Assembly: GCA_026770025.1 (NCBI GenBank)
Contig: JAMXDE010000058.1
Coordinates: forward strand, 124,001-188,000
Direction of reading: 5' to 3'
Source: Craspedostauros australis
Lineage: Eukaryota; Bacillariophyta; Bacillariophyceae; Mastogloiales; Achnanthaceae
DNA: 64,000 bases
Each line of letters opens with the position of its first letter. Within the stretch, counting starts at the first letter, position 1. The notes beneath the pieces are model-generated. The model was not told the origin of the DNA. It saw only the letters and a list, made by a program, of their open reading frames with translations, and searched no databases. This document shows, in pieces, positions 1-64,000 of this stretch. The position numbers and the translations under genes are program-made.

Positions 1-2025
1 AACGCCGTCAGCAAGAATGAACTGCTCGTCCTGCTGCAGGCACTCAACGAGCGCCTCGCGCGTGCGGTCTCAGCCGAACACACGCAGAAGTCGAAGGGTC
101 AGCAACACGACGGGAAAAAGGTGGACAAAGAGGACGCCGCCGAACAGCAACGCCGACGACAGTCGCAGACGTCGGAAAAGAACGACATGAAGATGACGAA
201 GCACATGAGCAGAAAGGAAGAAAGGAAAGGGCGTTCGGAAACGCGACAGCGCAAAAAGTCCACATCGTCAAGAGCGATCGGCCTGAATGGCTCAGTGGAG
301 GATGATCGCGATTCGGAGGAACAGCCCCCCTCGATCTTGAAAGAAATCCAAGATCACGTCGAATCGTCGTTGAAGGAATTGGGAGCAAATTCTCAAGTGT
401 CAGAAAGCAAGCCGAAGGCGAAGAGTAGCGGTGGCCGCGATGAGGGTACTCGAAGATTCCAACGGCATCGGAAGCAGCTGGAGTGTGACCTCTCTCACAC
501 CTACCTGTTCCAAGTCATCCAACACGCCAGCATGCGTGATTGCGATGATGTCTTCAAAGCGCTCGCAGATGCATCATTTTCGGACGTCGAATCCTTGAAC
601 GATGGCAGCAGAACCACCTCGCTGTCCCTGGACCGATTCATCGTCATGATGAAAGATTCGCAGGATGAGTACGAACTGAATTTGTCAAAGTACCAGCATG
701 AGGATTGCGAAAAGGATGAAGACTGTCATGATCTCAGCCGCGATGATCTCGGTGATACAGGTCGCGTAGACGGATCGCCTGGCGCCGACATGTCTCCTCG
801 GCACGAGGTGATGCAAGATTCAGACGAAGACGAGACCATCAACGATCAGGAGGAGAGCGATAGCGAAGTCAACGATGACGACGTCGATGATGATGATTAT
901 GATGGTCTTCGAAGTGCTCACGGCAAACATGATGCCAACAACAATGACGACGACAATACCGATGACGATGACAATTGCGCGTCGCAGTGCTCAGTTGATT
1001 CGAGCTACTTCTCCCTCCACTACGAGGAGACGGAGCACACCACACGAAGCGTCTCATTGAATCTGCGCGGAGATCAGTTCGTCCCGACCAGCCCATCGCA
1101 GAGGACGGAACGGACGAACCGATCCTGCACGGAGCGCAGCTGGAGCGCCATGGGATCGTTGCCGGAGGGTCAGCAGGAGCTGGAATCCAAGACTCTCCTG
1201 CTTTCTCTCGACATCATGCAACGCCCCATCGAACCGCAGGATCTGGACGATGACAGGATCATGGTGAATGACATGGAATATGACGACGACGAGACCGGCC
1301 TTCGGATGAAGTATTCGGGCATGCTGTCCGAGGAGAGCGGCAAACCATGCGGACACGGCAAGCTCCAGTACCTCGACCGACCATCACAGCAGAAGCGAAA
1401 TCCGAAGCACTTGAAGGACCTAGCGAAGAACCACGATTTTCAACTGCGGTGGTACAAGGGGCAGTTCGTCCATGGCGTCAAGAATGGCTTCGGGCAGAGC
1501 TGCTACTGGAGCGGTGCGACGTACAAGGGTTTCTTCTCTCAAAACATGAAGAACGGACACGGGACGTTGGACTTTCCTGACGGCCGTCGCTTCGAAGGTC
1601 TGTTCGAGAAGAATGTGAAGCTGGAGGGCACCATGATGTACGAGGATGGATCCACTTACTCAGGCAAGTTCGCCCACGGCGTGCGTCACGGTTCCAACGG
1701 CACGTACCGATTCGGCAACTCCGCGCTTGTTTACGTCGGCGACTTCCGCAAGGATCAAATCGAGGGTCAGGGCACACTGACGTGGCCGAACGGAGGCAAG
1801 TACGTTGGTGCCTGGAAGAATGGTGTCCGGCACGGGCATGGGACCGAGTACAGAGCTGATGGCAGCCTGATGAGGTCTGGCAAATGGGAGAATGGCTCGC
1901 TGATCGAGCCCGAGAAGTTCGATGAAGAACCGGACGCCCAATCCTATGAATACGACGAAGCGGAATCCAATTACGACTCTGACTCTGATGAAGAAAGCTA
2001 CGAGCTGCGCCCAAGCGACATCTGA
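1..2025 (+). CDS. MORN-repeat protein, 5' end outside the window
   Basis: The reading frame is open from base 1 and has no ATG before about base 187, so the true start, or an upstream exon, lies outside the window. The first 130 or so residues are charged and Gln/Lys-rich, likely helical. A long acidic middle (Asp/Asn/Glu runs, bases about 680-980) follows. From about base 1308 to 1905 there are roughly six MORN units (YKGQF..GVKNGFG, YKGFF..MKNGHG, YSGKFAHGVRHG, YVGDFRKDQIEGQG, YVGAWKNGVRHGHG). MORN repeats are known to bind lipids or act as scaffolds at membranes and cytoskeleton; no enzyme domain is visible. The tail is again acidic. It converges on the next gene, with about 360 bp between the two stops. 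The family call is secure; the cellular role is unknown. Confidence 0.85.
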   Translation, partial: NAVSKNELLVLLQALNERLARAVSAEHTQKSKGQQHDGKKVDKEDAAEQQRRRQSQTSEKNDMKMTKHMSRKEERKGRSETRQRKKSTSSRAIGLNGSVEDDRDSEEQPPSILKEIQDHVESSLKELGANSQVSESKPKAKSSGGRDEGTRRFQRHRKQLECDLSHTYLFQVIQHASMRDCDDVFKALADASFSDVESLNDGSRTTSLSLDRFIVMMKDSQDEYELNLSKYQHEDCEKDEDCHDLSRDDLGDTGRVDGSPGADMSPRHEVMQDSDEDETINDQEESDSEVNDDDVDDDDYDGLRSAHGKHDANNNDDDNTDDDDNCASQCSVDSSYFSLHYEETEHTTRSVSLNLRGDQFVPTSPSQRTERTNRSCTERSWSAMGSLPEGQQELESKTLLLSLDIMQRPIEPQDLDDDRIMVNDMEYDDDETGLRMKYSGMLSEESGKPCGHGKLQYLDRPSQQKRNPKHLKDLAKNHDFQLRWYKGQFVHGVKNGFGQSCYWSGATYKGFFSQNMKNGHGTLDFPDGRRFEGLFEKNVKLEGTMMYEDGSTYSGKFAHGVRHGSNGTYRFGNSALVYVGDFRKDQIEGQGTLTWPNGGKYVGAWKNGVRHGHGTEYRADGSLMRSGKWENGSLIEPEKFDEEPDAQSYEYDEAESNYDSDSDEESYELRPSDI

Positions 2026-2386
2026 TCGCTCATGCTTGCTGCGTGCGAGAGGCACGGTTGGAAAGAACAGCGGAGAGCCTTTGCATTGGAGTGCTCGATG
2101 ATCTTTCGTCTCCGCCCCAATCGCAAACAATGAAGAACCGCGGTGTTCCGCTGCTGTGCTCAAACTGCAATCCAAATGGACTGTACTAGTAACTCAGTAT
2201 TCATAAACAGCTGTATAATTATAATGTTCAAGAATATCGACTCTAAACATGTATTATATGATAATGCTCACATGCGTGAGAGTTCTTTTTCCGAAAAGGA
2301 GGTATCGCAATTGCAACCCAGTGGAACAGCAGCACCATTCCACGTATTCCCCTTCGTCCACGCTTGTTCTCTATGCGGGTACTATA
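2026..2386. other. intergenic, between convergent stops
   Basis: AT-rich 3' flank shared by two convergent genes. It probably holds both 3' UTRs and polyadenylation sites. No gene or repeat is seen. Confidence 0.5.
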
Positions 2387-3607
2387 CTATATGTTGGCCA
2401 TGACCTCGATTTCAACGACGGAGTCCTTGCTCTCCAGCCGGGTAACATAGACGATGGTGAGCGCGAATAGATCGTCTACGTCTGCCTGCGGTGCTGCAGA
2501 TCCGCTCACTTGCACTGCGGTACGCAAACGATCGCGAAAGTTGGAAGCGGAATCCACCGTGCCCGTGTTGCCAGTGACATCGTGAGTCTCCACCAGATGG
2601 ACCATGAGACGTCGCACATTTGCCCAATCGGCGCCGCTTCGGTACGATTCCAGCTTGGATGCGACCATGGCGATGCACTCTTGATGTTGCTCGTCCGCCG
2701 ACTTTCCCTTCGCATCGTGGAGCTTGCAAGCAAAGAGAATGAGCTTGGAATGTGCCGCGGGTGTTGGTCCCGGTGTTGACACTTGGGTTGACGCTGATGG
2801 TGGATGCGGTGTCGGTCCCGATGACATCAGGACAGTGTATCCGTTCGTTGATTCGTCGCATGAAGGTGTGGTGGAATGATTGGCATGAGGTTGCGCGTCG
2901 GACGCTTGCACGGCACCGTCCAATCGACGAGGTGACAACCCTTTGCGGGCCAACGATGAGCTCCTTGGTCGAGGTCGGAAGCAACGGTGGTACCATCGCA
3001 GAAATGATTCAAATGGCCAGACGAGCTGAAACGAGGATCCCTCCTTCCCACTTGCCAGCTGACCACCGAAGTGTTGCGTCGATCCATCAAGAGCGGGATC
3101 ACGTTCGGCAGCGCGAAACGAGGACCCGCCGATCACCACCAGAGCGCCCAAGATGATGCCCGTGGACAGCGCAGCGCCGAACAGCACTCCTGCCGCCATC
3201 GTCATTGAATGTTCCATCGTGGCGAGCCCCATCTTGTAGGTCGCCGCATCGATCTCTTGCGAGATGTAGTCGCCCAGGGTTCCCGTCTGAAAGGCCGAGA
3301 GCACGGAGTCCAGCGATAACTGAGACTCCTTCCCTTGCTGCTGCTGTTGCTTTTGCTGCGACGCCGCCATCGACGATGCCTCTGCCGAACCTGATCCCGT
3401 GAGGATGGCCAGAATGTTGGGAGATTTCAAAGGTGATATGTCGTTGACGCTGCGGTTGTTCTCGGGCAACGCCTTGTCTATGGCTGATCTCCAACGCGAT
3501 GGTCGTCGAGTGCTGTCGCTGCCGCTGTCGCTGCCGCTGTTGCTGCTCGTTGAGTTCGATGCTGGCGTGGAAGAACCTGCGCCATCTGCGGGACTTGAGC
3601 TGTCCAT
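2387..3607 (-). CDS. hypothetical single-pass membrane protein
   Basis: 406-residue open frame beginning at an ATG at 3607. The first 35 residues are Ser/Gly/Asp-rich, and a short Gln run lies near residues 84-91. One clear hydrophobic segment (about residues 136-160, Ala/Gly/Leu/Ile-rich) would span a membrane; no N-terminal signal peptide is seen. The region after it is basic (WYHRCFRPRPR), then Ser/Thr/Pro-rich (about 240-285), and ends in a compact predicted globular part (about 286-406: KLILFACKLHDAKGK, VRRLMVHLVETHDV, DLFALTIVYVTRL). I do not recognise the family. The frame is long and free of stops, so a real gene is likely. Membrane location and orientation are inferred. Confidence 0.65.
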   Translation of the reverse strand: MDSSSPADGAGSSTPASNSTSSNSGSDSGSDSTRRPSRWRSAIDKALPENNRSVNDISPLKSPNILAILTGSGSAEASSMAASQQKQQQQQGKESQLSLDSVLSAFQTGTLGDYISQEIDAATYKMGLATMEHSMTMAAGVLFGAALSTGIILGALVVIGGSSFRAAERDPALDGSTQHFGGQLASGKEGSSFQLVWPFESFLRWYHRCFRPRPRSSSLARKGLSPRRLDGAVQASDAQPHANHSTTPSCDESTNGYTVLMSSGPTPHPPSASTQVSTPGPTPAAHSKLILFACKLHDAKGKSADEQHQECIAMVASKLESYRSGADWANVRRLMVHLVETHDVTGNTGTVDSASNFRDRLRTAVQVSGSAAPQADVDDLFALTIVYVTRLESKDSVVEIEVMANI

Positions 3608-4215
3608 GGTGCTGCAAGCGATGATAGCAACACGCTTGTATCGTATTCGAATAGTATTCTATGATACCAGTGAGAGTACTCCTTCTCTTGTTGATCGTGT
3701 TGTATCCACGCTGGGGGCTGAATTGAGGATCAACGAATACAATGTTTGATGTGTGCAAGATTGGGTGTGACATCGAGAAGAAGGAGCTTTGGCGCACGTT
3801 TGGGATGAGTTGTTTCGGCGAGGCTGAGTGAGTCACGAGAGCGAGGGAATGGGGCAGTGAGTGTCATGACTCGGTCCAGTCCAACTTGCCGCTTCCCTTT
3901 TCAAGCAATCCGGTGGTGCAATTGTACTTGCGTGCGAACACAGCTGGGCGATGAGACAAGATGCGTTGAGAAAAGAGAAGGGTGTGTGTGACACGAGAAG
4001 GGTGTCGTAAAAGTATGAGAGAAACCGTGGCGCAATGCCTGGGTGAAAACTCTCGTTACGTGTTCGCAGTGCGTGCACAAAAGATTGGGGTCTTTTGTGG
4101 ACACCGCTCTATCTTCCATCTGGCATTTTGACCGATCCGATTCAGTCCCCTCGGCATGATATCCTCAGCTGTCATGGCGTCTTCGGTTCTGCTATTGCTT
4201 GTCCAGACGCATGCT
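3608..4215. other. intergenic, no gene seen
   Basis: Upstream flank of the membrane-protein gene and downstream flank of the Copia-D fossil. Only short, composition-driven open frames occur; no conserved motif was found. The promoter of the minus-strand gene should lie here. Confidence 0.4.
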
Positions 4216-5168
4216 CTATCCATCTGGGCTATGCTCGTCACAGATATCGTATAGCACCATGCCCACCAGACCGTCCCGCTTCTGTCCTCCGGTCATGACC
4301 TTTGTGCATAGATCCGACGGATTCGTGATGGATGGAACGTGGGCAGTCACCATTTCTTTCATTGCAACTGATTCGCGCACCGCGTGGTAACACACCAAGT
4401 TGGACTTCTTCTTCAGTGTCGACTCTGGACGTGACGTGCTGTATATCACCGACATGTTGTCCCCATACACCATTGACGGTCCTGATATGTTCACTCCCAT
4501 CATCCGTAGCTTGTAGCGCAGTCCACGTAGTGCCTCCATTCCCTGTTTTATTGCCACAAACTCAGCCCCGAACACAGACGTCTCCACGGTGGCCTGCCGC
4601 TTTGAGAACCATGTCACCGGTGCCATGTTGATGTAGATGATGAAGCCTGTCCTTGATCTCCGCGTTCTCCGCTCACCTGCATGGTCGGAATCGACGAACA
4701 TCCGGATGTCCACGTCCTTTCCCAGTGCTGGTGGTGCGTCTGGCAGGATCGGCTCCTTCGCGTCCCCATAGTAATTGTCCCAGTTCTCATCCCTGAATGC
4801 GTTGGCATCAACGACCGGATAGGTTGGATCAAACACCATTCGTGCATTGTGTCGGTTGCTCAGATATCCAAACACATGCAGCAGCGCATCGAGATGCCCC
4901 TCTCTCGACATTGCCACATGCGATGACAGCATCGAAACCTCCACAATGATGTCAACCCTTCCCAGTTCGACGATCCACCGCAGCACTCCGATCTGAGATT
5001 GATAGAATGAAGCTTGCTCTTCATCCAGTTCCTCCGTTTGGTCCATCTCCGGGCGATATTCCCGGGGAAATGGTGCGCTGCATCGCTTCGGTATCCTCAG
5101 TTGTCGCGGTTCCACAAATGTCCGCACATTGCGGACCGCCTCCTGGGCATACTTCGACGATGACAGCG

Positions 5169-5925
5169 TGTCAGGAATCAGGGAACGCTTTTACCAAGAT
5201 ACCCATGATTGCCGCACCTCCCAATAATATTTTCACGACTCAATGGAATCAACATTGTTGATCACACTCGGACTACCTTGTAGCTTGTCCCCCTTTACTC
5301 CTCTGTCCATGAATGACATCAACATCAGTCATGTCCCGCCATGGAGCCTATCCATGTACCACCACTGAAATGAGGGCGAACCTATGGTTCGACCACTAGG
5401 GATGTATTCGCACATGAGCCAAGACTATGGGCGACACCGTCGATATATACTAGACATGTCGACGCGCATTGAGGGACAAGGGATTGCTTCTTTGAGAAAG
5501 AGAAACGGAAGCGATCCCCCTATCCGCTCAAGAGCACGAATGACGACGCGACATGCAATGAACATGACCGGTGAGTATGTGATGATAGCGCAGGAGGAAT
5601 ACTGAAGAACTGAGGATCATGTGGGATCGATCAGGCTGAGACCCATGCTGAAGGTATCTGTGCGTCTATGAGAGATGCTGCTCGAATGATGAAGGTGCAA
5701 ACTACCACGATAATGCATGACGAATCTGCAGGAGAGAGCATGAGAGCAAGGTGATGAAGCAGATGAAAGCAACCATGAACAAGTGCATGATCATGGTGAT
5801 CTGCTATGGATTACACTTGCTGTTGAATTGGAATTGAAGAGAGTCAAGGAGTTTGTTCTCACAGTTCTAAAACGGTACAGATTGATAACAGATTAGTCTA
5901 CTACCATTACCCCGGATTTCCAACA
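5169..5925 (-). mobile_element. solo LTR, family E, inside Copia-D
   Basis: 757-bp sequence whose minus strand begins TGTTGGAAATCCGGGG and ends GATTCCTGACA, flanked by the 6-bp duplication ACAGCG (5163-5168 and 5926-5931). The pol homology of Copia-D resumes on either side. The same termini occur at 34906-35694. No internal coding region is present, so it is a solo LTR. The two copies are visibly diverged, so the insertion is not recent. Confidence 0.85.
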
Positions 5926-6214
5926 ACAGCGACCACGCAATCAAATTGTTTGGTAATTCCACCTGTCGCAGCTTGCCACCGAGGTATAAATCTGGGTCTC
6001 CCATCGATGACGGTTTCATCTTGAAGAACCAATCGATCTCGTGTAGGCACCGACTGGCATCGTGGTGGATGACCAGTGCATCATCAACGTACAGCAGTAC
6101 GTAGCTGTAGTATCGGAACCCGTCATCCGGTCGCACGGCCTCCTTCATCCATAGGTCTGGATCCGCTGTGCACGAAGTGTACCCCAATTCGCGCATGCAA
6201 TCCGCCAAATGGTT

Positions 6215-6424
6215 CTATCAGCACAAATCCGTATAGTGCTAAGTACGTTACTCCCGTAGCCCCCACTATCTGTAAATTTCACTTGTGTTCGGTTCAGCAA
6301 TCGCATCGCCTGTAGCTCAACGGTAGAGCACCAGTAATTCTCACTGAGGTTCCGGGTTCGAATCCCGGCATGGTACTTTGCTTTTGCTCACCCCTCGTGA
6401 TTTTTTACGATAGTGCTCTAATAG
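6215..6424. mobile_element. 210-bp inverted-repeat insert carrying a tRNA-like sequence
   Basis: The ends are short imperfect inverted repeats, CTATCAG.CAC on the left and the reverse complement of CTATTAGAGCAC on the right. They are flanked by GTT (6212-6214 and 6425-6427), which looks like a 3-bp target duplication. Copia-D pol homology is continuous on the two sides, which fixes the boundaries. No transposase is encoded, so this is a MITE-sized, non-autonomous element. The tRNA-like segment sits off-centre inside it. A TIR superfamily with 3-bp duplications (such as Harbinger or CACTA) would fit, but this is inference from one copy. Confidence 0.65.
6303..6376 (+). tRNA. tRNA-like sequence, probably a degenerate tRNA
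   Basis: It contains a box A-like TAGCTCAACGG and a perfect box B with T-arm (CCGGGTTCGAATCCCGG), a D-arm GCTC...GAGC pairing, and a four-pair anticodon stem CAGT...ACTG closing a seven-base loop (AATTCTC). The loop would read TTC as anticodon, but the expected T at position 33 is A, and the acceptor arms (TCGCCTG with CATGGTA) pair only partly. The sequence therefore looks like a tRNA-derived or pseudo-tRNA element (SINE-like head), not a secure functional tRNA. It lies wholly inside the 210-bp insert. Confidence 0.5.
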
Positions 6425-7614
6425 GTTCCGGAAGCTCGCCCCAGCGCTTGGCAATCCATACAACGCCCTCACGATAAGTGCATGCCTCCCTTGTAGAGCT
6501 CCGAATTCCGGTCCGCATATTGTTCGCACCTTCTCCTTGCACAGTGCAGTGAGGTACGCATTCTGAATGTCCCCTGCCTGAACCTCCAGATCGTGGAGTG
6601 CAGCAATCGTCAACGCAATCCGTACACTCTCCCTTGATACCACACTGGAGTATGTCATCGCTGCTGGTGTGTCCACCATGTGTCCCCCGGCTACCAGCCG
6701 AGCTTTCCGTTGAAAGGAATCCATTTTCACGTCGAAGATGATGTGACATTTCATGAATTGGTACCCTTTCGGCACCTCCTCGTCTTGTTCCAAGACTTGG
6801 AAAGCAATTCTGACATTCTTCATCTCCTTCGCGATGGCATCCTTCCACAGGGTATTGCCATTCTTCCGATCAAGCGCCAATGCTTCCTCGACCGTTCGAG
6901 GAACCTCAATGCCGAACTTGTGTGTCTTCTTGAGTTGCCGCTTGTTGACCTTCGCGATGATGATGTTCCGCTTTCGAATGGTGTATGGAATCCACCATGC
7001 AAATGCTGGCTCATTCGCGATGCCCTGTGCGATTGCATATTCAGCCACCTCGATCGGATTGGATTCTTTCAGGTCGGCCAGGCGTTCCCACGTGGTTGTC
7101 CCGTCCTTCCATTGGATACATAGCTTCCAACCTCGCGTCGTGCGTCGCCGATGCCGTCTCCCACCGATCATGGCATACCCATCGGCTTCACAAATCGCCG
7201 ATGCCTCCTTCTTGTAGTTGATGATGTCATCCATCAGCAGCAGCTGATTTCCGTCCTGGTCACATTGGGCGTACATGTTCTGAGCGATGATGTTTGCGGT
7301 GTATTCTTTCTCCACACCATCAGGGAATTCAACGATGTAGGATCTGGTGTCGAGTGTTGAGATGTACATGCGTGTATATGTCAAGATGTACGTATCTGTA
7401 TGTGCATCGTTCACCCGTTATTCTCTTATACTCACGTACGGACGGTACAACTACATTCGTGTCGTAGTGAACTGTGATTTGGCAAAATCACACCACAAAT
7501 GGAACACACGAAAATGAGCAGGATTTCTGGAGGAAATCTGCAAATAACGATTTCTGAGAGTATCAGGAACATCGTCCGTCCATCCATCAATGGAACCCAT
7601 GGTACCAAGCGAAA

Positions 7615-8348
7615 TGTCAACATCTAGATCGAATTTAGGCTAACATCTCACATGACTGAAACGTGATTCGACTCGATTGATAGTATAGTCGGATGAGTCT
7701 TGATGATGCGAATGGTGTTCGGGTCCTGCTGTCATCAGAACTGATGTAGGAACTGACATCAGAGACTGACATCAGAGGACCGTCACTGAGGTCCGAGGGA
7801 TCAAGAATAAGTGATAGTCATGTTATGCTGACTTGTCTAGTGACGCCAGGTGCATCAGTGAGCACGTGGTAACAACAATTAGGAGATAGTCATATGATGT
7901 CAGGGATGATGCAAGCAATCTGCTGACATCGACAGGCTGAGATATATGGACACCAAGAGAGTCCAAGACTAGGCAGGCTCAGACAGAGATGAATAAAGAC
8001 CCAAGAGGAGAGATAACACGGGATACTGCGCAAAGCAGCCAGCAACCTTGGGCAACAAAGTAGGAATCATGCACGATGGACCACGGCGACATCGAGCAGA
8101 ATAGTAGGAAGACCCGATGATGAACAACAGTAGAATCGGGCAAGATAGTAGAAATGATGCATAATGCATCAACTTAGGATGAATGAGATCTTGTTCTCAC
8201 AAATCTCATCAATCATCAATTGAATACAACAATAACTTAACAACAACAATCACCAAACACCAACCAACTTCACCTTAGGACTTGATCACCCTGGCGGCGT
8301 AGTAAGTGCAGTGTTTGGTGCCCACCTGTATGCAATTGACGGTTCTCA
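7615..8348 (+). mobile_element. solo LTR in plus orientation inside the Copia-A LTR
   Basis: 734 bp, beginning TGTCAACATCTAGATCG and ending GACGGTTCTCA, with the perfect 5-bp duplication CGAAA at 7610-7614 and 8349-8353. It resembles the LTRs of Copia-B and Copia-C (shared blocks CTGAAACGTGATTCGACTCG and CCTGGCGGCGTAGTAAGTGC) but has canonical TG...CA ends, so it is a sister subfamily. Nearly identical in sequence to the inverted copy at 8609-9344. Confidence 0.9.
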
Positions 8349-8608
8349 CGAAACTTGGTATACTTCCCAACTAAACCTCAAATGACGATATCCGCACCAA
8401 GACGTCGACATCATCGACGGCACATGACATCTGGAGAGCAGAAGGACCACAACTGACGTCGACAGGATGTCATCATGTCACCACGTTGACATCTGTCTCC
8501 ATGTCAGGAACAGAAGGTGAAGATCAGATGTCGAAGTACATGAAGATCATGGATACATGTGAGAAGCGTTCAAGTGGCAAGTACTCATGGAGTAGAAGTC
8601 AGTAGTAA

Positions 8609-9344
8609 TGAGAACCGTCAATTGCATACAGGTCAATGAACCAAACACTACACTTACTACGCCGCCAGAGTGATCAAGTCCTAAGGTGAAGTTGGTTGGT
8701 GTTTGGTTGTTGTTGTTGTTAAGTTATTGTTGTATTCAATTGATGATTGATGAGATTTGTGAGAACAAGATCTCATTCATCCTAAGTTGATGCATTATGC
8801 ATCATTTCTACTATCTTGCCCGATTCTACTGTTGTTCATCATCGGGTCTTCCTACTATTCTGCTCGATGTCGCCGTGGTCCATCGTGCATGATTCCTACT
8901 TTGTTGCCCAAGGTTGCTGGCTGCTTTGCGCAGTATCCCGTGTTATCTCTCCTCTTGGGTCTTTATTCATCTCTGTCTGAGCCTGCCTAGTCTTGGACTC
9001 TCTTGGTGTCCATATATCTCAGCCTGTCGATGTCAGCAGATTGCTTGCATCATCCCTGACATCATATGACTATCTCCTAATTGTTGTTACCACGTGCTCA
9101 CTGATGCACCTGGCGTCACTAGACAAGTCAGCATAACATGACTATCACTTATTCTTGATCCCTCGGACCTCAGTGACGGTCCTCTGATGTCAGTCTCTGA
9201 TGTCAGTTCCTACATCAGTTCTGATGACAGCAGGACCCGAACACCATTCGCATCATCAAGACTCATCCGACTATACTATCAATCGAGTCGAATCACGTTT
9301 CAGTCATGTGAGATGTTAGCCTAAATTCGATCTAGATGTTGACA
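8609..9344 (-). mobile_element. solo LTR in minus orientation inside the Copia-A LTR
   Basis: 736 bp, the reverse complement of the 7615-8348 copy apart from a few short patches. It has its own duplication AGTAA at 8604-8608 and 9345-9349. The distinct duplication shows an independent insertion, not one palindromic element. The 260 bp between the two copies is Copia-A LTR sequence. Confidence 0.9.
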
Positions 9345-9732
9345 AGTAAATGAACGGAGTGTCGAATGCGGAGTACGCATCGAGCACAGAATGACGCACG
9401 GAGTAAACACGTGCTATTGAGAGAGAGAGAGAATGAGTAAGAGCAAGAGAGCATCTCGCGTACCGACTCATAGTCGGGAACGTTTCGGATTAAACCAATC
9501 TGTGAAGAGACAGACGCGCCGAGAGCATCGGGAAAGACTACGGAGACACCGAGAGGATCAGAGTGCTTCAACTAATGAAATAGCAAACAGAGAAACAGCA
9601 ACCACCACCGTCTTACACGTTCGTAGGCTATCCAACATCGGGACACGCCAACACGTTTATAAACGATAGATCAGGGCGAGCCCGTGGATCAGATCGTGCG
9701 GAGACGACACGTTCAGGAGAGCAGCAGGCTGA

Positions 9733-10442
9733 ATGAGCGAGGAAGAGGAATTGAAAGACATCCCTCTGTCCACCCCGGCTATCAAGCAAGAAGAAGGTGC
9801 GAGTGCGACTCGACCTCAACCACAGAAGGAAGTGGGTGCGCCCACTGTCCTGTCTAGCGCAGAAGCAGGCGCAATCGACGAGACCGAAGAGGTACGGTCT
9901 GCGAGACTACGGCGAGAGCAGAAGAGCATTCTCAAGAGCGTCAAACAAGAGGAGACTGGTGTGGCGAAGAGCATTCGCACGGCCAAACAGGGTGTAGAAA
10001 GTGAGACACCATCAGGAGGAGAAATTGTGACGAAAACAATCTCCGCGCAATTACAAGCAGAAATCGAAAAAGTGGTCACACGAAAACAAGCAGAAACAAG
10101 GAGCGTGCGCGCACCACCAACGAAACAACGAATCAAGATGGCGACGCCAGCCAACACGAACAAGCGATGCATCAAGGCGCCGATGTTCAGCAGTGACCAA
10201 GAAGACTATAACGCATGGGAGTCCCAGGCAAGAGCGTACGCGCGTACGCAGAAGACACGAGACGTGATGTTGGGCAAGACGAAGATCCCAACAGTAAGTG
10301 AGATCGAGGCAGCCGCCAACGACGACAAGGAAGAGATGGAAGAGATTCATGACCTGGCAGCCGACTGTTTCAGCGATCTAATTCTCATGATGGATGCAGA
10401 GAAAGGAAAGGGCAAGCAAGCCATCCAATACATCAACCAATG
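9733..10442 (+). mobile_element. Copia-A gag, first part
   Basis: Open frame starting MSEEEELKDIPLSTPAIK. The first 130 residues are charged (Glu/Lys/Arg), followed by a gag-like segment with W, MLGKTKIP and ILMMDAEKGKGKQ. It runs into the Copia-B LTR at 10443; gag homology is found again beyond Copia-B at 27452. Treated as part of a fossil. Confidence 0.7.
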
Positions 10443-11148
10443 TGATAATCAGCAATTCAATACAGGACAGGCACCAAACACTGCACTTACTCCTCCGCCA
10501 GGGTGATCAATCCGTCAGGTGAAGTTGGTGTGTTTGGTGATAGTTGTTGCTAAGTTATGGTTGTATTCAATTGATGATTGGGTTTGGATTATGAGATGAT
10601 GATCTCCTATTTCTAAAGATGGTGCCTATTGCACGGTTGCTAACGCGCTGCTCGATTACCTCGTGGTTTCTCTCGCAGTCTTTTCTAAAACATTGCCCAA
10701 GATGGCATGTTGATTTACACGATATCCCGTGTTATTCTTGCTCTTGGGTCTTTCTTCATCTCTCCTGGTCTTGCCTAATCTTGATCTCTGTTTGATCACA
10801 TATGGATTGATCCGTCTACGTCGACGGGGTGCATGCATCACCCCTGACGATGTTGTTCTGGATCCTAAGTATTGTTGCCACGTGCTCGATGATGCACTCG
10901 GCATGGCTAGACAGGTCAGCGTACCATGACTAAAACATAATCTCGATTCCGAGGATCACAATGACCGATCCTCTGACGTCATACGATGATGTCAGTGCCT
11001 ACGTCATGTTCGATGACCGTAGTGACCAAATATCAATCGTGTATCAAGACTCACTCGACTATACTCTCAAATCGAGTCGAATCAAAAAATAGTGAATCAC
11101 GTTTCAGTCATGGGAGATGGGTACCTAATTTCGATCTAGATGTTGATA
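10443..11148 (-). repeat. 3' LTR of Copia-B
   Basis: 706 bp, plus strand TGATAATCAGC to GATGTTGATA. Next to its inner edge is the purine-rich stretch AGGGGAG (read on the minus strand), the expected polypurine tract. Pairs with 26741-27446. Confidence 0.9.
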
Positions 11149-11172
11149 CTCCCCTATAGTCGGGAGTCTTGT

Positions 11173-14100
11173 TCATCCACCCAGAGTCTCTCCTTTCCAG
11201 AATAGAAGCGGCCTCACTAACGGCCAGTACTTCGCCCATGGAAGGAACTTGGTCATGACATCGGCTACGTTTTCCGTTCCGTCTATCTTGCAGAAATGCA
11301 GGATCTTCGCAGCTACTGCGGCACGCACGCGGTGGTACGCCAATGCGTTGTGTCGTTTGGACAACACACTGTTGGGAATGGTGGAGGAAGTGATCACACT
11401 CTGGTTGTCTCCGAACATCCAGGCGGGTCCGTCCAGTGGAATCCCCATTGCACGAAGAGTAAGGCGCATCGCAATCACTTGCTCTGTTGCCTGTCTTGCC
11501 GCGACGAATTCCGATCCATAGGTTGCAGTCTCGACGGTGGTCTGGCGCTTGCTGAACCATTCGATGGGTGTCTGGTTGAGCAGATGGAGAACACCAGTTG
11601 CAGATTTGCCTGTCACTTTGCAGTGCATGAGATTGGCATCTACAAACGTCGTCATACGAACTGCCTTGCCCTTGGGTGTTGGATCGTCGTCCGCGGTCTC
11701 CTCTTCGGCATCACCATACACAGAGTACATCCATTCATGGTCAGGAACCTTGAAGAAGCGCTCGTGATCTGGAATCCCTGTTCTGAACCTGATGGCGGCG
11801 TCAGAACGCTTTCGGAGGTATCCATACACACGTTTAGCGCGGTCCATGTGACCAATCCTGGGTTGAGCTCTGAATCTAGACAAAGTCATCACAGCTGCAG
11901 CAATATCAAACCGTCCCAATGTGATGCACCATTGAAGGGCACCGATGAGTGATTGAAACTGTCTGGTCTCTACAGGGTTTAGTTCACGTGATGTGTCTAG
12001 CTCGGGGGCGTCGTTGTGTTCCATGGGACTGGTGTAGGTCCGTGGAAGCTCCCCATGCACCTGTTCGTAATTCGCCAGCATCCGTTTGATGTAAGATTGC
12101 GGGCTCATAGTCAGGGTTCCGTCTTTGTCACGGTCGAAGTCTGCGCCGAGGTGATACTTGATTGGTCCTACACCTTTCAACTTGTACTTGTACTTGTTGA
12201 TGAGCGTGTCGAAGAATGACTGTGGGTCTTCCATGACGGCCATCAGATCATCTACGTACACACAGATGTATTCCCAGCATCTACCAGCATCCCTCATCCA
12301 CACATCCGGATCAGCTTTGCACTGAAAGAACTTCATGTCTCGGAGTGTGTCGGCCAGAGACTCGTGGAATCGAGCACCGGACGTGCGTAGTCCGTAGAGC
12401 GCTTTCACAATGATCATCATGTGACCAGCAAACTCTTGGAACTCAGGACCAGCTACGAAACAGATCTTCTCCTTTGTGTAGGCTTCTAGATAGGCATTAC
12501 CAATATCACCCACCATGGGTTTGAGGTTGTTGAGTTCCGCAGCAAGCAGTGCAATCCTGAATGATCTGAGATTGACTACTCCTGCATATGCCATATCCTT
12601 GCATGGATCTGTTAGGTGGCCTCCTGCTACACATCTTGCCTTGTGCCGAAGATCGTGCTTCACGTCGTACACCCAGAGGAGCTTGATCTGCTTGTATCCG
12701 TCTGGTTTCCGAGCGTTCTTGCCGAGATCCATGAACGTGCCATACTCGTGGAGCTGATCCATTTCTTTTCTCTCAGCATCTACCCACTTGGAGTTGCCGT
12801 TCTTCTCATCAAGTTGGCGTGCTTCTTTTCCGTTCCGTGGAACTTGAACACCAAACTTGAAGATAGGACCTTGTGCACGAGCCTTGCGTTTACCAGCATT
12901 GATGAGACGGTTGAGTTTCTTCTTTCTCTTTGCTAGTTTACGGAATCTTTTCCAGCCAGGCAGACCGAGGAGGTTGTTGTCTGCGGCGTACTTTGCACAG
13001 GATACAGGGTCGTCTTTGGCGATCACATCCAGTGGTTCCATGGTCACACTGCCATCCTCCCATTGTACCTTTACGTTGTAGGAGGAGCCGTTGTACTTGA
13101 TGTGACTGGAGTGGAATGGACCTTCATGACCGGTGATGGCTTTGAAAACGCACATCTCCCCGTCGCCGATCTCCTGTTCGTGCTGCTGTTCAATGATGTC
13201 AGCTAAATCCGTGTACGCGATGAGCTCTTCGGTGTCGTCGTCGCCGTATGCGATGAGCATCTTGATGTTGTCATGGTTAGCTGCGTCACCGTCCTTGATC
13301 TTGCGGATCACTCGAGCTCTCCACTTGAGACCATCCTGTTGATGGAGGAAGGTCAACCCGAGCAGCTCATCAGGACTGAACTTGGGGACTTTGACTACAC
13401 CTGGATCTGATTCTCCATGTGATGTGGCTACCAGGTCAGATAGTGCATGCACAACGGGTTGTCTAGCTTTAGGTGTGCTGTCACTGTCGAAATCTTCTGG
13501 ATTTTCGGTTTCGCTAGCTTCGTCACCCACGTTACCATCCTCCCCAGAATCAGGCAGGGGGTAGTCTGCCCGTAGGTTTCGCGCGTCATCAGACACACGT
13601 CGGATGCTTGAGCGTGGCAACAGCCGTTGCGTTGCGTCATCCAGTACCCAGAACGTCAGTTCGTCACCCTTGTGCTCGCACGGTCCAGCCCAGCGCCCAC
13701 GGCGTTCTTGCGTGGTGCCAGGGAAGGCAGCGTTCCCAACCTTGTAGTACACCGGCTCCCACCAGTGGAAGTTGAGATACTTGCCCACGTCGGGACGTTG
13801 GCCAGTGGCGGCTTGGATGGGTGTGATGTGACCGGCTGTGGACTGCGACAGGTGGTTGAGCAGCCCCACGACGTACAAGGTGCAGATGAGCCAGAACCTG
13901 GCAGGGGTACCAGTTCGGTCCATGATGCCGTTGGTGGTGCGCTTGATATCCTGGATGCGTCGCTCGACAGGATTCTGATGTTGGTGGTGTGGTTCGGACT
14001 GGTGGTCTGCAATGCAGTACTGCCGGAGGATGTCCTTCATCTTGCCTCCGATCTGCGCTGTGGCGTTGTCGGACATCAACACGTCCATGGCACCATGCTC

Positions 14101-14328
14101 CCGAATGAAGTCTTGCACAACATGGGGAACATGGGATTCGCTTGCCAGAGGGTACGCCGCTGTGAGGCGCGTGTTGGATCCCACAAACACCTGTACCATG
14201 GTACATCCACCATGTCCGGGGACGCCATCGTGATGAGCAGGCGTGTCAGAGAACAACGTGTCCATGGAAACAACATCGTGTAGTCGGTTGACATTGGCTG
14301 CGGGGAATCTAGACTTATAGTGTTTGCG
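11173..14328 (-). mobile_element. Copia-B pol part: integrase, RT, RNase H
   Basis: Minus-strand coding region very similar to the Copia-C polyprotein. In order it has an integrase core (SMDTLFSDTP, VLMSDNATAQ, QNPVERRIQD), a linker, an RT (VYDVKHDLRHKARCVAGG, CVYVDDLMAV) and an RNase H (TFVDANLMHCKVTGKSATG, EWFSKRQTTVETATYGSEF). It ends at FWKGETLGG just before the 3' LTR. The insertion of Copia-C marks its upstream limit. Confidence 0.9.
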
Positions 14329-14333
14329 CATGG

Positions 14334-15041
14334 TATCAACATCTAGATCGAAATTAAGGTACCCATCTCCCATGACTGAAACGTGATTCGTTATTTCTGA
14401 TTCGACTCGATTTGAGAGTATAGTCGAGTGAGTCTTGATACACGATTGAGATTCAGTCACTACAGTCATCGAATCTGACGTAGGCGCTGACATCATCGAT
14501 GACATCAGAGGATCGGTCATTGTGATCCTCGGAATCGAGATTATGTTTTAGTCATGGTACGCTGACCTGTCTAGCCATGCCGAGTGCATCATCGAGCACG
14601 TGGCAACAATACTTAGGATCCAGAACAACATCGTCAGAGGTGATGCATGCACCTCGCCGACGTAGACGGATCAATCCATATGTGATCAAACAGAGATCAA
14701 GACCAGACAAGATCAGACAGAGATGAAGAAAGACCAAGGGTGGAGATAACACGAGATATCGTGTAGATCAACATGCCATCTTGGGCAATGTTTTAGGAAA
14801 GACTGTGAGATACAACACGAGGTAATCGAACAGCACGTTAGCAACTGTGCAATAGGCACCATCATTAGAAATAGGAGATCATCATCTCATAATCCACACT
14901 CAATCATCAATTGACACACTAACTTAGCAACAACCAAATACACCAAACATCTCCAACTCCACCTGACGGATTGATCACCCTGGCGGCGTAGTAAGTGCAG
15001 TGTTTGGTGCCCCTTTTCCTGTGTGTAATTGCTGATTATCA
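14334..15041 (+). repeat. 5' LTR of Copia-C
   Basis: 708 bp from TATCAACATCTAGATCG to GCTGATTATCA. The sequence directly after it (GATTAACAGTCGC) is where a primer-binding site would lie. It is not the initiator-Met type TGGTATCAGAGC common in plant Copia. Confidence 0.92.
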
Positions 15042-16644
15042 GATTAACAGTCGCAAGCCTCTATCGTGAGAGTGAAAGCAACCTGAAGTGCTGCGCATGC
15101 CTTGGTGACATCACGCTGTCCCCTTCCTTTTGATTTCGGCCCAAGAAAGGCCCAACGCGTTCGTGACGACGAACCCAATTGCTCGTGTGTGCAGATTGCT
15201 ACGTGCCGCCACACCCGCTTCGCCCTGCCAAAGTGCAGAAAGGCTCACCCACTGTTGCGAATATCGCAGGTGGAGTAATTCTTCTCAACAAACCAAGTTC
15301 CGCACCACTGCGTTACTTACGATAGCTGGTCAGCTAAAAGACAAAGGTGCAAAAGCCCGTGAAGCAAGTCACACGTAAACACTTGGCCTGGTCAGCATCG
15401 ACAAAGGTGAAAGCCCGTGAAGCAAGATACACGTAAAAACTTGGAGCGGAAAGGCCCTCTGAAACCTATCGGCAATCTCAACTCGAGTTGTCGCGACCAG
15501 GTCAGTCGTTAACACTAAGTCTAAGCCGTACTTGAGATCGGTTAACGTCCAAAAGGGACGCAGAGATAACTGCTAACCAGACTAGCGTCTGCCCTTGACT
15601 GGGGAAGAAACGTGATCGGTAGAGATACCGCGGATGCAACCCGTAAAGCTAGCATTGTGCTGATAGCAATATCACCAAGTGAGTCTAACGACACCGGAAG
15701 GCAGGTATACGCTGGACGAAAACGCGAGTGGTGGAACCAGGTGAATCAAAGCAGTTGCTGGCACCTGGGGGGCACCGCGCTCATTAGCGTGCAAAATCCT
15801 GTTAGTATCAGGTACATCGGGCAAGCTGCTGCCGGATCTAAAAGACGTATAGCAAGCTGATCCGTGGCACTCAAAGGAGGCACGGATTGGATCGAAGGTC
15901 CAACTGGGTGAAACCAAAGGTGCATCACATCCTGGTGAAGCACAGCTGAACAAGCGCAAGAACACAGCGTTCGGAGAGACGAAATCCGAACGGGCAGGGC
16001 CATCCAACGCGCAATCCATCCGCGACGTTTCATCGTTTTTCAAGACTAACAAACCGACAACAATTCCATCAACAACGCCCATTTGCGCTCAGTCCACCTT
16101 CTGATTGGCTACGAATTCCTTCAGTTCGTACAATCACTGGCGCGTCATCACCGGCTCACAACTCCTTCGCCGTTCCAGTCATCCATCCGACTTCGGGTCG
16201 CGCGCCAACACATCACCCAAACGGGAAATTCACACGGTCCTGGTTGACATTTTCCATCGGTCATACTTCGCCTCGGGTTAAGCACGGTCATCTTCGCATT
16301 CATCAATCGGGAAATTCACACGGTCCCGTCTGGCCTTCCATCCGTCAGTCAGTCACAATTCGAGACACCGCGCACGGATTAACCGCAGTCCACTCGTGAC
16401 AACGTGCTACCGGTAACGCCTTCGCCATCACTGGCGCTTTGCATCCGGCACCTCTTCCATTCCCGACGAATTCCGACAAGCGCAGAAGTCCACCGTCACA
16501 TTCTGGCGAACGTTTCGACATCACAGCGGACGGCGCAGTCATTTCCAAGTGTGACCACTTTCCTGGGAGCTGCGGGAAAATACTCGTCCGATAATATTAG
16601 CAAATTGGACCAACGACCACATCATCGCAACGCCCAGCTACACG
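15042..16644 (+). other. Copia-C leader between 5' LTR and gag
   Basis: 1.6-kb non-coding leader, matched by an equivalent stretch in Copia-B (25141-26740, minus). It holds a 60-bp tandem duplication whose copies begin GACAAAGGTG at 15340 and 15400, and the block CGGGAAATTCACACGGTC twice (about 16222 and 16308). Short open frames on both strands here look incidental. Regulatory, priming or packaging signals are expected but not identified. Confidence 0.6.
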
Positions 16645-19600
16645 ATGTCCAACGCAATCCCAATCAACGACCCCATCCTGGCGCACGTCCTCAGCGTTCT
16701 CGGATATGACGACTCGTCTATTGAATGGCTTATCTTGCATACCGAAGATATCCGAACCATCATGGATTTCGCCTCGCTCCATCGTGAGGATATGCTCGAG
16801 TTCAATGCCACCATCGAACGATCTGATCCAGAACCCGACTACGTAGCCCAATTGTCTAAAGTAGCAGTCCGGAAATTAACCAACGCCATTGGCTGGTTCA
16901 GTGTTCAACCTAATCCCACTGTAGAGACATGGCGGGAACTCAACCAAGCTTCATACATGGAGTATGTCGCCCGGACGTTCACACCATCGCCCGCATCCTC
17001 GGCCGCCATGCCTGACACAGCCACCAGCGGATTCCCATTCGAGACAACGAAGACCGAACCAACAGAGAAGACCGGACACGACCTCGCCGCAGAGTTCAAT
17101 CGTAGCATCAAGCGTAACATTAGCGACTATCCCAAGTTGTCTGATGACAAGTACTTCGCTACATTCCATCGTCGTCTGCGTGCCACCGCTGCTGCTCATG
17201 GCATCTCAAATGTTCTCGATGTTGACTACACCCCACCCGATGAGCAAGCCGAGCTCTTCAAAGTGCAGTCCACCTTCCTGTTCAACGTGTTTGTATCCAA
17301 CCTGCAGACCACGAAGAGTAGGAAGTGTGTCACTCCGTATGAGTCGATCTGTGATGGTCAAGCCGTCTACTGCATGCTGGTCCGCGAGTACACCACCGGT
17401 GCCACCGCCGTCAACACCATCCGACGCATCCGAGACGACATCATCAAGTTCAAGCTGGATAAGCAGTGGCGCAAGACTCGTGAGCAGTTCCTGGACCTGT
17501 GGCAACACAAGGTTCACGAACTTGAGGCTTTGCGTGATGATCCAATCGACGACGCAACGAAGAAGGAGTGGTTGACCAACGCCATCGAGGCAGACAAGGC
17601 TCTGTACCAGTCTATCTTCCAGACTGACTACCTGCAGACCGCTATCCTGGCCTACTCACCCGGCAAGTCCGCAACCACCATGGAGTTCGACACCCTCGTG
17701 GAGCTCGTTCGGTCGTACGCCGTCCAACTCGATGGCCACGACGCCAACAAGCCAAAGACGCCACGGCAAGTCAACAACACTGATCAGCGCAAGCAACGCG
17801 GGAAGGATAAGGACGACGGACCCAATCTCTGGAAGCCCAACAAGGACTACAGCAAGGAGACGCGAGAACGGCTGCCGCGAGAGGAGTTCCAGAAGCTGTC
17901 GGATAAGCAACGCAGCGACTTCCTCCAAGCCCGGCGAGCCAAGTCTGGACGTGGTAAGAAGGACAAGCCTAGGCGTTCCGCCAACAACACCAATCGCAGT
18001 GGATCCACATCCAACCAGAACGACCAACAGGACACCCAGACCAACGACCAAGGTAGTAACAATAACAAATCTAGTTCTACCGGTGGCACAGCAATCAACC
18101 GTATGCTATCCAGTGCCATGTCTAGCGCGTCCGGGAGCCCGCCGGCTACCCTCGTCATTGACGGTCGCACCTACACCCTGTCTCACACGAACGTATCGTA
18201 CAAGTTCAACAACGCGAACGTGACTGTGCAAGGCGCATTGGTGGATGGAGGTGCGAACGGCGGTCTCGTTGGCGATGACATGCTGGTGATGGAGTCCACG
18301 TCCAACCGTGCTGATGTTTCTGGAATCGGTGACACAGAGATCAAGGATCTGGCGCTGGTCACGGCCACCGCTGTCATCCAGACCACCTCAGGACCGGTGA
18401 TCGGTTGGTTCCATCAGTATGCCAACTACGGGAAAGGACGCACCATCCATTCTGCCAATCAACTCGCAGCGTTTGGGTTGGATGTCAATGAGCGACCCAA
18501 GAACCTCCCTGGCGGTCGGCAGACCATCGTCACGCCAGACGGATTCATCATCCCGCTCACCGTGCGTCAAGGCCTCGCATACATGGACATGCACAAGCCA
18601 ACTCAAGCAGAGCTAGACGATCTGCCACACGTGTTCTTCACTTCCGACCAAGAGTGGGACCCATCTGTCCTGGACGGGGAGGCTGATCTGGACGACATTC
18701 CCGCAACCGAACGCGGCGAAGACGGAGACATCGACATCACCATCTCCAAGTGCGTTCAGTACGTTCAATCCGCTGCAACGCTCGGGGATGGGGAGAAGGC
18801 AACCAAGGCCGGGCCACGCAGCATCGTGGGTAAAGCGCCCAATTTCCATGCGCTACGGCCATACTTCGGGTGGATTCCAGCAGACCGCGTGCGTGACACT
18901 CTTGCATGTACTACCCAGTGGTACCGCATGTCTGAGCGTTATCCCATGCGTAAACACTATAAATCTAGATTCCCCGCAGCCAATGTCAGTCGACTACACG
19001 ATGTTGTTTCCATGGACACGTTGTTCTCTGACACGCCTGCTCATCATGATGGAGTCCCCGGACACGGCGGATGTACCATGGTACAGGTGTTTGTGGGATC
19101 CAACACGCGCCTCACAGCGGCGTACCCTCTGGCAAGCGAATCCCATGTTCCCCATGTTGTCCAGGACTTCATTCGGGAGCATGGTGCCATGGACGTGTTG
19201 ATGTCCGACAACGCCACGGCGCAGATTGGAGGCCAGATGAAGGACATCCTCCGGCAGTACTGCATTGCAGGCCACCAGTCCGAACCACACCACCAACATC
19301 AGAATCCTGTCGAGCGACGCATCCAGGATATCAAGCGCACCACCAACGGCATCATGGACCGAACTGGCACCCCTGCCAGGTTCTGGCTCATCTGCACCTT
19401 GTACGTCGTGGGACTGCTCAACCACCTGTCACAGTCCACAGCCGGTCACATCACACCCATCCAAGCCGCCACTGGCCAACGTCCCGACGTGAGCAAGTAC
19501 CTCAGCTTCCACTGGTGGGAGCCGGTGTACTACAAGGTTGGGAATGCTGCCTTCCCTGGCACCACGCAAGAACGACGTGGACGCTGGGCTGGACCGTGCG

Positions 19601-22104
19601 AGCACAAGGGTGACGAACTGACGTTCTGGGTACTGGATGACGCGACACAACGGCTGTTGCCACGCTCGAGCATCCGACGTGTGTCTGATGACGCGCGGAA
19701 CCTTCGGGCAGACTACCCCCTGCCTGATTCTGGGGAGGATGGTAACGTGGGTGACGAAGCTAGCGAAACCGAAAGTCCAGAAGATTTGGACAGTGACAGC
19801 ACACCTAAAGCTAGACAACCCGTGGTGCATGCACTATCTGACCTGGTAGCCACATCACATGGAGAATCAGATCCAGGTGTAGTCAAAGTCCCCAAGTTCA
19901 GTCCTGATGAGCTGCTCGGATTGACCTTCCTCCATCAACAGGATGGCCTCAAGTGGAGGGCTCGCGTAATCCGCAAGATCAAGGACGGAGACGCAGCCAA
20001 CCATGACAACATCAAGATGCTCATCGCATACGGCGATGACGACACCGAAGAACTCATTGCGTATACGGATCTAGCTGACATCATCGAACAGCAGCACGAA
20101 CAGGAGATCGGCGACGGGGAGATGTGCGTTTTCAAAGCCATCACCGGTCATGAAGGTCCATTCCACTCCAGTCACAGCAAGTACAACGGCTCCTCCTACA
20201 ACGTAAAGGTACAATGGGAGGATGGCAGTGTGACCATGGAACCACTGGACGTGATAGCCAAGGACGATCCTGTCTCATGCGCGAAGTATGCCGCAGACAA
20301 CAACCTCCTCGGTCTGCCTGGCTGGAAGCGATTCCGTAAACTAGCAAAGAGAAAGAAGAAACTCAATCGTCTTATCAATGCTGGCAAACGCAAGACCCGT
20401 GCACAAGGTCCTATCTTCAAGTTTGGTGTTCAGGTTCCACGGAACGGAAAAGAAGCACGCCAACTTGATGAGAAGAACGGCAACTCCAAGTGGGTAGACG
20501 CTGAGAGAAAAGAAATGGCTCAGCTCCACGAGTATGGCACGTTCAAGGATCTTGGAAAGAACGCTCGGAAACCAGACGGATACAAGCAGATCAAGCTCCT
20601 CTGGGTATACGACGTGAAGCACGACCTTCGGCACAAGGCAAGATGCGTAGCAGGAGGCCACTTAACGGATCCTTGCAAGGATATGGCATATGCTGGAGTA
20701 GTCAATCTCAGATCATTCAGGATTGCACTGCTTGCAGCAGAACTCAACAACCTCAAGCCCATGGTGGGTGATATCGGTAATGCCTATCTAGAAGCATACA
20801 CAAAGGAGAAGATCTGTTTCGTAGCTGGTCCTGAGTTCCAAGAGTTTGCTGGTCACATGATGGTCATTGTGAAAGCGCTCTATGGACTGCGCACATCTGG
20901 TGCTCGATTCCACGAGTCTCTGGCCGACACACTCCGTGACATGAAGTTCTTTCAGTGCAAAGCTGACCCGGATGTGTGGATGAGGGATGCTGGTAGATGC
21001 TGGGAATACATCTGTGTGTACGTAGATGATCTGATGGCTGTCATGGAAGACCCACAGTCATTCTTCGACACGCTCATCAACAAGTACAAGTACAAGTTGA
21101 AAGGTGTAGGACCAATCAAGTATCACCTCGGCGCAGACTTCGACCGTGACAAAGACGGAACCCTGACTATGAGCCCGCAATCTTACATCAAACGGATGCT
21201 GGCGAATTACGAACAGGTGCATGGGGAGCTTCCACGGACCTACACCAGTCCCATGGAACACAACGACGCCCCTGAGCTAGACACATCACGTGAACTAAAC
21301 CCTGTAGAGACCAGACAGTTTCAATCACTCATCGGCGCCCTTCAATGGTGCATCACATTGGGACGGTTTGATATTGCTGCAGCTGTGATGACTTTGTCTA
21401 GATTCAGAGCTCAACCCAGGATTGGTCACATGGACCGCGCTAAACGTGTGTATGGATACCTCCGAAAGCGTTCTGATGCTGCCATCAGGTTCAGAACGGG
21501 AATTCCAGATCACGAGCGCTTCTTCAAGGTTCCTGACCATGAATGGATGTACTCTGTGTATGGTGACGCCGAAGAGGAGACCGCGGACGACGATCCAACA
21601 CCCAAAGGCAAGGCAGTTCGAATGACGACGTTTGTAGATGCCAACCTCATGCACTGCAAAGTGACAGGCAAATCTGCAACTGGTGTTCTCCATCTGCTCA
21701 ACCAGACACCCATCGAATGGTTCAGCAAACGCCAGACCACTGTCGAGACTGCAACCTATGGATCGGAATTCGTCGCGGCAAGACAGGCAACAGAGCAAGT
21801 GATTGCGATGCGCCTCACTCTGCGTGCAATGGGGATTCCACTGGACGGACCCGCCTGGATGTTCGGAGACAACCAGAGCGTGATCACATCCTCCACCATT
21901 CCCAACAGTGTGTTGTCCAAACGACACAATGCATTGGCGTACCACCGCGTGCGTGCCGCAGTAGCTGCGAAGATCCTGCATTTCTGCAAGATAGACGGAA
22001 CGGAAAACGTAGCCGACGTCATGACCAAGTTCCTTCCATGGGCGAAGTACTGGCCGTTAGTGAGGCCGCTTCTGTTCTGGAAAGGAGAGACTCTGGGTGG
22101 ATGA
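16645..22104 (+). mobile_element. Copia-C gag-pol polyprotein frame
   Basis: One 1819-residue frame starting MSNAIPINDPILAHVLSVL. The gag part (to about residue 440) is followed by a Lys/Arg/Asn/Gln-rich stretch, a protease-like VDGGANGGLVGDD, an integrase core (SMDTLFSDTP, VLMSDNATAQ, ERRIQD), a linker, an RT with CVYVDDLMAV, and an RNase H (TFVDANLMHCK, ENVADVMTKFLP). Gag and pol share one frame, as in many Copia elements. No CCHC knuckle was noticed. It is closely matched by the two parts of Copia-B. Confidence 0.95.
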
Positions 22105-22128
22105 ACAAGACTCCCGACCATAGGGGAG

Positions 22129-22836
22129 TATCAACATCTAGATCGAAATTAAGGTACCCATCTCCCATGACTGAAACGTGATTCGTTATTTCTGATTCGA
22201 CTCGATTTGAGAGTATAGTCGAGTGAGTCTTGATACACGATTGAGATTCAGTCACTACAGTCATCGAATCTGACGTAGGCGCTGACATCATCGATGACAT
22301 CAGAGGATCGGTCATTGTGATCCTCGGAATCGAGATTATGTTTTAGTCATGGTACGCTGACCTGTCTAGCCATGCCGAGTGCATCATCGAGCACGTGGCA
22401 ACAATACTTAGGATCCAGAACAACATCGTCAGAGGTGATGCATGCACCTCGCCGACGTAGACGGATCAATCCATATGTGATCAAACAGAGATCAAGACCA
22501 GACAAGATCAGACAGAGATGAAGAAAGACCAAGGGTGGAGATAACACGAGATATCGTGTAGATCAACATGCCATCTTGGGCAATGTTTTAGGAAAGACTG
22601 TGAGATACAACACGAGGTAATCGAACAGCACGTTAGCAACTGTGCAATAGGCACCATCATTAGAAATAGGAGATCATCATCTCATAATCCACACTCAATC
22701 ATCAATTGACACACTAACTTAGCAACAACCAAATACACCAAACATCTCCAACTCCACCTGACGGATTGATCACCCTGGCGGCGTAGTAAGTGCAGTGTTT
22801 GGTGCCCCTTTTCCTGTGTGTAATTGCTGATTATCA
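22129..22836 (+). repeat. 3' LTR of Copia-C
   Basis: 708 bp, read as identical to 14334-15041. Preceded by the purine tract AGGGGAG and followed by the duplication CATGG. Confidence 0.93.
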
Positions 22837-22841
22837 CATGG

Positions 22842-25140
22842 GATAACGCTCAGACATGCGGTACCACTGGGTAGTACATGCAAGAGTGTCACGCACGCGG
22901 TCTGCTGGAATCCACCCGAAGTACGGCCGTAGCGCATGGAAGTTGGGCGCTTTACCCACGATGTTGCGTGGCCCGGCCTTGACTGCCTTCTCCCCATTCC
23001 CAAGCGTTGCAGCGGACTGAGTGTACTGAACGCACTTGGAGATGGTGATGTCGATGTCGTCGTCGTCGCCGCGTTCGGTTGCGGGAATGTTGTCCAGATC
23101 AGCCTCCCCGTCCAGGACAGATGGGTCCCATTCTTGGTCGGAGGTGAAAAACACGTGTGGCAGATCGTCTAGCTCCGCCTGAGTTGGCTTGTGCATATCC
23201 ATGTATGCGAGGCCTTGACGCACGGTGAGCGGGATGATGAATCCATCTGGTGTGACGATGGTTTGCCGGCCGCCAGGGAGGTTCTTGGGTCTCTCGTTGA
23301 CATCCAATCCAAACGCCGCGAGTTGGTTGGCAGAATGGATGGTGCGCCCTTTCCCGTAGTTGGCGTACTGATGGAACCAACCGACCACCGGCCCTGAGGT
23401 GGTCTGGATGACAGCGGTGGCCGTGACCAGCGCCAGATCCTTGATCTCTGCGTCGCCGATTCCAGAGACATCAGCACGGTTGGACGTGGACTCCATCACC
23501 AGCATGTCCTCACCAACGAGACCGCCGTTCGCACCTCCATCCACCAATGCGCCTTGCACAGTCACGTTCGCGTTGTTGAACTTGTACGATACGTTCGTGT
23601 GAGACAGGGTGTAGGTGCGACCGTCAATGACGAGGGTAGCCGGCGGGCTCCCGGACGCGCTAGACATGGCACTGGATAGCATACGGTTGATTGCTGTGCC
23701 ACCGGTAGAACTAGATTTGTTATTGTTACTACCTTGGTCGTTGGTCTGGGTGTCCTGTTGGTCGTTCTGGTTGGATGTGGATCCACTGCGATTGGTGTTG
23801 TTGGCGGAACGCCTAGGCTTGTCCTTCTTACCACGTCCAGACTTGGCTCGCCGGGCTTGGAGGAAGTCGCTGCGTTGCTTATCCGACAGCTTCTGGAACT
23901 CCTCTCGCGGCAGCCGTTCTCGCGTCTCCTTGCTGTAGTCCTTGTTGTGCTTCCAGAGATTGGGTCCGTCGTCCTTATCCTTCCCGCTTTGCTTGCGCTG
24001 GTCGGTGTTGTTGACCTGGCGCGGCGTCTTTGGCTTGTTGGCGTCGTGGCCATCGAGTTGGACAGCGTACGAACGGACGAGCTCAACGAGGGTATCGAAC
24101 TCCATGGTGGTCGTGGTTGTGCCGGGTGAGTAGGCCAGGATCGCGGTCTGCAGGTAGTCAGTCTGGAAGATAGACTGGTACAGCGCCTTGTCGGCCTCGA
24201 TGGCGTTGGTCAACCACTCCTTCTTCGTTGCGTCGTCGATCGGATCGTCCCGCAATGCCTCGAGTTCGTGCACCTTGTGTTGCCACAGGTCCAGGAACTG
24301 CTCACGAGTCTTGCGCCACTGCTTGTCCAGCTTGAACTTGATGATGTCGTCGCGGATGCGTCGGATGGTGTTGACCGCAGTAGCACCAGTGGTGTACTCG
24401 CGAACCAGCATGCAGTAGACGGCTTGGCCGTCACAGATCGACTCGTACGGAGTGACACACTTCCTACTCTTCGTGGTCTGCAGGTTGGATACAAACACGT
24501 TGAACAGGAAGGTGGACTGCACTTTGAAGAGCTCGGCTTGTTCATCGGATGGGGTGTAGTCAACATCGAGAACATTGGAGATGCCATGAGCAGCAGCGGT
24601 GGCACGCAGACGACGATGGAATGTAGCGAAGTACTTGTCATCAGACAACTTGGGATAGTCGCTAATGTTACGTTTGATGCTGCGGTTGAAGTCTGCGGCG
24701 AGGTCGCGTCCGGTCTTCTCCGTTGGTTCGGTTTTCGTTGGTTCGAAGGGGAATGCGCTGGTGGTTCCGTCAGGCATGGCAGCTGAGGATGCGGGCGAGG
24801 GTGTGAACGTCCGGGCGACATACTCCATGTACGAAGCTTGGTTGAGTTCCCGCCATGTCTCTACAGTGGGATTAGGTTGAACACTGAACCAGCCAATGGC
24901 ATTCGTGAATTTCCGGATTGCTACCTTAGACAGTTGGGCTACGTGGTCGGGTTCTGGATCAGGCACCTGGATGGTGACGTCCATATCGAGCATGTCTTCG
25001 CGATGGAGCGAAGCGAAATCCATGATGGTTCGGATCTCTTCGGTGTGCAAGATAAGCCATTCAGTAGACGAGTTGTCATATCCGAGAACGCTGAGGACGT
25101 GCGCCAGGATGGTGTCGTTGATTGGGATTGGGTTGGACAT
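22842..25140 (-). mobile_element. Copia-B gag/protease part
   Basis: Minus-strand coding region starting MSNPIPINDTILAHVLSVLG at 25140, highly similar to the first 770 residues of the Copia-C frame, including gag and the protease-like VDGGANGGLVGED. It is bounded by the Copia-C insertion at 22836/22841. Confidence 0.9.
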
Positions 25141-26740
25141 CGTGTAGCTGGGTGTTGCGAGGAGGCGGTTGTTGGTCCGGATTTGTTGCTATTTTATTGG
25201 ACGAGTATTTTCCCGCAGCTCCCAGGAAAGTGGTCACACTTGGAAATGACTGTGTCGTCCGCTGTGATGTCGAAGTGTTCGCCGGGATGTGACGGTGGAC
25301 TTCTGCGCTTGTCGGAATTCGTCGGGATTGGAAGTGGTGCCGGATGCAAAGCGCCAGTGATGGCGAAGGCGTTACCAGTAGAACGTTGTCACGAGTGGAC
25401 TGCGGTTAATCCGTGCGCGCTGTCTCGAATTGTGACTGACTGACGGATGGAAGGCCAGACGGGACCGTGTGAATTTCCCGATTGATGAATGCGAAGATGA
25501 CCGTGCTTAATCCGAGGCGAAGGATGACCGATGGAAAATGTCAACCAGGACCGTGTGAATTTCCCGTTTGGGCGATGTGTTGGCGCGCGACCCGAAGTCG
25601 GATGAATGACTGGGATAGCGAAGGAGTTGTGAGCCGGTGATGACGCGCCAGTGATGGTACGAACCGAAGGAATTCGTAGCCAATCAGAAGGTGGACTGAG
25701 CGCAAATGGCTGTTGTTGATGGAGCGATTGTTTGTTTTGTTGGTCTTGAAACGGTGAAACGTCGCGGATGGATTGCGCGTTGGATGGCCCTGCCCGTTCG
25801 GATTTCGTCTCCCCGAACGCCGTGTTCTTGCGCTTGTTCAGCTGTGCTCCACCAGGATGTGGTGCACCTTTGGTTTCACCCAGTTGGACCTTCGATCCAA
25901 TCCGTGCCTCCTTTGAGTGCCACGAACCAGCTTGCTATACGTCTTTTAGATCTGGCAGCAGCTTGCCCGATGTACCTGATACTAACAGGATTTTGCACGC
26001 TAATGAGCGCGGTGCCCCCCAGGTGCCAGCAACTGCTTTGATTCACCTGGTTCCACCACTCGCGTTTTCGTCCAGCGTATACCTGCCTTCCGGTGTCGTT
26101 AGACTCACTTGGTGATATTGCTATCAGCACAATGCTAGCTTTACGGGTTGCATCCGCGGTATTCCTACCGATCACGTTTCTTCCCCAGTCAAGGGCAGAC
26201 GCTAGTCTGGTTAGCAGTTATCTCTGCGTCCCGTAGGACGTTAACCGATCTCAAGTACGGCTTAGACTTAGTGTTAACGACTGACCTGGTCGCGACAACT
26301 CACGGTGAGATTGCCGATAGGTTTCAGAGGGCCTTTGCGCTCCAAGTTTTTACGTGTGTCTTGCTTCACGGGCTTTCACCTTTGTCGATGCTGACCAGGC
26401 CAAGTGTTTACGTGTGTCTTGCTTCACGGGCGTTTATACCTTTGTCTTTTAGCTGACCAGCTATCGTAAGTAACGCAGTGATGCGGAACTTGGTTGTTGG
26501 AATGAATTACTCCGCCTGCGATATTCGCAACAGCGGGTGAGCCTTTCTGCACTTTAGCAGGGCAAAGCGGGTGTGGCGGCACGTAGCAATCTGCACACAC
26601 GAGCAATTGGGTTCGTCGTCACGAACGCGTTGGGCCTTTCTTGGGCCGGAATCAAAGGAAGGGGACAGCGTGATGTCACCAAGCAGCACAGCGCTTCAGG
26701 ATTCGTTCATGCACTCCGATAGAGACTGCGACTGTTAATC
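25141..26740 (-). other. Copia-B leader
   Basis: 1.6-kb leader between the 5' LTR of Copia-B (26741-27446) and its gag, equivalent to 15042-16644 in Copia-C and with the same repeated blocks. No gene. Confidence 0.6.
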
Positions 26741-27446
26741 TGATAATCAGCAATTCAATACAGGACAGGCACCAAACACTGCACTTACTCCTCCGCCAGG
26801 GTGATCAATCCGTCAGGTGAAGTTGGTGTGTTTGGTGATAGTTGTTGCTAAGTTATGGTTGTATTCAATTGATGATTGGGTTTGGATTATGAGATGATGA
26901 TCTCCTATTTCTAAAGATGGTGCCTATTGCACGGTTGCTAACGCGCTGCTCGATTACCTCGTGGTTTCTCTCGCAGTCTTTTCTAAAACATTGCCCAAGA
27001 TGGCATGTTGATTTACACGATATCCCGTGTTATTCTTGCCCTTGGGTCTTTCTTCATCTCTCCTGGTCTTGCCTAATCTTGATCTCTGTTTGATCACATA
27101 TGGATTGATCCGTCTACGTCGACGGGGTGCATGCATCACCCCTGACGATGTTGTTCTGGATCCTAAGTATTGTTGCCACGTGCTCGATGATGCACTCGGC
27201 ATGGCTAGACAGGTCAGCGTACCATGACTAAAACATAATCTCGATTCCGAGGATCACAATGACCGATCCTCTGACGTCATACGATGATGTCAGTGCCTAC
27301 GTCATGTTCGATGACCGTAGTGACCAAATATCAATCGTGTATCAAGACTCACTCGACTATACTCTCAAATCGAGTCGAATCAAAAAATAGTGAATCACGT
27401 TTCAGTCATGGGAGATGGGTACCTAATTTCGATCTAGATGTTGATA
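26741..27446 (-). repeat. 5' LTR of Copia-B
   Basis: 706 bp, nearly identical to 10443-11148, followed on the plus strand by the duplication CAATG and then Copia-A gag. Confidence 0.92.
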
Positions 27447-27451
27447 CAATG

Positions 27452-28973
27452 CGTCTTCGAGGACTACCCCGAGGGGGATCCTCACGCGGCGTGGAACGTT
27501 CTCGCGGAGAAGTTCCGGCCATCCGACGCAGCAACAAAGATCAAACTCAAGCGTCAATTCAACAACGAAAAGATGAAGAGAGACTCGGACCCCGACATCT
27601 ACATTACGCGACTCGAGCTTTTATGCTCACGTCTCCACGATGTCGGATACACGATCAGTGAAGAAGAGATGATCATGCAGATTCTCAGCACGGTAAGCAA
27701 CGAGTACAAGACTCACATCGTGAACTTCCATCACCAACTCACGTTCAATCCAGATGTAGTCACCATCAACGCAATCAGAGGAGTACTCCGAACTGCACAC
27801 GCCACTCATCAAGGAGGAAAGGCGTACGTCGACGATTTCCAAGACAACACGAAGAGCAACGACACCGGCTTCACTAGCACCGGTAACTTCAAGGGGACCT
27901 GCCACAACTGTGGTATGTATGGTCATAGATCTGCGGATTGCCCCGAACGAAAGAGAGCGAACAACAAGAAAAACAACAACAAGATGAACGGAAAGCGCAA
28001 CAACAAGAACAAAGGAAGCGGCTTCAACGGTAAGTGTAACTACTGTGGCATCTTCGGACACCGCGAGGCGGAGTGCCGAAAGAAGAAGTTCAACGAGAAG
28101 AAGAAGGCCGACGAGCAGGCCAACACAACAATGGAAGGACACGACAAGAGCGGCCACGAGATGGTACTCTCAGCCAGAGACGCGCCGCTCTGCATGGAGG
28201 TGTCCAACAACTACATCGAAGACTCCTTCTTCGATAACTTCGTGTGCGTCGGAAGTGACGACGAAGTACAGGACGATGAGATCATCCCGGAGTGGCTCAA
28301 CGACAAGCCAATCATCCACGAGGTGGATCCAAGACGCGAAGTGAGCTATGAATGCTGCTTCAACGCGAACGACCTGATCGGTCCATACGGTGACGGAGCT
28401 GTGATGGGCACTGAGGCCATTGACATCGAAGTCGAAGCGGCCATGAACGCAGAGGATGCCGACGCCAACGAGAACGGCACGGATCAAGACAACAACGAGA
28501 ACGTCTCCGGAGACGAGACGAACGGTGGCAACGTGCTGCCTCCTCCAGCAGCGGGGAACAACAGAACGGGCATCTTCGACGAAGATGACAGCGATGAAAC
28601 AGAAGATCATCCAGACGACAGCTTCAACCCAAACGAGCGTGTCGTTTACCCGACGGACATCGACTTCCCACCATTCCCGAATCCAAACAACCGGAATGAG
28701 CTTCATCGAATCGATACGATCCCATACGCGACAGCAACAGCGATGAGAATGCAGAAGCATCTTATCTTCGATGCCGTGTCGGCAGTGGGAATGCGAAAGT
28801 ACCCAGAAATGGAAAGAGGGGTACTCAAGGCAATATGGGTGAACATGATGGGATCCATCCTATCCGAGAACTTCAGATCAATCGAAGAGATTCCGCCAAC
28901 GGGGCGATCATCAATCAGCTATTGGAAGCGGCGGATACTGCCTATTGCCGGCGGACGATTGATGTTCATATGA
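27452..28973 (+). mobile_element. Copia-A gag, second part with zinc knuckles
   Basis: Gag segment (WNVLAEKFRPSDAATKIKLK, FNNEKMKRDSD, ITRLELLCSRLHDVGY) resuming after Copia-B. Two CCHC knuckles follow, CHNCGMYGHRSADC and CNYCGIFGHREAEC, in a Lys/Asn-rich context, then a long acidic region. Knuckles of this form bind the element's RNA. Confidence 0.85.
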
Positions 28974-29414
28974 TTGCTAATGGTAATGAATGTTGTTGTT
29001 GATGATGTAAGATCAAAATTATGATTACTTGAGCTATCTCTCTCCCTTCTGCAGTCTGCACCTCTTGTCAATCGTATTCATTCATTTCGAGATCATGTTG
29101 TTTGTGCCTTATCCCAAACCTGCGCCACTCTCTGTTTGACTTCTCGTTTTGGATGGAGGTCAGGGTTTGGATGACGATATTCATATGCAAATATTTTTAC
29201 GATTGAATCTTGACCAATCATTCTTCCAATTGGAGCTTTGACTAATCAGACTTCCAGTTGGAACCTTGACTCATCCGACTTCAGTTTGAGTCTTGACTAA
29301 TCTGATTTCAATTTTGATTCACGACTCGTCAGTCTTGATTGACTGTTAACACGACTCGTAGGTGTGACTGGCAATGTGATTGCTTGGGTGACTTATTGAT
29401 GACTAGTATCTATT
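28974..29414. repeat. spacer inside Copia-A with imperfect tandem repeats
   Basis: About 440 bp between two coding parts of Copia-A. At 29208-29345 roughly five imperfect units of about 28 bp recur, each built on CTTGACTAATC.GA.TTC. It could be a later insertion or a spacer of the element; boundaries could not be fixed. Confidence 0.45.
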
Positions 29415-32400
29415 GTGCACAAGTCTAGGTCTTGTGTCATCAATAGTCTATCTAGCCAGCCGTCTAGGGCAGATACGGAGACAATCCCAAAGATGGACTT
29501 GCATTATACCCTCGGAAGATGCATGCATGTGCTCCTGCGTGAGCGACCACGAGTCACACCCTACGATTCAGTCACCGGAACTCATTTGAACAGCACGGTT
29601 CCATCGGAGTACGCGGATCCGTACGAAGATAGTGAAGACGATGAAGACATGAACGACAACCACAATCCCTACAACGAAGATGGGATTCATGAGGACGAAG
29701 AGGACGACCACATCATGGACGACATGGCCGCAGCCGCCATGGAGCAGCTCCACAAGATGAGCACCAAGTACAAGGACAAGGTCAACAAGGACACCTGGCT
29801 CGCCGACAGCGGAGCTTCGTGTCACATCGTCAATTCGGACGCCGCCCTTTTCAGCGTGCGGCACATCAAGTCATTCGTCCAAGTGGGAGACAGCTCGAAG
29901 CTGGACTCTCCCAAGATGGGATCCATCCGCAAAAAGGTCAAGCAAAGAGACAACACTGGCCACATCATCCGGCTTGATGATGTGAAGTACGCACCCAAGA
30001 TGGCGGTGAACCTTTTCTCTACGAACAAGGCTCTGTACAACGGCTACCAGATGGGTAGCAACGGAATTCTGATGGACATCATCAACGGATCCGGAACAAA
30101 GATCGTGTTTGATCGAGTCTTCCCCACATCCAACGGATTCATCACGGGAGTACAGATGTATCCCATCATGCCAACCAACAACGACATGGCTTCGACAGCC
30201 ATCACCAAGAATCCATCCAAGGAGGTAAGCGTGGCGAACTTCCATAGAATGCTCGGCCACGCGCCACTCGAGACCATGAAGCGGACTGCCGCTCAATACG
30301 GATGGAAAATCATTGGCGAGATGCTGGTGTGTCGCGACTGCGCGGTTGCGAACGCGAGAGTGAAAAACATCTCGAAGACCAGAATCCCGAGAGCTACTCG
30401 CCGCGGCGAGCGCTTCTTCATTGACATTAGTTACACTAAACACATAAGCTTCAGAGATAAATGCTACTGGACCCTGATCGTGGACGACTGCATGGACTAC
30501 TGCTGGAGTTTCTTTCTCAAGAACAAAAGCGACCAACCAGGATACATCAAACGATTCGTGCAGACGATCAAGTCACAGACAGGTGATCAACAGATCATCT
30601 TCCGAGGTGACAACAGCGGAGAGAACAAATCCACGCAGGATACTCTCATCGATGCAGGACTGAATGTGAAATTCGAGTTCACGGCATCCAACACGCCGCA
30701 ACAGAACGGTAGAGTAGAACGCAAGTTCGCGTACCTCTACACCAAGATCCGCTCCATGCTCAATGGAGCACAACTCGATGAAGAGTATAGGCATGGCCTG
30801 TGGGTAGCAGCTGCAAGCACTGCCACCGCCATTGCCGACATCACTGTAGCGAAGAATCAGAAGGAGTCACCACATCGCCAATTCTTCGGCAACAATCCAC
30901 CATATGCAGACACACTCGGCACATTCGGAGAGGTGGGTGTTGTGAAGACTACCTACGGTGGGATCACCGCCAAACTCAAGAATAGAGGAGAAGAGATGGT
31001 GTTCATTGGATGTGCACACCAACACGCATCAGGGGTCTACAACATGTACAGACCATCGACCAAATCACTGGTCTGCTCTCGCGACAACAAGTGGCTCAAC
31101 CAATCATACGGACAGTTTTGTGGCTGGGCACCAGCACCAAACATATCCAACAAAACAGGAACAACAGATGCAGAAGGTTTCACAACCATCGGATGGAAGG
31201 GAGCAACGCCAAGGACGACAACGCGTCAAGCGGCTGAGACAAGGAGAGTATCCTTTGCCGACAGGAACCAATATCATATCCTATCAGACGACGATGAGGA
31301 GGATGATGAAGATGATGGAGTAGTAACCCAACTAATCAACAACGACGAAGATCGGAGCGAATCCGACCCCGAGGATGACGAGGTCCTACCATCTGGCGAC
31401 GAAGCCGACGATGACACAGGCGTCACTCCTCCGAACACACCAGCGAGGTATACACATGACACACCATCAAGACCTCCACCAAGCAAACCAAGCAAGCGTG
31501 ACATAGCTAGAAAGGAGAGAATCCGACGTCACGAAGCACGAGGCAGGAAGGGAGAAGCTAATCCCAAGCCGACTGCAGGGAAGAGTATTCCCAGAGCTCT
31601 GCGTGAGCTCGCAGACTTCAACAAACGAGGTCGAAAGGAGGAAGGTTATGAGAACGAATCATCATCCAACAAAGATAGTGACGAACTCAGCCACGAGATA
31701 ACCGACGAATCCAACAACGAGGAAATCATGGACGAAGAAGAAGAGATCGAGATCACTCACCATAGCACAACAGGACTATACGGAATGAATACAATCATCA
31801 CCGAGTCACCGGCGATCGATATCGGATTGTCGATACAGGACGAGAACAAGGAACCAGGGAAGCACATCGAACCTACAACGTTCGATGGAGCTTTCAATCA
31901 TCCAGATCCCATCCATCGAAAGGGATATCGAGCAGCCATCAAGAAGGAATTCGACTCCATGGATACACGCAAGGTGTACAGCAAGATCAAACGAGACGCC
32001 ATCCCACGCGGCCGCAGATGCTGCAAATGTAAATGGGTCTTCAAGCTGAAACGCGACGGCACACATCGAGCGCGGCTCGTTGCATGTGGCTATTCACAAG
32101 TCGCAGGAGTAGACTTCCAAGAGCATTACTCACCCGTCATCCAAGACGTGACCTACAGAGTCATGATGGTGATCATGCTGATCAAGAAGATGGACTGCGC
32201 ACTCGTCGATGTCGTAACGGCATTCCTACATGGAGACCTCGACGAGGAGATCTACATGAACTGTCCCAATGGGATGGATCATCAACCAGACGAAGCCCTG
32301 ACCCTACACAAGCCAATCTACGGGCTTGTGCAGAGCGCCAGGCAATGGTTCAAGATGTTGGTATCGACCCTCAAGAACATCAACTTCGAACAGAGCGCGG

Positions 32401-33445
32401 CAGACCCGTGCTTGTTCTACAGGAAGACGAACGAGGGAAGTATGATCGTGGCCATTTACGTGGACGACTGCTTCTGCTGCGGAGACTCCAAGGCATTGGA
32501 GACATTCCTGAAGGACATCCAAGGCAGCAAATTCAAGGTAACAATCGAGCGCGGACTTGGAGACTACCTCAGCTGCAACATTGAACTGAACCATGACAAG
32601 ACTAGAGCAACATTGCGTCAACCACATCTCATCCGACATCTCATCGAAGAGTTTGGAACCAAAGTTGAGAAGATGCAACGCTATGCAACACCGGGAACCC
32701 CCGGTCAGATCATCGTACGACCATCCGAAGACAACGGACTACAGAAGGTCGGACCGGAAGATCATGCCGAATACCGCCGAGGCGTCGGCATGCTACTCTT
32801 CCTCATCAAGCACTCGCGACCGGATATCGCAAACCCTGTGAGGAGGTATTGATCGGGCCAACGAAGGCCGCAATGAAGGAGATGTATCGGATCATCAAAT
32901 ACGTGATCGATACAAAGGACTATGGATTGAAGATCTATCCAGCACGTCCAGACAATGACAGCTGGGACATGGAGCTCTTCTGCAATAGCGAATATGCAGG
33001 AGACAAGAACACAAGAATCAGCGTAGGAGGGTTCATCCTATACCTGTGCAAGGTACCAATCCTTTGGCGATCCAAGGCACAGAAGGCCGTCACACTCAGC
33101 TCATCCGAAGCAGAATACATTGCCCTTTCCGAAGCGGCAAAGGAGATCTTCTTCGTCATGCAGCTACTCGAAAGTGTGGGCGTTCCAGTGAAGACACCGA
33201 TCAAGGTCCGTGTGGACAACATCGGAGCGATCTTCATCGCCAAGAACCCATCAACATCCCAACGATCGCGGCACATCGACGTGCGCCATCACTACTTGAG
33301 GAACATGGTAATCAACAAAACCATCGAAATCATTTTCGTCAAATCCAAGCAGAACACAAGCGACGGATTCACCAAGAACATCAAGGCCGACTTGCAACGT
33401 GAACATGAGAAGTCGTACCTTGACACATCGAGAACATTCGAATGA
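29415..33445 (+). mobile_element. Copia-A pol region: protease, integrase, RT, RNase H
   Basis: An acidic lead-in is followed by protease (WLADSGASCHIVNSD), the integrase zinc-binding part (FHRMLGHAPLE...CRDCAVANA) and core (FFIDISYTKH, IFRGDNSGENKS, QQNGRVERKF). An acidic/Ser-rich linker comes next, then RT (WVFKLKRDGTHRARLVACGY, VDVVTAFLHGDL, IYVDDCFCCGD) and RNase H (CNSEYAGDKNTRISVGGF, LSSSEAEYIALSEA, DVRHHYLRNMV). This is a classical Ty1/Copia, distinct from the B/C family. It is broken; about one break is visible here. Confidence 0.88.
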
Positions 33446-33465
33446 CCGAATGCACACAGGAAGGG

Positions 33466-34031
33466 TGCCGAGATATACATGTGAGTATATGTCAAGATGT
33501 ACGTGTATATGTGCATCGTTCACCCGTTATTCTCTCATACGCACTTGAACGGTATAACTACATTCGTGTCGATAGTATACTGTGATTCGTCAGAATTACA
33601 GTAGAAATGGAAGACACGGAAATGAGCAGAATTTCTGGAGGAAATTTGCAATCGACGATTTCTGAGAGAATTAGAACATCGTCCGTCCATCCATCAATGG
33701 TACCAAGAGAATCTCGAGGTACTTCCCAACTAAACCTCAGATGACGATATCATCTGACAGTCCACTGCATCACCAATGGAACATGACATCTGGAGAGCAG
33801 AAGGACGCCTACTGACGTTGACAGGATGTCATCGTGTCACCATGTTGACATCTGTCTCCAGGTCAGAGCAGGAGGCGAAGATCCGATGATCGAAGAGCAT
33901 CAAGATCATGGATACGAGAGGTGAAGTTCAAATGGTGAGTACTCATGGAGTAGGAACCAGTAGTAAATGAACGGAGTGTCGGTGCGGAGTACGCATCGAA
34001 CATGGAGTATCGTGTAGTACGAGAACACGAT

Positions 34032-34081
<50 letters not shown>

Positions 34082-34319
34082 CGAAGAGTAGCGAGAGAGG
34101 ATCTCGCACACCGACTCATAGTCGGTTCATCATCAAGGAACGGAGGACGTTTCAGAGAGTCAATCTACGAAACAGATTGAAGCGCCGAGAGCATCGGGCA
34201 AGAGAACGGGCATACACCGAGAGGATCGGAGTAGCCAAGTAATGAAATAGCAAACGAACGACTATCAACCAACACCATCTTCCACGATCGTAGGCTTCCA
34301 ATCACGGAACTTGCCAACA
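33466..34319 (+). repeat. 3' LTR of Copia-A
   Basis: About 854 bp beginning TGCCGAGATATACATG after the tract AGGAAGGG and ending near TTGCCAACA. It carries a pure GA microsatellite at 34035-34078 that is much shorter in the 5' LTR. Clear divergence from the 5' LTR indicates age. Confidence 0.75.
34035..34078. repeat. (GA)22 microsatellite
   Basis: Uninterrupted GA run of 44 bp within the Copia-A 3' LTR. The matching place in the 5' LTR has only a few GA units (about 9419-9431). Confidence 0.95.
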
Positions 34320-34654
34320 GACACTGTGGCACTGCGGACTTGGAGCAGCATCAGAAACATCATCACAGCTGCACTCATTACAGCATCAATTTGCGCACAA
34401 AAATTCGCATCAGCTCATACTGCAACACCTGGAACACCATTCGCAATCGCAGCAACGGCCACACAACAACAACAGCCAGGCAACAGCATCTCCAGCATCG
34501 TGATCACCAATGGCATTGGTACACAGGCCTTTGTACACCAGCATTCGTAGCAGTCTGTGCGACACCACCTGCAACTGCATTGGCAAAGGCAACAGTTCGA
34601 CTCCAGCATCAGCATCAGCATCATCAGCAGCACCAGTGTCACGAAGAAAGCAAG

Positions 34655-35926
34655 ATGCCGTTCACATGGTCTGGTGCCAAGAAGATATTGGAGGAGGAGC
34701 TCAAGGCAGGGGCCATCACGAAAGAGATGAAGCCCAAGGAAATCTATGAAAGGCATGCTGACTTCTCCAACATGAAGTACACCAACTTCCGCAACAACTT
34801 GAATCGCCTCCGAAAAAAGTGGAAGAAGCACGAGGAAGATGCCATGGAAGCAGAGAATGCACTCATTGCTTTCCGCAAAATGGCAATTACGTCGATGCCA
34901 ACAGGTGTTGGAAATCCGGGGTAGTAGTATAGTCTAATGCTTATTAAACTGTACCGTTTTAGAACTGTGAGAACAACATCTTCATTTCTTGCTTCCTCGA
35001 AGAGATTGCTCATGATAATAGCAGTAGCTTCCTGTTGTTGCTCCTGTATTCATCATTGCAGATCTCCTCCATTGCTCACATCTCATCGTGCATTTCAGGC
35101 GCAAATCATCATACATGTTCATGATGATTCCCTTCTACACTCGTACTGTACATGCGTGCGGATGTCATGTTTCACTCTCTTCCGATCACACATCCGTTAC
35201 CTGCTCAGTGCACTCTCCCATGTCGTTCACTCACTTTTCTCACATGTTCACCAATGATCACCCTTTGGTCAGAACATGATGTTCTGGCACGATTGATCCA
35301 ATCCTTCGATGATGTTCCGATCCGCGCTATGTTCTCCTTCGCTGGTTCTCCGCCATTCACACGATCATGTTCTGAGTTCCGAGCGACTAAGCGTTGTTAG
35401 CGCTTTCCCATAGATGTTTGGTCCACCGGTTAACTTCCGTGTTCAAGAACACTTCGGTGTTCCAGTCTCCCTTTTGCATCCATTGTTCGCCACGCCTGTC
35501 CGTTAGTCCTCACGAACACATCATGTCATTCGTCCGTCCGTTGTCCGTCATACTCTTGACACACAGAGGAGGATGGCTCACAATCGACTTGGGAGTGAGT
35601 CCGACTTTGATAGTTCGGCTTGTCTATATTTGGTATTATGAAAGGGGCGGCAATCTAGGATATAGCGACATAATCGCACCCTCGATTCCTGACAAACAGG
35701 CAAGCTGAAATGGGATGGTTCTGAAGCTCAGAACGCGATGAGAAGAGACTTCAAAGATGAACTCTTGAAGTCTCTTACACCCAAGCAACTATATCAAAAG
35801 CGGCCATGCTATCAGGAATTCCCTATGGAGCAATTTCGGAAGCACTTTCATGCAGCAAAACGATCGAAATACGAGTCTTTGTATTGGCAGCAACGCAGAA
35901 AGGAAAATCAGAATAGAAAGCGCTAA
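34655..35926 (+). pseudogene. small two-repeat gene split by a solo LTR
   Basis: The first part starts at an ATG at 34655 (MPFTWSGAKKILEEELKAG) and runs to 34905; the second runs from 35701 to a stop at 35926. Between them is a solo LTR with its 6-bp duplication; leaving out the LTR and one copy of the duplication, the frame is continuous at 158 residues. Each half has one unit of the same pattern: W.G in front, a helix, then P/TPK-I/L-Y, an aromatic and FR..: KPKEIYERHADFSNMKYTNF and TPKQLYQKRPCYQEFPMEQF. Both halves end in a Lys/Arg-rich helix. I recall similar short units in algal proteins of unknown role, perhaps DNA- or RNA-binding, but cannot name the family. As it stands the gene is interrupted. 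A CAG/CAA-rich stretch (34540-34640) lies upstream. Confidence 0.6.
34906..35694 (+). mobile_element. solo LTR, family E, inside the two-repeat gene
   Basis: 789 bp beginning TGTTGGAAATCCGGGG and ending GATTCCTGACA, flanked by the 6-bp duplication AACAGG (34900-34905 and 35695-35700). Same termini and an internal block (CTGTACCGTTTTAGAACTGT) as the copy at 5169-5925. No internal coding region. Confidence 0.88.
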
Positions 35927-36149
35927 TATAACTATAGCAACAGTCGTCCTGTGGTGGATGTATCTCGAATCCTGCTTCTACTGGTTGTGGCACGTTTATT
36001 GATTGTGTCACATAGCATGGGCAAGAATTTGTTGTTGTGAGCACGTTTGGCACATGATGCGCCTGATTTCGTCGTTGCGCGAATGGAGGTTCAAACGTGG
36101 TAGGATCGGCTCATGCGTCCAGACACGAATCAAAGGACCCCAGCGAGTA

Positions 36150-36285
36150 TTCAATGAAACTAATCCAGTTTCAATGAAACTAACCTAGTTTCAATGAATC
36201 TAACCTCGGTTCAATGAAACTAACCTCGGTTCAATGAAACTAATCCGCTTTCAATGAAACTAGTCTACTTTCAATGAAACTAGAG
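36150..36285. repeat. 20-bp minisatellite, seven near-palindromic units
   Basis: The block TTCAATGAAACTAA recurs with exactly 20-bp spacing at 36151, 36171, 36191, 36211, 36231, 36251 and 36271. Each core (GTTTCAATGAAAC) is almost its own reverse complement. It lies beyond the stop of the PS-repeat gene, within about 150-290 bp of it. Confidence 0.92.
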
Positions 36286-36438
36286 ATACCTAAGATAACG
36301 TATATAACGTCCGTGTAACGTTCCATGGATGAAGACTCCAGAGTTGGATTTGACTTGTCCGCATCGGAGACAGTGTCGAACACGGGATGGGTGGGGCGGA
36401 GGACAGGCGTCCACTCCCCAGGCACAGTTTCAACGAAT

Positions 36439-36984
36439 TTACCGTTCCTTGCTGATCAGCCACACCCAATAACCTCCAAAACAAATAATAAAGGGGAAGG
36501 AAGCAGCCACTTCATGGAAGGTGTTCGTTGGGTTCGACGAGGGTGGACTTTGTGAGGGTCGATCACTCGGTATAATCGAGGGTAGATCACTTGATGTATC
36601 CGGGGGTAGATCACTTGGTATATCCGAGGGCAGACCACTCGGTATATCTGAGGGTAGATCACTCGGTATATCTGTGGGTGTGAAGGTTGGATTTTGTGAT
36701 GGCCGATCACTGGGGCCATTTGTGGTGGGCTGAGTACTACTGCTGCCCTCTATGTTTCTGTTGCTGCTGTTCTCGCCACTGGGGGGGAACGCTACGCCTA
36801 CTGCAATGGCACCAGCTACACCGACGACCAGGAACACCACCGTAACAACACCTTTCCAGCTCCATCCTGCCCTCCGAGAAAATGACTTAGGATTCTCATC
36901 ATCTCTACCGAAGACCCCTGCAACTGCATCTGGAAGATAGATTACATTCTCTGTGTTATCATCACATGCTGTCTCTTCATCCAT
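36439..36984 (-). CDS. single-pass membrane protein with PSD.PS repeats
   Basis: 181 residues from an ATG at 36984. An acidic N-terminus (MDEETACDDNTENV) is followed by a transmembrane segment at about residues 44-66 and then a Ser/Pro repeat tract at about 91-152 built on PSDIPSDLPS. The C-terminus has a second, shorter hydrophobic stretch (FPFIICFGGYWVWLI). The PSD.PS tract is a feature I know from many diatom surface or secretory proteins, in which it probably forms an extended, heavily modified stalk outside the cell. The protein is short for that kind of architecture: usually a larger domain follows the tract, so a truncated copy is possible. Confidence 0.7.
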   Translation of the reverse strand: MDEETACDDNTENVIYLPDAVAGVFGRDDENPKSFSRRAGWSWKGVVTVVFLVVGVAGAIAVGVAFPPSGENSSNRNIEGSSSTQPTTNGPSDRPSQNPTFTPTDIPSDLPSDIPSGLPSDIPSDLPPDTSSDLPSIIPSDRPSQSPPSSNPTNTFHEVAASFPFIICFGGYWVWLISKER

Positions 36985-38110
36985 TGTTGGGTATGGATTT
37001 GGCTGCGGCTGCGGCTGTGTAGGTGAGTTTTGCGTCGGTCACACCAGTGACGACGATGTGAATGGCACCTGCGCAACTTGGGCTCTCTCTCTGTTTCTCT
37101 CAAGATCGTAATTGGTGGTGGTCACGGGAATAGGTTGTTGATGTATTGTGAGGGTGAGGAAATAAGATGCTCCAAACGATTTCAGGCATGCCAACAAGAT
37201 CAATGTTGGGCGAGGCAGAGAGAGAAACCTCGCTTCTCTGCAGCAACAATCTCTTGATCGCACTCATCAGTGAGGTCGTGGTGGCATTTGCACCACGTTT
37301 GTCATTTGCATCCGTGACGATGATAGTGGGCAGCTGAGGTGTCAACCATTGGTAGTGGTGCCCTTTCGTACCGTTTCGTACGCATTGGTGCTGTATCGTC
37401 CCCCATCGCACACGCTGTCCTCGTACCACGCACTCTGACACTTATCCTTCTACTTCCACAGATGTTCTTTACTTTCACGCACACGGACCAGAACAGCCAA
37501 AGCGGTAATACTCGTCTGCTTCTTTGTTTGCATGCTATGATCGCATGCAAGGTCGCACGCTCGGAAGGCGATGGGCGGAGTGCGAACTACCAACAATACA
37601 TCAAGGCAGGAGTCGTCAATGCAAACAGAGAAACAGAAGGCAAGGCAGACACATCCGCCCCTATTATCGCTTTCTAGGTCGCACCCTCGGAAGGCTATGG
37701 GTCAAGCACGAGTAGCAGAAGAGGTCGGTCGGAAGGCAATGCCATGCGAGCACACACCTCTCTACTGTACACTCTAATCGTATCCACCAGCGACCCCCAA
37801 AGGCTCCTTCTGAGCGTTGCGTCGATGACCCTTCCAACATGTGCTATGCGACCATGTCGGTGACGATGAGAACGATTTCCGAAGAAAGTGAGATGATATA
37901 TTTGATTTACCGTATATCCCACCCACGACAACAAACAGTCCGACCTTCAGCCGTCTCATCGACAAAGAAACCAAACGAAAGTCACCAAATTGAGTCTCCG
38001 CAAATTGGCGCCAAACAAAACAACACATCGAAACAGACGTGCAGTCACAAGTCCGTGATTAGACCTCTCTGGACTGCTGAAGGATCGTGCGCGGATACGG
38101 CGATGCCAAC
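36985..38110. other. intergenic between divergent genes
   Basis: About 1.1 kb with no convincing gene. A short sequence related to GGTCGCAC.CTCGGAAGGC.ATGGG occurs twice (about 37550 and 37678) and a weaker form near 37722. Promoters of the flanking divergent genes should lie here. Confidence 0.45.
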
Positions 38111-39657
38111 ATGAGGAGGCCACCAGGATCAGCATCAGCAACAGCATCAGCGTCAGCATCGTCAACGCCTTGGTCGGTCGGTCCGATCCTTTGGACGGTG
38201 CTTGCGATCGCCATCTTCCTCAGCCTTGCGCAGATCTCATCGCTCCGCTTCACATCCAACCTCTTCGATGTCCCTGATGTCGTCATCACATCGTCCAAGG
38301 GGGATGGTAACACAGCCACAGCCACATGCTCCCAATGGCCGGAAGCCACTCAGTCAGGACTGTCGGGCGTGCTGAAGATGCCACCGTTCGACGCGATCCA
38401 CGACTTCTCGACAGGCCACAGACCGCAGCGGTTCATGGCAGGGTACAGCAGGGATGATCTGCTGCAGGGTCGTGGGGTGTCATACGAAGACAACGAGGAC
38501 GGGACCGTCGACATGACAACGTTCCCTGCTGCGTCATCCACAGCGGACGACAGCACGCAACGGTTTGCTGGCATGACGCGAGAACAGCCCAGCGATGGCT
38601 ATTCGGCCGCGTGGCTCGTCACCGTCGACCGCTTGCTCAGCAACAGCCGCATCAGCCTGCAGCATCTTCACGAGGTGAAGAGCACAACCCTCGAGTAAGG
38701 CCACTTCGCAATGAGCAAGAGAAGCTGGAGTCTGCAAGCCGTCGGCATGTTCGATATCTTCGTGCACCGTCTGTCGTGCTACAAAAAGATCACGGGCAGG
38801 AGCGCGGAGCTGCTGGGCGATACGATCCAGCGTTGGAAGGCATGCAGGATGACTACGAGCGCAACAACTTCTACAATAACGCCTCGAAGCAACGCAATGG
38901 ACACACCTTGGCGATCGTAGCGTACTACGCGGCCAAGCTCGACGGCCCGGCATTGCGACGCAGCCAGCTGTTCCTCAACATCACAGTCAAGACGGTGATG
39001 GCCGTCTTCCCAAATGTTGTCGTATTCGTGGGAGATCCATCCGACTACGCCTACGTCGCGCAGAGCAGCGATCTCAATCGGTATCTGTATGACGTGCAGC
39101 TCATCAAGGATCTGCGGTCGTTCGATCGCTTGACGTACGGCACATCGGTCACAGCGAAGGAGCTGCTGCGGCAGAATGTGTACAGCCAGGATGAGTTTGA
39201 TTTCGTCTACTACACCGAGGCCGACGAGCTGCCGCACATGCGCGACGTGCACTACTTGCTGCGGCATGCGCTGCAGCCAGCACCTACTGGTCGATTCTCT
39301 TCGTCCGTCATCATTCCGCATCGTGGCCAACCCATTTCGATTGCGTCGGATGTGTCGCAGGTGACTTTGGAGACGCACAAGAAGAGGTACGACGACGTAG
39401 ACTTGGGTGGCAAGCGCGTGGTGCATGATGTGCCGGATCTCATGTCGAGCAGCTGCTGCTTTGATCGCCCCAACATCCGACATGGACCCTTCGTCAGCCC
39501 GCAGGAGTTGATTTCCATCACAAATTCCACGGTGGAGCTGTTCCGGCAGCACCGCAGCTTCTCGCATGTGGCTGGCACGGGCAACATCTTCAAGAAGATG
39601 TTCCGTCTGTGCCGAATGTCAAGTCCGCGGCAGATGTGCTTGTCCTCATCGGCATGA
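38111..39657 (+). CDS. type II membrane protein with a YTEADE motif, glycosyltransferase-like
   Basis: The start is taken at the ATG at 38111 (MRRPPGSASATASAS). A short N-terminus precedes one signal-anchor (about residues 18-40, PILWTVLAIAIFLSLAQI), giving a Golgi-type type II topology. The luminal part has HTLAIVAYYAAKLDGP, a block ending VVVFVGDPSDYAYV, FDFVYYTEADELPHM and a Cys pair (SSCCFD). The YTEAD stretch resembles the acidic metal-binding motif of glycosyltransferases, but the family is not certain. The frame changes near 38695. A GTAAGG donor at 38695 and a CAAG acceptor at 38738 would define a 44-bp intron that joins the frames; a base-level frameshift is the alternative. The coding region after it is open to 39657. 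Confidence 0.6.
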
Positions 39658-40425
39658 TGGTGGCGTCGATGGTGGTGTTGGTTTGGAGCTGAGCCGGCTG
39701 AGATGATTGCTCGAAGTTATCTGCTCGCCCGGCACGTCCATCAAGACTCACCAACGACCAAGCAGGGGGTGCCAACAGACTTACCACTTGACCGACCAGC
39801 CATCATCATCATCAGCATCATCGTCTGCATGACAGACCATCATGCTGTTGGCGGCCGTCTCCAGCATGCCGTGTCAACGCGTCAACGCAAAGCAATCATA
39901 ACAACAAGTCTCCCATCCTCAAATTAATCACGGCGCCATCGATGGGATCGTTGTGACGCAATGCTGGCAAAGATTTTGCAGCTGCATCCAGGCTGTGCCA
40001 ATACGACGTTGCGCTCAGAGCAATTGGTTCGTCGAGTGTGGGGTATCAACCACCTCCAGCACGCGTAGCAAGTGATCGAGTGGTGCCGTCGATGTCCCTT
40101 GGCTGATTCATATTTCCAAGAGATAAGGTGAGACAAGCCGTCATCGTGCGGCTTTCGTCGGCGAGTGACCCGCATTTGGGCTGATCCATCCCATTTGCAT
40201 TGCATGAATAGTATGTCTGATTCAACGCACGCCATAGGAGTACGAGAAGAGTCAGAGCGTTGCATGTGCCACATTAAACCCAAACTGCTCAGAACCACAT
40301 ATCCAGTTGATTCTCTCCGAATCACGAAGGTAACCGCAATCATGCACTTCATTTCTACATTATGGCGGCAGATCCCAGGATGACGAGAGCGAGTGCGTAG
40401 CATTGTGTTGCGATGCATTAGTTGG
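39658..40425. other. intergenic, no gene seen
   Basis: Between convergent 3' ends. Only overlapping, unconvincing open frames on either strand. No repeat noticed. Confidence 0.4.
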
Positions 40426-41535
40426 TTACATAGCCGGAGATGTTAATATCCACTTTTCGCCGCCGTCGTCTTCCACCTGCTCTTCGCCGTCTTCGCCAGC
40501 ATCGTGACCATCGTCATCATCACCATCGCCAATGTTCTGATCCACCAATACTCCGTCATTGGTCCGATCGTCAGCATCATGGTCCTCGGTGCTTTCCTGA
40601 TTTTGATGATGAGAATGATCAGCGCCGTCTTCTATTCGTGCATCCGCCATCTCCTCACCTTCGTTGCCTTCGTCTTCCTGCTCCTCTTCCTCAACGTCGT
40701 CATTGCCATTTGTGCTACTGTTTGTGTTACCATTGCCGTTGCCATCACCCGCCATCTCGTCAACTTCGATGTCGATGGCAGCCATTCCTTCTGCACCATG
40801 CTCCTCCGCGGTCGTGTCCGTCCGCATGGCCAAGGCGCGCAATTTCCATGCCTGCTTCTGTTCGGCGTCCACTCCCGTCTTCCATTGTCCAGCGACGATG
40901 CGAATCAGCTGATTGCTGGGCAATTCTGGATTCTGCGCCTTGACTCTTGGATACGTCTCCTGCACGAACAGCGTGTACGCCGTTTGCTGACGTTTACGTC
41001 GATTGGGATTGATCTTGCGTTTCCTGGCCTTGGGTTTGCGACCCCGTTTCTTGCCCTTGTACTTGGGAACGCCATTCTCATCGAGGGGTGGCAGTTGGGT
41101 TGGATCGATGGCTGCGATGCGGCATGTTGGGGTGGATATCATCGCACGTCACGCGTTGGCCATGGTTGTTTCATTGTTGCAAATGGTGATGAGTGATAAA
41201 GGAGTTTGCGGTGCGATGAGAGATCAAACAAATGAGACAAGACGAAAACCGCAAACTTCATTGTGTAGCAAAGACAGCGCTTTGCTTGCCACAACCCTGC
41301 CTGACTCACCGTACTGATCCTGGGCAGCCTGCGTGACACCGAATTGCACCGACAGCATGCGTGCCTGCTCGTTGAGGCGGTCGGCCTTTTGCTGTGACAG
41401 ATCGGCCTCCTGCCTCAGATGGCGCACAAGGGCCTTCGTGGCAGAGAAGTTGGGATCATCAGGATCTGACAGCAGCTCCACGAGCAACGCGCTGGTGTCG
41501 GCCATTGTGGAATCGTGCGAATTGTCGTTGTGCAT
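40426..41535 (-). CDS. HMG-box protein, two exons
   Basis: Exon 1 runs 41535-41310 and exon 2 runs 41111-40426. The intron (198 bp) has a strong donor (G|GTGAGT, minus strand) and an acceptor CATCGCAG, phase 1, giving 303 residues. Exon 1 encodes a helical, Gln-rich N-terminus (LLVELLSDPDDPNFSATKAL, ADRLNEQARMLS). Exon 2 encodes a basic tract (KKRGRKPKARKRKINPNRRK, residues about 95-115) running into an HMG box (about 112-172: TAYTLFVQETYPRVKAQNPE, IVAGQWKTG, KQAWKLRALAM). A long acidic tail follows. HMG boxes bind and bend DNA; a basic lead-in and acidic tail are typical of chromatin HMGB-like factors. Nuclear location is expected. The start could also be the internal MADTSALL. Confidence 0.85.
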
Positions 41536-42233
41536 GTGCCTCTTCTCGTCTCGTCTTGCTTGTGCGTACTTGCGTAGAGCAACCTATCCTATCTCAACAT
41601 GACTGTTCGTTGTTGCGCTTGACGCAGCCGCCGGAGGACGGATATAATGGACAAAGGACGACTCGTATAGTACGAGTATGATGACAATGCTTCCGCAGCT
41701 CGAGAAGCGCATTGGATCTGTTGGGTACCAGATTTGTGGTTGTTGTTGGATTTGGAAGTCAAGGGAGAATTGATGAATGACGGAGATTGCGGTGAAACGA
41801 TCTCGCCAAAACTCCATCAACTTGTCGCGACTATTCTGCGAAGGCAAAGGGCAAGGCCAACACGCCGCTTGGGTTGCGTTGGTTCATGACGGCCGCTCGA
41901 TCATGGCCTTCTCTGTCGCGCTGTCTGCCTCTTCGTCAGATCATTTTGACCTCGCGACTCCATTTTGCGCGCTTTCTCTCCATCCAAATCCATATCTATG
42001 CACTATTGTATTGTTTGCAGTTCATCACGTCATGCCTACCTCTCATGTTTGCCGCAATTGCAGCGAGTCGTCTCCGCAGTGATTGCGTTTCTCTTTCGCA
42101 TCATTCAGTCCTTTATCGTTCCTGTAGGATGCTGTGGGCGATACCGTGACGCGCCTGCTTCATGCTCCGAGTGAGCATTGTCGCATGCAGTCGTGGTATG
42201 GCTCCGCTGCGGTTGAACCTGCTTACCTTCCAC
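41536..42233. other. intergenic, upstream of the HMG-box gene
   Basis: Presumed promoter of the HMG-box gene followed by unannotated sequence up to the solo LTR at 42234. Small open frames only. Confidence 0.4.
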
Positions 42234-43715
42234 TGTCGAGATGTACATGCGTGTGCATGTCAAGATGTACGGGCATATGTGCATAATTCCCCCGTTATTC
42301 TCTTATACATGTACGGACGGTAAAACTACATTCGTGTCAATAGTATGCTGTGATTTGTCAGAATCACAGTGGATATGGGACACCCGAAAATGAGCAGAAT
42401 TTCTGGAGGAAATTTGCAATCAACAATTTCTGAGAGAATCAGGAACATCGTCCGTCCATCCATCAATGAACACAGTTGAGATTCAATGAGGGACAGACTA
42501 CTACCGGACACGGTGTCAACCAGATGGGAGAAATTCTTGTTTTGGTGCGAAACCTTCCGACTTGATCGACCACCAAATCTTTTCTCCTCCTTTCTCTCCT
42601 CCACTCACGAATCCATCATGACTCAAACATGACCGACCTGATTCACACCTCGCCTTGGGAACTATATGCTCCTCAGATCCTTTTACTACAATACACCTCG
42701 ATTCCCTCCATGCTGATGACTACTGCACTACTGCCGTAGTCTTGACGCGTGTATCCAACTTGCTTCAACTCAAGTGATGGAATCCGAGGGTCAGCTCCAA
42801 CCACAGCCACTGCTTCATGATCGTCACTACCAGGTGTCATGACCTACACTGCAGTGTGTCTACATGTATGGAGAGCAAAGCACTGTAATGATCGCCTACC
42901 CCGTAGCACTGAACCAAGTACATCAGTGCAGGGTCTCGCCAAGTTGTGTGGCATCGTTTCTTCACCCTACCAACAACATAAGCTAACACATAATTAACAG
43001 ACAAGGATTAGCTACAAAGCACTCTTCTTCTCATTGTTACAGTAACAACTCTTCAATCAGTACACCTCTCTTGAACTGCACCACATGGCTATCTTGAAGC
43101 CGGCAGATTCACAAGACATCCTCCACCAATTCGCGCCAACTATGCCCGAATCCTAACTAGGGGCAAGACTGTGTGCTACTGTGGATGATGTATGCTTTGG
43201 CAAATGGAATTGAAAGAAATGGAGATGTTGTACTCCCAGTTCCAAATATGCAATAACATGAATAGGTAACCAGAGACTACTACTAGAGACTGGGTACCCT
43301 GGATTTCCAACACACACAAGCATGAGATGATGACGACTGACATCAACACCGAAGTTGTCATCACCACTTCGACAGCTGGCTATTTCAGAACAAGAAGGCA
43401 AAGATTCGATGACCAAGGGATCAACGAGATCTTGGAGGTGCAACATGAAGTTCAGATGAGACATTGACGAGCACACGTGAAGCAACGAATCGAGACGAGA
43501 GAGGACGATCGACTGCGTGTTGAATACGCAGTAGTACCACAAGGAAGAGAGAGAGAAACAGAGAAACAAACGAAGACGAAACAGCGAGAGAGCATCTTGC
43601 ACCGACTAATGGTCGGGTATCGAGAACTGTCAGACAACATAGTAATGAAATAGCCAGCAAACGGTAACAACACCACAGTCTACAATAGGAGTATCCGTGC
43701 GCTCACCTTGCCAAC
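42234..43715 (+). mobile_element. solo LTR related to the Copia-A LTR, with a nested LTR
   Basis: It begins TGTCGAGATGTACATGCG and matches the start of the Copia-A LTR (CAAGATGTACG, ATTTCTGGAGGAAATTTGC, ACATCGTCCGTCCATCC) to about 42475. It matches the LTR end again from about 43550 to 43715 (GCGAGAGAGCATCT, ACCGACTAATGGTCGG, AATGAAATAGC). The middle is occupied by a family-E-like sequence. No internal coding region is present. The outer ends have no clear duplication; the end is approximate. Confidence 0.7.
42475..43312 (-). mobile_element. family E-like LTR nested in the solo LTR
   Basis: Its right edge is the reverse complement of TGTTGGAAATCCAGGGTA, the start of family E, and ends at 43312. 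The left edge is not sharp and the expected TGTCAGGAATC end was not found, so it may be a diverged or truncated copy. The sequence between is unlike Copia-A LTR. Confidence 0.5.
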
Positions 43716-44014
43716 TCACGTCAAGGACACACTCGTGACCCATGGTGGAGTCACGGGTATCCTTTTGTTGACACTGCCGGGTGAGCGACGGACATTTTCC
43801 ATGGGATGGATGAGAACAGCCTCACCCATCGACCCAACCGCGCCGTAGCGCACAAGCGAGGAAATACAGGATCGGAGATGGAGTCGATGGCAACAAATCA
43901 CAATCATAATCGTACCAGAACATCAAGCTCTTGATTGTTCGTCACAAGGATCAGTGCAATAGGTCGTAGCCACCAACGAAGACGAAGCTCTTGAAGATAG
44001 TCACTAGGATAGTC

Positions 44015-44575
44015 ATGAACTCTCCATTCCTCCAGAGCGTCTTCCTCTTCGCTGTGACGTTGGCAGGTTCGTTGCGGCCAATCGAGCCTTTCCAAGCTGC
44101 GGATGTCAACCAAAGAACAGTCTCCGCACGAAGAGCAGGGCGGAGGTCGGTACTAGCAGGCGCGGGTCGGCCTTTTCACATCAGCTCTTCATCGATACTT
44201 TCTCGATCGCCGACAGCAGCTGGTTTGAAGTTCAGCAGATCAGATCACGAGAGCAGCTGTGATGAGAGAAACATGCCGCCCAGCGACACGGATGGTGACA
44301 GCAACGCTGGCAGGTCCGATGACACAAATGACGATGGTAATGACATCGAGGATACCGACGACGACGATGACACACACTCGTGCGACGGCATGTCGCTTGA
44401 CCAGCTGGAAGATCAGCTTCTCTACATCGAGGCCATGGAAGATCGGAACAAGGCGCAGATCGATTCCTTCATTGATGAACAGGATCAATGGGATTCTATG
44501 GAAGAGTGGGAACATCAGACCCTGTTGAGCAAGCCGGCGATTCTGGCCGCCATCCAGCGTATCCGGCTTTCGTGA
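44015..44575 (+). CDS. small acidic protein with a signal peptide
   Basis: 186 residues if the ATG at 44015 is used (MNSPFLQSVFLFAVTLAGSL); an in-frame ATG at 43991 would add eight residues and weaken the signal. The N-terminus is a good signal peptide (hydrophobic core FLQSVFLFAVTLAGSL). It is followed by PFQAADV and a Ser/Arg-rich stretch (RTVSARRAGRRS), which would fit a bipartite plastid-targeting leader with Phe after the cleavage site, but this is not certain. The middle is an Asp-rich run; the C-terminus (about 135-186) is a compact helical region: LDQLEDQLLYIEAMEDRNKA, EEWEHQTLLSKPAILAAIQ. No known domain recognised. Confidence 0.6.
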   Translation: MNSPFLQSVFLFAVTLAGSLRPIEPFQAADVNQRTVSARRAGRRSVLAGAGRPFHISSSSILSRSPTAAGLKFSRSDHESSCDERNMPPSDTDGDSNAGRSDDTNDDGNDIEDTDDDDDTHSCDGMSLDQLEDQLLYIEAMEDRNKAQIDSFIDEQDQWDSMEEWEHQTLLSKPAILAAIQRIRLS

Positions 44576-47500
44576 GCTTGCAACGATTATCTATAGAACA
44601 CCTTCCTCTCTGGTTCCCAATCCCAACGCAGAATTGCATACCGCCGGGTTCCTTTCGATAGCAGAGACGCGCTCGGCTGATGTTCCGCACACGAGCACAT
44701 CCAGTCACTGCTTCACGAGTGTTCCACCACAGTCTGACGAAGTGTGCTCCGCAACACGGACGAGCGACGTTGATATACTCGCACCCACGAGAACATGAAG
44801 TTTGGCCTCATCCTCCGCATGCAAACAACTGGAGGGCCAACTGCACTTCAACACCATGCTCAGCCATGCAACACCCCCAAATTCGGTGCTTCCCGATCTC
44901 CAGGGCAACAAATCGAGACTTCCAAAGCCCACACCAACAAGCGTAAATCGTACGCAGAGAAAGCATGGCCGTACCACCAACTCTCAAAATCCGGATCTCA
45001 CATTTATGAGATCGTGGCTCTTGGTCTGCAAAGCTCATCCGACACGAGCGACGACATCCGAAACAAGCCTGCTGCAATAGATATCATTCCAAATGATCAT
45101 GATCATTGCCCACGAATCCCGTCCGATCCTGCCGTGACCAGACATCTTCGCCGACCCAAGATTCCGAACGGACCGAGAGCCGCGCGAAGCGGGAGGTGTT
45201 GGGAAGGAGAGAACTTTCATCCGCTTCGTGTGTTGCGTGTGCCGGCTATGAGTGCTCCAGCGTGTCGGTATAACTCCTCTCTGGAGAGGGCAGAGAGGAA
45301 GACGTGTACGCTGGAGGCGCGTATCCGATCATTGCCGATTTCTATCTGCCACCATGAGGACGCGCCGCATACAGAGAAATGAACATCGCATGTTGATCTT
45401 GTGTCCATAGCAATGATACAAACCGCTCGTGGGTGTGTCTTTCGAGCCGCGTCTAACAAAAGCAAGCCGTTTGAACCTTCAGGTGGTGTTATGCAGCACT
45501 CCAAACCTGTCCTTTCAAGTGACCTGCTTTCCCCTTGGCATGACAGGCAAAGCCATGCAACTCGCAAAGAGAGCAAGGCTGGAGAGGGCGGGATGGCTTG
45601 CCAGGTTGGTGCCTGCTTGAGCTCGTTTCTTTGAACTATCCGGACAACTGACAGAGGTGAGGATGGGATCTCTCGCCTTCTCTCTCCCCAATGATCCCCC
45701 ACCTTTTCTATCTTCGAAGCGGCCCTACTATACACCAGTGCGACACTCGACACCTGCACTTCGTCCAGGCTACATGCTGCTCGTGATCTCCACTCCTTCT
45801 TGCGATCTGCAGCGGCCCACACACAACCAGAAAAAGTTGGAAGATCTGTCGCTCTCCCACCCTTCCTCTGCGATGCTCCACACCACGCTGGAGCTTGCCC
45901 GAGCGCATTGGAGCACATTGCATCACGCCAACAAGCCGCAGCGATGCTTTGTGCGTCGACGGCAATTCGGAATAGAGCACTCTCGGATACCGGATCGCCT
46001 TCCCCATTCCTTCGGAGTGTGAGTGAATGTACCTTCTATTGTTCGCATCGGTGAAACGCTGTCTGTGTGGATGATGGTACCCAAAAGCGACATGGTTGCG
46101 TGTGATGTATCCCTTCGGTTCACACCGTGTCGCTTTGTGCCGTGCTGTCCGATCGCGATTCCGTGGGGTTCTGTTTGCGATCTGTGGTCGACACACAGCA
46201 AGGTTGTGTGTGGACTGACTGTCGACTTGGATTGTGTGGGTCGTCCGTCTCGAAGAGTATTCGCTTCGACGTTGAAGGCCCCCACGTTGTCACTTGTGTC
46301 CAAGGTACTTAACATCATACGTGATAGTTGTGTTAAGAATCACTTAAGCCAAACACGATGTTGATCGTGCTCGCATAAGAAACCTATCTTTGTGCGACAT
46401 CGGATCACGAATACTCCGCAGGCCGCACAAGACCCGATGCAGTCGCTCGATGAGAGGAATCAGTGAAGTCCACCAAGGCGCATCGCTTCGGACACCACAG
46501 AACGTCCCCAGGGAATTCGTGCGATGCGCACATGATGATTCAACACAAAACGAATGAACGAAAAACACAAAACATCGTTCGCCCTTCACATTTTGTCAAC
46601 ACGCAGAGCCTCCACAATTTAATGGCAGCCGAGCGCCACACGACCGTCGCGAGGGAAGCGAGACCAACAAACCGATACGCAACCGCGCGCACAGGACAAG
46701 TTGGTTCAACAGCAGCCAAGACCAGACGCCATCTCTCTGTTGCCGTGGCTTCTTCGTCTCTGTTTGCCCCTTGGGTCGTACTTGGCCTTCAAGAGGATTC
46801 GTATCGGCACCAGCAACAAGCCATACCTTCCATTCATGCTCGTACTCGCCCGTTCCGGTAGGATCACTTGCGACCTTGGGTTGGAGCAGCAACGACGATT
46901 CGTGCTCGTGCTCGTATAGGGCTGCCGCGGACTTGTACTCGCATGTGCACAGAAGCCGCAGGGTGTGAGCTATCTGTCGAGTCTGTCCATCCGCGACAAC
47001 AGAAGGCAAGGCACTCAAAGCCGCAGTCGGACAGGACGAAAACAACGGCAACAACAACGGCAGCGTCCACAGCAACGACACCGCAAGGAATAGAAGAAGA
47101 ACAGCAGGTCCGCACATGGTGCAAGAGACAGAAGCCGGAAGCCCCAGAAACGCGCATCGGTCTTGCACAAAGATACGAACGGGACAAGGTGCCACAAGAG
47201 GAGCGACAACAGCGACTGACCGACTCACCCAAACCAATTCCAATACGATCATCGTCCCACACAAACGGAATACGATACGTAGGCGCACAAATTGCACAAA
47301 CAGTGCGAAGGCCACCAAACAAGTCTATCTCTCTCTCTCTCTCTTTCTGTGCGTGTCTGTGGCCAACCTCCAGCCTGCCTCTCGTTGCGGCTCGCATGAC
47401 AGGCTTCGCTCCCAGCACGCACACCATCCCTTTGCGTTTGTCCCTGCCATCTTACGAGCACCATCCTCGTACCCATTGTTCGTAGAGGATCAGCGCTGCC

Positions 47501-47667
47501 ATCGCAGTTGCCATCGCAGTCGCAAGGAGAGCCCAGACACATCATAATCTGCAAGGTCACAGCACAACCAAAGGCAGCATCATCCACAGCCTCATCACCA
47601 CCATTGCCAATACCAGGAAGAACAACATCCTGTAGCAACAACAGCAGAAGCGAGATATTCGGTTGCA
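44576..47667. other. 3.1 kb without a recognisable gene
   Basis: Several open frames of 150-240 codons occur on both strands but overlap each other, have no recognisable domain and look like composition artefacts. No transposon ends were found. The last few hundred bases are CA/CAG-rich and probably belong to the promoter and 5' UTR of the next gene. A lineage-specific gene cannot be ruled out. Confidence 0.45.
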
Positions 47668-49743
47668 ATGATGAGTCGAAGCCCAATGCAGCAGCTGGAT
47701 CACGATCGTTGCATGACGCTGCCTTTCGAGGGTGCGTGCAACGGCAGACAGAAGATCAACACGCCAGTCTCCATGGCCATGTCGATGTCAGTCTCAATGT
47801 CTGCATCCACATTCACAGCCACCAACGGAAGATTCAGCGCAGACACCGACGACACAGGAAGTGTGGTTCTCGACGACCTCGGTTCACACTACGATCTCAC
47901 CAACCTGCGCCAACAAGGCAGCCGTCACAAGCGACAGAACTCGGAGCCCCTGCCACGTTGCAACATCGCATCAAGGCCCGGGATCCCCATGCATTGGCCT
48001 GCGCCAGATCGCTTCGACAGAGGCGTTCGCAACACCGTCCATCCACTGCATCAGCAAAGGACGAGGTATGCGGTGGACGTGGTGGGGGTCAGCAGGCATC
48101 AATTCATTCATAACAACATCAGCAGCTGCGACAACCGCAGCATCTGCAGCAGCCAAGATCATTGGGGCGATCGTAGCAGTGGCTGCGGATATGATCATGA
48201 TCATCAATACCATCATCATCAGGAAGGCCACCGCCGTCATCACAGCATGAACCATGGCAACGGACATCACCAGAGCCATCATCAAAACTACGATCGCCAT
48301 CCCCACAACCACCATCAGCATCCACTTCAACGCCCACATCAAATGATGCGACCGCCCCACCAGCAACAACAACAACATGACTTCAACTACAGCCAGACTC
48401 ACGACTTCCGGCAAGACCAGATGCGCGACACAAGACGCAATCAACATCCCACAGGTGCTCGTGGCCACAGACGCAACTACAGTCTCCCACAAGTCAGCAG
48501 CACCTACTCTTACGATAGACGTGAATCGTTTGCAGGAACACGCGGAGACAGCGGCAGCTTGCGTTCCCTCCGAGGCAACGAAGAATCGATCTTCCCAACC
48601 AAGGAGGACATCCGATCCACCATCCCGGAAGTTGATGTCGATTGTCTGATGTCCACAATCCCAAAGCGCAGCTTGAGGCAAGCTCAATCGTCCCATGAAC
48701 TGCATTACCTCAATAGATACGGAGGCGGCATGCAGACATCGCCCATGCCAAGCTTCGGCCGCCAGCCAATGCGCCACCTGCCCCCGATGCATCAGGTGCA
48801 TTCCAACCAATCGTTCCAACGACCATCCACCATGAACTCTGTCAGTGGCATGAAGAATGCCTCGTGGCACATGACCAACGCATCAGTGGCGCCCACCTTG
48901 TTGAGCTCATCTTCGTCGGCATCGTTGCAGTCGTCGCACACTGGCTCCTACTCGCATTCGCACTCGCATTCGCACTCGTCCCAAGAGGGCCACGTTCGAC
49001 CAAAGATGTCGTTGCAAGACGTCGCCATCCCTCACCGTGTCCAACAGGAACGGCAGTTCAACGCACTGCCAGTGAGATTGCCTGCTCCAATGGCACCCAG
49101 GAAGAGAGTGCCACCCAGCTACCACGACGAGAAGGCATGCTGCGATCAGGATGATGATCTGGGAGATCAGGACGATGAACGTCTATTCTTATCACCAGAC
49201 CAACCTCCGAGTCCGCATCGGCCTCCTTACTCGTATGCGCCGCACAGCTACAAGGCCAAGGCACCTCCAAAGGCTCCCCCAAAGGTACCTCCAAAGGCTC
49301 CTCCAAAGGCACCACCTCAGCCACTGCAATCACAGCCGCAATCGACGACGACGACGACGACGAAGAGATATGCAACCCCAAACAAGGTCATGGTGCAGGT
49401 CGCACCAGGAGAGTTCCTGCATCTGCGAGGAGCGCAGGAGACCTGGGAATGCATCAAGAGAGGCCTATCGTGCACGGTCTCCTGCCTCGAATGCTCGTCG
49501 ACGTTGCAGTGCGTCCCGGATTGTCAGGTCGTCCTGTGTCCGAGCTGCAAGATGCTGACGCCCCTCTCAGCCGCTGCCGTTGCCTCGTCCAATGATCAGG
49601 CAAAGAAGGCCACACCCACCGGAGAAGATTTTAAACCGCATGCGCGGCAGCAGCTCCCGACGGCTGAGCCAGGCTTCACATTCCATGCACCAGCCGGTGG
49701 GGTGGGACTTGGTCACATCGTGGATTCGCAGCCCGCATCCTGA
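47668..49743 (+). CDS. His/Gln/Ser-rich protein with a C-terminal Cys cluster
   Basis: 691 residues from MMSRSPMQQLDHDRC. Most of the chain is low-complexity: a Met/Ser stretch near the start, a His/Gln/Asn-rich tract (about residues 175-245), a (HS)n run (SHSHSHSHSS), and a run of PPKAPPK units (about 530-550). The C-terminal part is different: VQVAPGEFLHLRGAQETWEC followed by C.....C...C..C.....C...C.....C..C (about residues 595-635), which looks like a small zinc-binding module. I recall similar VAPG.F..LRG..ETW plus Cys modules in diatom proteins of unknown function. Likely an intrinsically disordered regulatory or scaffold protein; location unknown. Confidence 0.7.
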   Translation: MMSRSPMQQLDHDRCMTLPFEGACNGRQKINTPVSMAMSMSVSMSASTFTATNGRFSADTDDTGSVVLDDLGSHYDLTNLRQQGSRHKRQNSEPLPRCNIASRPGIPMHWPAPDRFDRGVRNTVHPLHQQRTRYAVDVVGVSRHQFIHNNISSCDNRSICSSQDHWGDRSSGCGYDHDHQYHHHQEGHRRHHSMNHGNGHHQSHHQNYDRHPHNHHQHPLQRPHQMMRPPHQQQQQHDFNYSQTHDFRQDQMRDTRRNQHPTGARGHRRNYSLPQVSSTYSYDRRESFAGTRGDSGSLRSLRGNEESIFPTKEDIRSTIPEVDVDCLMSTIPKRSLRQAQSSHELHYLNRYGGGMQTSPMPSFGRQPMRHLPPMHQVHSNQSFQRPSTMNSVSGMKNASWHMTNASVAPTLLSSSSSASLQSSHTGSYSHSHSHSHSSQEGHVRPKMSLQDVAIPHRVQQERQFNALPVRLPAPMAPRKRVPPSYHDEKACCDQDDDLGDQDDERLFLSPDQPPSPHRPPYSYAPHSYKAKAPPKAPPKVPPKAPPKAPPQPLQSQPQSTTTTTTKRYATPNKVMVQVAPGEFLHLRGAQETWECIKRGLSCTVSCLECSSTLQCVPDCQVVLCPSCKMLTPLSAAAVASSNDQAKKATPTGEDFKPHARQQLPTAEPGFTFHAPAGGVGLGHIVDSQPAS

Positions 49744-50820
49744 CTCCGGATACTGCCCCTGCCGACGCTGCACGCAGACAATAACAAAATTTAGAGCAAG
49801 CACACCCAATTTTGATTCACAACCAACCTCGAGCCATCTCTCCTGTTCGGATTTGTGCCGTCCACAAAGAGTTCACAAAGAACACACAGCGGAGGAGAGT
49901 TGAGTTGAGTTGAGTTGAGTTTAGGAGAAGAGACGGATCAACAAAGTACCTACACTGAAGGTGCATCAAAACTCTGTTGAGACTCCGATGAGGCTTCCGG
50001 TACAAATAGAGTTCCATTGAGGATACACGCTCCGGTGCCGCGCTTTGTGTTTGCCATGGGACCGCACATGCCCTTCCCCTCGTGTGATCATGAGTATGGA
50101 ACCGCAAACAGACCAGAATGTTGATGGCCTCAACATGAAATGCTCACAGAGTGCTCGTACGAACACAGTTTCGGAGGAGTTGGCTTCTTCACATGGTCCA
50201 TGTTTGTCCAGTTTGTACCTGCATCCGCACCTATTTCCATCTTGGTGGATCAGGGACACCCAACATCAATCCCAGACGCCAGAAAGAGGTTTCGAGTTGA
50301 AACGAACACAAAACTGGCGTAGACGATCCTCGATCGATTTGTCGAACAGGTCGATTACCGACTGAAATCGTGTTTCATCAACCCGGCTAATTTTATGTCC
50401 GTCCTTGTCCACGTTTGCGTGAATCATTTTCAGAGCGAAAACGACTTACATAATTATTCTATTTCACCGCTTCCCCAGATGCGCCACAACTACATTCACG
50501 AATTAGTGTTCTACCGCATATCCCAAAGATCGTGCTTTTGTTCGTTTCGTGCGACACAAAAGATGATGTCTCTTTGTGCCTGTTTTGCGATGCTGATGGC
50601 ACAACCAAATTGTTCCCATCATGGATCTCATTGTGGATCCCATCATGGTGAACGCCAGAAGCGATCTTCATTTGTGCATAATACTCCAGCACATCTCCGC
50701 GCTTCTTGTCAGCTCCACTTGCATACCATCAGATCATACTCAAGCGTTGGGCACACGCTGTGCGCAATCAAGTCACTCTGAATGCACTTTGGGATGAAGG
50801 CTCCTTCATCGCATCCGATG
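49744..50820. other. intergenic, with a (GTTGA)n tract
   Basis: About 1.1 kb between two plus-strand genes. A short GTTGA microsatellite of about five units lies at 49897-49920. The rest should hold the terminator of the upstream gene and the promoter of the SET-aminopropyltransferase gene. No gene seen. Confidence 0.45.
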
Positions 50821-53800
50821 ATGCGTCTGAAGAGACAGCAGCTCTTTCTCCCGCATTCGACGCTGCCACCTCTTTTCATGGTGATGTTGCTGCTGCTGCT
50901 GCCGTCGCTCCCGACAGTGTCAGCATCGGCCGAAGGTCAGCACAGCAACTCACAAACGTGGAGACAACAGAAAGCGGAGGATGTGATCCATTGGGTGAAA
51001 AGCATGTTCGGTGGGCAGTTCAATGAGAAGCAGACGGTGGGAATGGCCGCGGAGACCGCGTTCCATCGGTCATCCGATATTGGGCTTGGGACTGTTGCTC
51101 ACCAACGCATTTCGAGAGGAGAGATGCTGGCGAGTATCCCGTGGGGTGCCATCATCTACGACGAGAAGAACTTCGGATCCGATGGTTCCTTTTCCTGCGC
51201 CACGGCCAACAAGCTCATTGATGAGCTGGAGCTTGGCGAAGACTCGGTCTACGGTCCCTACATTGAATACCTCCAGAGCCGCAAGCAGCCATCGATGCTC
51301 CCAACGACCTGGACTCCGCAAGGCCAGCACCTGTTGCAGCACGTTCTCAATGGCACGATAGCATTCAACAAAATTCCTCCCAAGGAGCCCACCTCCTGGT
51401 TGACCAACGTCTGGGAGAATGGATGTTTGGGAACGCGCTCGGAGGTGGGGGATTTTGCGGCTCTCACGGTGCTCACGATGGCACACACGGCTTACCTTGC
51501 GCCGATCCTCGACATCTACAACCATGCATCTGGTGCTCGTGCCAACGTCAACGTCCACGTTCGGCAGGGCATTTCGATCGATCTCTTCGCATCGCGGGAA
51601 GTGCAAGCAGGTGAAGAGCTCTGTGTCTCGTATTCTGAAGATGCAACGCGCAGCAGGCCGTCCTGGTATGGCACCCAAGGTACGTTTGTGATCTGCGGCC
51701 AGTCATGATTGCGTATGTATCATGCTGCGTTCTACATTGCGCTACACAGGACTACAGATCTGCAAAACTAGCGTCCATGCTCCAATGACCCCGTGCGCAA
51801 GATGCTGCACGATGGTGTTTGCAAAGATGGATCAATCCGAAAGATGCCTCTCATGCACTACCATGCACCGATCCACACACACAAATACCCCAACGTCAAT
51901 ATCACACCAAATCACATCATATCGCATCGGCATCCCCAGAACTCTTCCGTGACTACGGATTCATTGAGGATTACCCACAAAAATGGGCCTTCATCACTGA
52001 CGACTATCGCATGTATCGGGCGATTTTTCACATCAACAGGCTCCCCACCAGTGCAAAGTTGGACGCGACAGATCTCAGCGATCAGCAGCAGCAGCAGCAG
52101 CGGCAGCTGGAGTATTCCTACGCAGTGACATGGGATCAGACCACGGAAGACGAAGAGCTGCTCCAAGACATGGTGGTCTCACTGCGACGGTATCTCAATC
52201 GGTTGGGACGCATTCGAAGCGGCGAGCTTGCGATGGGACCGCGGGCGTGGGCCGTTGCGCATCATGGCACCGCGGACGATGAAATACCATTCTCGGAATG
52301 GAATGCGGTGGTCAAGTTTGTGGATGCTGCAATAGTTGTGATCGGAAACGCTTTGAGGGATACTGACGACGATGTTGGTGCAGGAATAGATCCGAACCAT
52401 GCCGAGCATTCCACGCTGTTCGGTTGCATCAACGGCGTCGACGATACCTGCCTTGCCAACCAGCTGTACCCAGAGTTCATCGCGAAACCTGAACTATACC
52501 GCATGAGGTCTGCAACGTGCGACATCCAAACACTGCTGCGCTCCGGTGCGTTCGTCGAACTCAGCAACTTCGAGAGCGAATACCAGAAGGTGATCTTCAT
52601 GCAGTCCAAGGAAAATCTTCACATCGACAGCGACGACATGTGCTTGGAACTTGACGGCATCATCCAGATCTGCGACAGCTACCGACCGCATTACCACGAG
52701 TACGCCGTCAACTACGGTGCCCGGTACCTGAAGCAGCTCAAGCGGGCCGCCTTCATCGGTGGTGGAGACTCCATGATCCTCCAGGAGCTGCTGAAGTATC
52801 CCGATCTGGAGCTAGTGCCTCAAAGAGCCGGCTGTAGCCAAACAAATTGGCGATGTTTGGCGATGTTTGGATCACAGAAACTGCTCTGTAGAATGTAGTA
52901 CATTTTCTACGTAAGTCACGAACAAAAAAGGCTAAAAACAGCATCAACCAAAGTTAAACTCTCCGGACTTAGCTCGTGTGCGTGTTCCTGTACTCGTCTT
53001 TCTATTGTAGCATCGAATATAGTTTATATATACAATCCTAAAGTTTGGTGTCTGTTGCTCTCCTGCTCGGTGAGCGCTGATTTGATCTGTCAAGCACCCC
53101 CATCATTCACGGACGTTTTTGGCTTCTGGTCGGCTTGTTTTCCTGTTCTGGTTGTTCCAAACAACTGATCCAACCATCGATGACGTCATGATGACGCAAG
53201 CATTGGAACCAGAATTCTCCAAACTTGCCGCCGAAATTGGGGATCCGAGTGGTCAAATATCGTTCCGACCTCCATGGGAGCACTAAACGCAAGCATACCT
53301 CCATATCATCGCACTCAAACACAATATAGACCATATGGTTGTGACCAACTCGGAGAGATTATTCTGAAATGATATCTATTGTGCAGATTGGGCCAAAGAC
53401 CGCTAAGTCCGGAGACTTCAAAGATGGCGAGTCGAATTTCTCGAAAAAAGAGGCCAGATCCTACCGGACTCCTGTAGAATTCTACTTGTAGCCAAACATC
53501 GCCAAACAAAGCCCGGTCCGTCCGTCGTCCGAAGGCAAAACCACACCAAGGGGGTCAACAAACACAAAAAGATCGACTAGATAGTAGTAACAACAAGATA
53601 ATGCTATTGCTTGCCTGGATAGCCCTGAGTCTTAAGTTTAGGTAGATGCAAAGAGATATTCGATTGAGTGTCTATAACTTTAAGTCTGAGTTTGGGAAAA
53701 ACGGGTCCAAAATCTGTAGCCAATCATCGCCAAACATCGCCAAACATCGCCAAACATCGCCAAACATTTGGGTCCGGCTCTTTGAGGCACTAGTGGTCGC

Positions 53801-56027
53801 CTTGGAGCTGGACCAGATGGTCGTTCGCAATTCCTTCAAATGGTTCCACACCGATCCGCACTTCCACGATGATCGCGTGGAGTGGTGGTACGGGGATGCG
53901 ACCAAGTCGCTGATGCTGTTGCCCAAGGAGTATCTGAACTCCTTCGATTACGTCATGGTGGATGTGTCCGAGACGGGAGAAAGTATCGACGTCATCGACC
54001 ACCTGGACATCTTCAATGCCATGTCCCTGCTGGTCAAGCCGGATGGGATCATGGTGAAGAACGAACCATACTTCGACAAGATGTCCCAGTCGTTTGACTA
54101 CGCTGTCGACGTCCACTTTTACCACAATCCGCTGATCTGTGACCAATCCATGATCCTGGGCAGCAATCACATCGACTTCTTCCACCACGACGACCTGACG
54201 GATCATGGAGTGGAAAATCTATTCCTGCCAGAAATCGAGGACTATCCGCACCCGTACATGCTGTGGCGCGACTACAAGAACACCGATCCCAACCAGGACG
54301 GTTCATGCCACAAGCTCGAGAAGGCCATCCAGCACCAAAAAGAAGATGATGGTGCGCGAAAGGGAAAGAGCGAAGGCGTGGCGATGATCGTCGAGGTGGA
54401 GCATTGCACCATCCCCATGAAGGATGTGGAATCCATCGTCGTCGCAACATTGAAGTCGCTGGGGTACACATCCATCCTGTCCGATGACAACACGGAAGAC
54501 GGGTTCGACGTCATCGTCATGACAGCTCAGGGGTACGTCGTCGCGCGTCGTTGGCCGAAATACAACTATGTGGCGTTGGATATCCACATCTGGAGTCGAT
54601 TCGAAAGGCTGGACGACACACGTGCGGCGTTGGTGAAGGCGTTGGGCGGAGGAAACGATGTGAAGATGGGATCGGTGTCATCGTTCCGCGTTGTGACATC
54701 CGGCATGTACGGAAACAGTTCGTGGGAAGAAGACAGAAAGCTGACCGGGCCTGATCTGGCCAAGCACACGCGCAAGTGCCACGGTGTCATGAACGTCACA
54801 GGAGACATCGATGCTGATGGCGATAACAGCAACCGAAAAGAAGACCCTGAATCACCATCGTCGGCGGCAGCATTGGAAGAAGCTGTTGATGCCGTCGTCG
54901 TCAAGACAGCACTGGATGCCGTGATGAATAACATGGCAACCAAAGACTCGGCTGTGCTCGTGTTCTGCGGGCTTCAAGATCAGCCTTGTGCAGCAGAAGT
55001 CGCCCTGAGACATAATGAGCATGTGGCACAAGTCATTCCCATCCACATGTGCGCCAAGATGAGCCAGATTGGGGAGAAACTGACCGACGATGACGACCTG
55101 CTCGTGATAAACAAGTGCCGTCAGCAAACGGTGCTTCGTCTGCACGAACTTCTTGGAGGAGAGAACAGAATTGTCGTCGATGCCGTGATACTGGACGGAG
55201 ATGCGCCGCATGCGATGGCTCGGCTCTTCTACAGCATGTGGACATTCCGACAGAGCATGGTCCAGATCCCGACCATCCATCTGCTGGTCTCGATGAGACC
55301 CAACTCCAACCGCACCCCTTGGCGACGCAACGTGATCTCAGAGCTGCTCGACAAGCTGGAGGTGGACCCCCTCACGCATTCCGCGCTGTCGATCAAACCC
55401 AAAGGCTCTTCCCGCCAAGGTGATGCGTACGAATTCCACATTCTCAGCGTCGACGTAGACGACGCATTTCAGAGGCTGCGGCATGTCGAAGAGCGCATCC
55501 TGCTCGAGCACGGCAGCGCCGTCGATGTAATCCCAGAAGGTCTGAAAGGCGGGATATTGAGGTACCTCGACATGGACGAATTCGACCCAGTGAGCTTCAG
55601 TCGCGATGATTACGACCTCAGCGCCGCCAAGCAGCAGCTGCGAGGTCAGCTTTCCCTCGGGCGCCAATCCATCTTCCAGCTCGAGTGCGCCGATGAAGGC
55701 AAAGACTCGAGCCCGAGCATCGAAGCGATACTGATGGGGTCCCTTGCAGCCTCCAACCTCTCGCCGAGACGGATCCGAACATACTACGACAGGGGCGAAG
55801 GCACGATAGTCGTGGCCAGGTGCGCGGGAGGACATGCCATCGGCATGTGGGATGGTCGCAATCACATTACAATCAACCTCTTCCAGTTTGATCAGAGGCG
55901 GTCCCAGGCCGACATTTGCCTCAATGCATGCTTGGAGATGGCGGGAGATGGCTGGCAGAAGCAGCTGCGAGACGACATGCCCCGTGGCATTCGCAAGGTC
56001 ATCAACTTCGCTGCAGAACTCGTATAG
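50821..56027 (+). CDS. SET / aminopropyltransferase / SpeD-like fusion, copy 1, carrying a transposon
   Basis: Exon 1 is 50821-51679. The start was chosen by likeness to copy 2 (MRLKRQQLF versus MRLICSSLI); ATGs at 50818 and 50782 are in frame. It opens with a signal peptide (core MVMLLLLLPSLPTVSASA) and then a SET region (GLGTVAHQRISRGE; PILDIYNH with D231, N234, H235; GEELCVSYS). A phase-1 intron (51680-51939) follows. Exon 2 completes the SET C-flank (ELFRDYGFIEDYP), then has the aminopropyltransferase fold (YRPHYHEYAVNY, FIGGGDSMILQELLKYPDLE), where a 976-bp transposon (52815-53790) sits. The fold continues after it (LELDQMVVRN, YGDATKSL, VMVDVSETGES), followed by the SpeD-like region (TAQGYVVARRW, ALDIHIW) and a large C-terminal part. 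All coding sequence on both sides is open. Expected role: SAM-dependent methyl and aminopropyl transfer in the secretory pathway (inference). The gene is active only if the insert is spliced out. Confidence 0.85.
51680..51939 (+). other. intron of fusion gene copy 1
   Basis: 260 bp, donor AAG|GTACGT, acceptor CATCCCCAG|AACTC, phase 1 inside the codon for Glu in ELFRDYGF. Same position and phase as the intron of copy 2. Confidence 0.85.
52815..53790. mobile_element. 976-bp inverted-repeat DNA transposon inside the aminopropyltransferase domain
   Basis: Perfect 17-bp terminal inverted repeats GTGCCTCAAAGAGCCGG, with TA on each side (52813-52814 and 53791-53792); CTAG/TG...CA is an equivalent reading because CTAG is palindromic. 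Just inside both ends are CCAAACATCG repeats (one to two on the left, about five on the right), facing each other. No transposase is encoded, so it is non-autonomous. The inserted length (976 plus 2) is a multiple of three. Leaving it out gives CTGGAGCTAGTGGTCGCC, matching LELVIG in copy 2. The left terminus supplies GT and the right terminus supplies AG (CTTTGAG). Confidence 0.9.
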
Positions 56028-56551
56028 GCTGTGATAAGAAAATAGAGTGGAGTAGTCGGACAATATAGTAGTTCCTACCCAAGTGAGCAGATGTATCGAC
56101 CAAGTCGAAGCATCGAAGTTGTGCTCTGCTACGGGATGGTACCTCTGTTCGCACAGGAACAATTGAACCTGCCTCTCTACCTTCAATCAATAGACTGTTC
56201 CGAGTTCAAAACTAGATAAATTTATACAATTTACCGCAACTTTTACATTGTCACATAACGCCCCTAGTCACATGTTAAATTAATCGCATATGGCCGTTGG
56301 GTTGACAAACACACACGCTTGTCTCATCACATTTCTGTTCCTGAGATTTCCGACAAAAGCAACACACCACAATGACATGCAACACAATACAACACGACGT
56401 CAATGATTGCAAACGAACTCCTGAACAGTCAACAAGAACAGCTCATGCTCAATCATCACAAGTTCGACATTGGGTACTCTCATCCTTTCTTTTCACAAGT
56501 GACGAAAGCAACAAGAGGAAAGGAAGACAACAAAACCAAAGGAACACCACG
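56028..56551. other. intergenic between the two fusion genes
   Basis: About 520 bp. It holds the 3' UTR of copy 1 and the promoter and 5' UTR of copy 2. Both genes run in the same direction. Confidence 0.5.
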
Positions 56552-59500
56552 ATGCGCCTCATTTGCTCGTCGCTCATCGCGTCGCTGTGCGTCTCGTCAG
56601 CGAGCATTGCGAATGCTGCTTCCGCAGCTTCCAGCGACGATCAGTTGCCGTCGACCGATGCGAGGATCAATGCTGTGATCGACTGGGTTCTGGAGCACCC
56701 GAAGGCGTACTTCAACACGAAACAGACCGTGAAGCAGGCGGGTGCCACAGCATTCCACGACGCATCCGAGGTGGGTGTGGGAGTCTTCGCCAACAAGAGA
56801 ATCAGGAAAGGCGAAGTTCTTGCCCGCATTCCGTGGGATCTCGTCATCTCGGACTCTGATGGGGACGATTACCCGGCGAGCGAGTTGAACTGCCGCACCA
56901 CCATGGATCTGATCACAGAAATCGAGAAAGGCGAGAAGTCCAAGTTCGCCCCCTTCGTGGACTACATCAAGAACCTGAGCTTCAACAACCCCAGCTTGTG
57001 GAGCGACTCTGCGAGGCAGATGTTCGACCAGATCCTAACGGGAACGACCCCGTTCCTTCAGCTGCCACCGATGGATATCTCGGGTTGGCTGACAAATGAT
57101 TGGGAGCAGGGTTGCGAGGCGAAGAGAAGCTCTGTGGCGGACCATGCTGCCATCGCAGTTCTCTCTCTTGGATTCGATGAACACTTGATTCCGCTCGTTG
57201 ATCTGTACAATCACGTCAGCGAAGACAGCGCAGAGAATGTCGAATTTGCCGTCAGCGCGGGTACCAACGTCAAGGTCGTGGCATCTGAACAAATTGAAGT
57301 CGGTGAAGAGATCGTATACTCCTACATTACGTGCCCTCACAAGAACAACGACAAAGCCTATGGAGCGTCAGGTTAGTCTTTTGTCCACAATGCTCTGTGG
57401 CAACAACTCACGGACAGTATTCCCCTGTCTCAAATGAATTCCCACAAATCAAGCTCACCCTTTTGTTCCTGATTTCATCAATGCTGTTCTGTTCGAACGA
57501 TCACACACGCCACAACACTTCACACTCGCGTCATGTAGAACTCTTCAGAGACAGCGGGTTCATTGAGGAATACCCGCAGAAGTGGTCGATCATGTACGAC
57601 ACGTTCTACTCCGAACGGGTCATCGCAGACATCATCGATCTCGACAGAAGTGAAGACGACGGCGACGATGACGGCGACGACGACGACGATGAACCAAGGT
57701 TCGGTGTTGCTTGGGAAGAACCGATCCGAGACTTGGAAGCGTATGAAGTGCTTCAGGCATACCTCAGTCAATTCGCTCGAATGCGCCACGATGAACTGAA
57801 GGCAGGACCGGAGGCGTGGGCATTGGCACGCAATACAAGCGATGTCATCCCACAGAATGAATGGGACGCCATCGTGAAGTACGTTGACGCCGCCATCATC
57901 GCACTGTCCAACATACTATGGGAGATGGACGAAACAAAGGAAGTGACGAACCCAAATTCGGTCTTGTACAACATGAAAGAATGCATCAACGGCATCAAGG
58001 GTGCATGCTACCTCAATCAGCTCTACCACACCCTCCAGTCCGAGAAGGAGATCGTGCCCGACAGGAAGGTTACTTGCGACACCAGAAGAATGCTGGACTT
58101 CTCCGGTTACTACCCCCTCGACACCATCGACACAGAGTACCAAAACATCTATTTCAACAAGGAGAACACCGAAGACGGCGATGGTAACGTGTGCATGCAG
58201 CTGGATAACATCGTCCAGATCTGCGACAACTACAGACCGCACTACCACGAGTACGCCGTCAACTACGCGGCACGGTACCTGCCAGAATTCAAGCGCGTCG
58301 CCTTCATCGGCGGCGGTGATTCGATGATCCTCCAGGAGGTGCTCAAGTACCCAAACCTCGAGCTCGTCATCGGACTGGAGCTCGATCAGGTCGTCGTGCG
58401 CAACGCATTCGAATGGTTCCACACAGATCCGCACTTTCACGATGATCGCGTGGAGTGGTGGTTCGGTGATGCCACCAAGTCTCTCCTCCTCCTCCCCAGA
58501 GAGTACATGAACTCATTCGACTTCGTCATGGTGGACGTCTCCGAAACGGGAGCCAGCCTCACCGTCACCGAACATCTCGATATCCTCAACGCCATGGCAC
58601 TGCTCGTCAAGCCAGGTGGTATCATGGTGAAGAACGAACCGCACTTCGAAAAGATCTCCGCCACCTTCGATTACTCCGTGGATGTCCACTTCTACGACAA
58701 CCCCATGATTTGCGACCAGTCCATGATCATGGGCAGCAATCACATCGATTTCTACCATCATGACAAGATGACGGATCATGGCGTCGACAACCTCCTGTTG
58801 CCAGAGATCGGCGACTACCCCCACCAGTACTACCTGTGGCGTGACTACAAGATCAATGATCCAACCACAGACGGATCCTGTGATGCTCTGGCTGAGGCCA
58901 TCGAAGACCAGAAGAAGACCGAGGGTATCCGAAAGGGCAAGAGCGAAGGCATGCTGATGGTGATAGAGGTGGAGCGCTGCGCCATTCCATTGAACAACGT
59001 CGAATCTGCGTTGGTGACAGCCTTGGAGGGTCTTGGTTTCACATCCATCATCTCCGATGATAACAACGAAGACGACGACGACAACGATGCTGGAGATGAT
59101 AATGATGATGACAAGAGCAGCGATGTCGTGATCATGATGGCGGAGGGATACGTGATCGCCCGCTGGTGGAAGGGACGATCGTACGTTGGATTGGACATCC
59201 ATCTGTGGGGACGCTTCGAGAAGATGGACGCCACACGAACGGCGTTGGTGAAGGCTCTCGGAGCCGGTAACGATGTCGCAAAGGGCTCCGTCTCGTCGTA
59301 CCGCGTCATCGTGTCTGGAATGTACGGCAACAACTCGTGGGAGGAAGACACGAAGCTCATTGGTCCAGATCTCACCACTCACACCCGCAAGTGTGATACG
59401 TCCGAGGAGGATGCAACTGCGGCTGTTCCATCTGCCACTACCACCGACACCACTCCAACACCTGCAGCTGCAGCCACCATCGAAAGCCTGATGGCTGACG

Positions 59501-60666
59501 ATGCCTTCCTTGCGACATCGCTGGGTGCCATCACTGATGCGATGGATGTTGCGGATGGCTCCATGGTGGTTGTGTTCTGTGGCAGCCAATCCAGCAGGTG
59601 TCTTTCTGCCTCCGCATTGGAGAAGAGCAACAGCGACAGCAGCGGTGGATTGTTGAAGATCGTCCCAGTCCATGTCTGTCCTGAGATGGAATCCCTCATC
59701 TTCGGAGACGGCGATATCAACAACAGCAACCTTGCTGACTTGCATGAATGCCGCCATTCGATCGAGGATGAGATCAAGTCCGCCATCCGCGAGCACAACC
59801 AACCCATCGGAGCTGTCATCCTGGATGCGGAGGCACCGTACGCCATGGCGCGCATCTTCACGAGCTTCTGGACATTCCGACGCAACATCTTCCAGAACAC
59901 GGTCGTTCCTCTCTACGTGTCCATCCTTCCAGACTCCACGAAGGATGAATGGCGTCGCAACACTCTCAAGCAGATCCGCTTGAAGCTCGACATCGACCCT
60001 CTGACCAGAACCGAAATCATCGTCCAACCCAAGCGCGCCAAGATGGATGCTCCTGCATTCGAGCTGTCCATCCTCACTGTGGACATGAATGATACCTTCC
60101 CTCGCATCCGACGTGTGGAGGACACCATCGCCACCAAGTACGGTGACACCTTCATGGTCAAGCCAAGCGTCATGCAAGGTGGAACGCTGAGATACCTCGA
60201 CAACGACGAGTTCAACGCGACACTGTTTTCGCAACGAGACTACGATCTGAGTGCTGAGAAACAGCAGCTGAAGGACCAGCTCGCCTTCGGTCGTCAGTCT
60301 GTGCTGCAGCTTGGACGCAGCAGCAAGGACCACGATAACAGCCCCAACATCGCCTCCATCATGACGAGCGTGATGGAGGACGAGGATGTCGACGTCACCG
60401 TGGAATCCATGCGGGTTTACGAGGATGTCGGTGACGGTGTTGTGGTGGTGGCGCGTTGCGTGGAAGGAACCGTGGTGAGCGTTTGGGATGGACGTGATCA
60501 CATCGTGGTGAATCTGTTCCAGTTCGATCAGGAGCGTTCGGAGGCCGACCTGTTCTTGACGGAGTACTTGGAGGTGGCCGGCAAAGGCTGGTCGAAGGAG
60601 CTGAGGGATGACATGCCCCGAGGCACGAACAAGGTGATGAACTTCAGCACGAATGATTCGAAGTAG
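56552..60666 (+). CDS. SET / aminopropyltransferase / SpeD-like fusion, copy 2, intact
   Basis: Exons 56552-57371 and 57539-60666 give 1315 residues. Start at ATG 56552 after ACCACG. Signal peptide residues 1-23 (MRLICSSLIASLCVSSASIANA). SET region about 35-300: VGVGVFANKRIRKGE (74-88), LIPLVDLYNH (D217, N220, H221), GEEIVYSY (251-258), ELFRDSGFIEEYP. Then a linker and the aminopropyltransferase (about 480-700): YRPHYHEYAVNY, GGGDS (D534), ELD (E554, D556), GDA (D584), VDVSETG (D606, E609 where spermidine synthases have DxxD). Then a SpeD-like region (about 730-860): AEGYVIARWW, GLDIHLW, ALVKALGAG. It has Gly, Arg and Trp where decarboxylases have the pyruvoyl Ser, His and Cys. The final 400 residues include a second region of similar pattern (GDGVVVVARC, HIVVNLFQFD). 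Inferred role: polyamine-related transfer in the secretory pathway; no homologue was checked. Confidence 0.88.
57372..57538 (+). other. intron of fusion gene copy 2
   Basis: 167 bp, donor CAG|GTTAGT, acceptor CATGTAG|AACTC, phase 1, same place as in copy 1. It yields ASELFRDSGF across the junction. Confidence 0.88.
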
Positions 60667-61084
60667 AATGCGTGTCCTATACGTGTCCCTCAGTTGAAGA
60701 TTCCAGCCATCAAGTGGCCAAATCATTTGTAAAAGAGAGCGTCACTTTTTCATCAAGTTGAACTTAACCAAGTACATGATACAAAATCTTGTAGTCTCCA
60801 TAGTTGGATGAGTGACCCTCGTTTCTCAATGCTGATGGTTTAAGTGTTATAGACCTTTTGCAGAAACTAAATCACATGAGTCAAACAGACCTATTCACCA
60901 TGTTGGCTTTCGGAAGCTGTTTGTGGTCAGGGCGAATAAACCAAGGTGCCCGTTCACGCTGGTGTCTCCACTTTTTCCCTCAACAGTTCTAGAGAATAGT
61001 ACTCGAATTGCTCTGACCCGATTCGACTCCGTGCGACGTCAGCCCGTCCAGATTCAATCCATCATCCCGGCACGCACTACAGCC
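60667..61084. other. intergenic between convergent genes
   Basis: About 420 bp shared 3' flank. No gene or repeat noticed. Confidence 0.45.
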
Positions 61085-62965
61085 TCAGGTCTTGCCGCCT
61101 CCCTCGACTTGCAATCGCAGCTCCGGTGGCAGCTCCTGTCCCTCCAACCAACTGCCAAAGTCCTCGTGCCTCTTCTCTTCCTCAACCCTGGATTCTTCGT
61201 TCTCGTGAGAGTTGGTGTAATCCGTGACGCCGTCCCAGTACTTGCAGGACATCTTGAACTTGCCCGAAAGGTTCGGCGCGTTGTTCCACGACTGGACGGC
61301 ACTGCTGGCAGCGGCGGGTTCCACGAACTTGACGATGACGACGTTGTTGTTCTTGGATAGCACCGTGATCTTCTCGACCTGCCCACAATCCTTTTCGCAT
61401 TTGTCGTGGATGGTGGATTCCCATTTATCTTCGTCCAGGCCTTCGACCATCCGCTCCACGATAACGATGCGTAATCCCTTGCGACCGCCCGCAAGTCGCT
61501 CTCCAAAGCCATCATCCTGCGCCTGCAGCAACGCCAACCGAGCGACCTTGCGCTGAGCTTCCGACACGGGACGTTTCCGCCTCTTCCTATCTCCGTTGTT
61601 TCCTCCGTTCGCATTTGCGTCGGCATCGTCCTTCTTGGCTTCGAAGTGCGCTCGCTGGACCTGGAGCGTGTGGTCGGCATCCCAAGGGCTGGAATCCAGG
61701 ACCTGCAATGCCAGGTCGACGGACTCGGGGCGGGCGTAACAGATGCTGGCATCACCCTTGAGCTGCCCTGTGGCTCTGTCCTTGTAGAGCTTGATCTTGG
61801 GCTGCATCGTCTCGGGGTTGAGATCGATGAGGCCCACCCTTCCAAAGAACTTGGCAATGTCGTTGATGGTGACAGCGGAAGCATCGTCTTTTGGCAATCC
61901 CGCAACGTAGATCCAATTCTTGGCATTCTTCTTCGCGAACTGTGCCTTCTTGTGCTTCTTCTTTTTCTTCGTTCCGTCGGCGCCGCCACCAGAGACACCA
62001 TTGTTGTTGCTGCTGCTGTTATTGTTGCTGTTGCTGCTGCTGTGGTTCGAGCCATTCTTCTTACCAGGCTTCTTGCTGTTCTTCTCATCCTGTTCATTCG
62101 CCTTGTGCATTGCAGCAACGGCCTCGTGCACCCAGTTCCCATTGGTGGGATCTTGGACATACCTCGTTCCACCGTCGCTCTGGTACGAAGCTATATTGTC
62201 ATCGTCGGCACCAGCTCCAGACGCTGTCCCTTTGCCTCGGCCATCACCGTCGTCACCGTCGTTGGCCATGGAAAGGAACTGCTCCAGCTCGTTCTGCACA
62301 TCTTCCTCTTCTTTGCTCTGTTCTTGCGTGCCGCTGCTCTTACCGCCATCGTCTCCCTCACTCTGGCCATCCCCTGCCGATGCGGAAGCAGCTTCGCTCT
62401 GTTCTTCCGCCTGCTTCGCCCGTTCCAAAGTCTCCTGCATGCTGGGTTGCCGCAGCGCCTGAAACACAAGCTGCAAGTTGGGAAGCTTCGACAAGGCCAT
62501 CCATTCCGGCGTGATGCCTTGCGCGAAGACGAGAAAGGCATCCGGATCCTCGTCTCCCTTGGCCACTTGTGACGACAGCGCACGGCAGGAAACCGCGTCT
62601 GTGGACGTCGATGCGCCATCCGCATTGGGTTGCCTGCGATCCTGGTAGTACCATTTGGTGGCTGCCTCTTTCAGCACATCGATAGAGCTGACCGGCTTCC
62701 ATTGCTGACTGCCTTGCTGACTGCCTTGCTCTTCTGAGGCAGCACCAGCGGCCGTGTCCACCACCATGGTCTGCGGCGTGAGGATGGTGGGAAGGCCCTC
62801 CCTGGCTGGAACCAACAGCTTGCAGATCTGACGGATGGAAAGCGTGGTCGTTGACACAGTCCCGCTCTTCGGATTCTGGTAGTAATACCGCGGCTCATCC
62901 AGCGCCATGTCGTTTGCGCCTGCGTCCGTCATCGCGTCTGCTCTTCGGAGGACTCGGACCCGCAA
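61085..62965 (-). CDS. TAT-SF1/CUS2-like U2 snRNP splicing factor
   Basis: 626 residues from ATG 62965; an in-frame MTDAG at 62932 is a likely alternative start. The N-terminus has a GYF/tudor-like region (PRYYYQNPKSG, ATKWYYQD). An acidic/Ser stretch and an Asn/Ser run with a basic KKKKKHKKAQFAKK follow. RRM1 lies at about 347-425 (NWIYVAGLPKD, KFFGRVGLIDLNP, GDASICYARPESVDLA). RRM2, of the UHM type, lies at about 495-580 (LRIVIVERMV, DCGQVEKITVL, VVIVKFVEPAAAS, NLSGKFKMSCKYWDGVTDY). The end FGSWLEGQELPPE fits the family. TAT-SF1/CUS2 proteins bind SF3B1 ULMs and remodel the U2 snRNP during pre-mRNA splicing in the nucleus. The call rests on domain order and motifs and is firm. Poly-Gln/Asn stretches are expansions. 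Confidence 0.88.
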   Translation of the reverse strand: MRVRVLRRADAMTDAGANDMALDEPRYYYQNPKSGTVSTTTLSIRQICKLLVPAREGLPTILTPQTMVVDTAAGAASEEQGSQQGSQQWKPVSSIDVLKEAATKWYYQDRRQPNADGASTSTDAVSCRALSSQVAKGDEDPDAFLVFAQGITPEWMALSKLPNLQLVFQALRQPSMQETLERAKQAEEQSEAASASAGDGQSEGDDGGKSSGTQEQSKEEEDVQNELEQFLSMANDGDDGDGRGKGTASGAGADDDNIASYQSDGGTRYVQDPTNGNWVHEAVAAMHKANEQDEKNSKKPGKKNGSNHSSSNSNNNSSSNNNGVSGGGADGTKKKKKHKKAQFAKKNAKNWIYVAGLPKDDASAVTINDIAKFFGRVGLIDLNPETMQPKIKLYKDRATGQLKGDASICYARPESVDLALQVLDSSPWDADHTLQVQRAHFEAKKDDADANANGGNNGDRKRRKRPVSEAQRKVARLALLQAQDDGFGERLAGGRKGLRIVIVERMVEGLDEDKWESTIHDKCEKDCGQVEKITVLSKNNNVVIVKFVEPAAASSAVQSWNNAPNLSGKFKMSCKYWDGVTDYTNSHENEESRVEEEKRHEDFGSWLEGQELPPELRLQVEGGGKT

Positions 62966-63589
62966 TAGGATGCTTCACTTCCTTCTGATCAAGAGGGTTA
63001 TATGATATAATGCTAAGCTTCGCCTTTGACTTTGTCTCTGTCGATCCATTGATCTATTGATCTGCTGGTCTACTGCCGTGGTTGTGCACACCCATCGTCA
63101 ATCATCCACACCTCCTCTCCGTCTTCGCATCTCTCTCACAACAACCAAACAACTCTATGCGGGACTCGAATAGGACTGGATAGGATACCATTTGTCTGTG
63201 CTGCTGTGCGTCAGCGTGGATGTTGGAACCAACCATCCAAAACCATCGCGTGGAAACAGCCAACTCGCGGCCACGATCGAACCGCACCATCCAAAATCAT
63301 CGTCGCCTCAATCTGCCCACCGCTCTACCTGCGCTCTGCTCTGCGAGCACCACTGTACTTGCGTTGGCGAAATTCATTACGGCTATTGTAACGGTATGAA
63401 CTCCCTGCTAGTCTTACATTGTACATTCGGTGCTACTACCCCATCAGCGGATGATGGCGCGGATGGTATGTCCAGAGCAGGTTGTTGTTGGGTGGTTGTT
63501 TGATTGTTGGTTCTTACACCACACGCCCCACGCCCCACGCCCCACACCACACACCACACACCCGCGAAAAGGCTGTGCTCGCCCTGCTC
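62966..63589. other. intergenic upstream of the TAT-SF1-like gene
   Basis: About 620 bp holding the promoter of the minus-strand TAT-SF1-like gene and the 3' flank of the edge gene. A CCCCACGC/CACCACAC low-complexity stretch lies at about 63520-63560. No gene seen. Confidence 0.45.
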
Positions 63590-63994
63590 TTAACCCAAGT
63601 CGGGTTCGTACTTCATGTTGCGGTAATCTGCGTTGCTTTTCCTTGGCTCTTTGTAGTCGTCGTCGTCGTGACCAACAAGCTTGCGGATCTTCTGTCGATC
63701 CAGAATGCCTGTGGTGAAGTCCATTGGAATTTGTTCCATCACGTCGATGGCGTTTTCGTGCTCGTCCAAAGAAATGTCGTCGCCGCTTTCGTCGTACTCG
63801 TTCGTCGCATCGGGGTCCTTTGATGCCCTCGGCTTCTTCTTCTTCTTCGTGCCAGGCTTCTTCGCGGTGCTGCCCGATTTGGACTTGCGGCTGGCCACGC
63901 TCTTGGTGGATGGTTTCCTTTGCTTTGGTGCAGAGGATTTGGTTCGCTTCTTCCTGGTTGGCTTTGCCGCTGCGGCACCCTCTGCGGTGTTCAT
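63590..63994 (-). CDS. small Lys-rich protein at the window edge
   Basis: 134 residues from an ATG at 63994 in good context (AGAAATG). The first 55 residues are Lys/Arg/Ser/Ala-rich (KPTRKKRTKSSAPKQRKPST, KKPGTKKKKKPRASK), as in nuclear or nucleic-acid-binding tails. Then an acidic segment (NEYDESGDDISLDEHENAID) and a short ordered part (QIPMDFTTGILDRQKIRKLV, NADYRNMKYEPDLG). I do not recognise a family. Only six bases remain upstream, so a further 5' exon cannot be ruled out. Confidence 0.6.
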   Translation of the reverse strand: MNTAEGAAAAKPTRKKRTKSSAPKQRKPSTKSVASRKSKSGSTAKKPGTKKKKKPRASKDPDATNEYDESGDDISLDEHENAIDVMEQIPMDFTTGILDRQKIRKLVGHDDDDYKEPRKSNADYRNMKYEPDLG

Positions 63995-64000
63995 TTCTGT

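What the first reader, a model, noticed from the sequence alone, without database searches (positions are those of the whole stretch)
50821..60666. Tandem pair of SET, aminopropyltransferase and SpeD-like fusion genes
Seen: two adjacent, same-strand genes with one order: signal peptide, SET-type region with its NH and GEE..SY motifs, spermidine-synthase fold with GGGD and VD.S motifs, SpeD-like region, long C-terminal part. Known: SET enzymes methylate lysine with SAM; aminopropyltransferases use decarboxylated SAM; diatom silica proteins carry methylated lysines and long-chain polyamines; AdoMetDC/aminopropyltransferase gene fusions have, as I recall, been reported in diatoms. Inferred: a single chain that combines methyl transfer and aminopropyl transfer, possibly on lysines or polyamines for silica formation. 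The SET part with a secretory signal in the same polypeptide is the part I would call new.
Basis: partly seen in the sequence, partly recalled or inferred. Interest (0 to 1): 0.9.

Follow-up and report, generated by a model that had tools for sequence, protein, structure and literature searches.

The report
SET-aminopropyltransferase fusion genes with dead SpeD
Two neighbouring genes, probably from a diatom, encode a protein that joins a methyl-transferring part to a polyamine-building part; fusions of this kind have been described in diatoms before, but here a third part, which looks like the enzyme that makes the polyamine donor, has lost the residue it needs to work.

Summary
Copy 2 (two exons) gives exactly 1315 residues; copy 1 has the same layout, 47% identical. 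Pfam supports SET (1.4e-8, 2.6e-8) and Spermine_synth (2.2e-13); AdoMet_dc is borderline, in copy 1 only. Two corrections. First, the architecture is not new: passages of two papers describe diatom AdoMetDC-aminopropyltransferase fusions, some with a histone N-methyltransferase domain, crediting among others Michael 2011, which is not held. Second, the SpeD-like domain is homologous to SpeD (0 of 200 shuffles reach its score), but both copies have Gly for the pyruvoyl-forming Ser, and Arg and Trp for His68 and Cys83. It should not decarboxylate SAM; a structural role, as in animal spermine synthase, is likelier, and donor must come from elsewhere. The pair differs mostly by synonymous changes. 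Activity, location, role in silica and diatom origin are inferred. No fusion relative was found in the prokaryote, viral, plasmid or phage collections; no eukaryote collection was available.

The parts
50821..51679 (+). copy 1, exon 1: hydrophobic N-terminus (signal-peptide-like) and most of the SET domain
   Evidence: Pfam SET 2.6e-8; peak hydropathy 2.69 for the 13-residue window at residue 18
51940..52817 (+). copy 1, second coding stretch: end of SET region, linking region, first part of the aminopropyltransferase up to and past GGGDS
   Evidence: Spermine_synth 18.5 bits, E 0.0016, under cut-off
52818..53789 (.). insert of about 972 bp in copy 1: inverted repeats at its ends, flanked by a 4- to 6-bp direct repeat (CTAG or CTAGTG; borders uncertain by two bases), subterminal 10-bp tandem repeat, no reading frame over 89 codons; MITE-like
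53796..56027 (+). copy 1, remainder: rest of the aminopropyltransferase, SpeD-like domain (about 54363-54770), C-terminal region
   Evidence: AdoMet_dc 2.1e-5 and Spermine_synth 22.5 bits
56552..57371 (+). copy 2, exon 1: signal-peptide-like N-terminus and most of the SET domain
57539..60666 (+). copy 2, exon 2: end of SET region, linking region, aminopropyltransferase (about 58100-58850), SpeD-like domain (58936-59385), C-terminal region of about 390 residues without a Pfam match over cut-off
   Evidence: Spermine_synth 1.6e-13

Best explanation
A tandem pair of old paralogues of the diatom SET-aminopropyltransferase-SpeD fusion kind. The aminopropyltransferase part transfers aminopropyl groups from decarboxylated SAM to an amine, the SET part N-methylates an amine (lysine or polyamine) with SAM, and the SpeD-like part is a catalytically dead relic kept for dimerisation or scaffolding, as in animal spermine synthase. 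The chain probably enters the secretory pathway and serves long-chain polyamine or silaffin modification. Shown: architecture, homology, excess of synonymous change, loss of the pyruvoyl serine. Inferred: enzymatic activities, substrate, location, link to silica, diatom origin.
For: Pfam matches for SET and aminopropyltransferase and PDB matches to spermidine synthases (1.1e-9). Donor-site motifs of aminopropyltransferases kept in both copies: YQ, YHE, GGGD, LELD, GDA (roles recalled). SET G.G, NH and GEE..SY motifs kept in both (roles recalled). The SpeD-like domain matches a profile of seven SpeD proteins (hhalign score 31.1, 0 of 200 shuffles), but Ser63, His68 and Cys83 of T. maritima AdoMetDC are Gly, Arg and Trp in 2 of 2 copies, while the seven controls keep Ser and Cys in 7 of 7 and His in 6 of 7. 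Pairwise dN/dS is about 0.12 for the aminopropyltransferase, 0.16 for the SpeD-like part and 0.23 for SET (ratios worked out), so the dead part is held nearly as tightly as the transferase. Published precedents in passages.
Against: The second Asp of the DxxD motif is Glu in both copies (DVSET for DSSDP), so transferase activity is not certain. The SpeD match is weak: hhalign probability 52%, AdoMet_dc over cut-off in one of two copies and only in the longer piece. SET is found by Pfam but not by single-sequence PDB search. dS is near saturation, so ratios are rough, and a pairwise ratio cannot say which copy was constrained. No expression or localisation data; source organism unidentified; structure models failed (mean pLDDT 33 and 45).
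Confidence: 0.55

Rival explanations
1. All three parts are active and the chain makes its own dcSAM from SAM and uses it on the spot, as the reader's layout and the title of Michael 2011 would suggest.
For: SpeD homology; AdoMetDC-aminopropyltransferase fusions with both activities exist in bacteria (passage of PMC12803844).
Against: The serine that becomes the pyruvoyl group is Gly in both copies, with His68 and Cys83 also replaced.
Confidence: 0.04
2. The aminopropyltransferase part has become a SAM- or dcSAM-binding regulatory domain, and the SET part is the only catalyst, acting on silaffin or other secretory lysines.
For: Asp to Glu in the DxxD motif and GGGDG to GGGDS; Pfam matches only positions 3-133 of 186 of Spermine_synth.
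Against: Of the parts measured this one is the most conserved (73% identity, dN/dS about 0.12), and the donor-site motifs are kept.
Confidence: 0.25
3. Both enzymes are active, but in a compartment other than the silica deposition vesicle (ER, plastid or nucleus), with no role in silica.
For: Location rests on hydropathy of the N-terminus only.
Against: Both copies, 33% identical there, keep a hydrophobic N-terminus; elsewhere copy 2 has no window over 2.0 and copy 1 has one region at 409-413.
Confidence: 0.2
4. Copy 1 is a pseudogene because of the insert; only copy 2 works.
For: Read straight on, copy 1 stops at the 27th codon of the insert. The inverted repeats are perfect, which suggests a recent insertion.
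Against: The rest of copy 1 is open in one frame; a frame-keeping GT-AG pair exists near the ends of the insert, so it could be spliced out.
Confidence: 0.5

Closest known systems
Diatom AdoMetDC-aminopropyltransferase fusions, some with a histone N-methyltransferase domain (Michael 2011, FEBS Lett; not held, known here from passages in PMC12029483, PMC3820600, PMC6356823, PMC12803844)
   Same: Aminopropyltransferase, AdoMetDC-type domain and a histone-methyltransferase (SET) domain in one chain
   Different: Here the AdoMetDC-type part is dead by sequence. Whether the 2011 paper noted this, and its domain order, could not be read
Animal spermine synthase: AdoMetDC-derived N-terminal domain plus aminopropyltransferase
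   Same: AdoMetDC-derived domain without decarboxylase activity, kept for dimer formation (passage of PMC12803844)
   Different: The dead domain lies before the transferase there and after it here; no SET part
Diatom-specific SET domain methyltransferases (Nemoto 2020; not held, seen as cited in PMC11554505 and PMC11151724)
   Same: SET domain proteins proposed to act on substrate proteins and LCPAs in silica formation
   Different: Whether those proteins include this fusion could not be checked
Class 1b AdoMetDC (SpeD), e.g. T. maritima (1tlu, 1vr7)
   Same: Weak sequence similarity over the central strands
   Different: No pyruvoyl-forming Ser, no His68, no Cys83

Membership tests
Diatom SET-aminopropyltransferase-AdoMetDC fusions | SET-type methyltransferase domain in the chain | tested here: met
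   Pfam SET 1.4e-8 and 2.6e-8; 2 of 2 copies
Diatom SET-aminopropyltransferase-AdoMetDC fusions | Aminopropyltransferase domain | tested here: met
   Spermine_synth 2.2e-13 in copy 2; PDB spermidine synthases 1.1e-9
Diatom SET-aminopropyltransferase-AdoMetDC fusions | AdoMetDC-derived domain | tested here: met
   AdoMet_dc 25.2 bits (cut-off 25) in copy 1, 22.6 when the domain is searched alone, none in copy 2; profile comparison 0 of 200 shuffles
Diatom SET-aminopropyltransferase-AdoMetDC fusions | Diatom genome | not testable with these tools
   No genome held for the window and no eukaryote collection; diatom origin is inferred from the architecture
AdoMetDC (SpeD) | Serine that forms the pyruvoyl group | tested here: not met
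   Gly in 2 of 2 copies; Ser in 7 of 7 plasmid SpeD controls; the controls were found with a seed that holds this site
AdoMetDC (SpeD) | His68 and Cys83 (T. maritima numbering, roles recalled) | tested here: not met
   Arg and Trp in 2 of 2 copies; His in 6 of 7 and Cys in 7 of 7 controls
Aminopropyltransferase | dcSAM-site motifs (YQ, GGGD, ExD, GDA; roles recalled) | tested here: met
   Present in both copies
Aminopropyltransferase | Catalytic DxxD motif | tested here: inconclusive
   First Asp kept, second is Glu in both copies
SET lysine methyltransferase | G.G, NH and GEE..Y motifs (roles recalled) | tested here: met
   All three in both copies
Secretory protein | Cleavable signal peptide | tested here: inconclusive
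   Hydropathy only; no signal-peptide predictor available

The most novel reading that the evidence does not exclude
A secreted enzyme that builds and N-methylates long-chain polyamines, or lysine-bound polyamine chains on silaffins, in one chain inside the silica-forming compartment, depending on imported SAM and imported dcSAM because its own decarboxylase domain is dead and serves only as scaffold; the C-terminal region may hold a second, more decayed SpeD-like fold.
Probability: 0.25. Interest if true: 0.65.

Novelty: new member of a known kind. Interest (0 to 1): 0.38.

Why it matters
In nothing read here were the enzymes that make and methylate diatom long-chain polyamines shown biochemically; PMC12803844 (2025) lists the diatom fusions as needing further study. 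If the AdoMetDC-type part is dead in these genes, the view that such fusions make their own donor fails for this branch, and a source or transporter of dcSAM for the secretory route has to be looked for. That is directly testable.

Tried and rejected
Relatives: scans with exon 2 and with alignment A1 confirmed none in viral contigs and none in genome contigs (84,980 prokaryote species); the SET exon confirmed none in viral contigs. These scans start from a few short peptide patterns, so absence is weak evidence. Plasmid records gave 6 matches at 27-32% identity over 11-16% of the query, 5 of them annotated speE and 1 without annotation, no fusion; phages none.

Structure: exon 2 modelled at mean pLDDT 33, the C-terminal 386 residues at 45. 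Foldseek gave no match at E 0.001 or better; among the 50 rows shown of 1037, T. maritima AdoMetDC stands at ranks 25 and 36 with E 0.28 and 0.37, from a model too poor to trust. The last 200 or so residues align end to end with SpeD by hhalign, but 28 of 200 shuffles score as well, and an internal comparison of the SpeD-like part with the C-terminus was negative; a second SpeD-like domain is a hint, not a finding. The region before it showed no link to the aminopropyltransferase (42 of 200 shuffles). For the C-terminal region the best PDB match had E 0.052, the best NCBIfam match 0.067 in one of two copies, the best Pfam match 15.7 bits under a cut-off of 27: none taken as real.

Matches of the SET exon to heme-uptake proteins (E 0.0077 and 0.066) were set aside as chance, being far below the model's cut-off.

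Full report
What is there. The window holds two same-strand genes at 50821-56027 and 56552-60666. Copy 2 has one GT-AG intron of 167 bases and encodes 1315 residues; copy 1 has a GT-AG intron of 260 bases at the same place. The proteins align over 1296 columns with 606 identities. Identity by part: N-terminus 33%, SET 42%, region between SET and transferase 35%, aminopropyltransferase 73%, SpeD-like 65%, linker after it 29%, C-terminal regions 35% and 48%. dS is close to saturation (1.9 overall) and dN is 0.45, so the duplication looks old and protein change was held back; a pairwise ratio cannot assign this to one copy or to recent times.

Domains. Pfam gives SET at 1.4e-8 and 2.6e-8 and Spermine_synth at 2.2e-13; NCBIfam gives polyamine aminopropyltransferase PRK00811 at 6.1e-21, but at 74.9 bits against an equivalog cut-off of 260; the PDB gives a Kluyveromyces protein at 6.6e-11 and named spermidine synthases from 1.1e-9. 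AdoMet_dc reaches 25.2 bits against a cut-off of 25 in a long piece of copy 1, 22.6 in the domain alone, and is not found in copy 2. A profile of both SpeD-like parts against seven SpeD proteins from named plasmids scores 31.1; 0 of 200 column shuffles reach it (best 24.6), although the stated hhalign probability is only 52%. The homology is taken as real though weak. For SET, PDB searches were poor: no SET structure from the single exon, NSD2 at E 0.14 and SETD6 at 0.82 from a two-row profile; the case for SET rests on Pfam in both copies and on the motifs.

The SpeD-like part looks dead. HMMER aligns the copy 1 domain without gaps to T. maritima AdoMetDC over 32 residues (E 0.29 on its own; the homology rests on the profile test above). 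Ser63, which becomes the pyruvoyl group, is Gly; His68 is Arg. In the joint alignment Cys83 is Trp, and copy 2 has the same three changes; the seven controls keep Ser 7 of 7, Cys 7 of 7 and His 6 of 7. The controls are 7 of 36 plasmid records found with a seed that includes the site, so they show the normal state and are not an unbiased sample. That AdoMetDC needs self-processing at a serine is stated in PMC9992855 (passages); the numbering and the roles of His68 and Cys83 are recalled, save that Ser63 and His68 follow from the residue numbers. Animal spermine synthase is a precedent: an AdoMetDC-derived domain that lost activity but is needed for its role in dimer formation (PMC12803844, passages).

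Transferase and SET sites. The aminopropyltransferase keeps YQ, YHE, GGGD, LELD and GDA in both copies, while DSSDP reads DVSET; so donor binding is likely and the amine site may be altered. SET keeps G.G, NH and GEE..SY in both. Activity of either is inferred. Both N-termini are hydrophobic; no other 13-residue window over 2.0 in hydropathy occurs in copy 2, and one region (409-413) in copy 1.

Insert in copy 1. Bases 52818-53789 are an insert of about 972 bp, 45% G+C, longest open frame 89 codons. Its ends form a perfect 20-nt inverted repeat that includes bases of the flanking direct repeat; the duplicated target can be drawn as CTAG or CTAGTG, which shifts the border by two bases. A 10-bp tandem repeat inside one end recurs inverted at the other. 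No second copy lies in the window. The flanking coding sequence is open in one frame across the empty site; read straight on, it stops at the 27th codon of the insert. A frame-keeping GT-AG pair exists near its ends, so pseudogene and transposon-derived intron cannot be told apart without RNA.

What is known. A passage of PMC12029483 describes diatom fusions of AdoMetDC and aminopropyltransferase, in some cases fused to a histone N-methyltransferase domain, citing two papers of which one is Michael 2011; a passage of PMC3820600 says the same, citing its reference 59, and that paper holds the Michael 2011 title. PMC6356823 reports multiple SAMDC-APT fusion genes in single diatom genomes; PMC12803844 reports 32 APT fusion proteins in Nitzschia inconspicua; PMC4742977 did not find such genes in the transcriptome of a silicifying haptophyte; PMC12533330 reports one upregulated with aluminium. 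Nemoto 2020, seen only as cited, named diatom-specific SET methyltransferases. All these papers were seen in passages only; Michael 2011 and Nemoto 2020 are not held. None of the papers listed by ten literature searches (lists cut to 20 of 151 and 15 of 1,028) reports, in title or start of abstract, an inactive AdoMetDC domain in diatom fusions. The library lacks most subscription journals, so this is no proof of novelty.

Verdict. What remains of interest is the dead decarboxylase, conserved almost as tightly as the transferase, which changes the expected mechanism: donor from elsewhere, SpeD-like part as scaffold. The organism, the localisation and the chemistry are not shown.

Noticed in passing
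window 52818-53789: MITE-like insert of about 972 bp inside the aminopropyltransferase coding sequence of copy 1, with inverted repeats at its ends and a short target duplication.
   Followed up: partly
window 10439-27447: Nested Copia-type retrotransposons: outer repeats 10439-11149 and 26737-27447 (99.7% identical), inner repeats 14333-15044 and 22128-22839 (99.9%), with RVT_2 in the ORFs at 11176-14547 and 16555-22101. By coordinates the inner one seems to split the outer one's minus-strand ORF.
   Followed up: partly
window 27438-32849: Further Copia-type gag (27438-28970) and pol (29403-32849) ORFs.
   Followed up: no
copy 2 residues about 1100-1315 (window about 60040-60663): C-terminal end aligns end to end with SpeD proteins, but not beyond shuffles (28 of 200); weak Foldseek hits to AdoMetDC from a poor model. 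A possible second decayed SpeD-like fold.
   Followed up: partly
window 6311-6370: Rfam tRNA match, 35 bits against a gathering score of 29, that ARAGORN with the bacterial code did not report.
   Followed up: no
window 61088-62974, minus strand: Convergent neighbouring ORF with an RRM_1 match (7.3e-7) and a sub-cut-off match to SR-25, a splicing-associated family.
   Followed up: no
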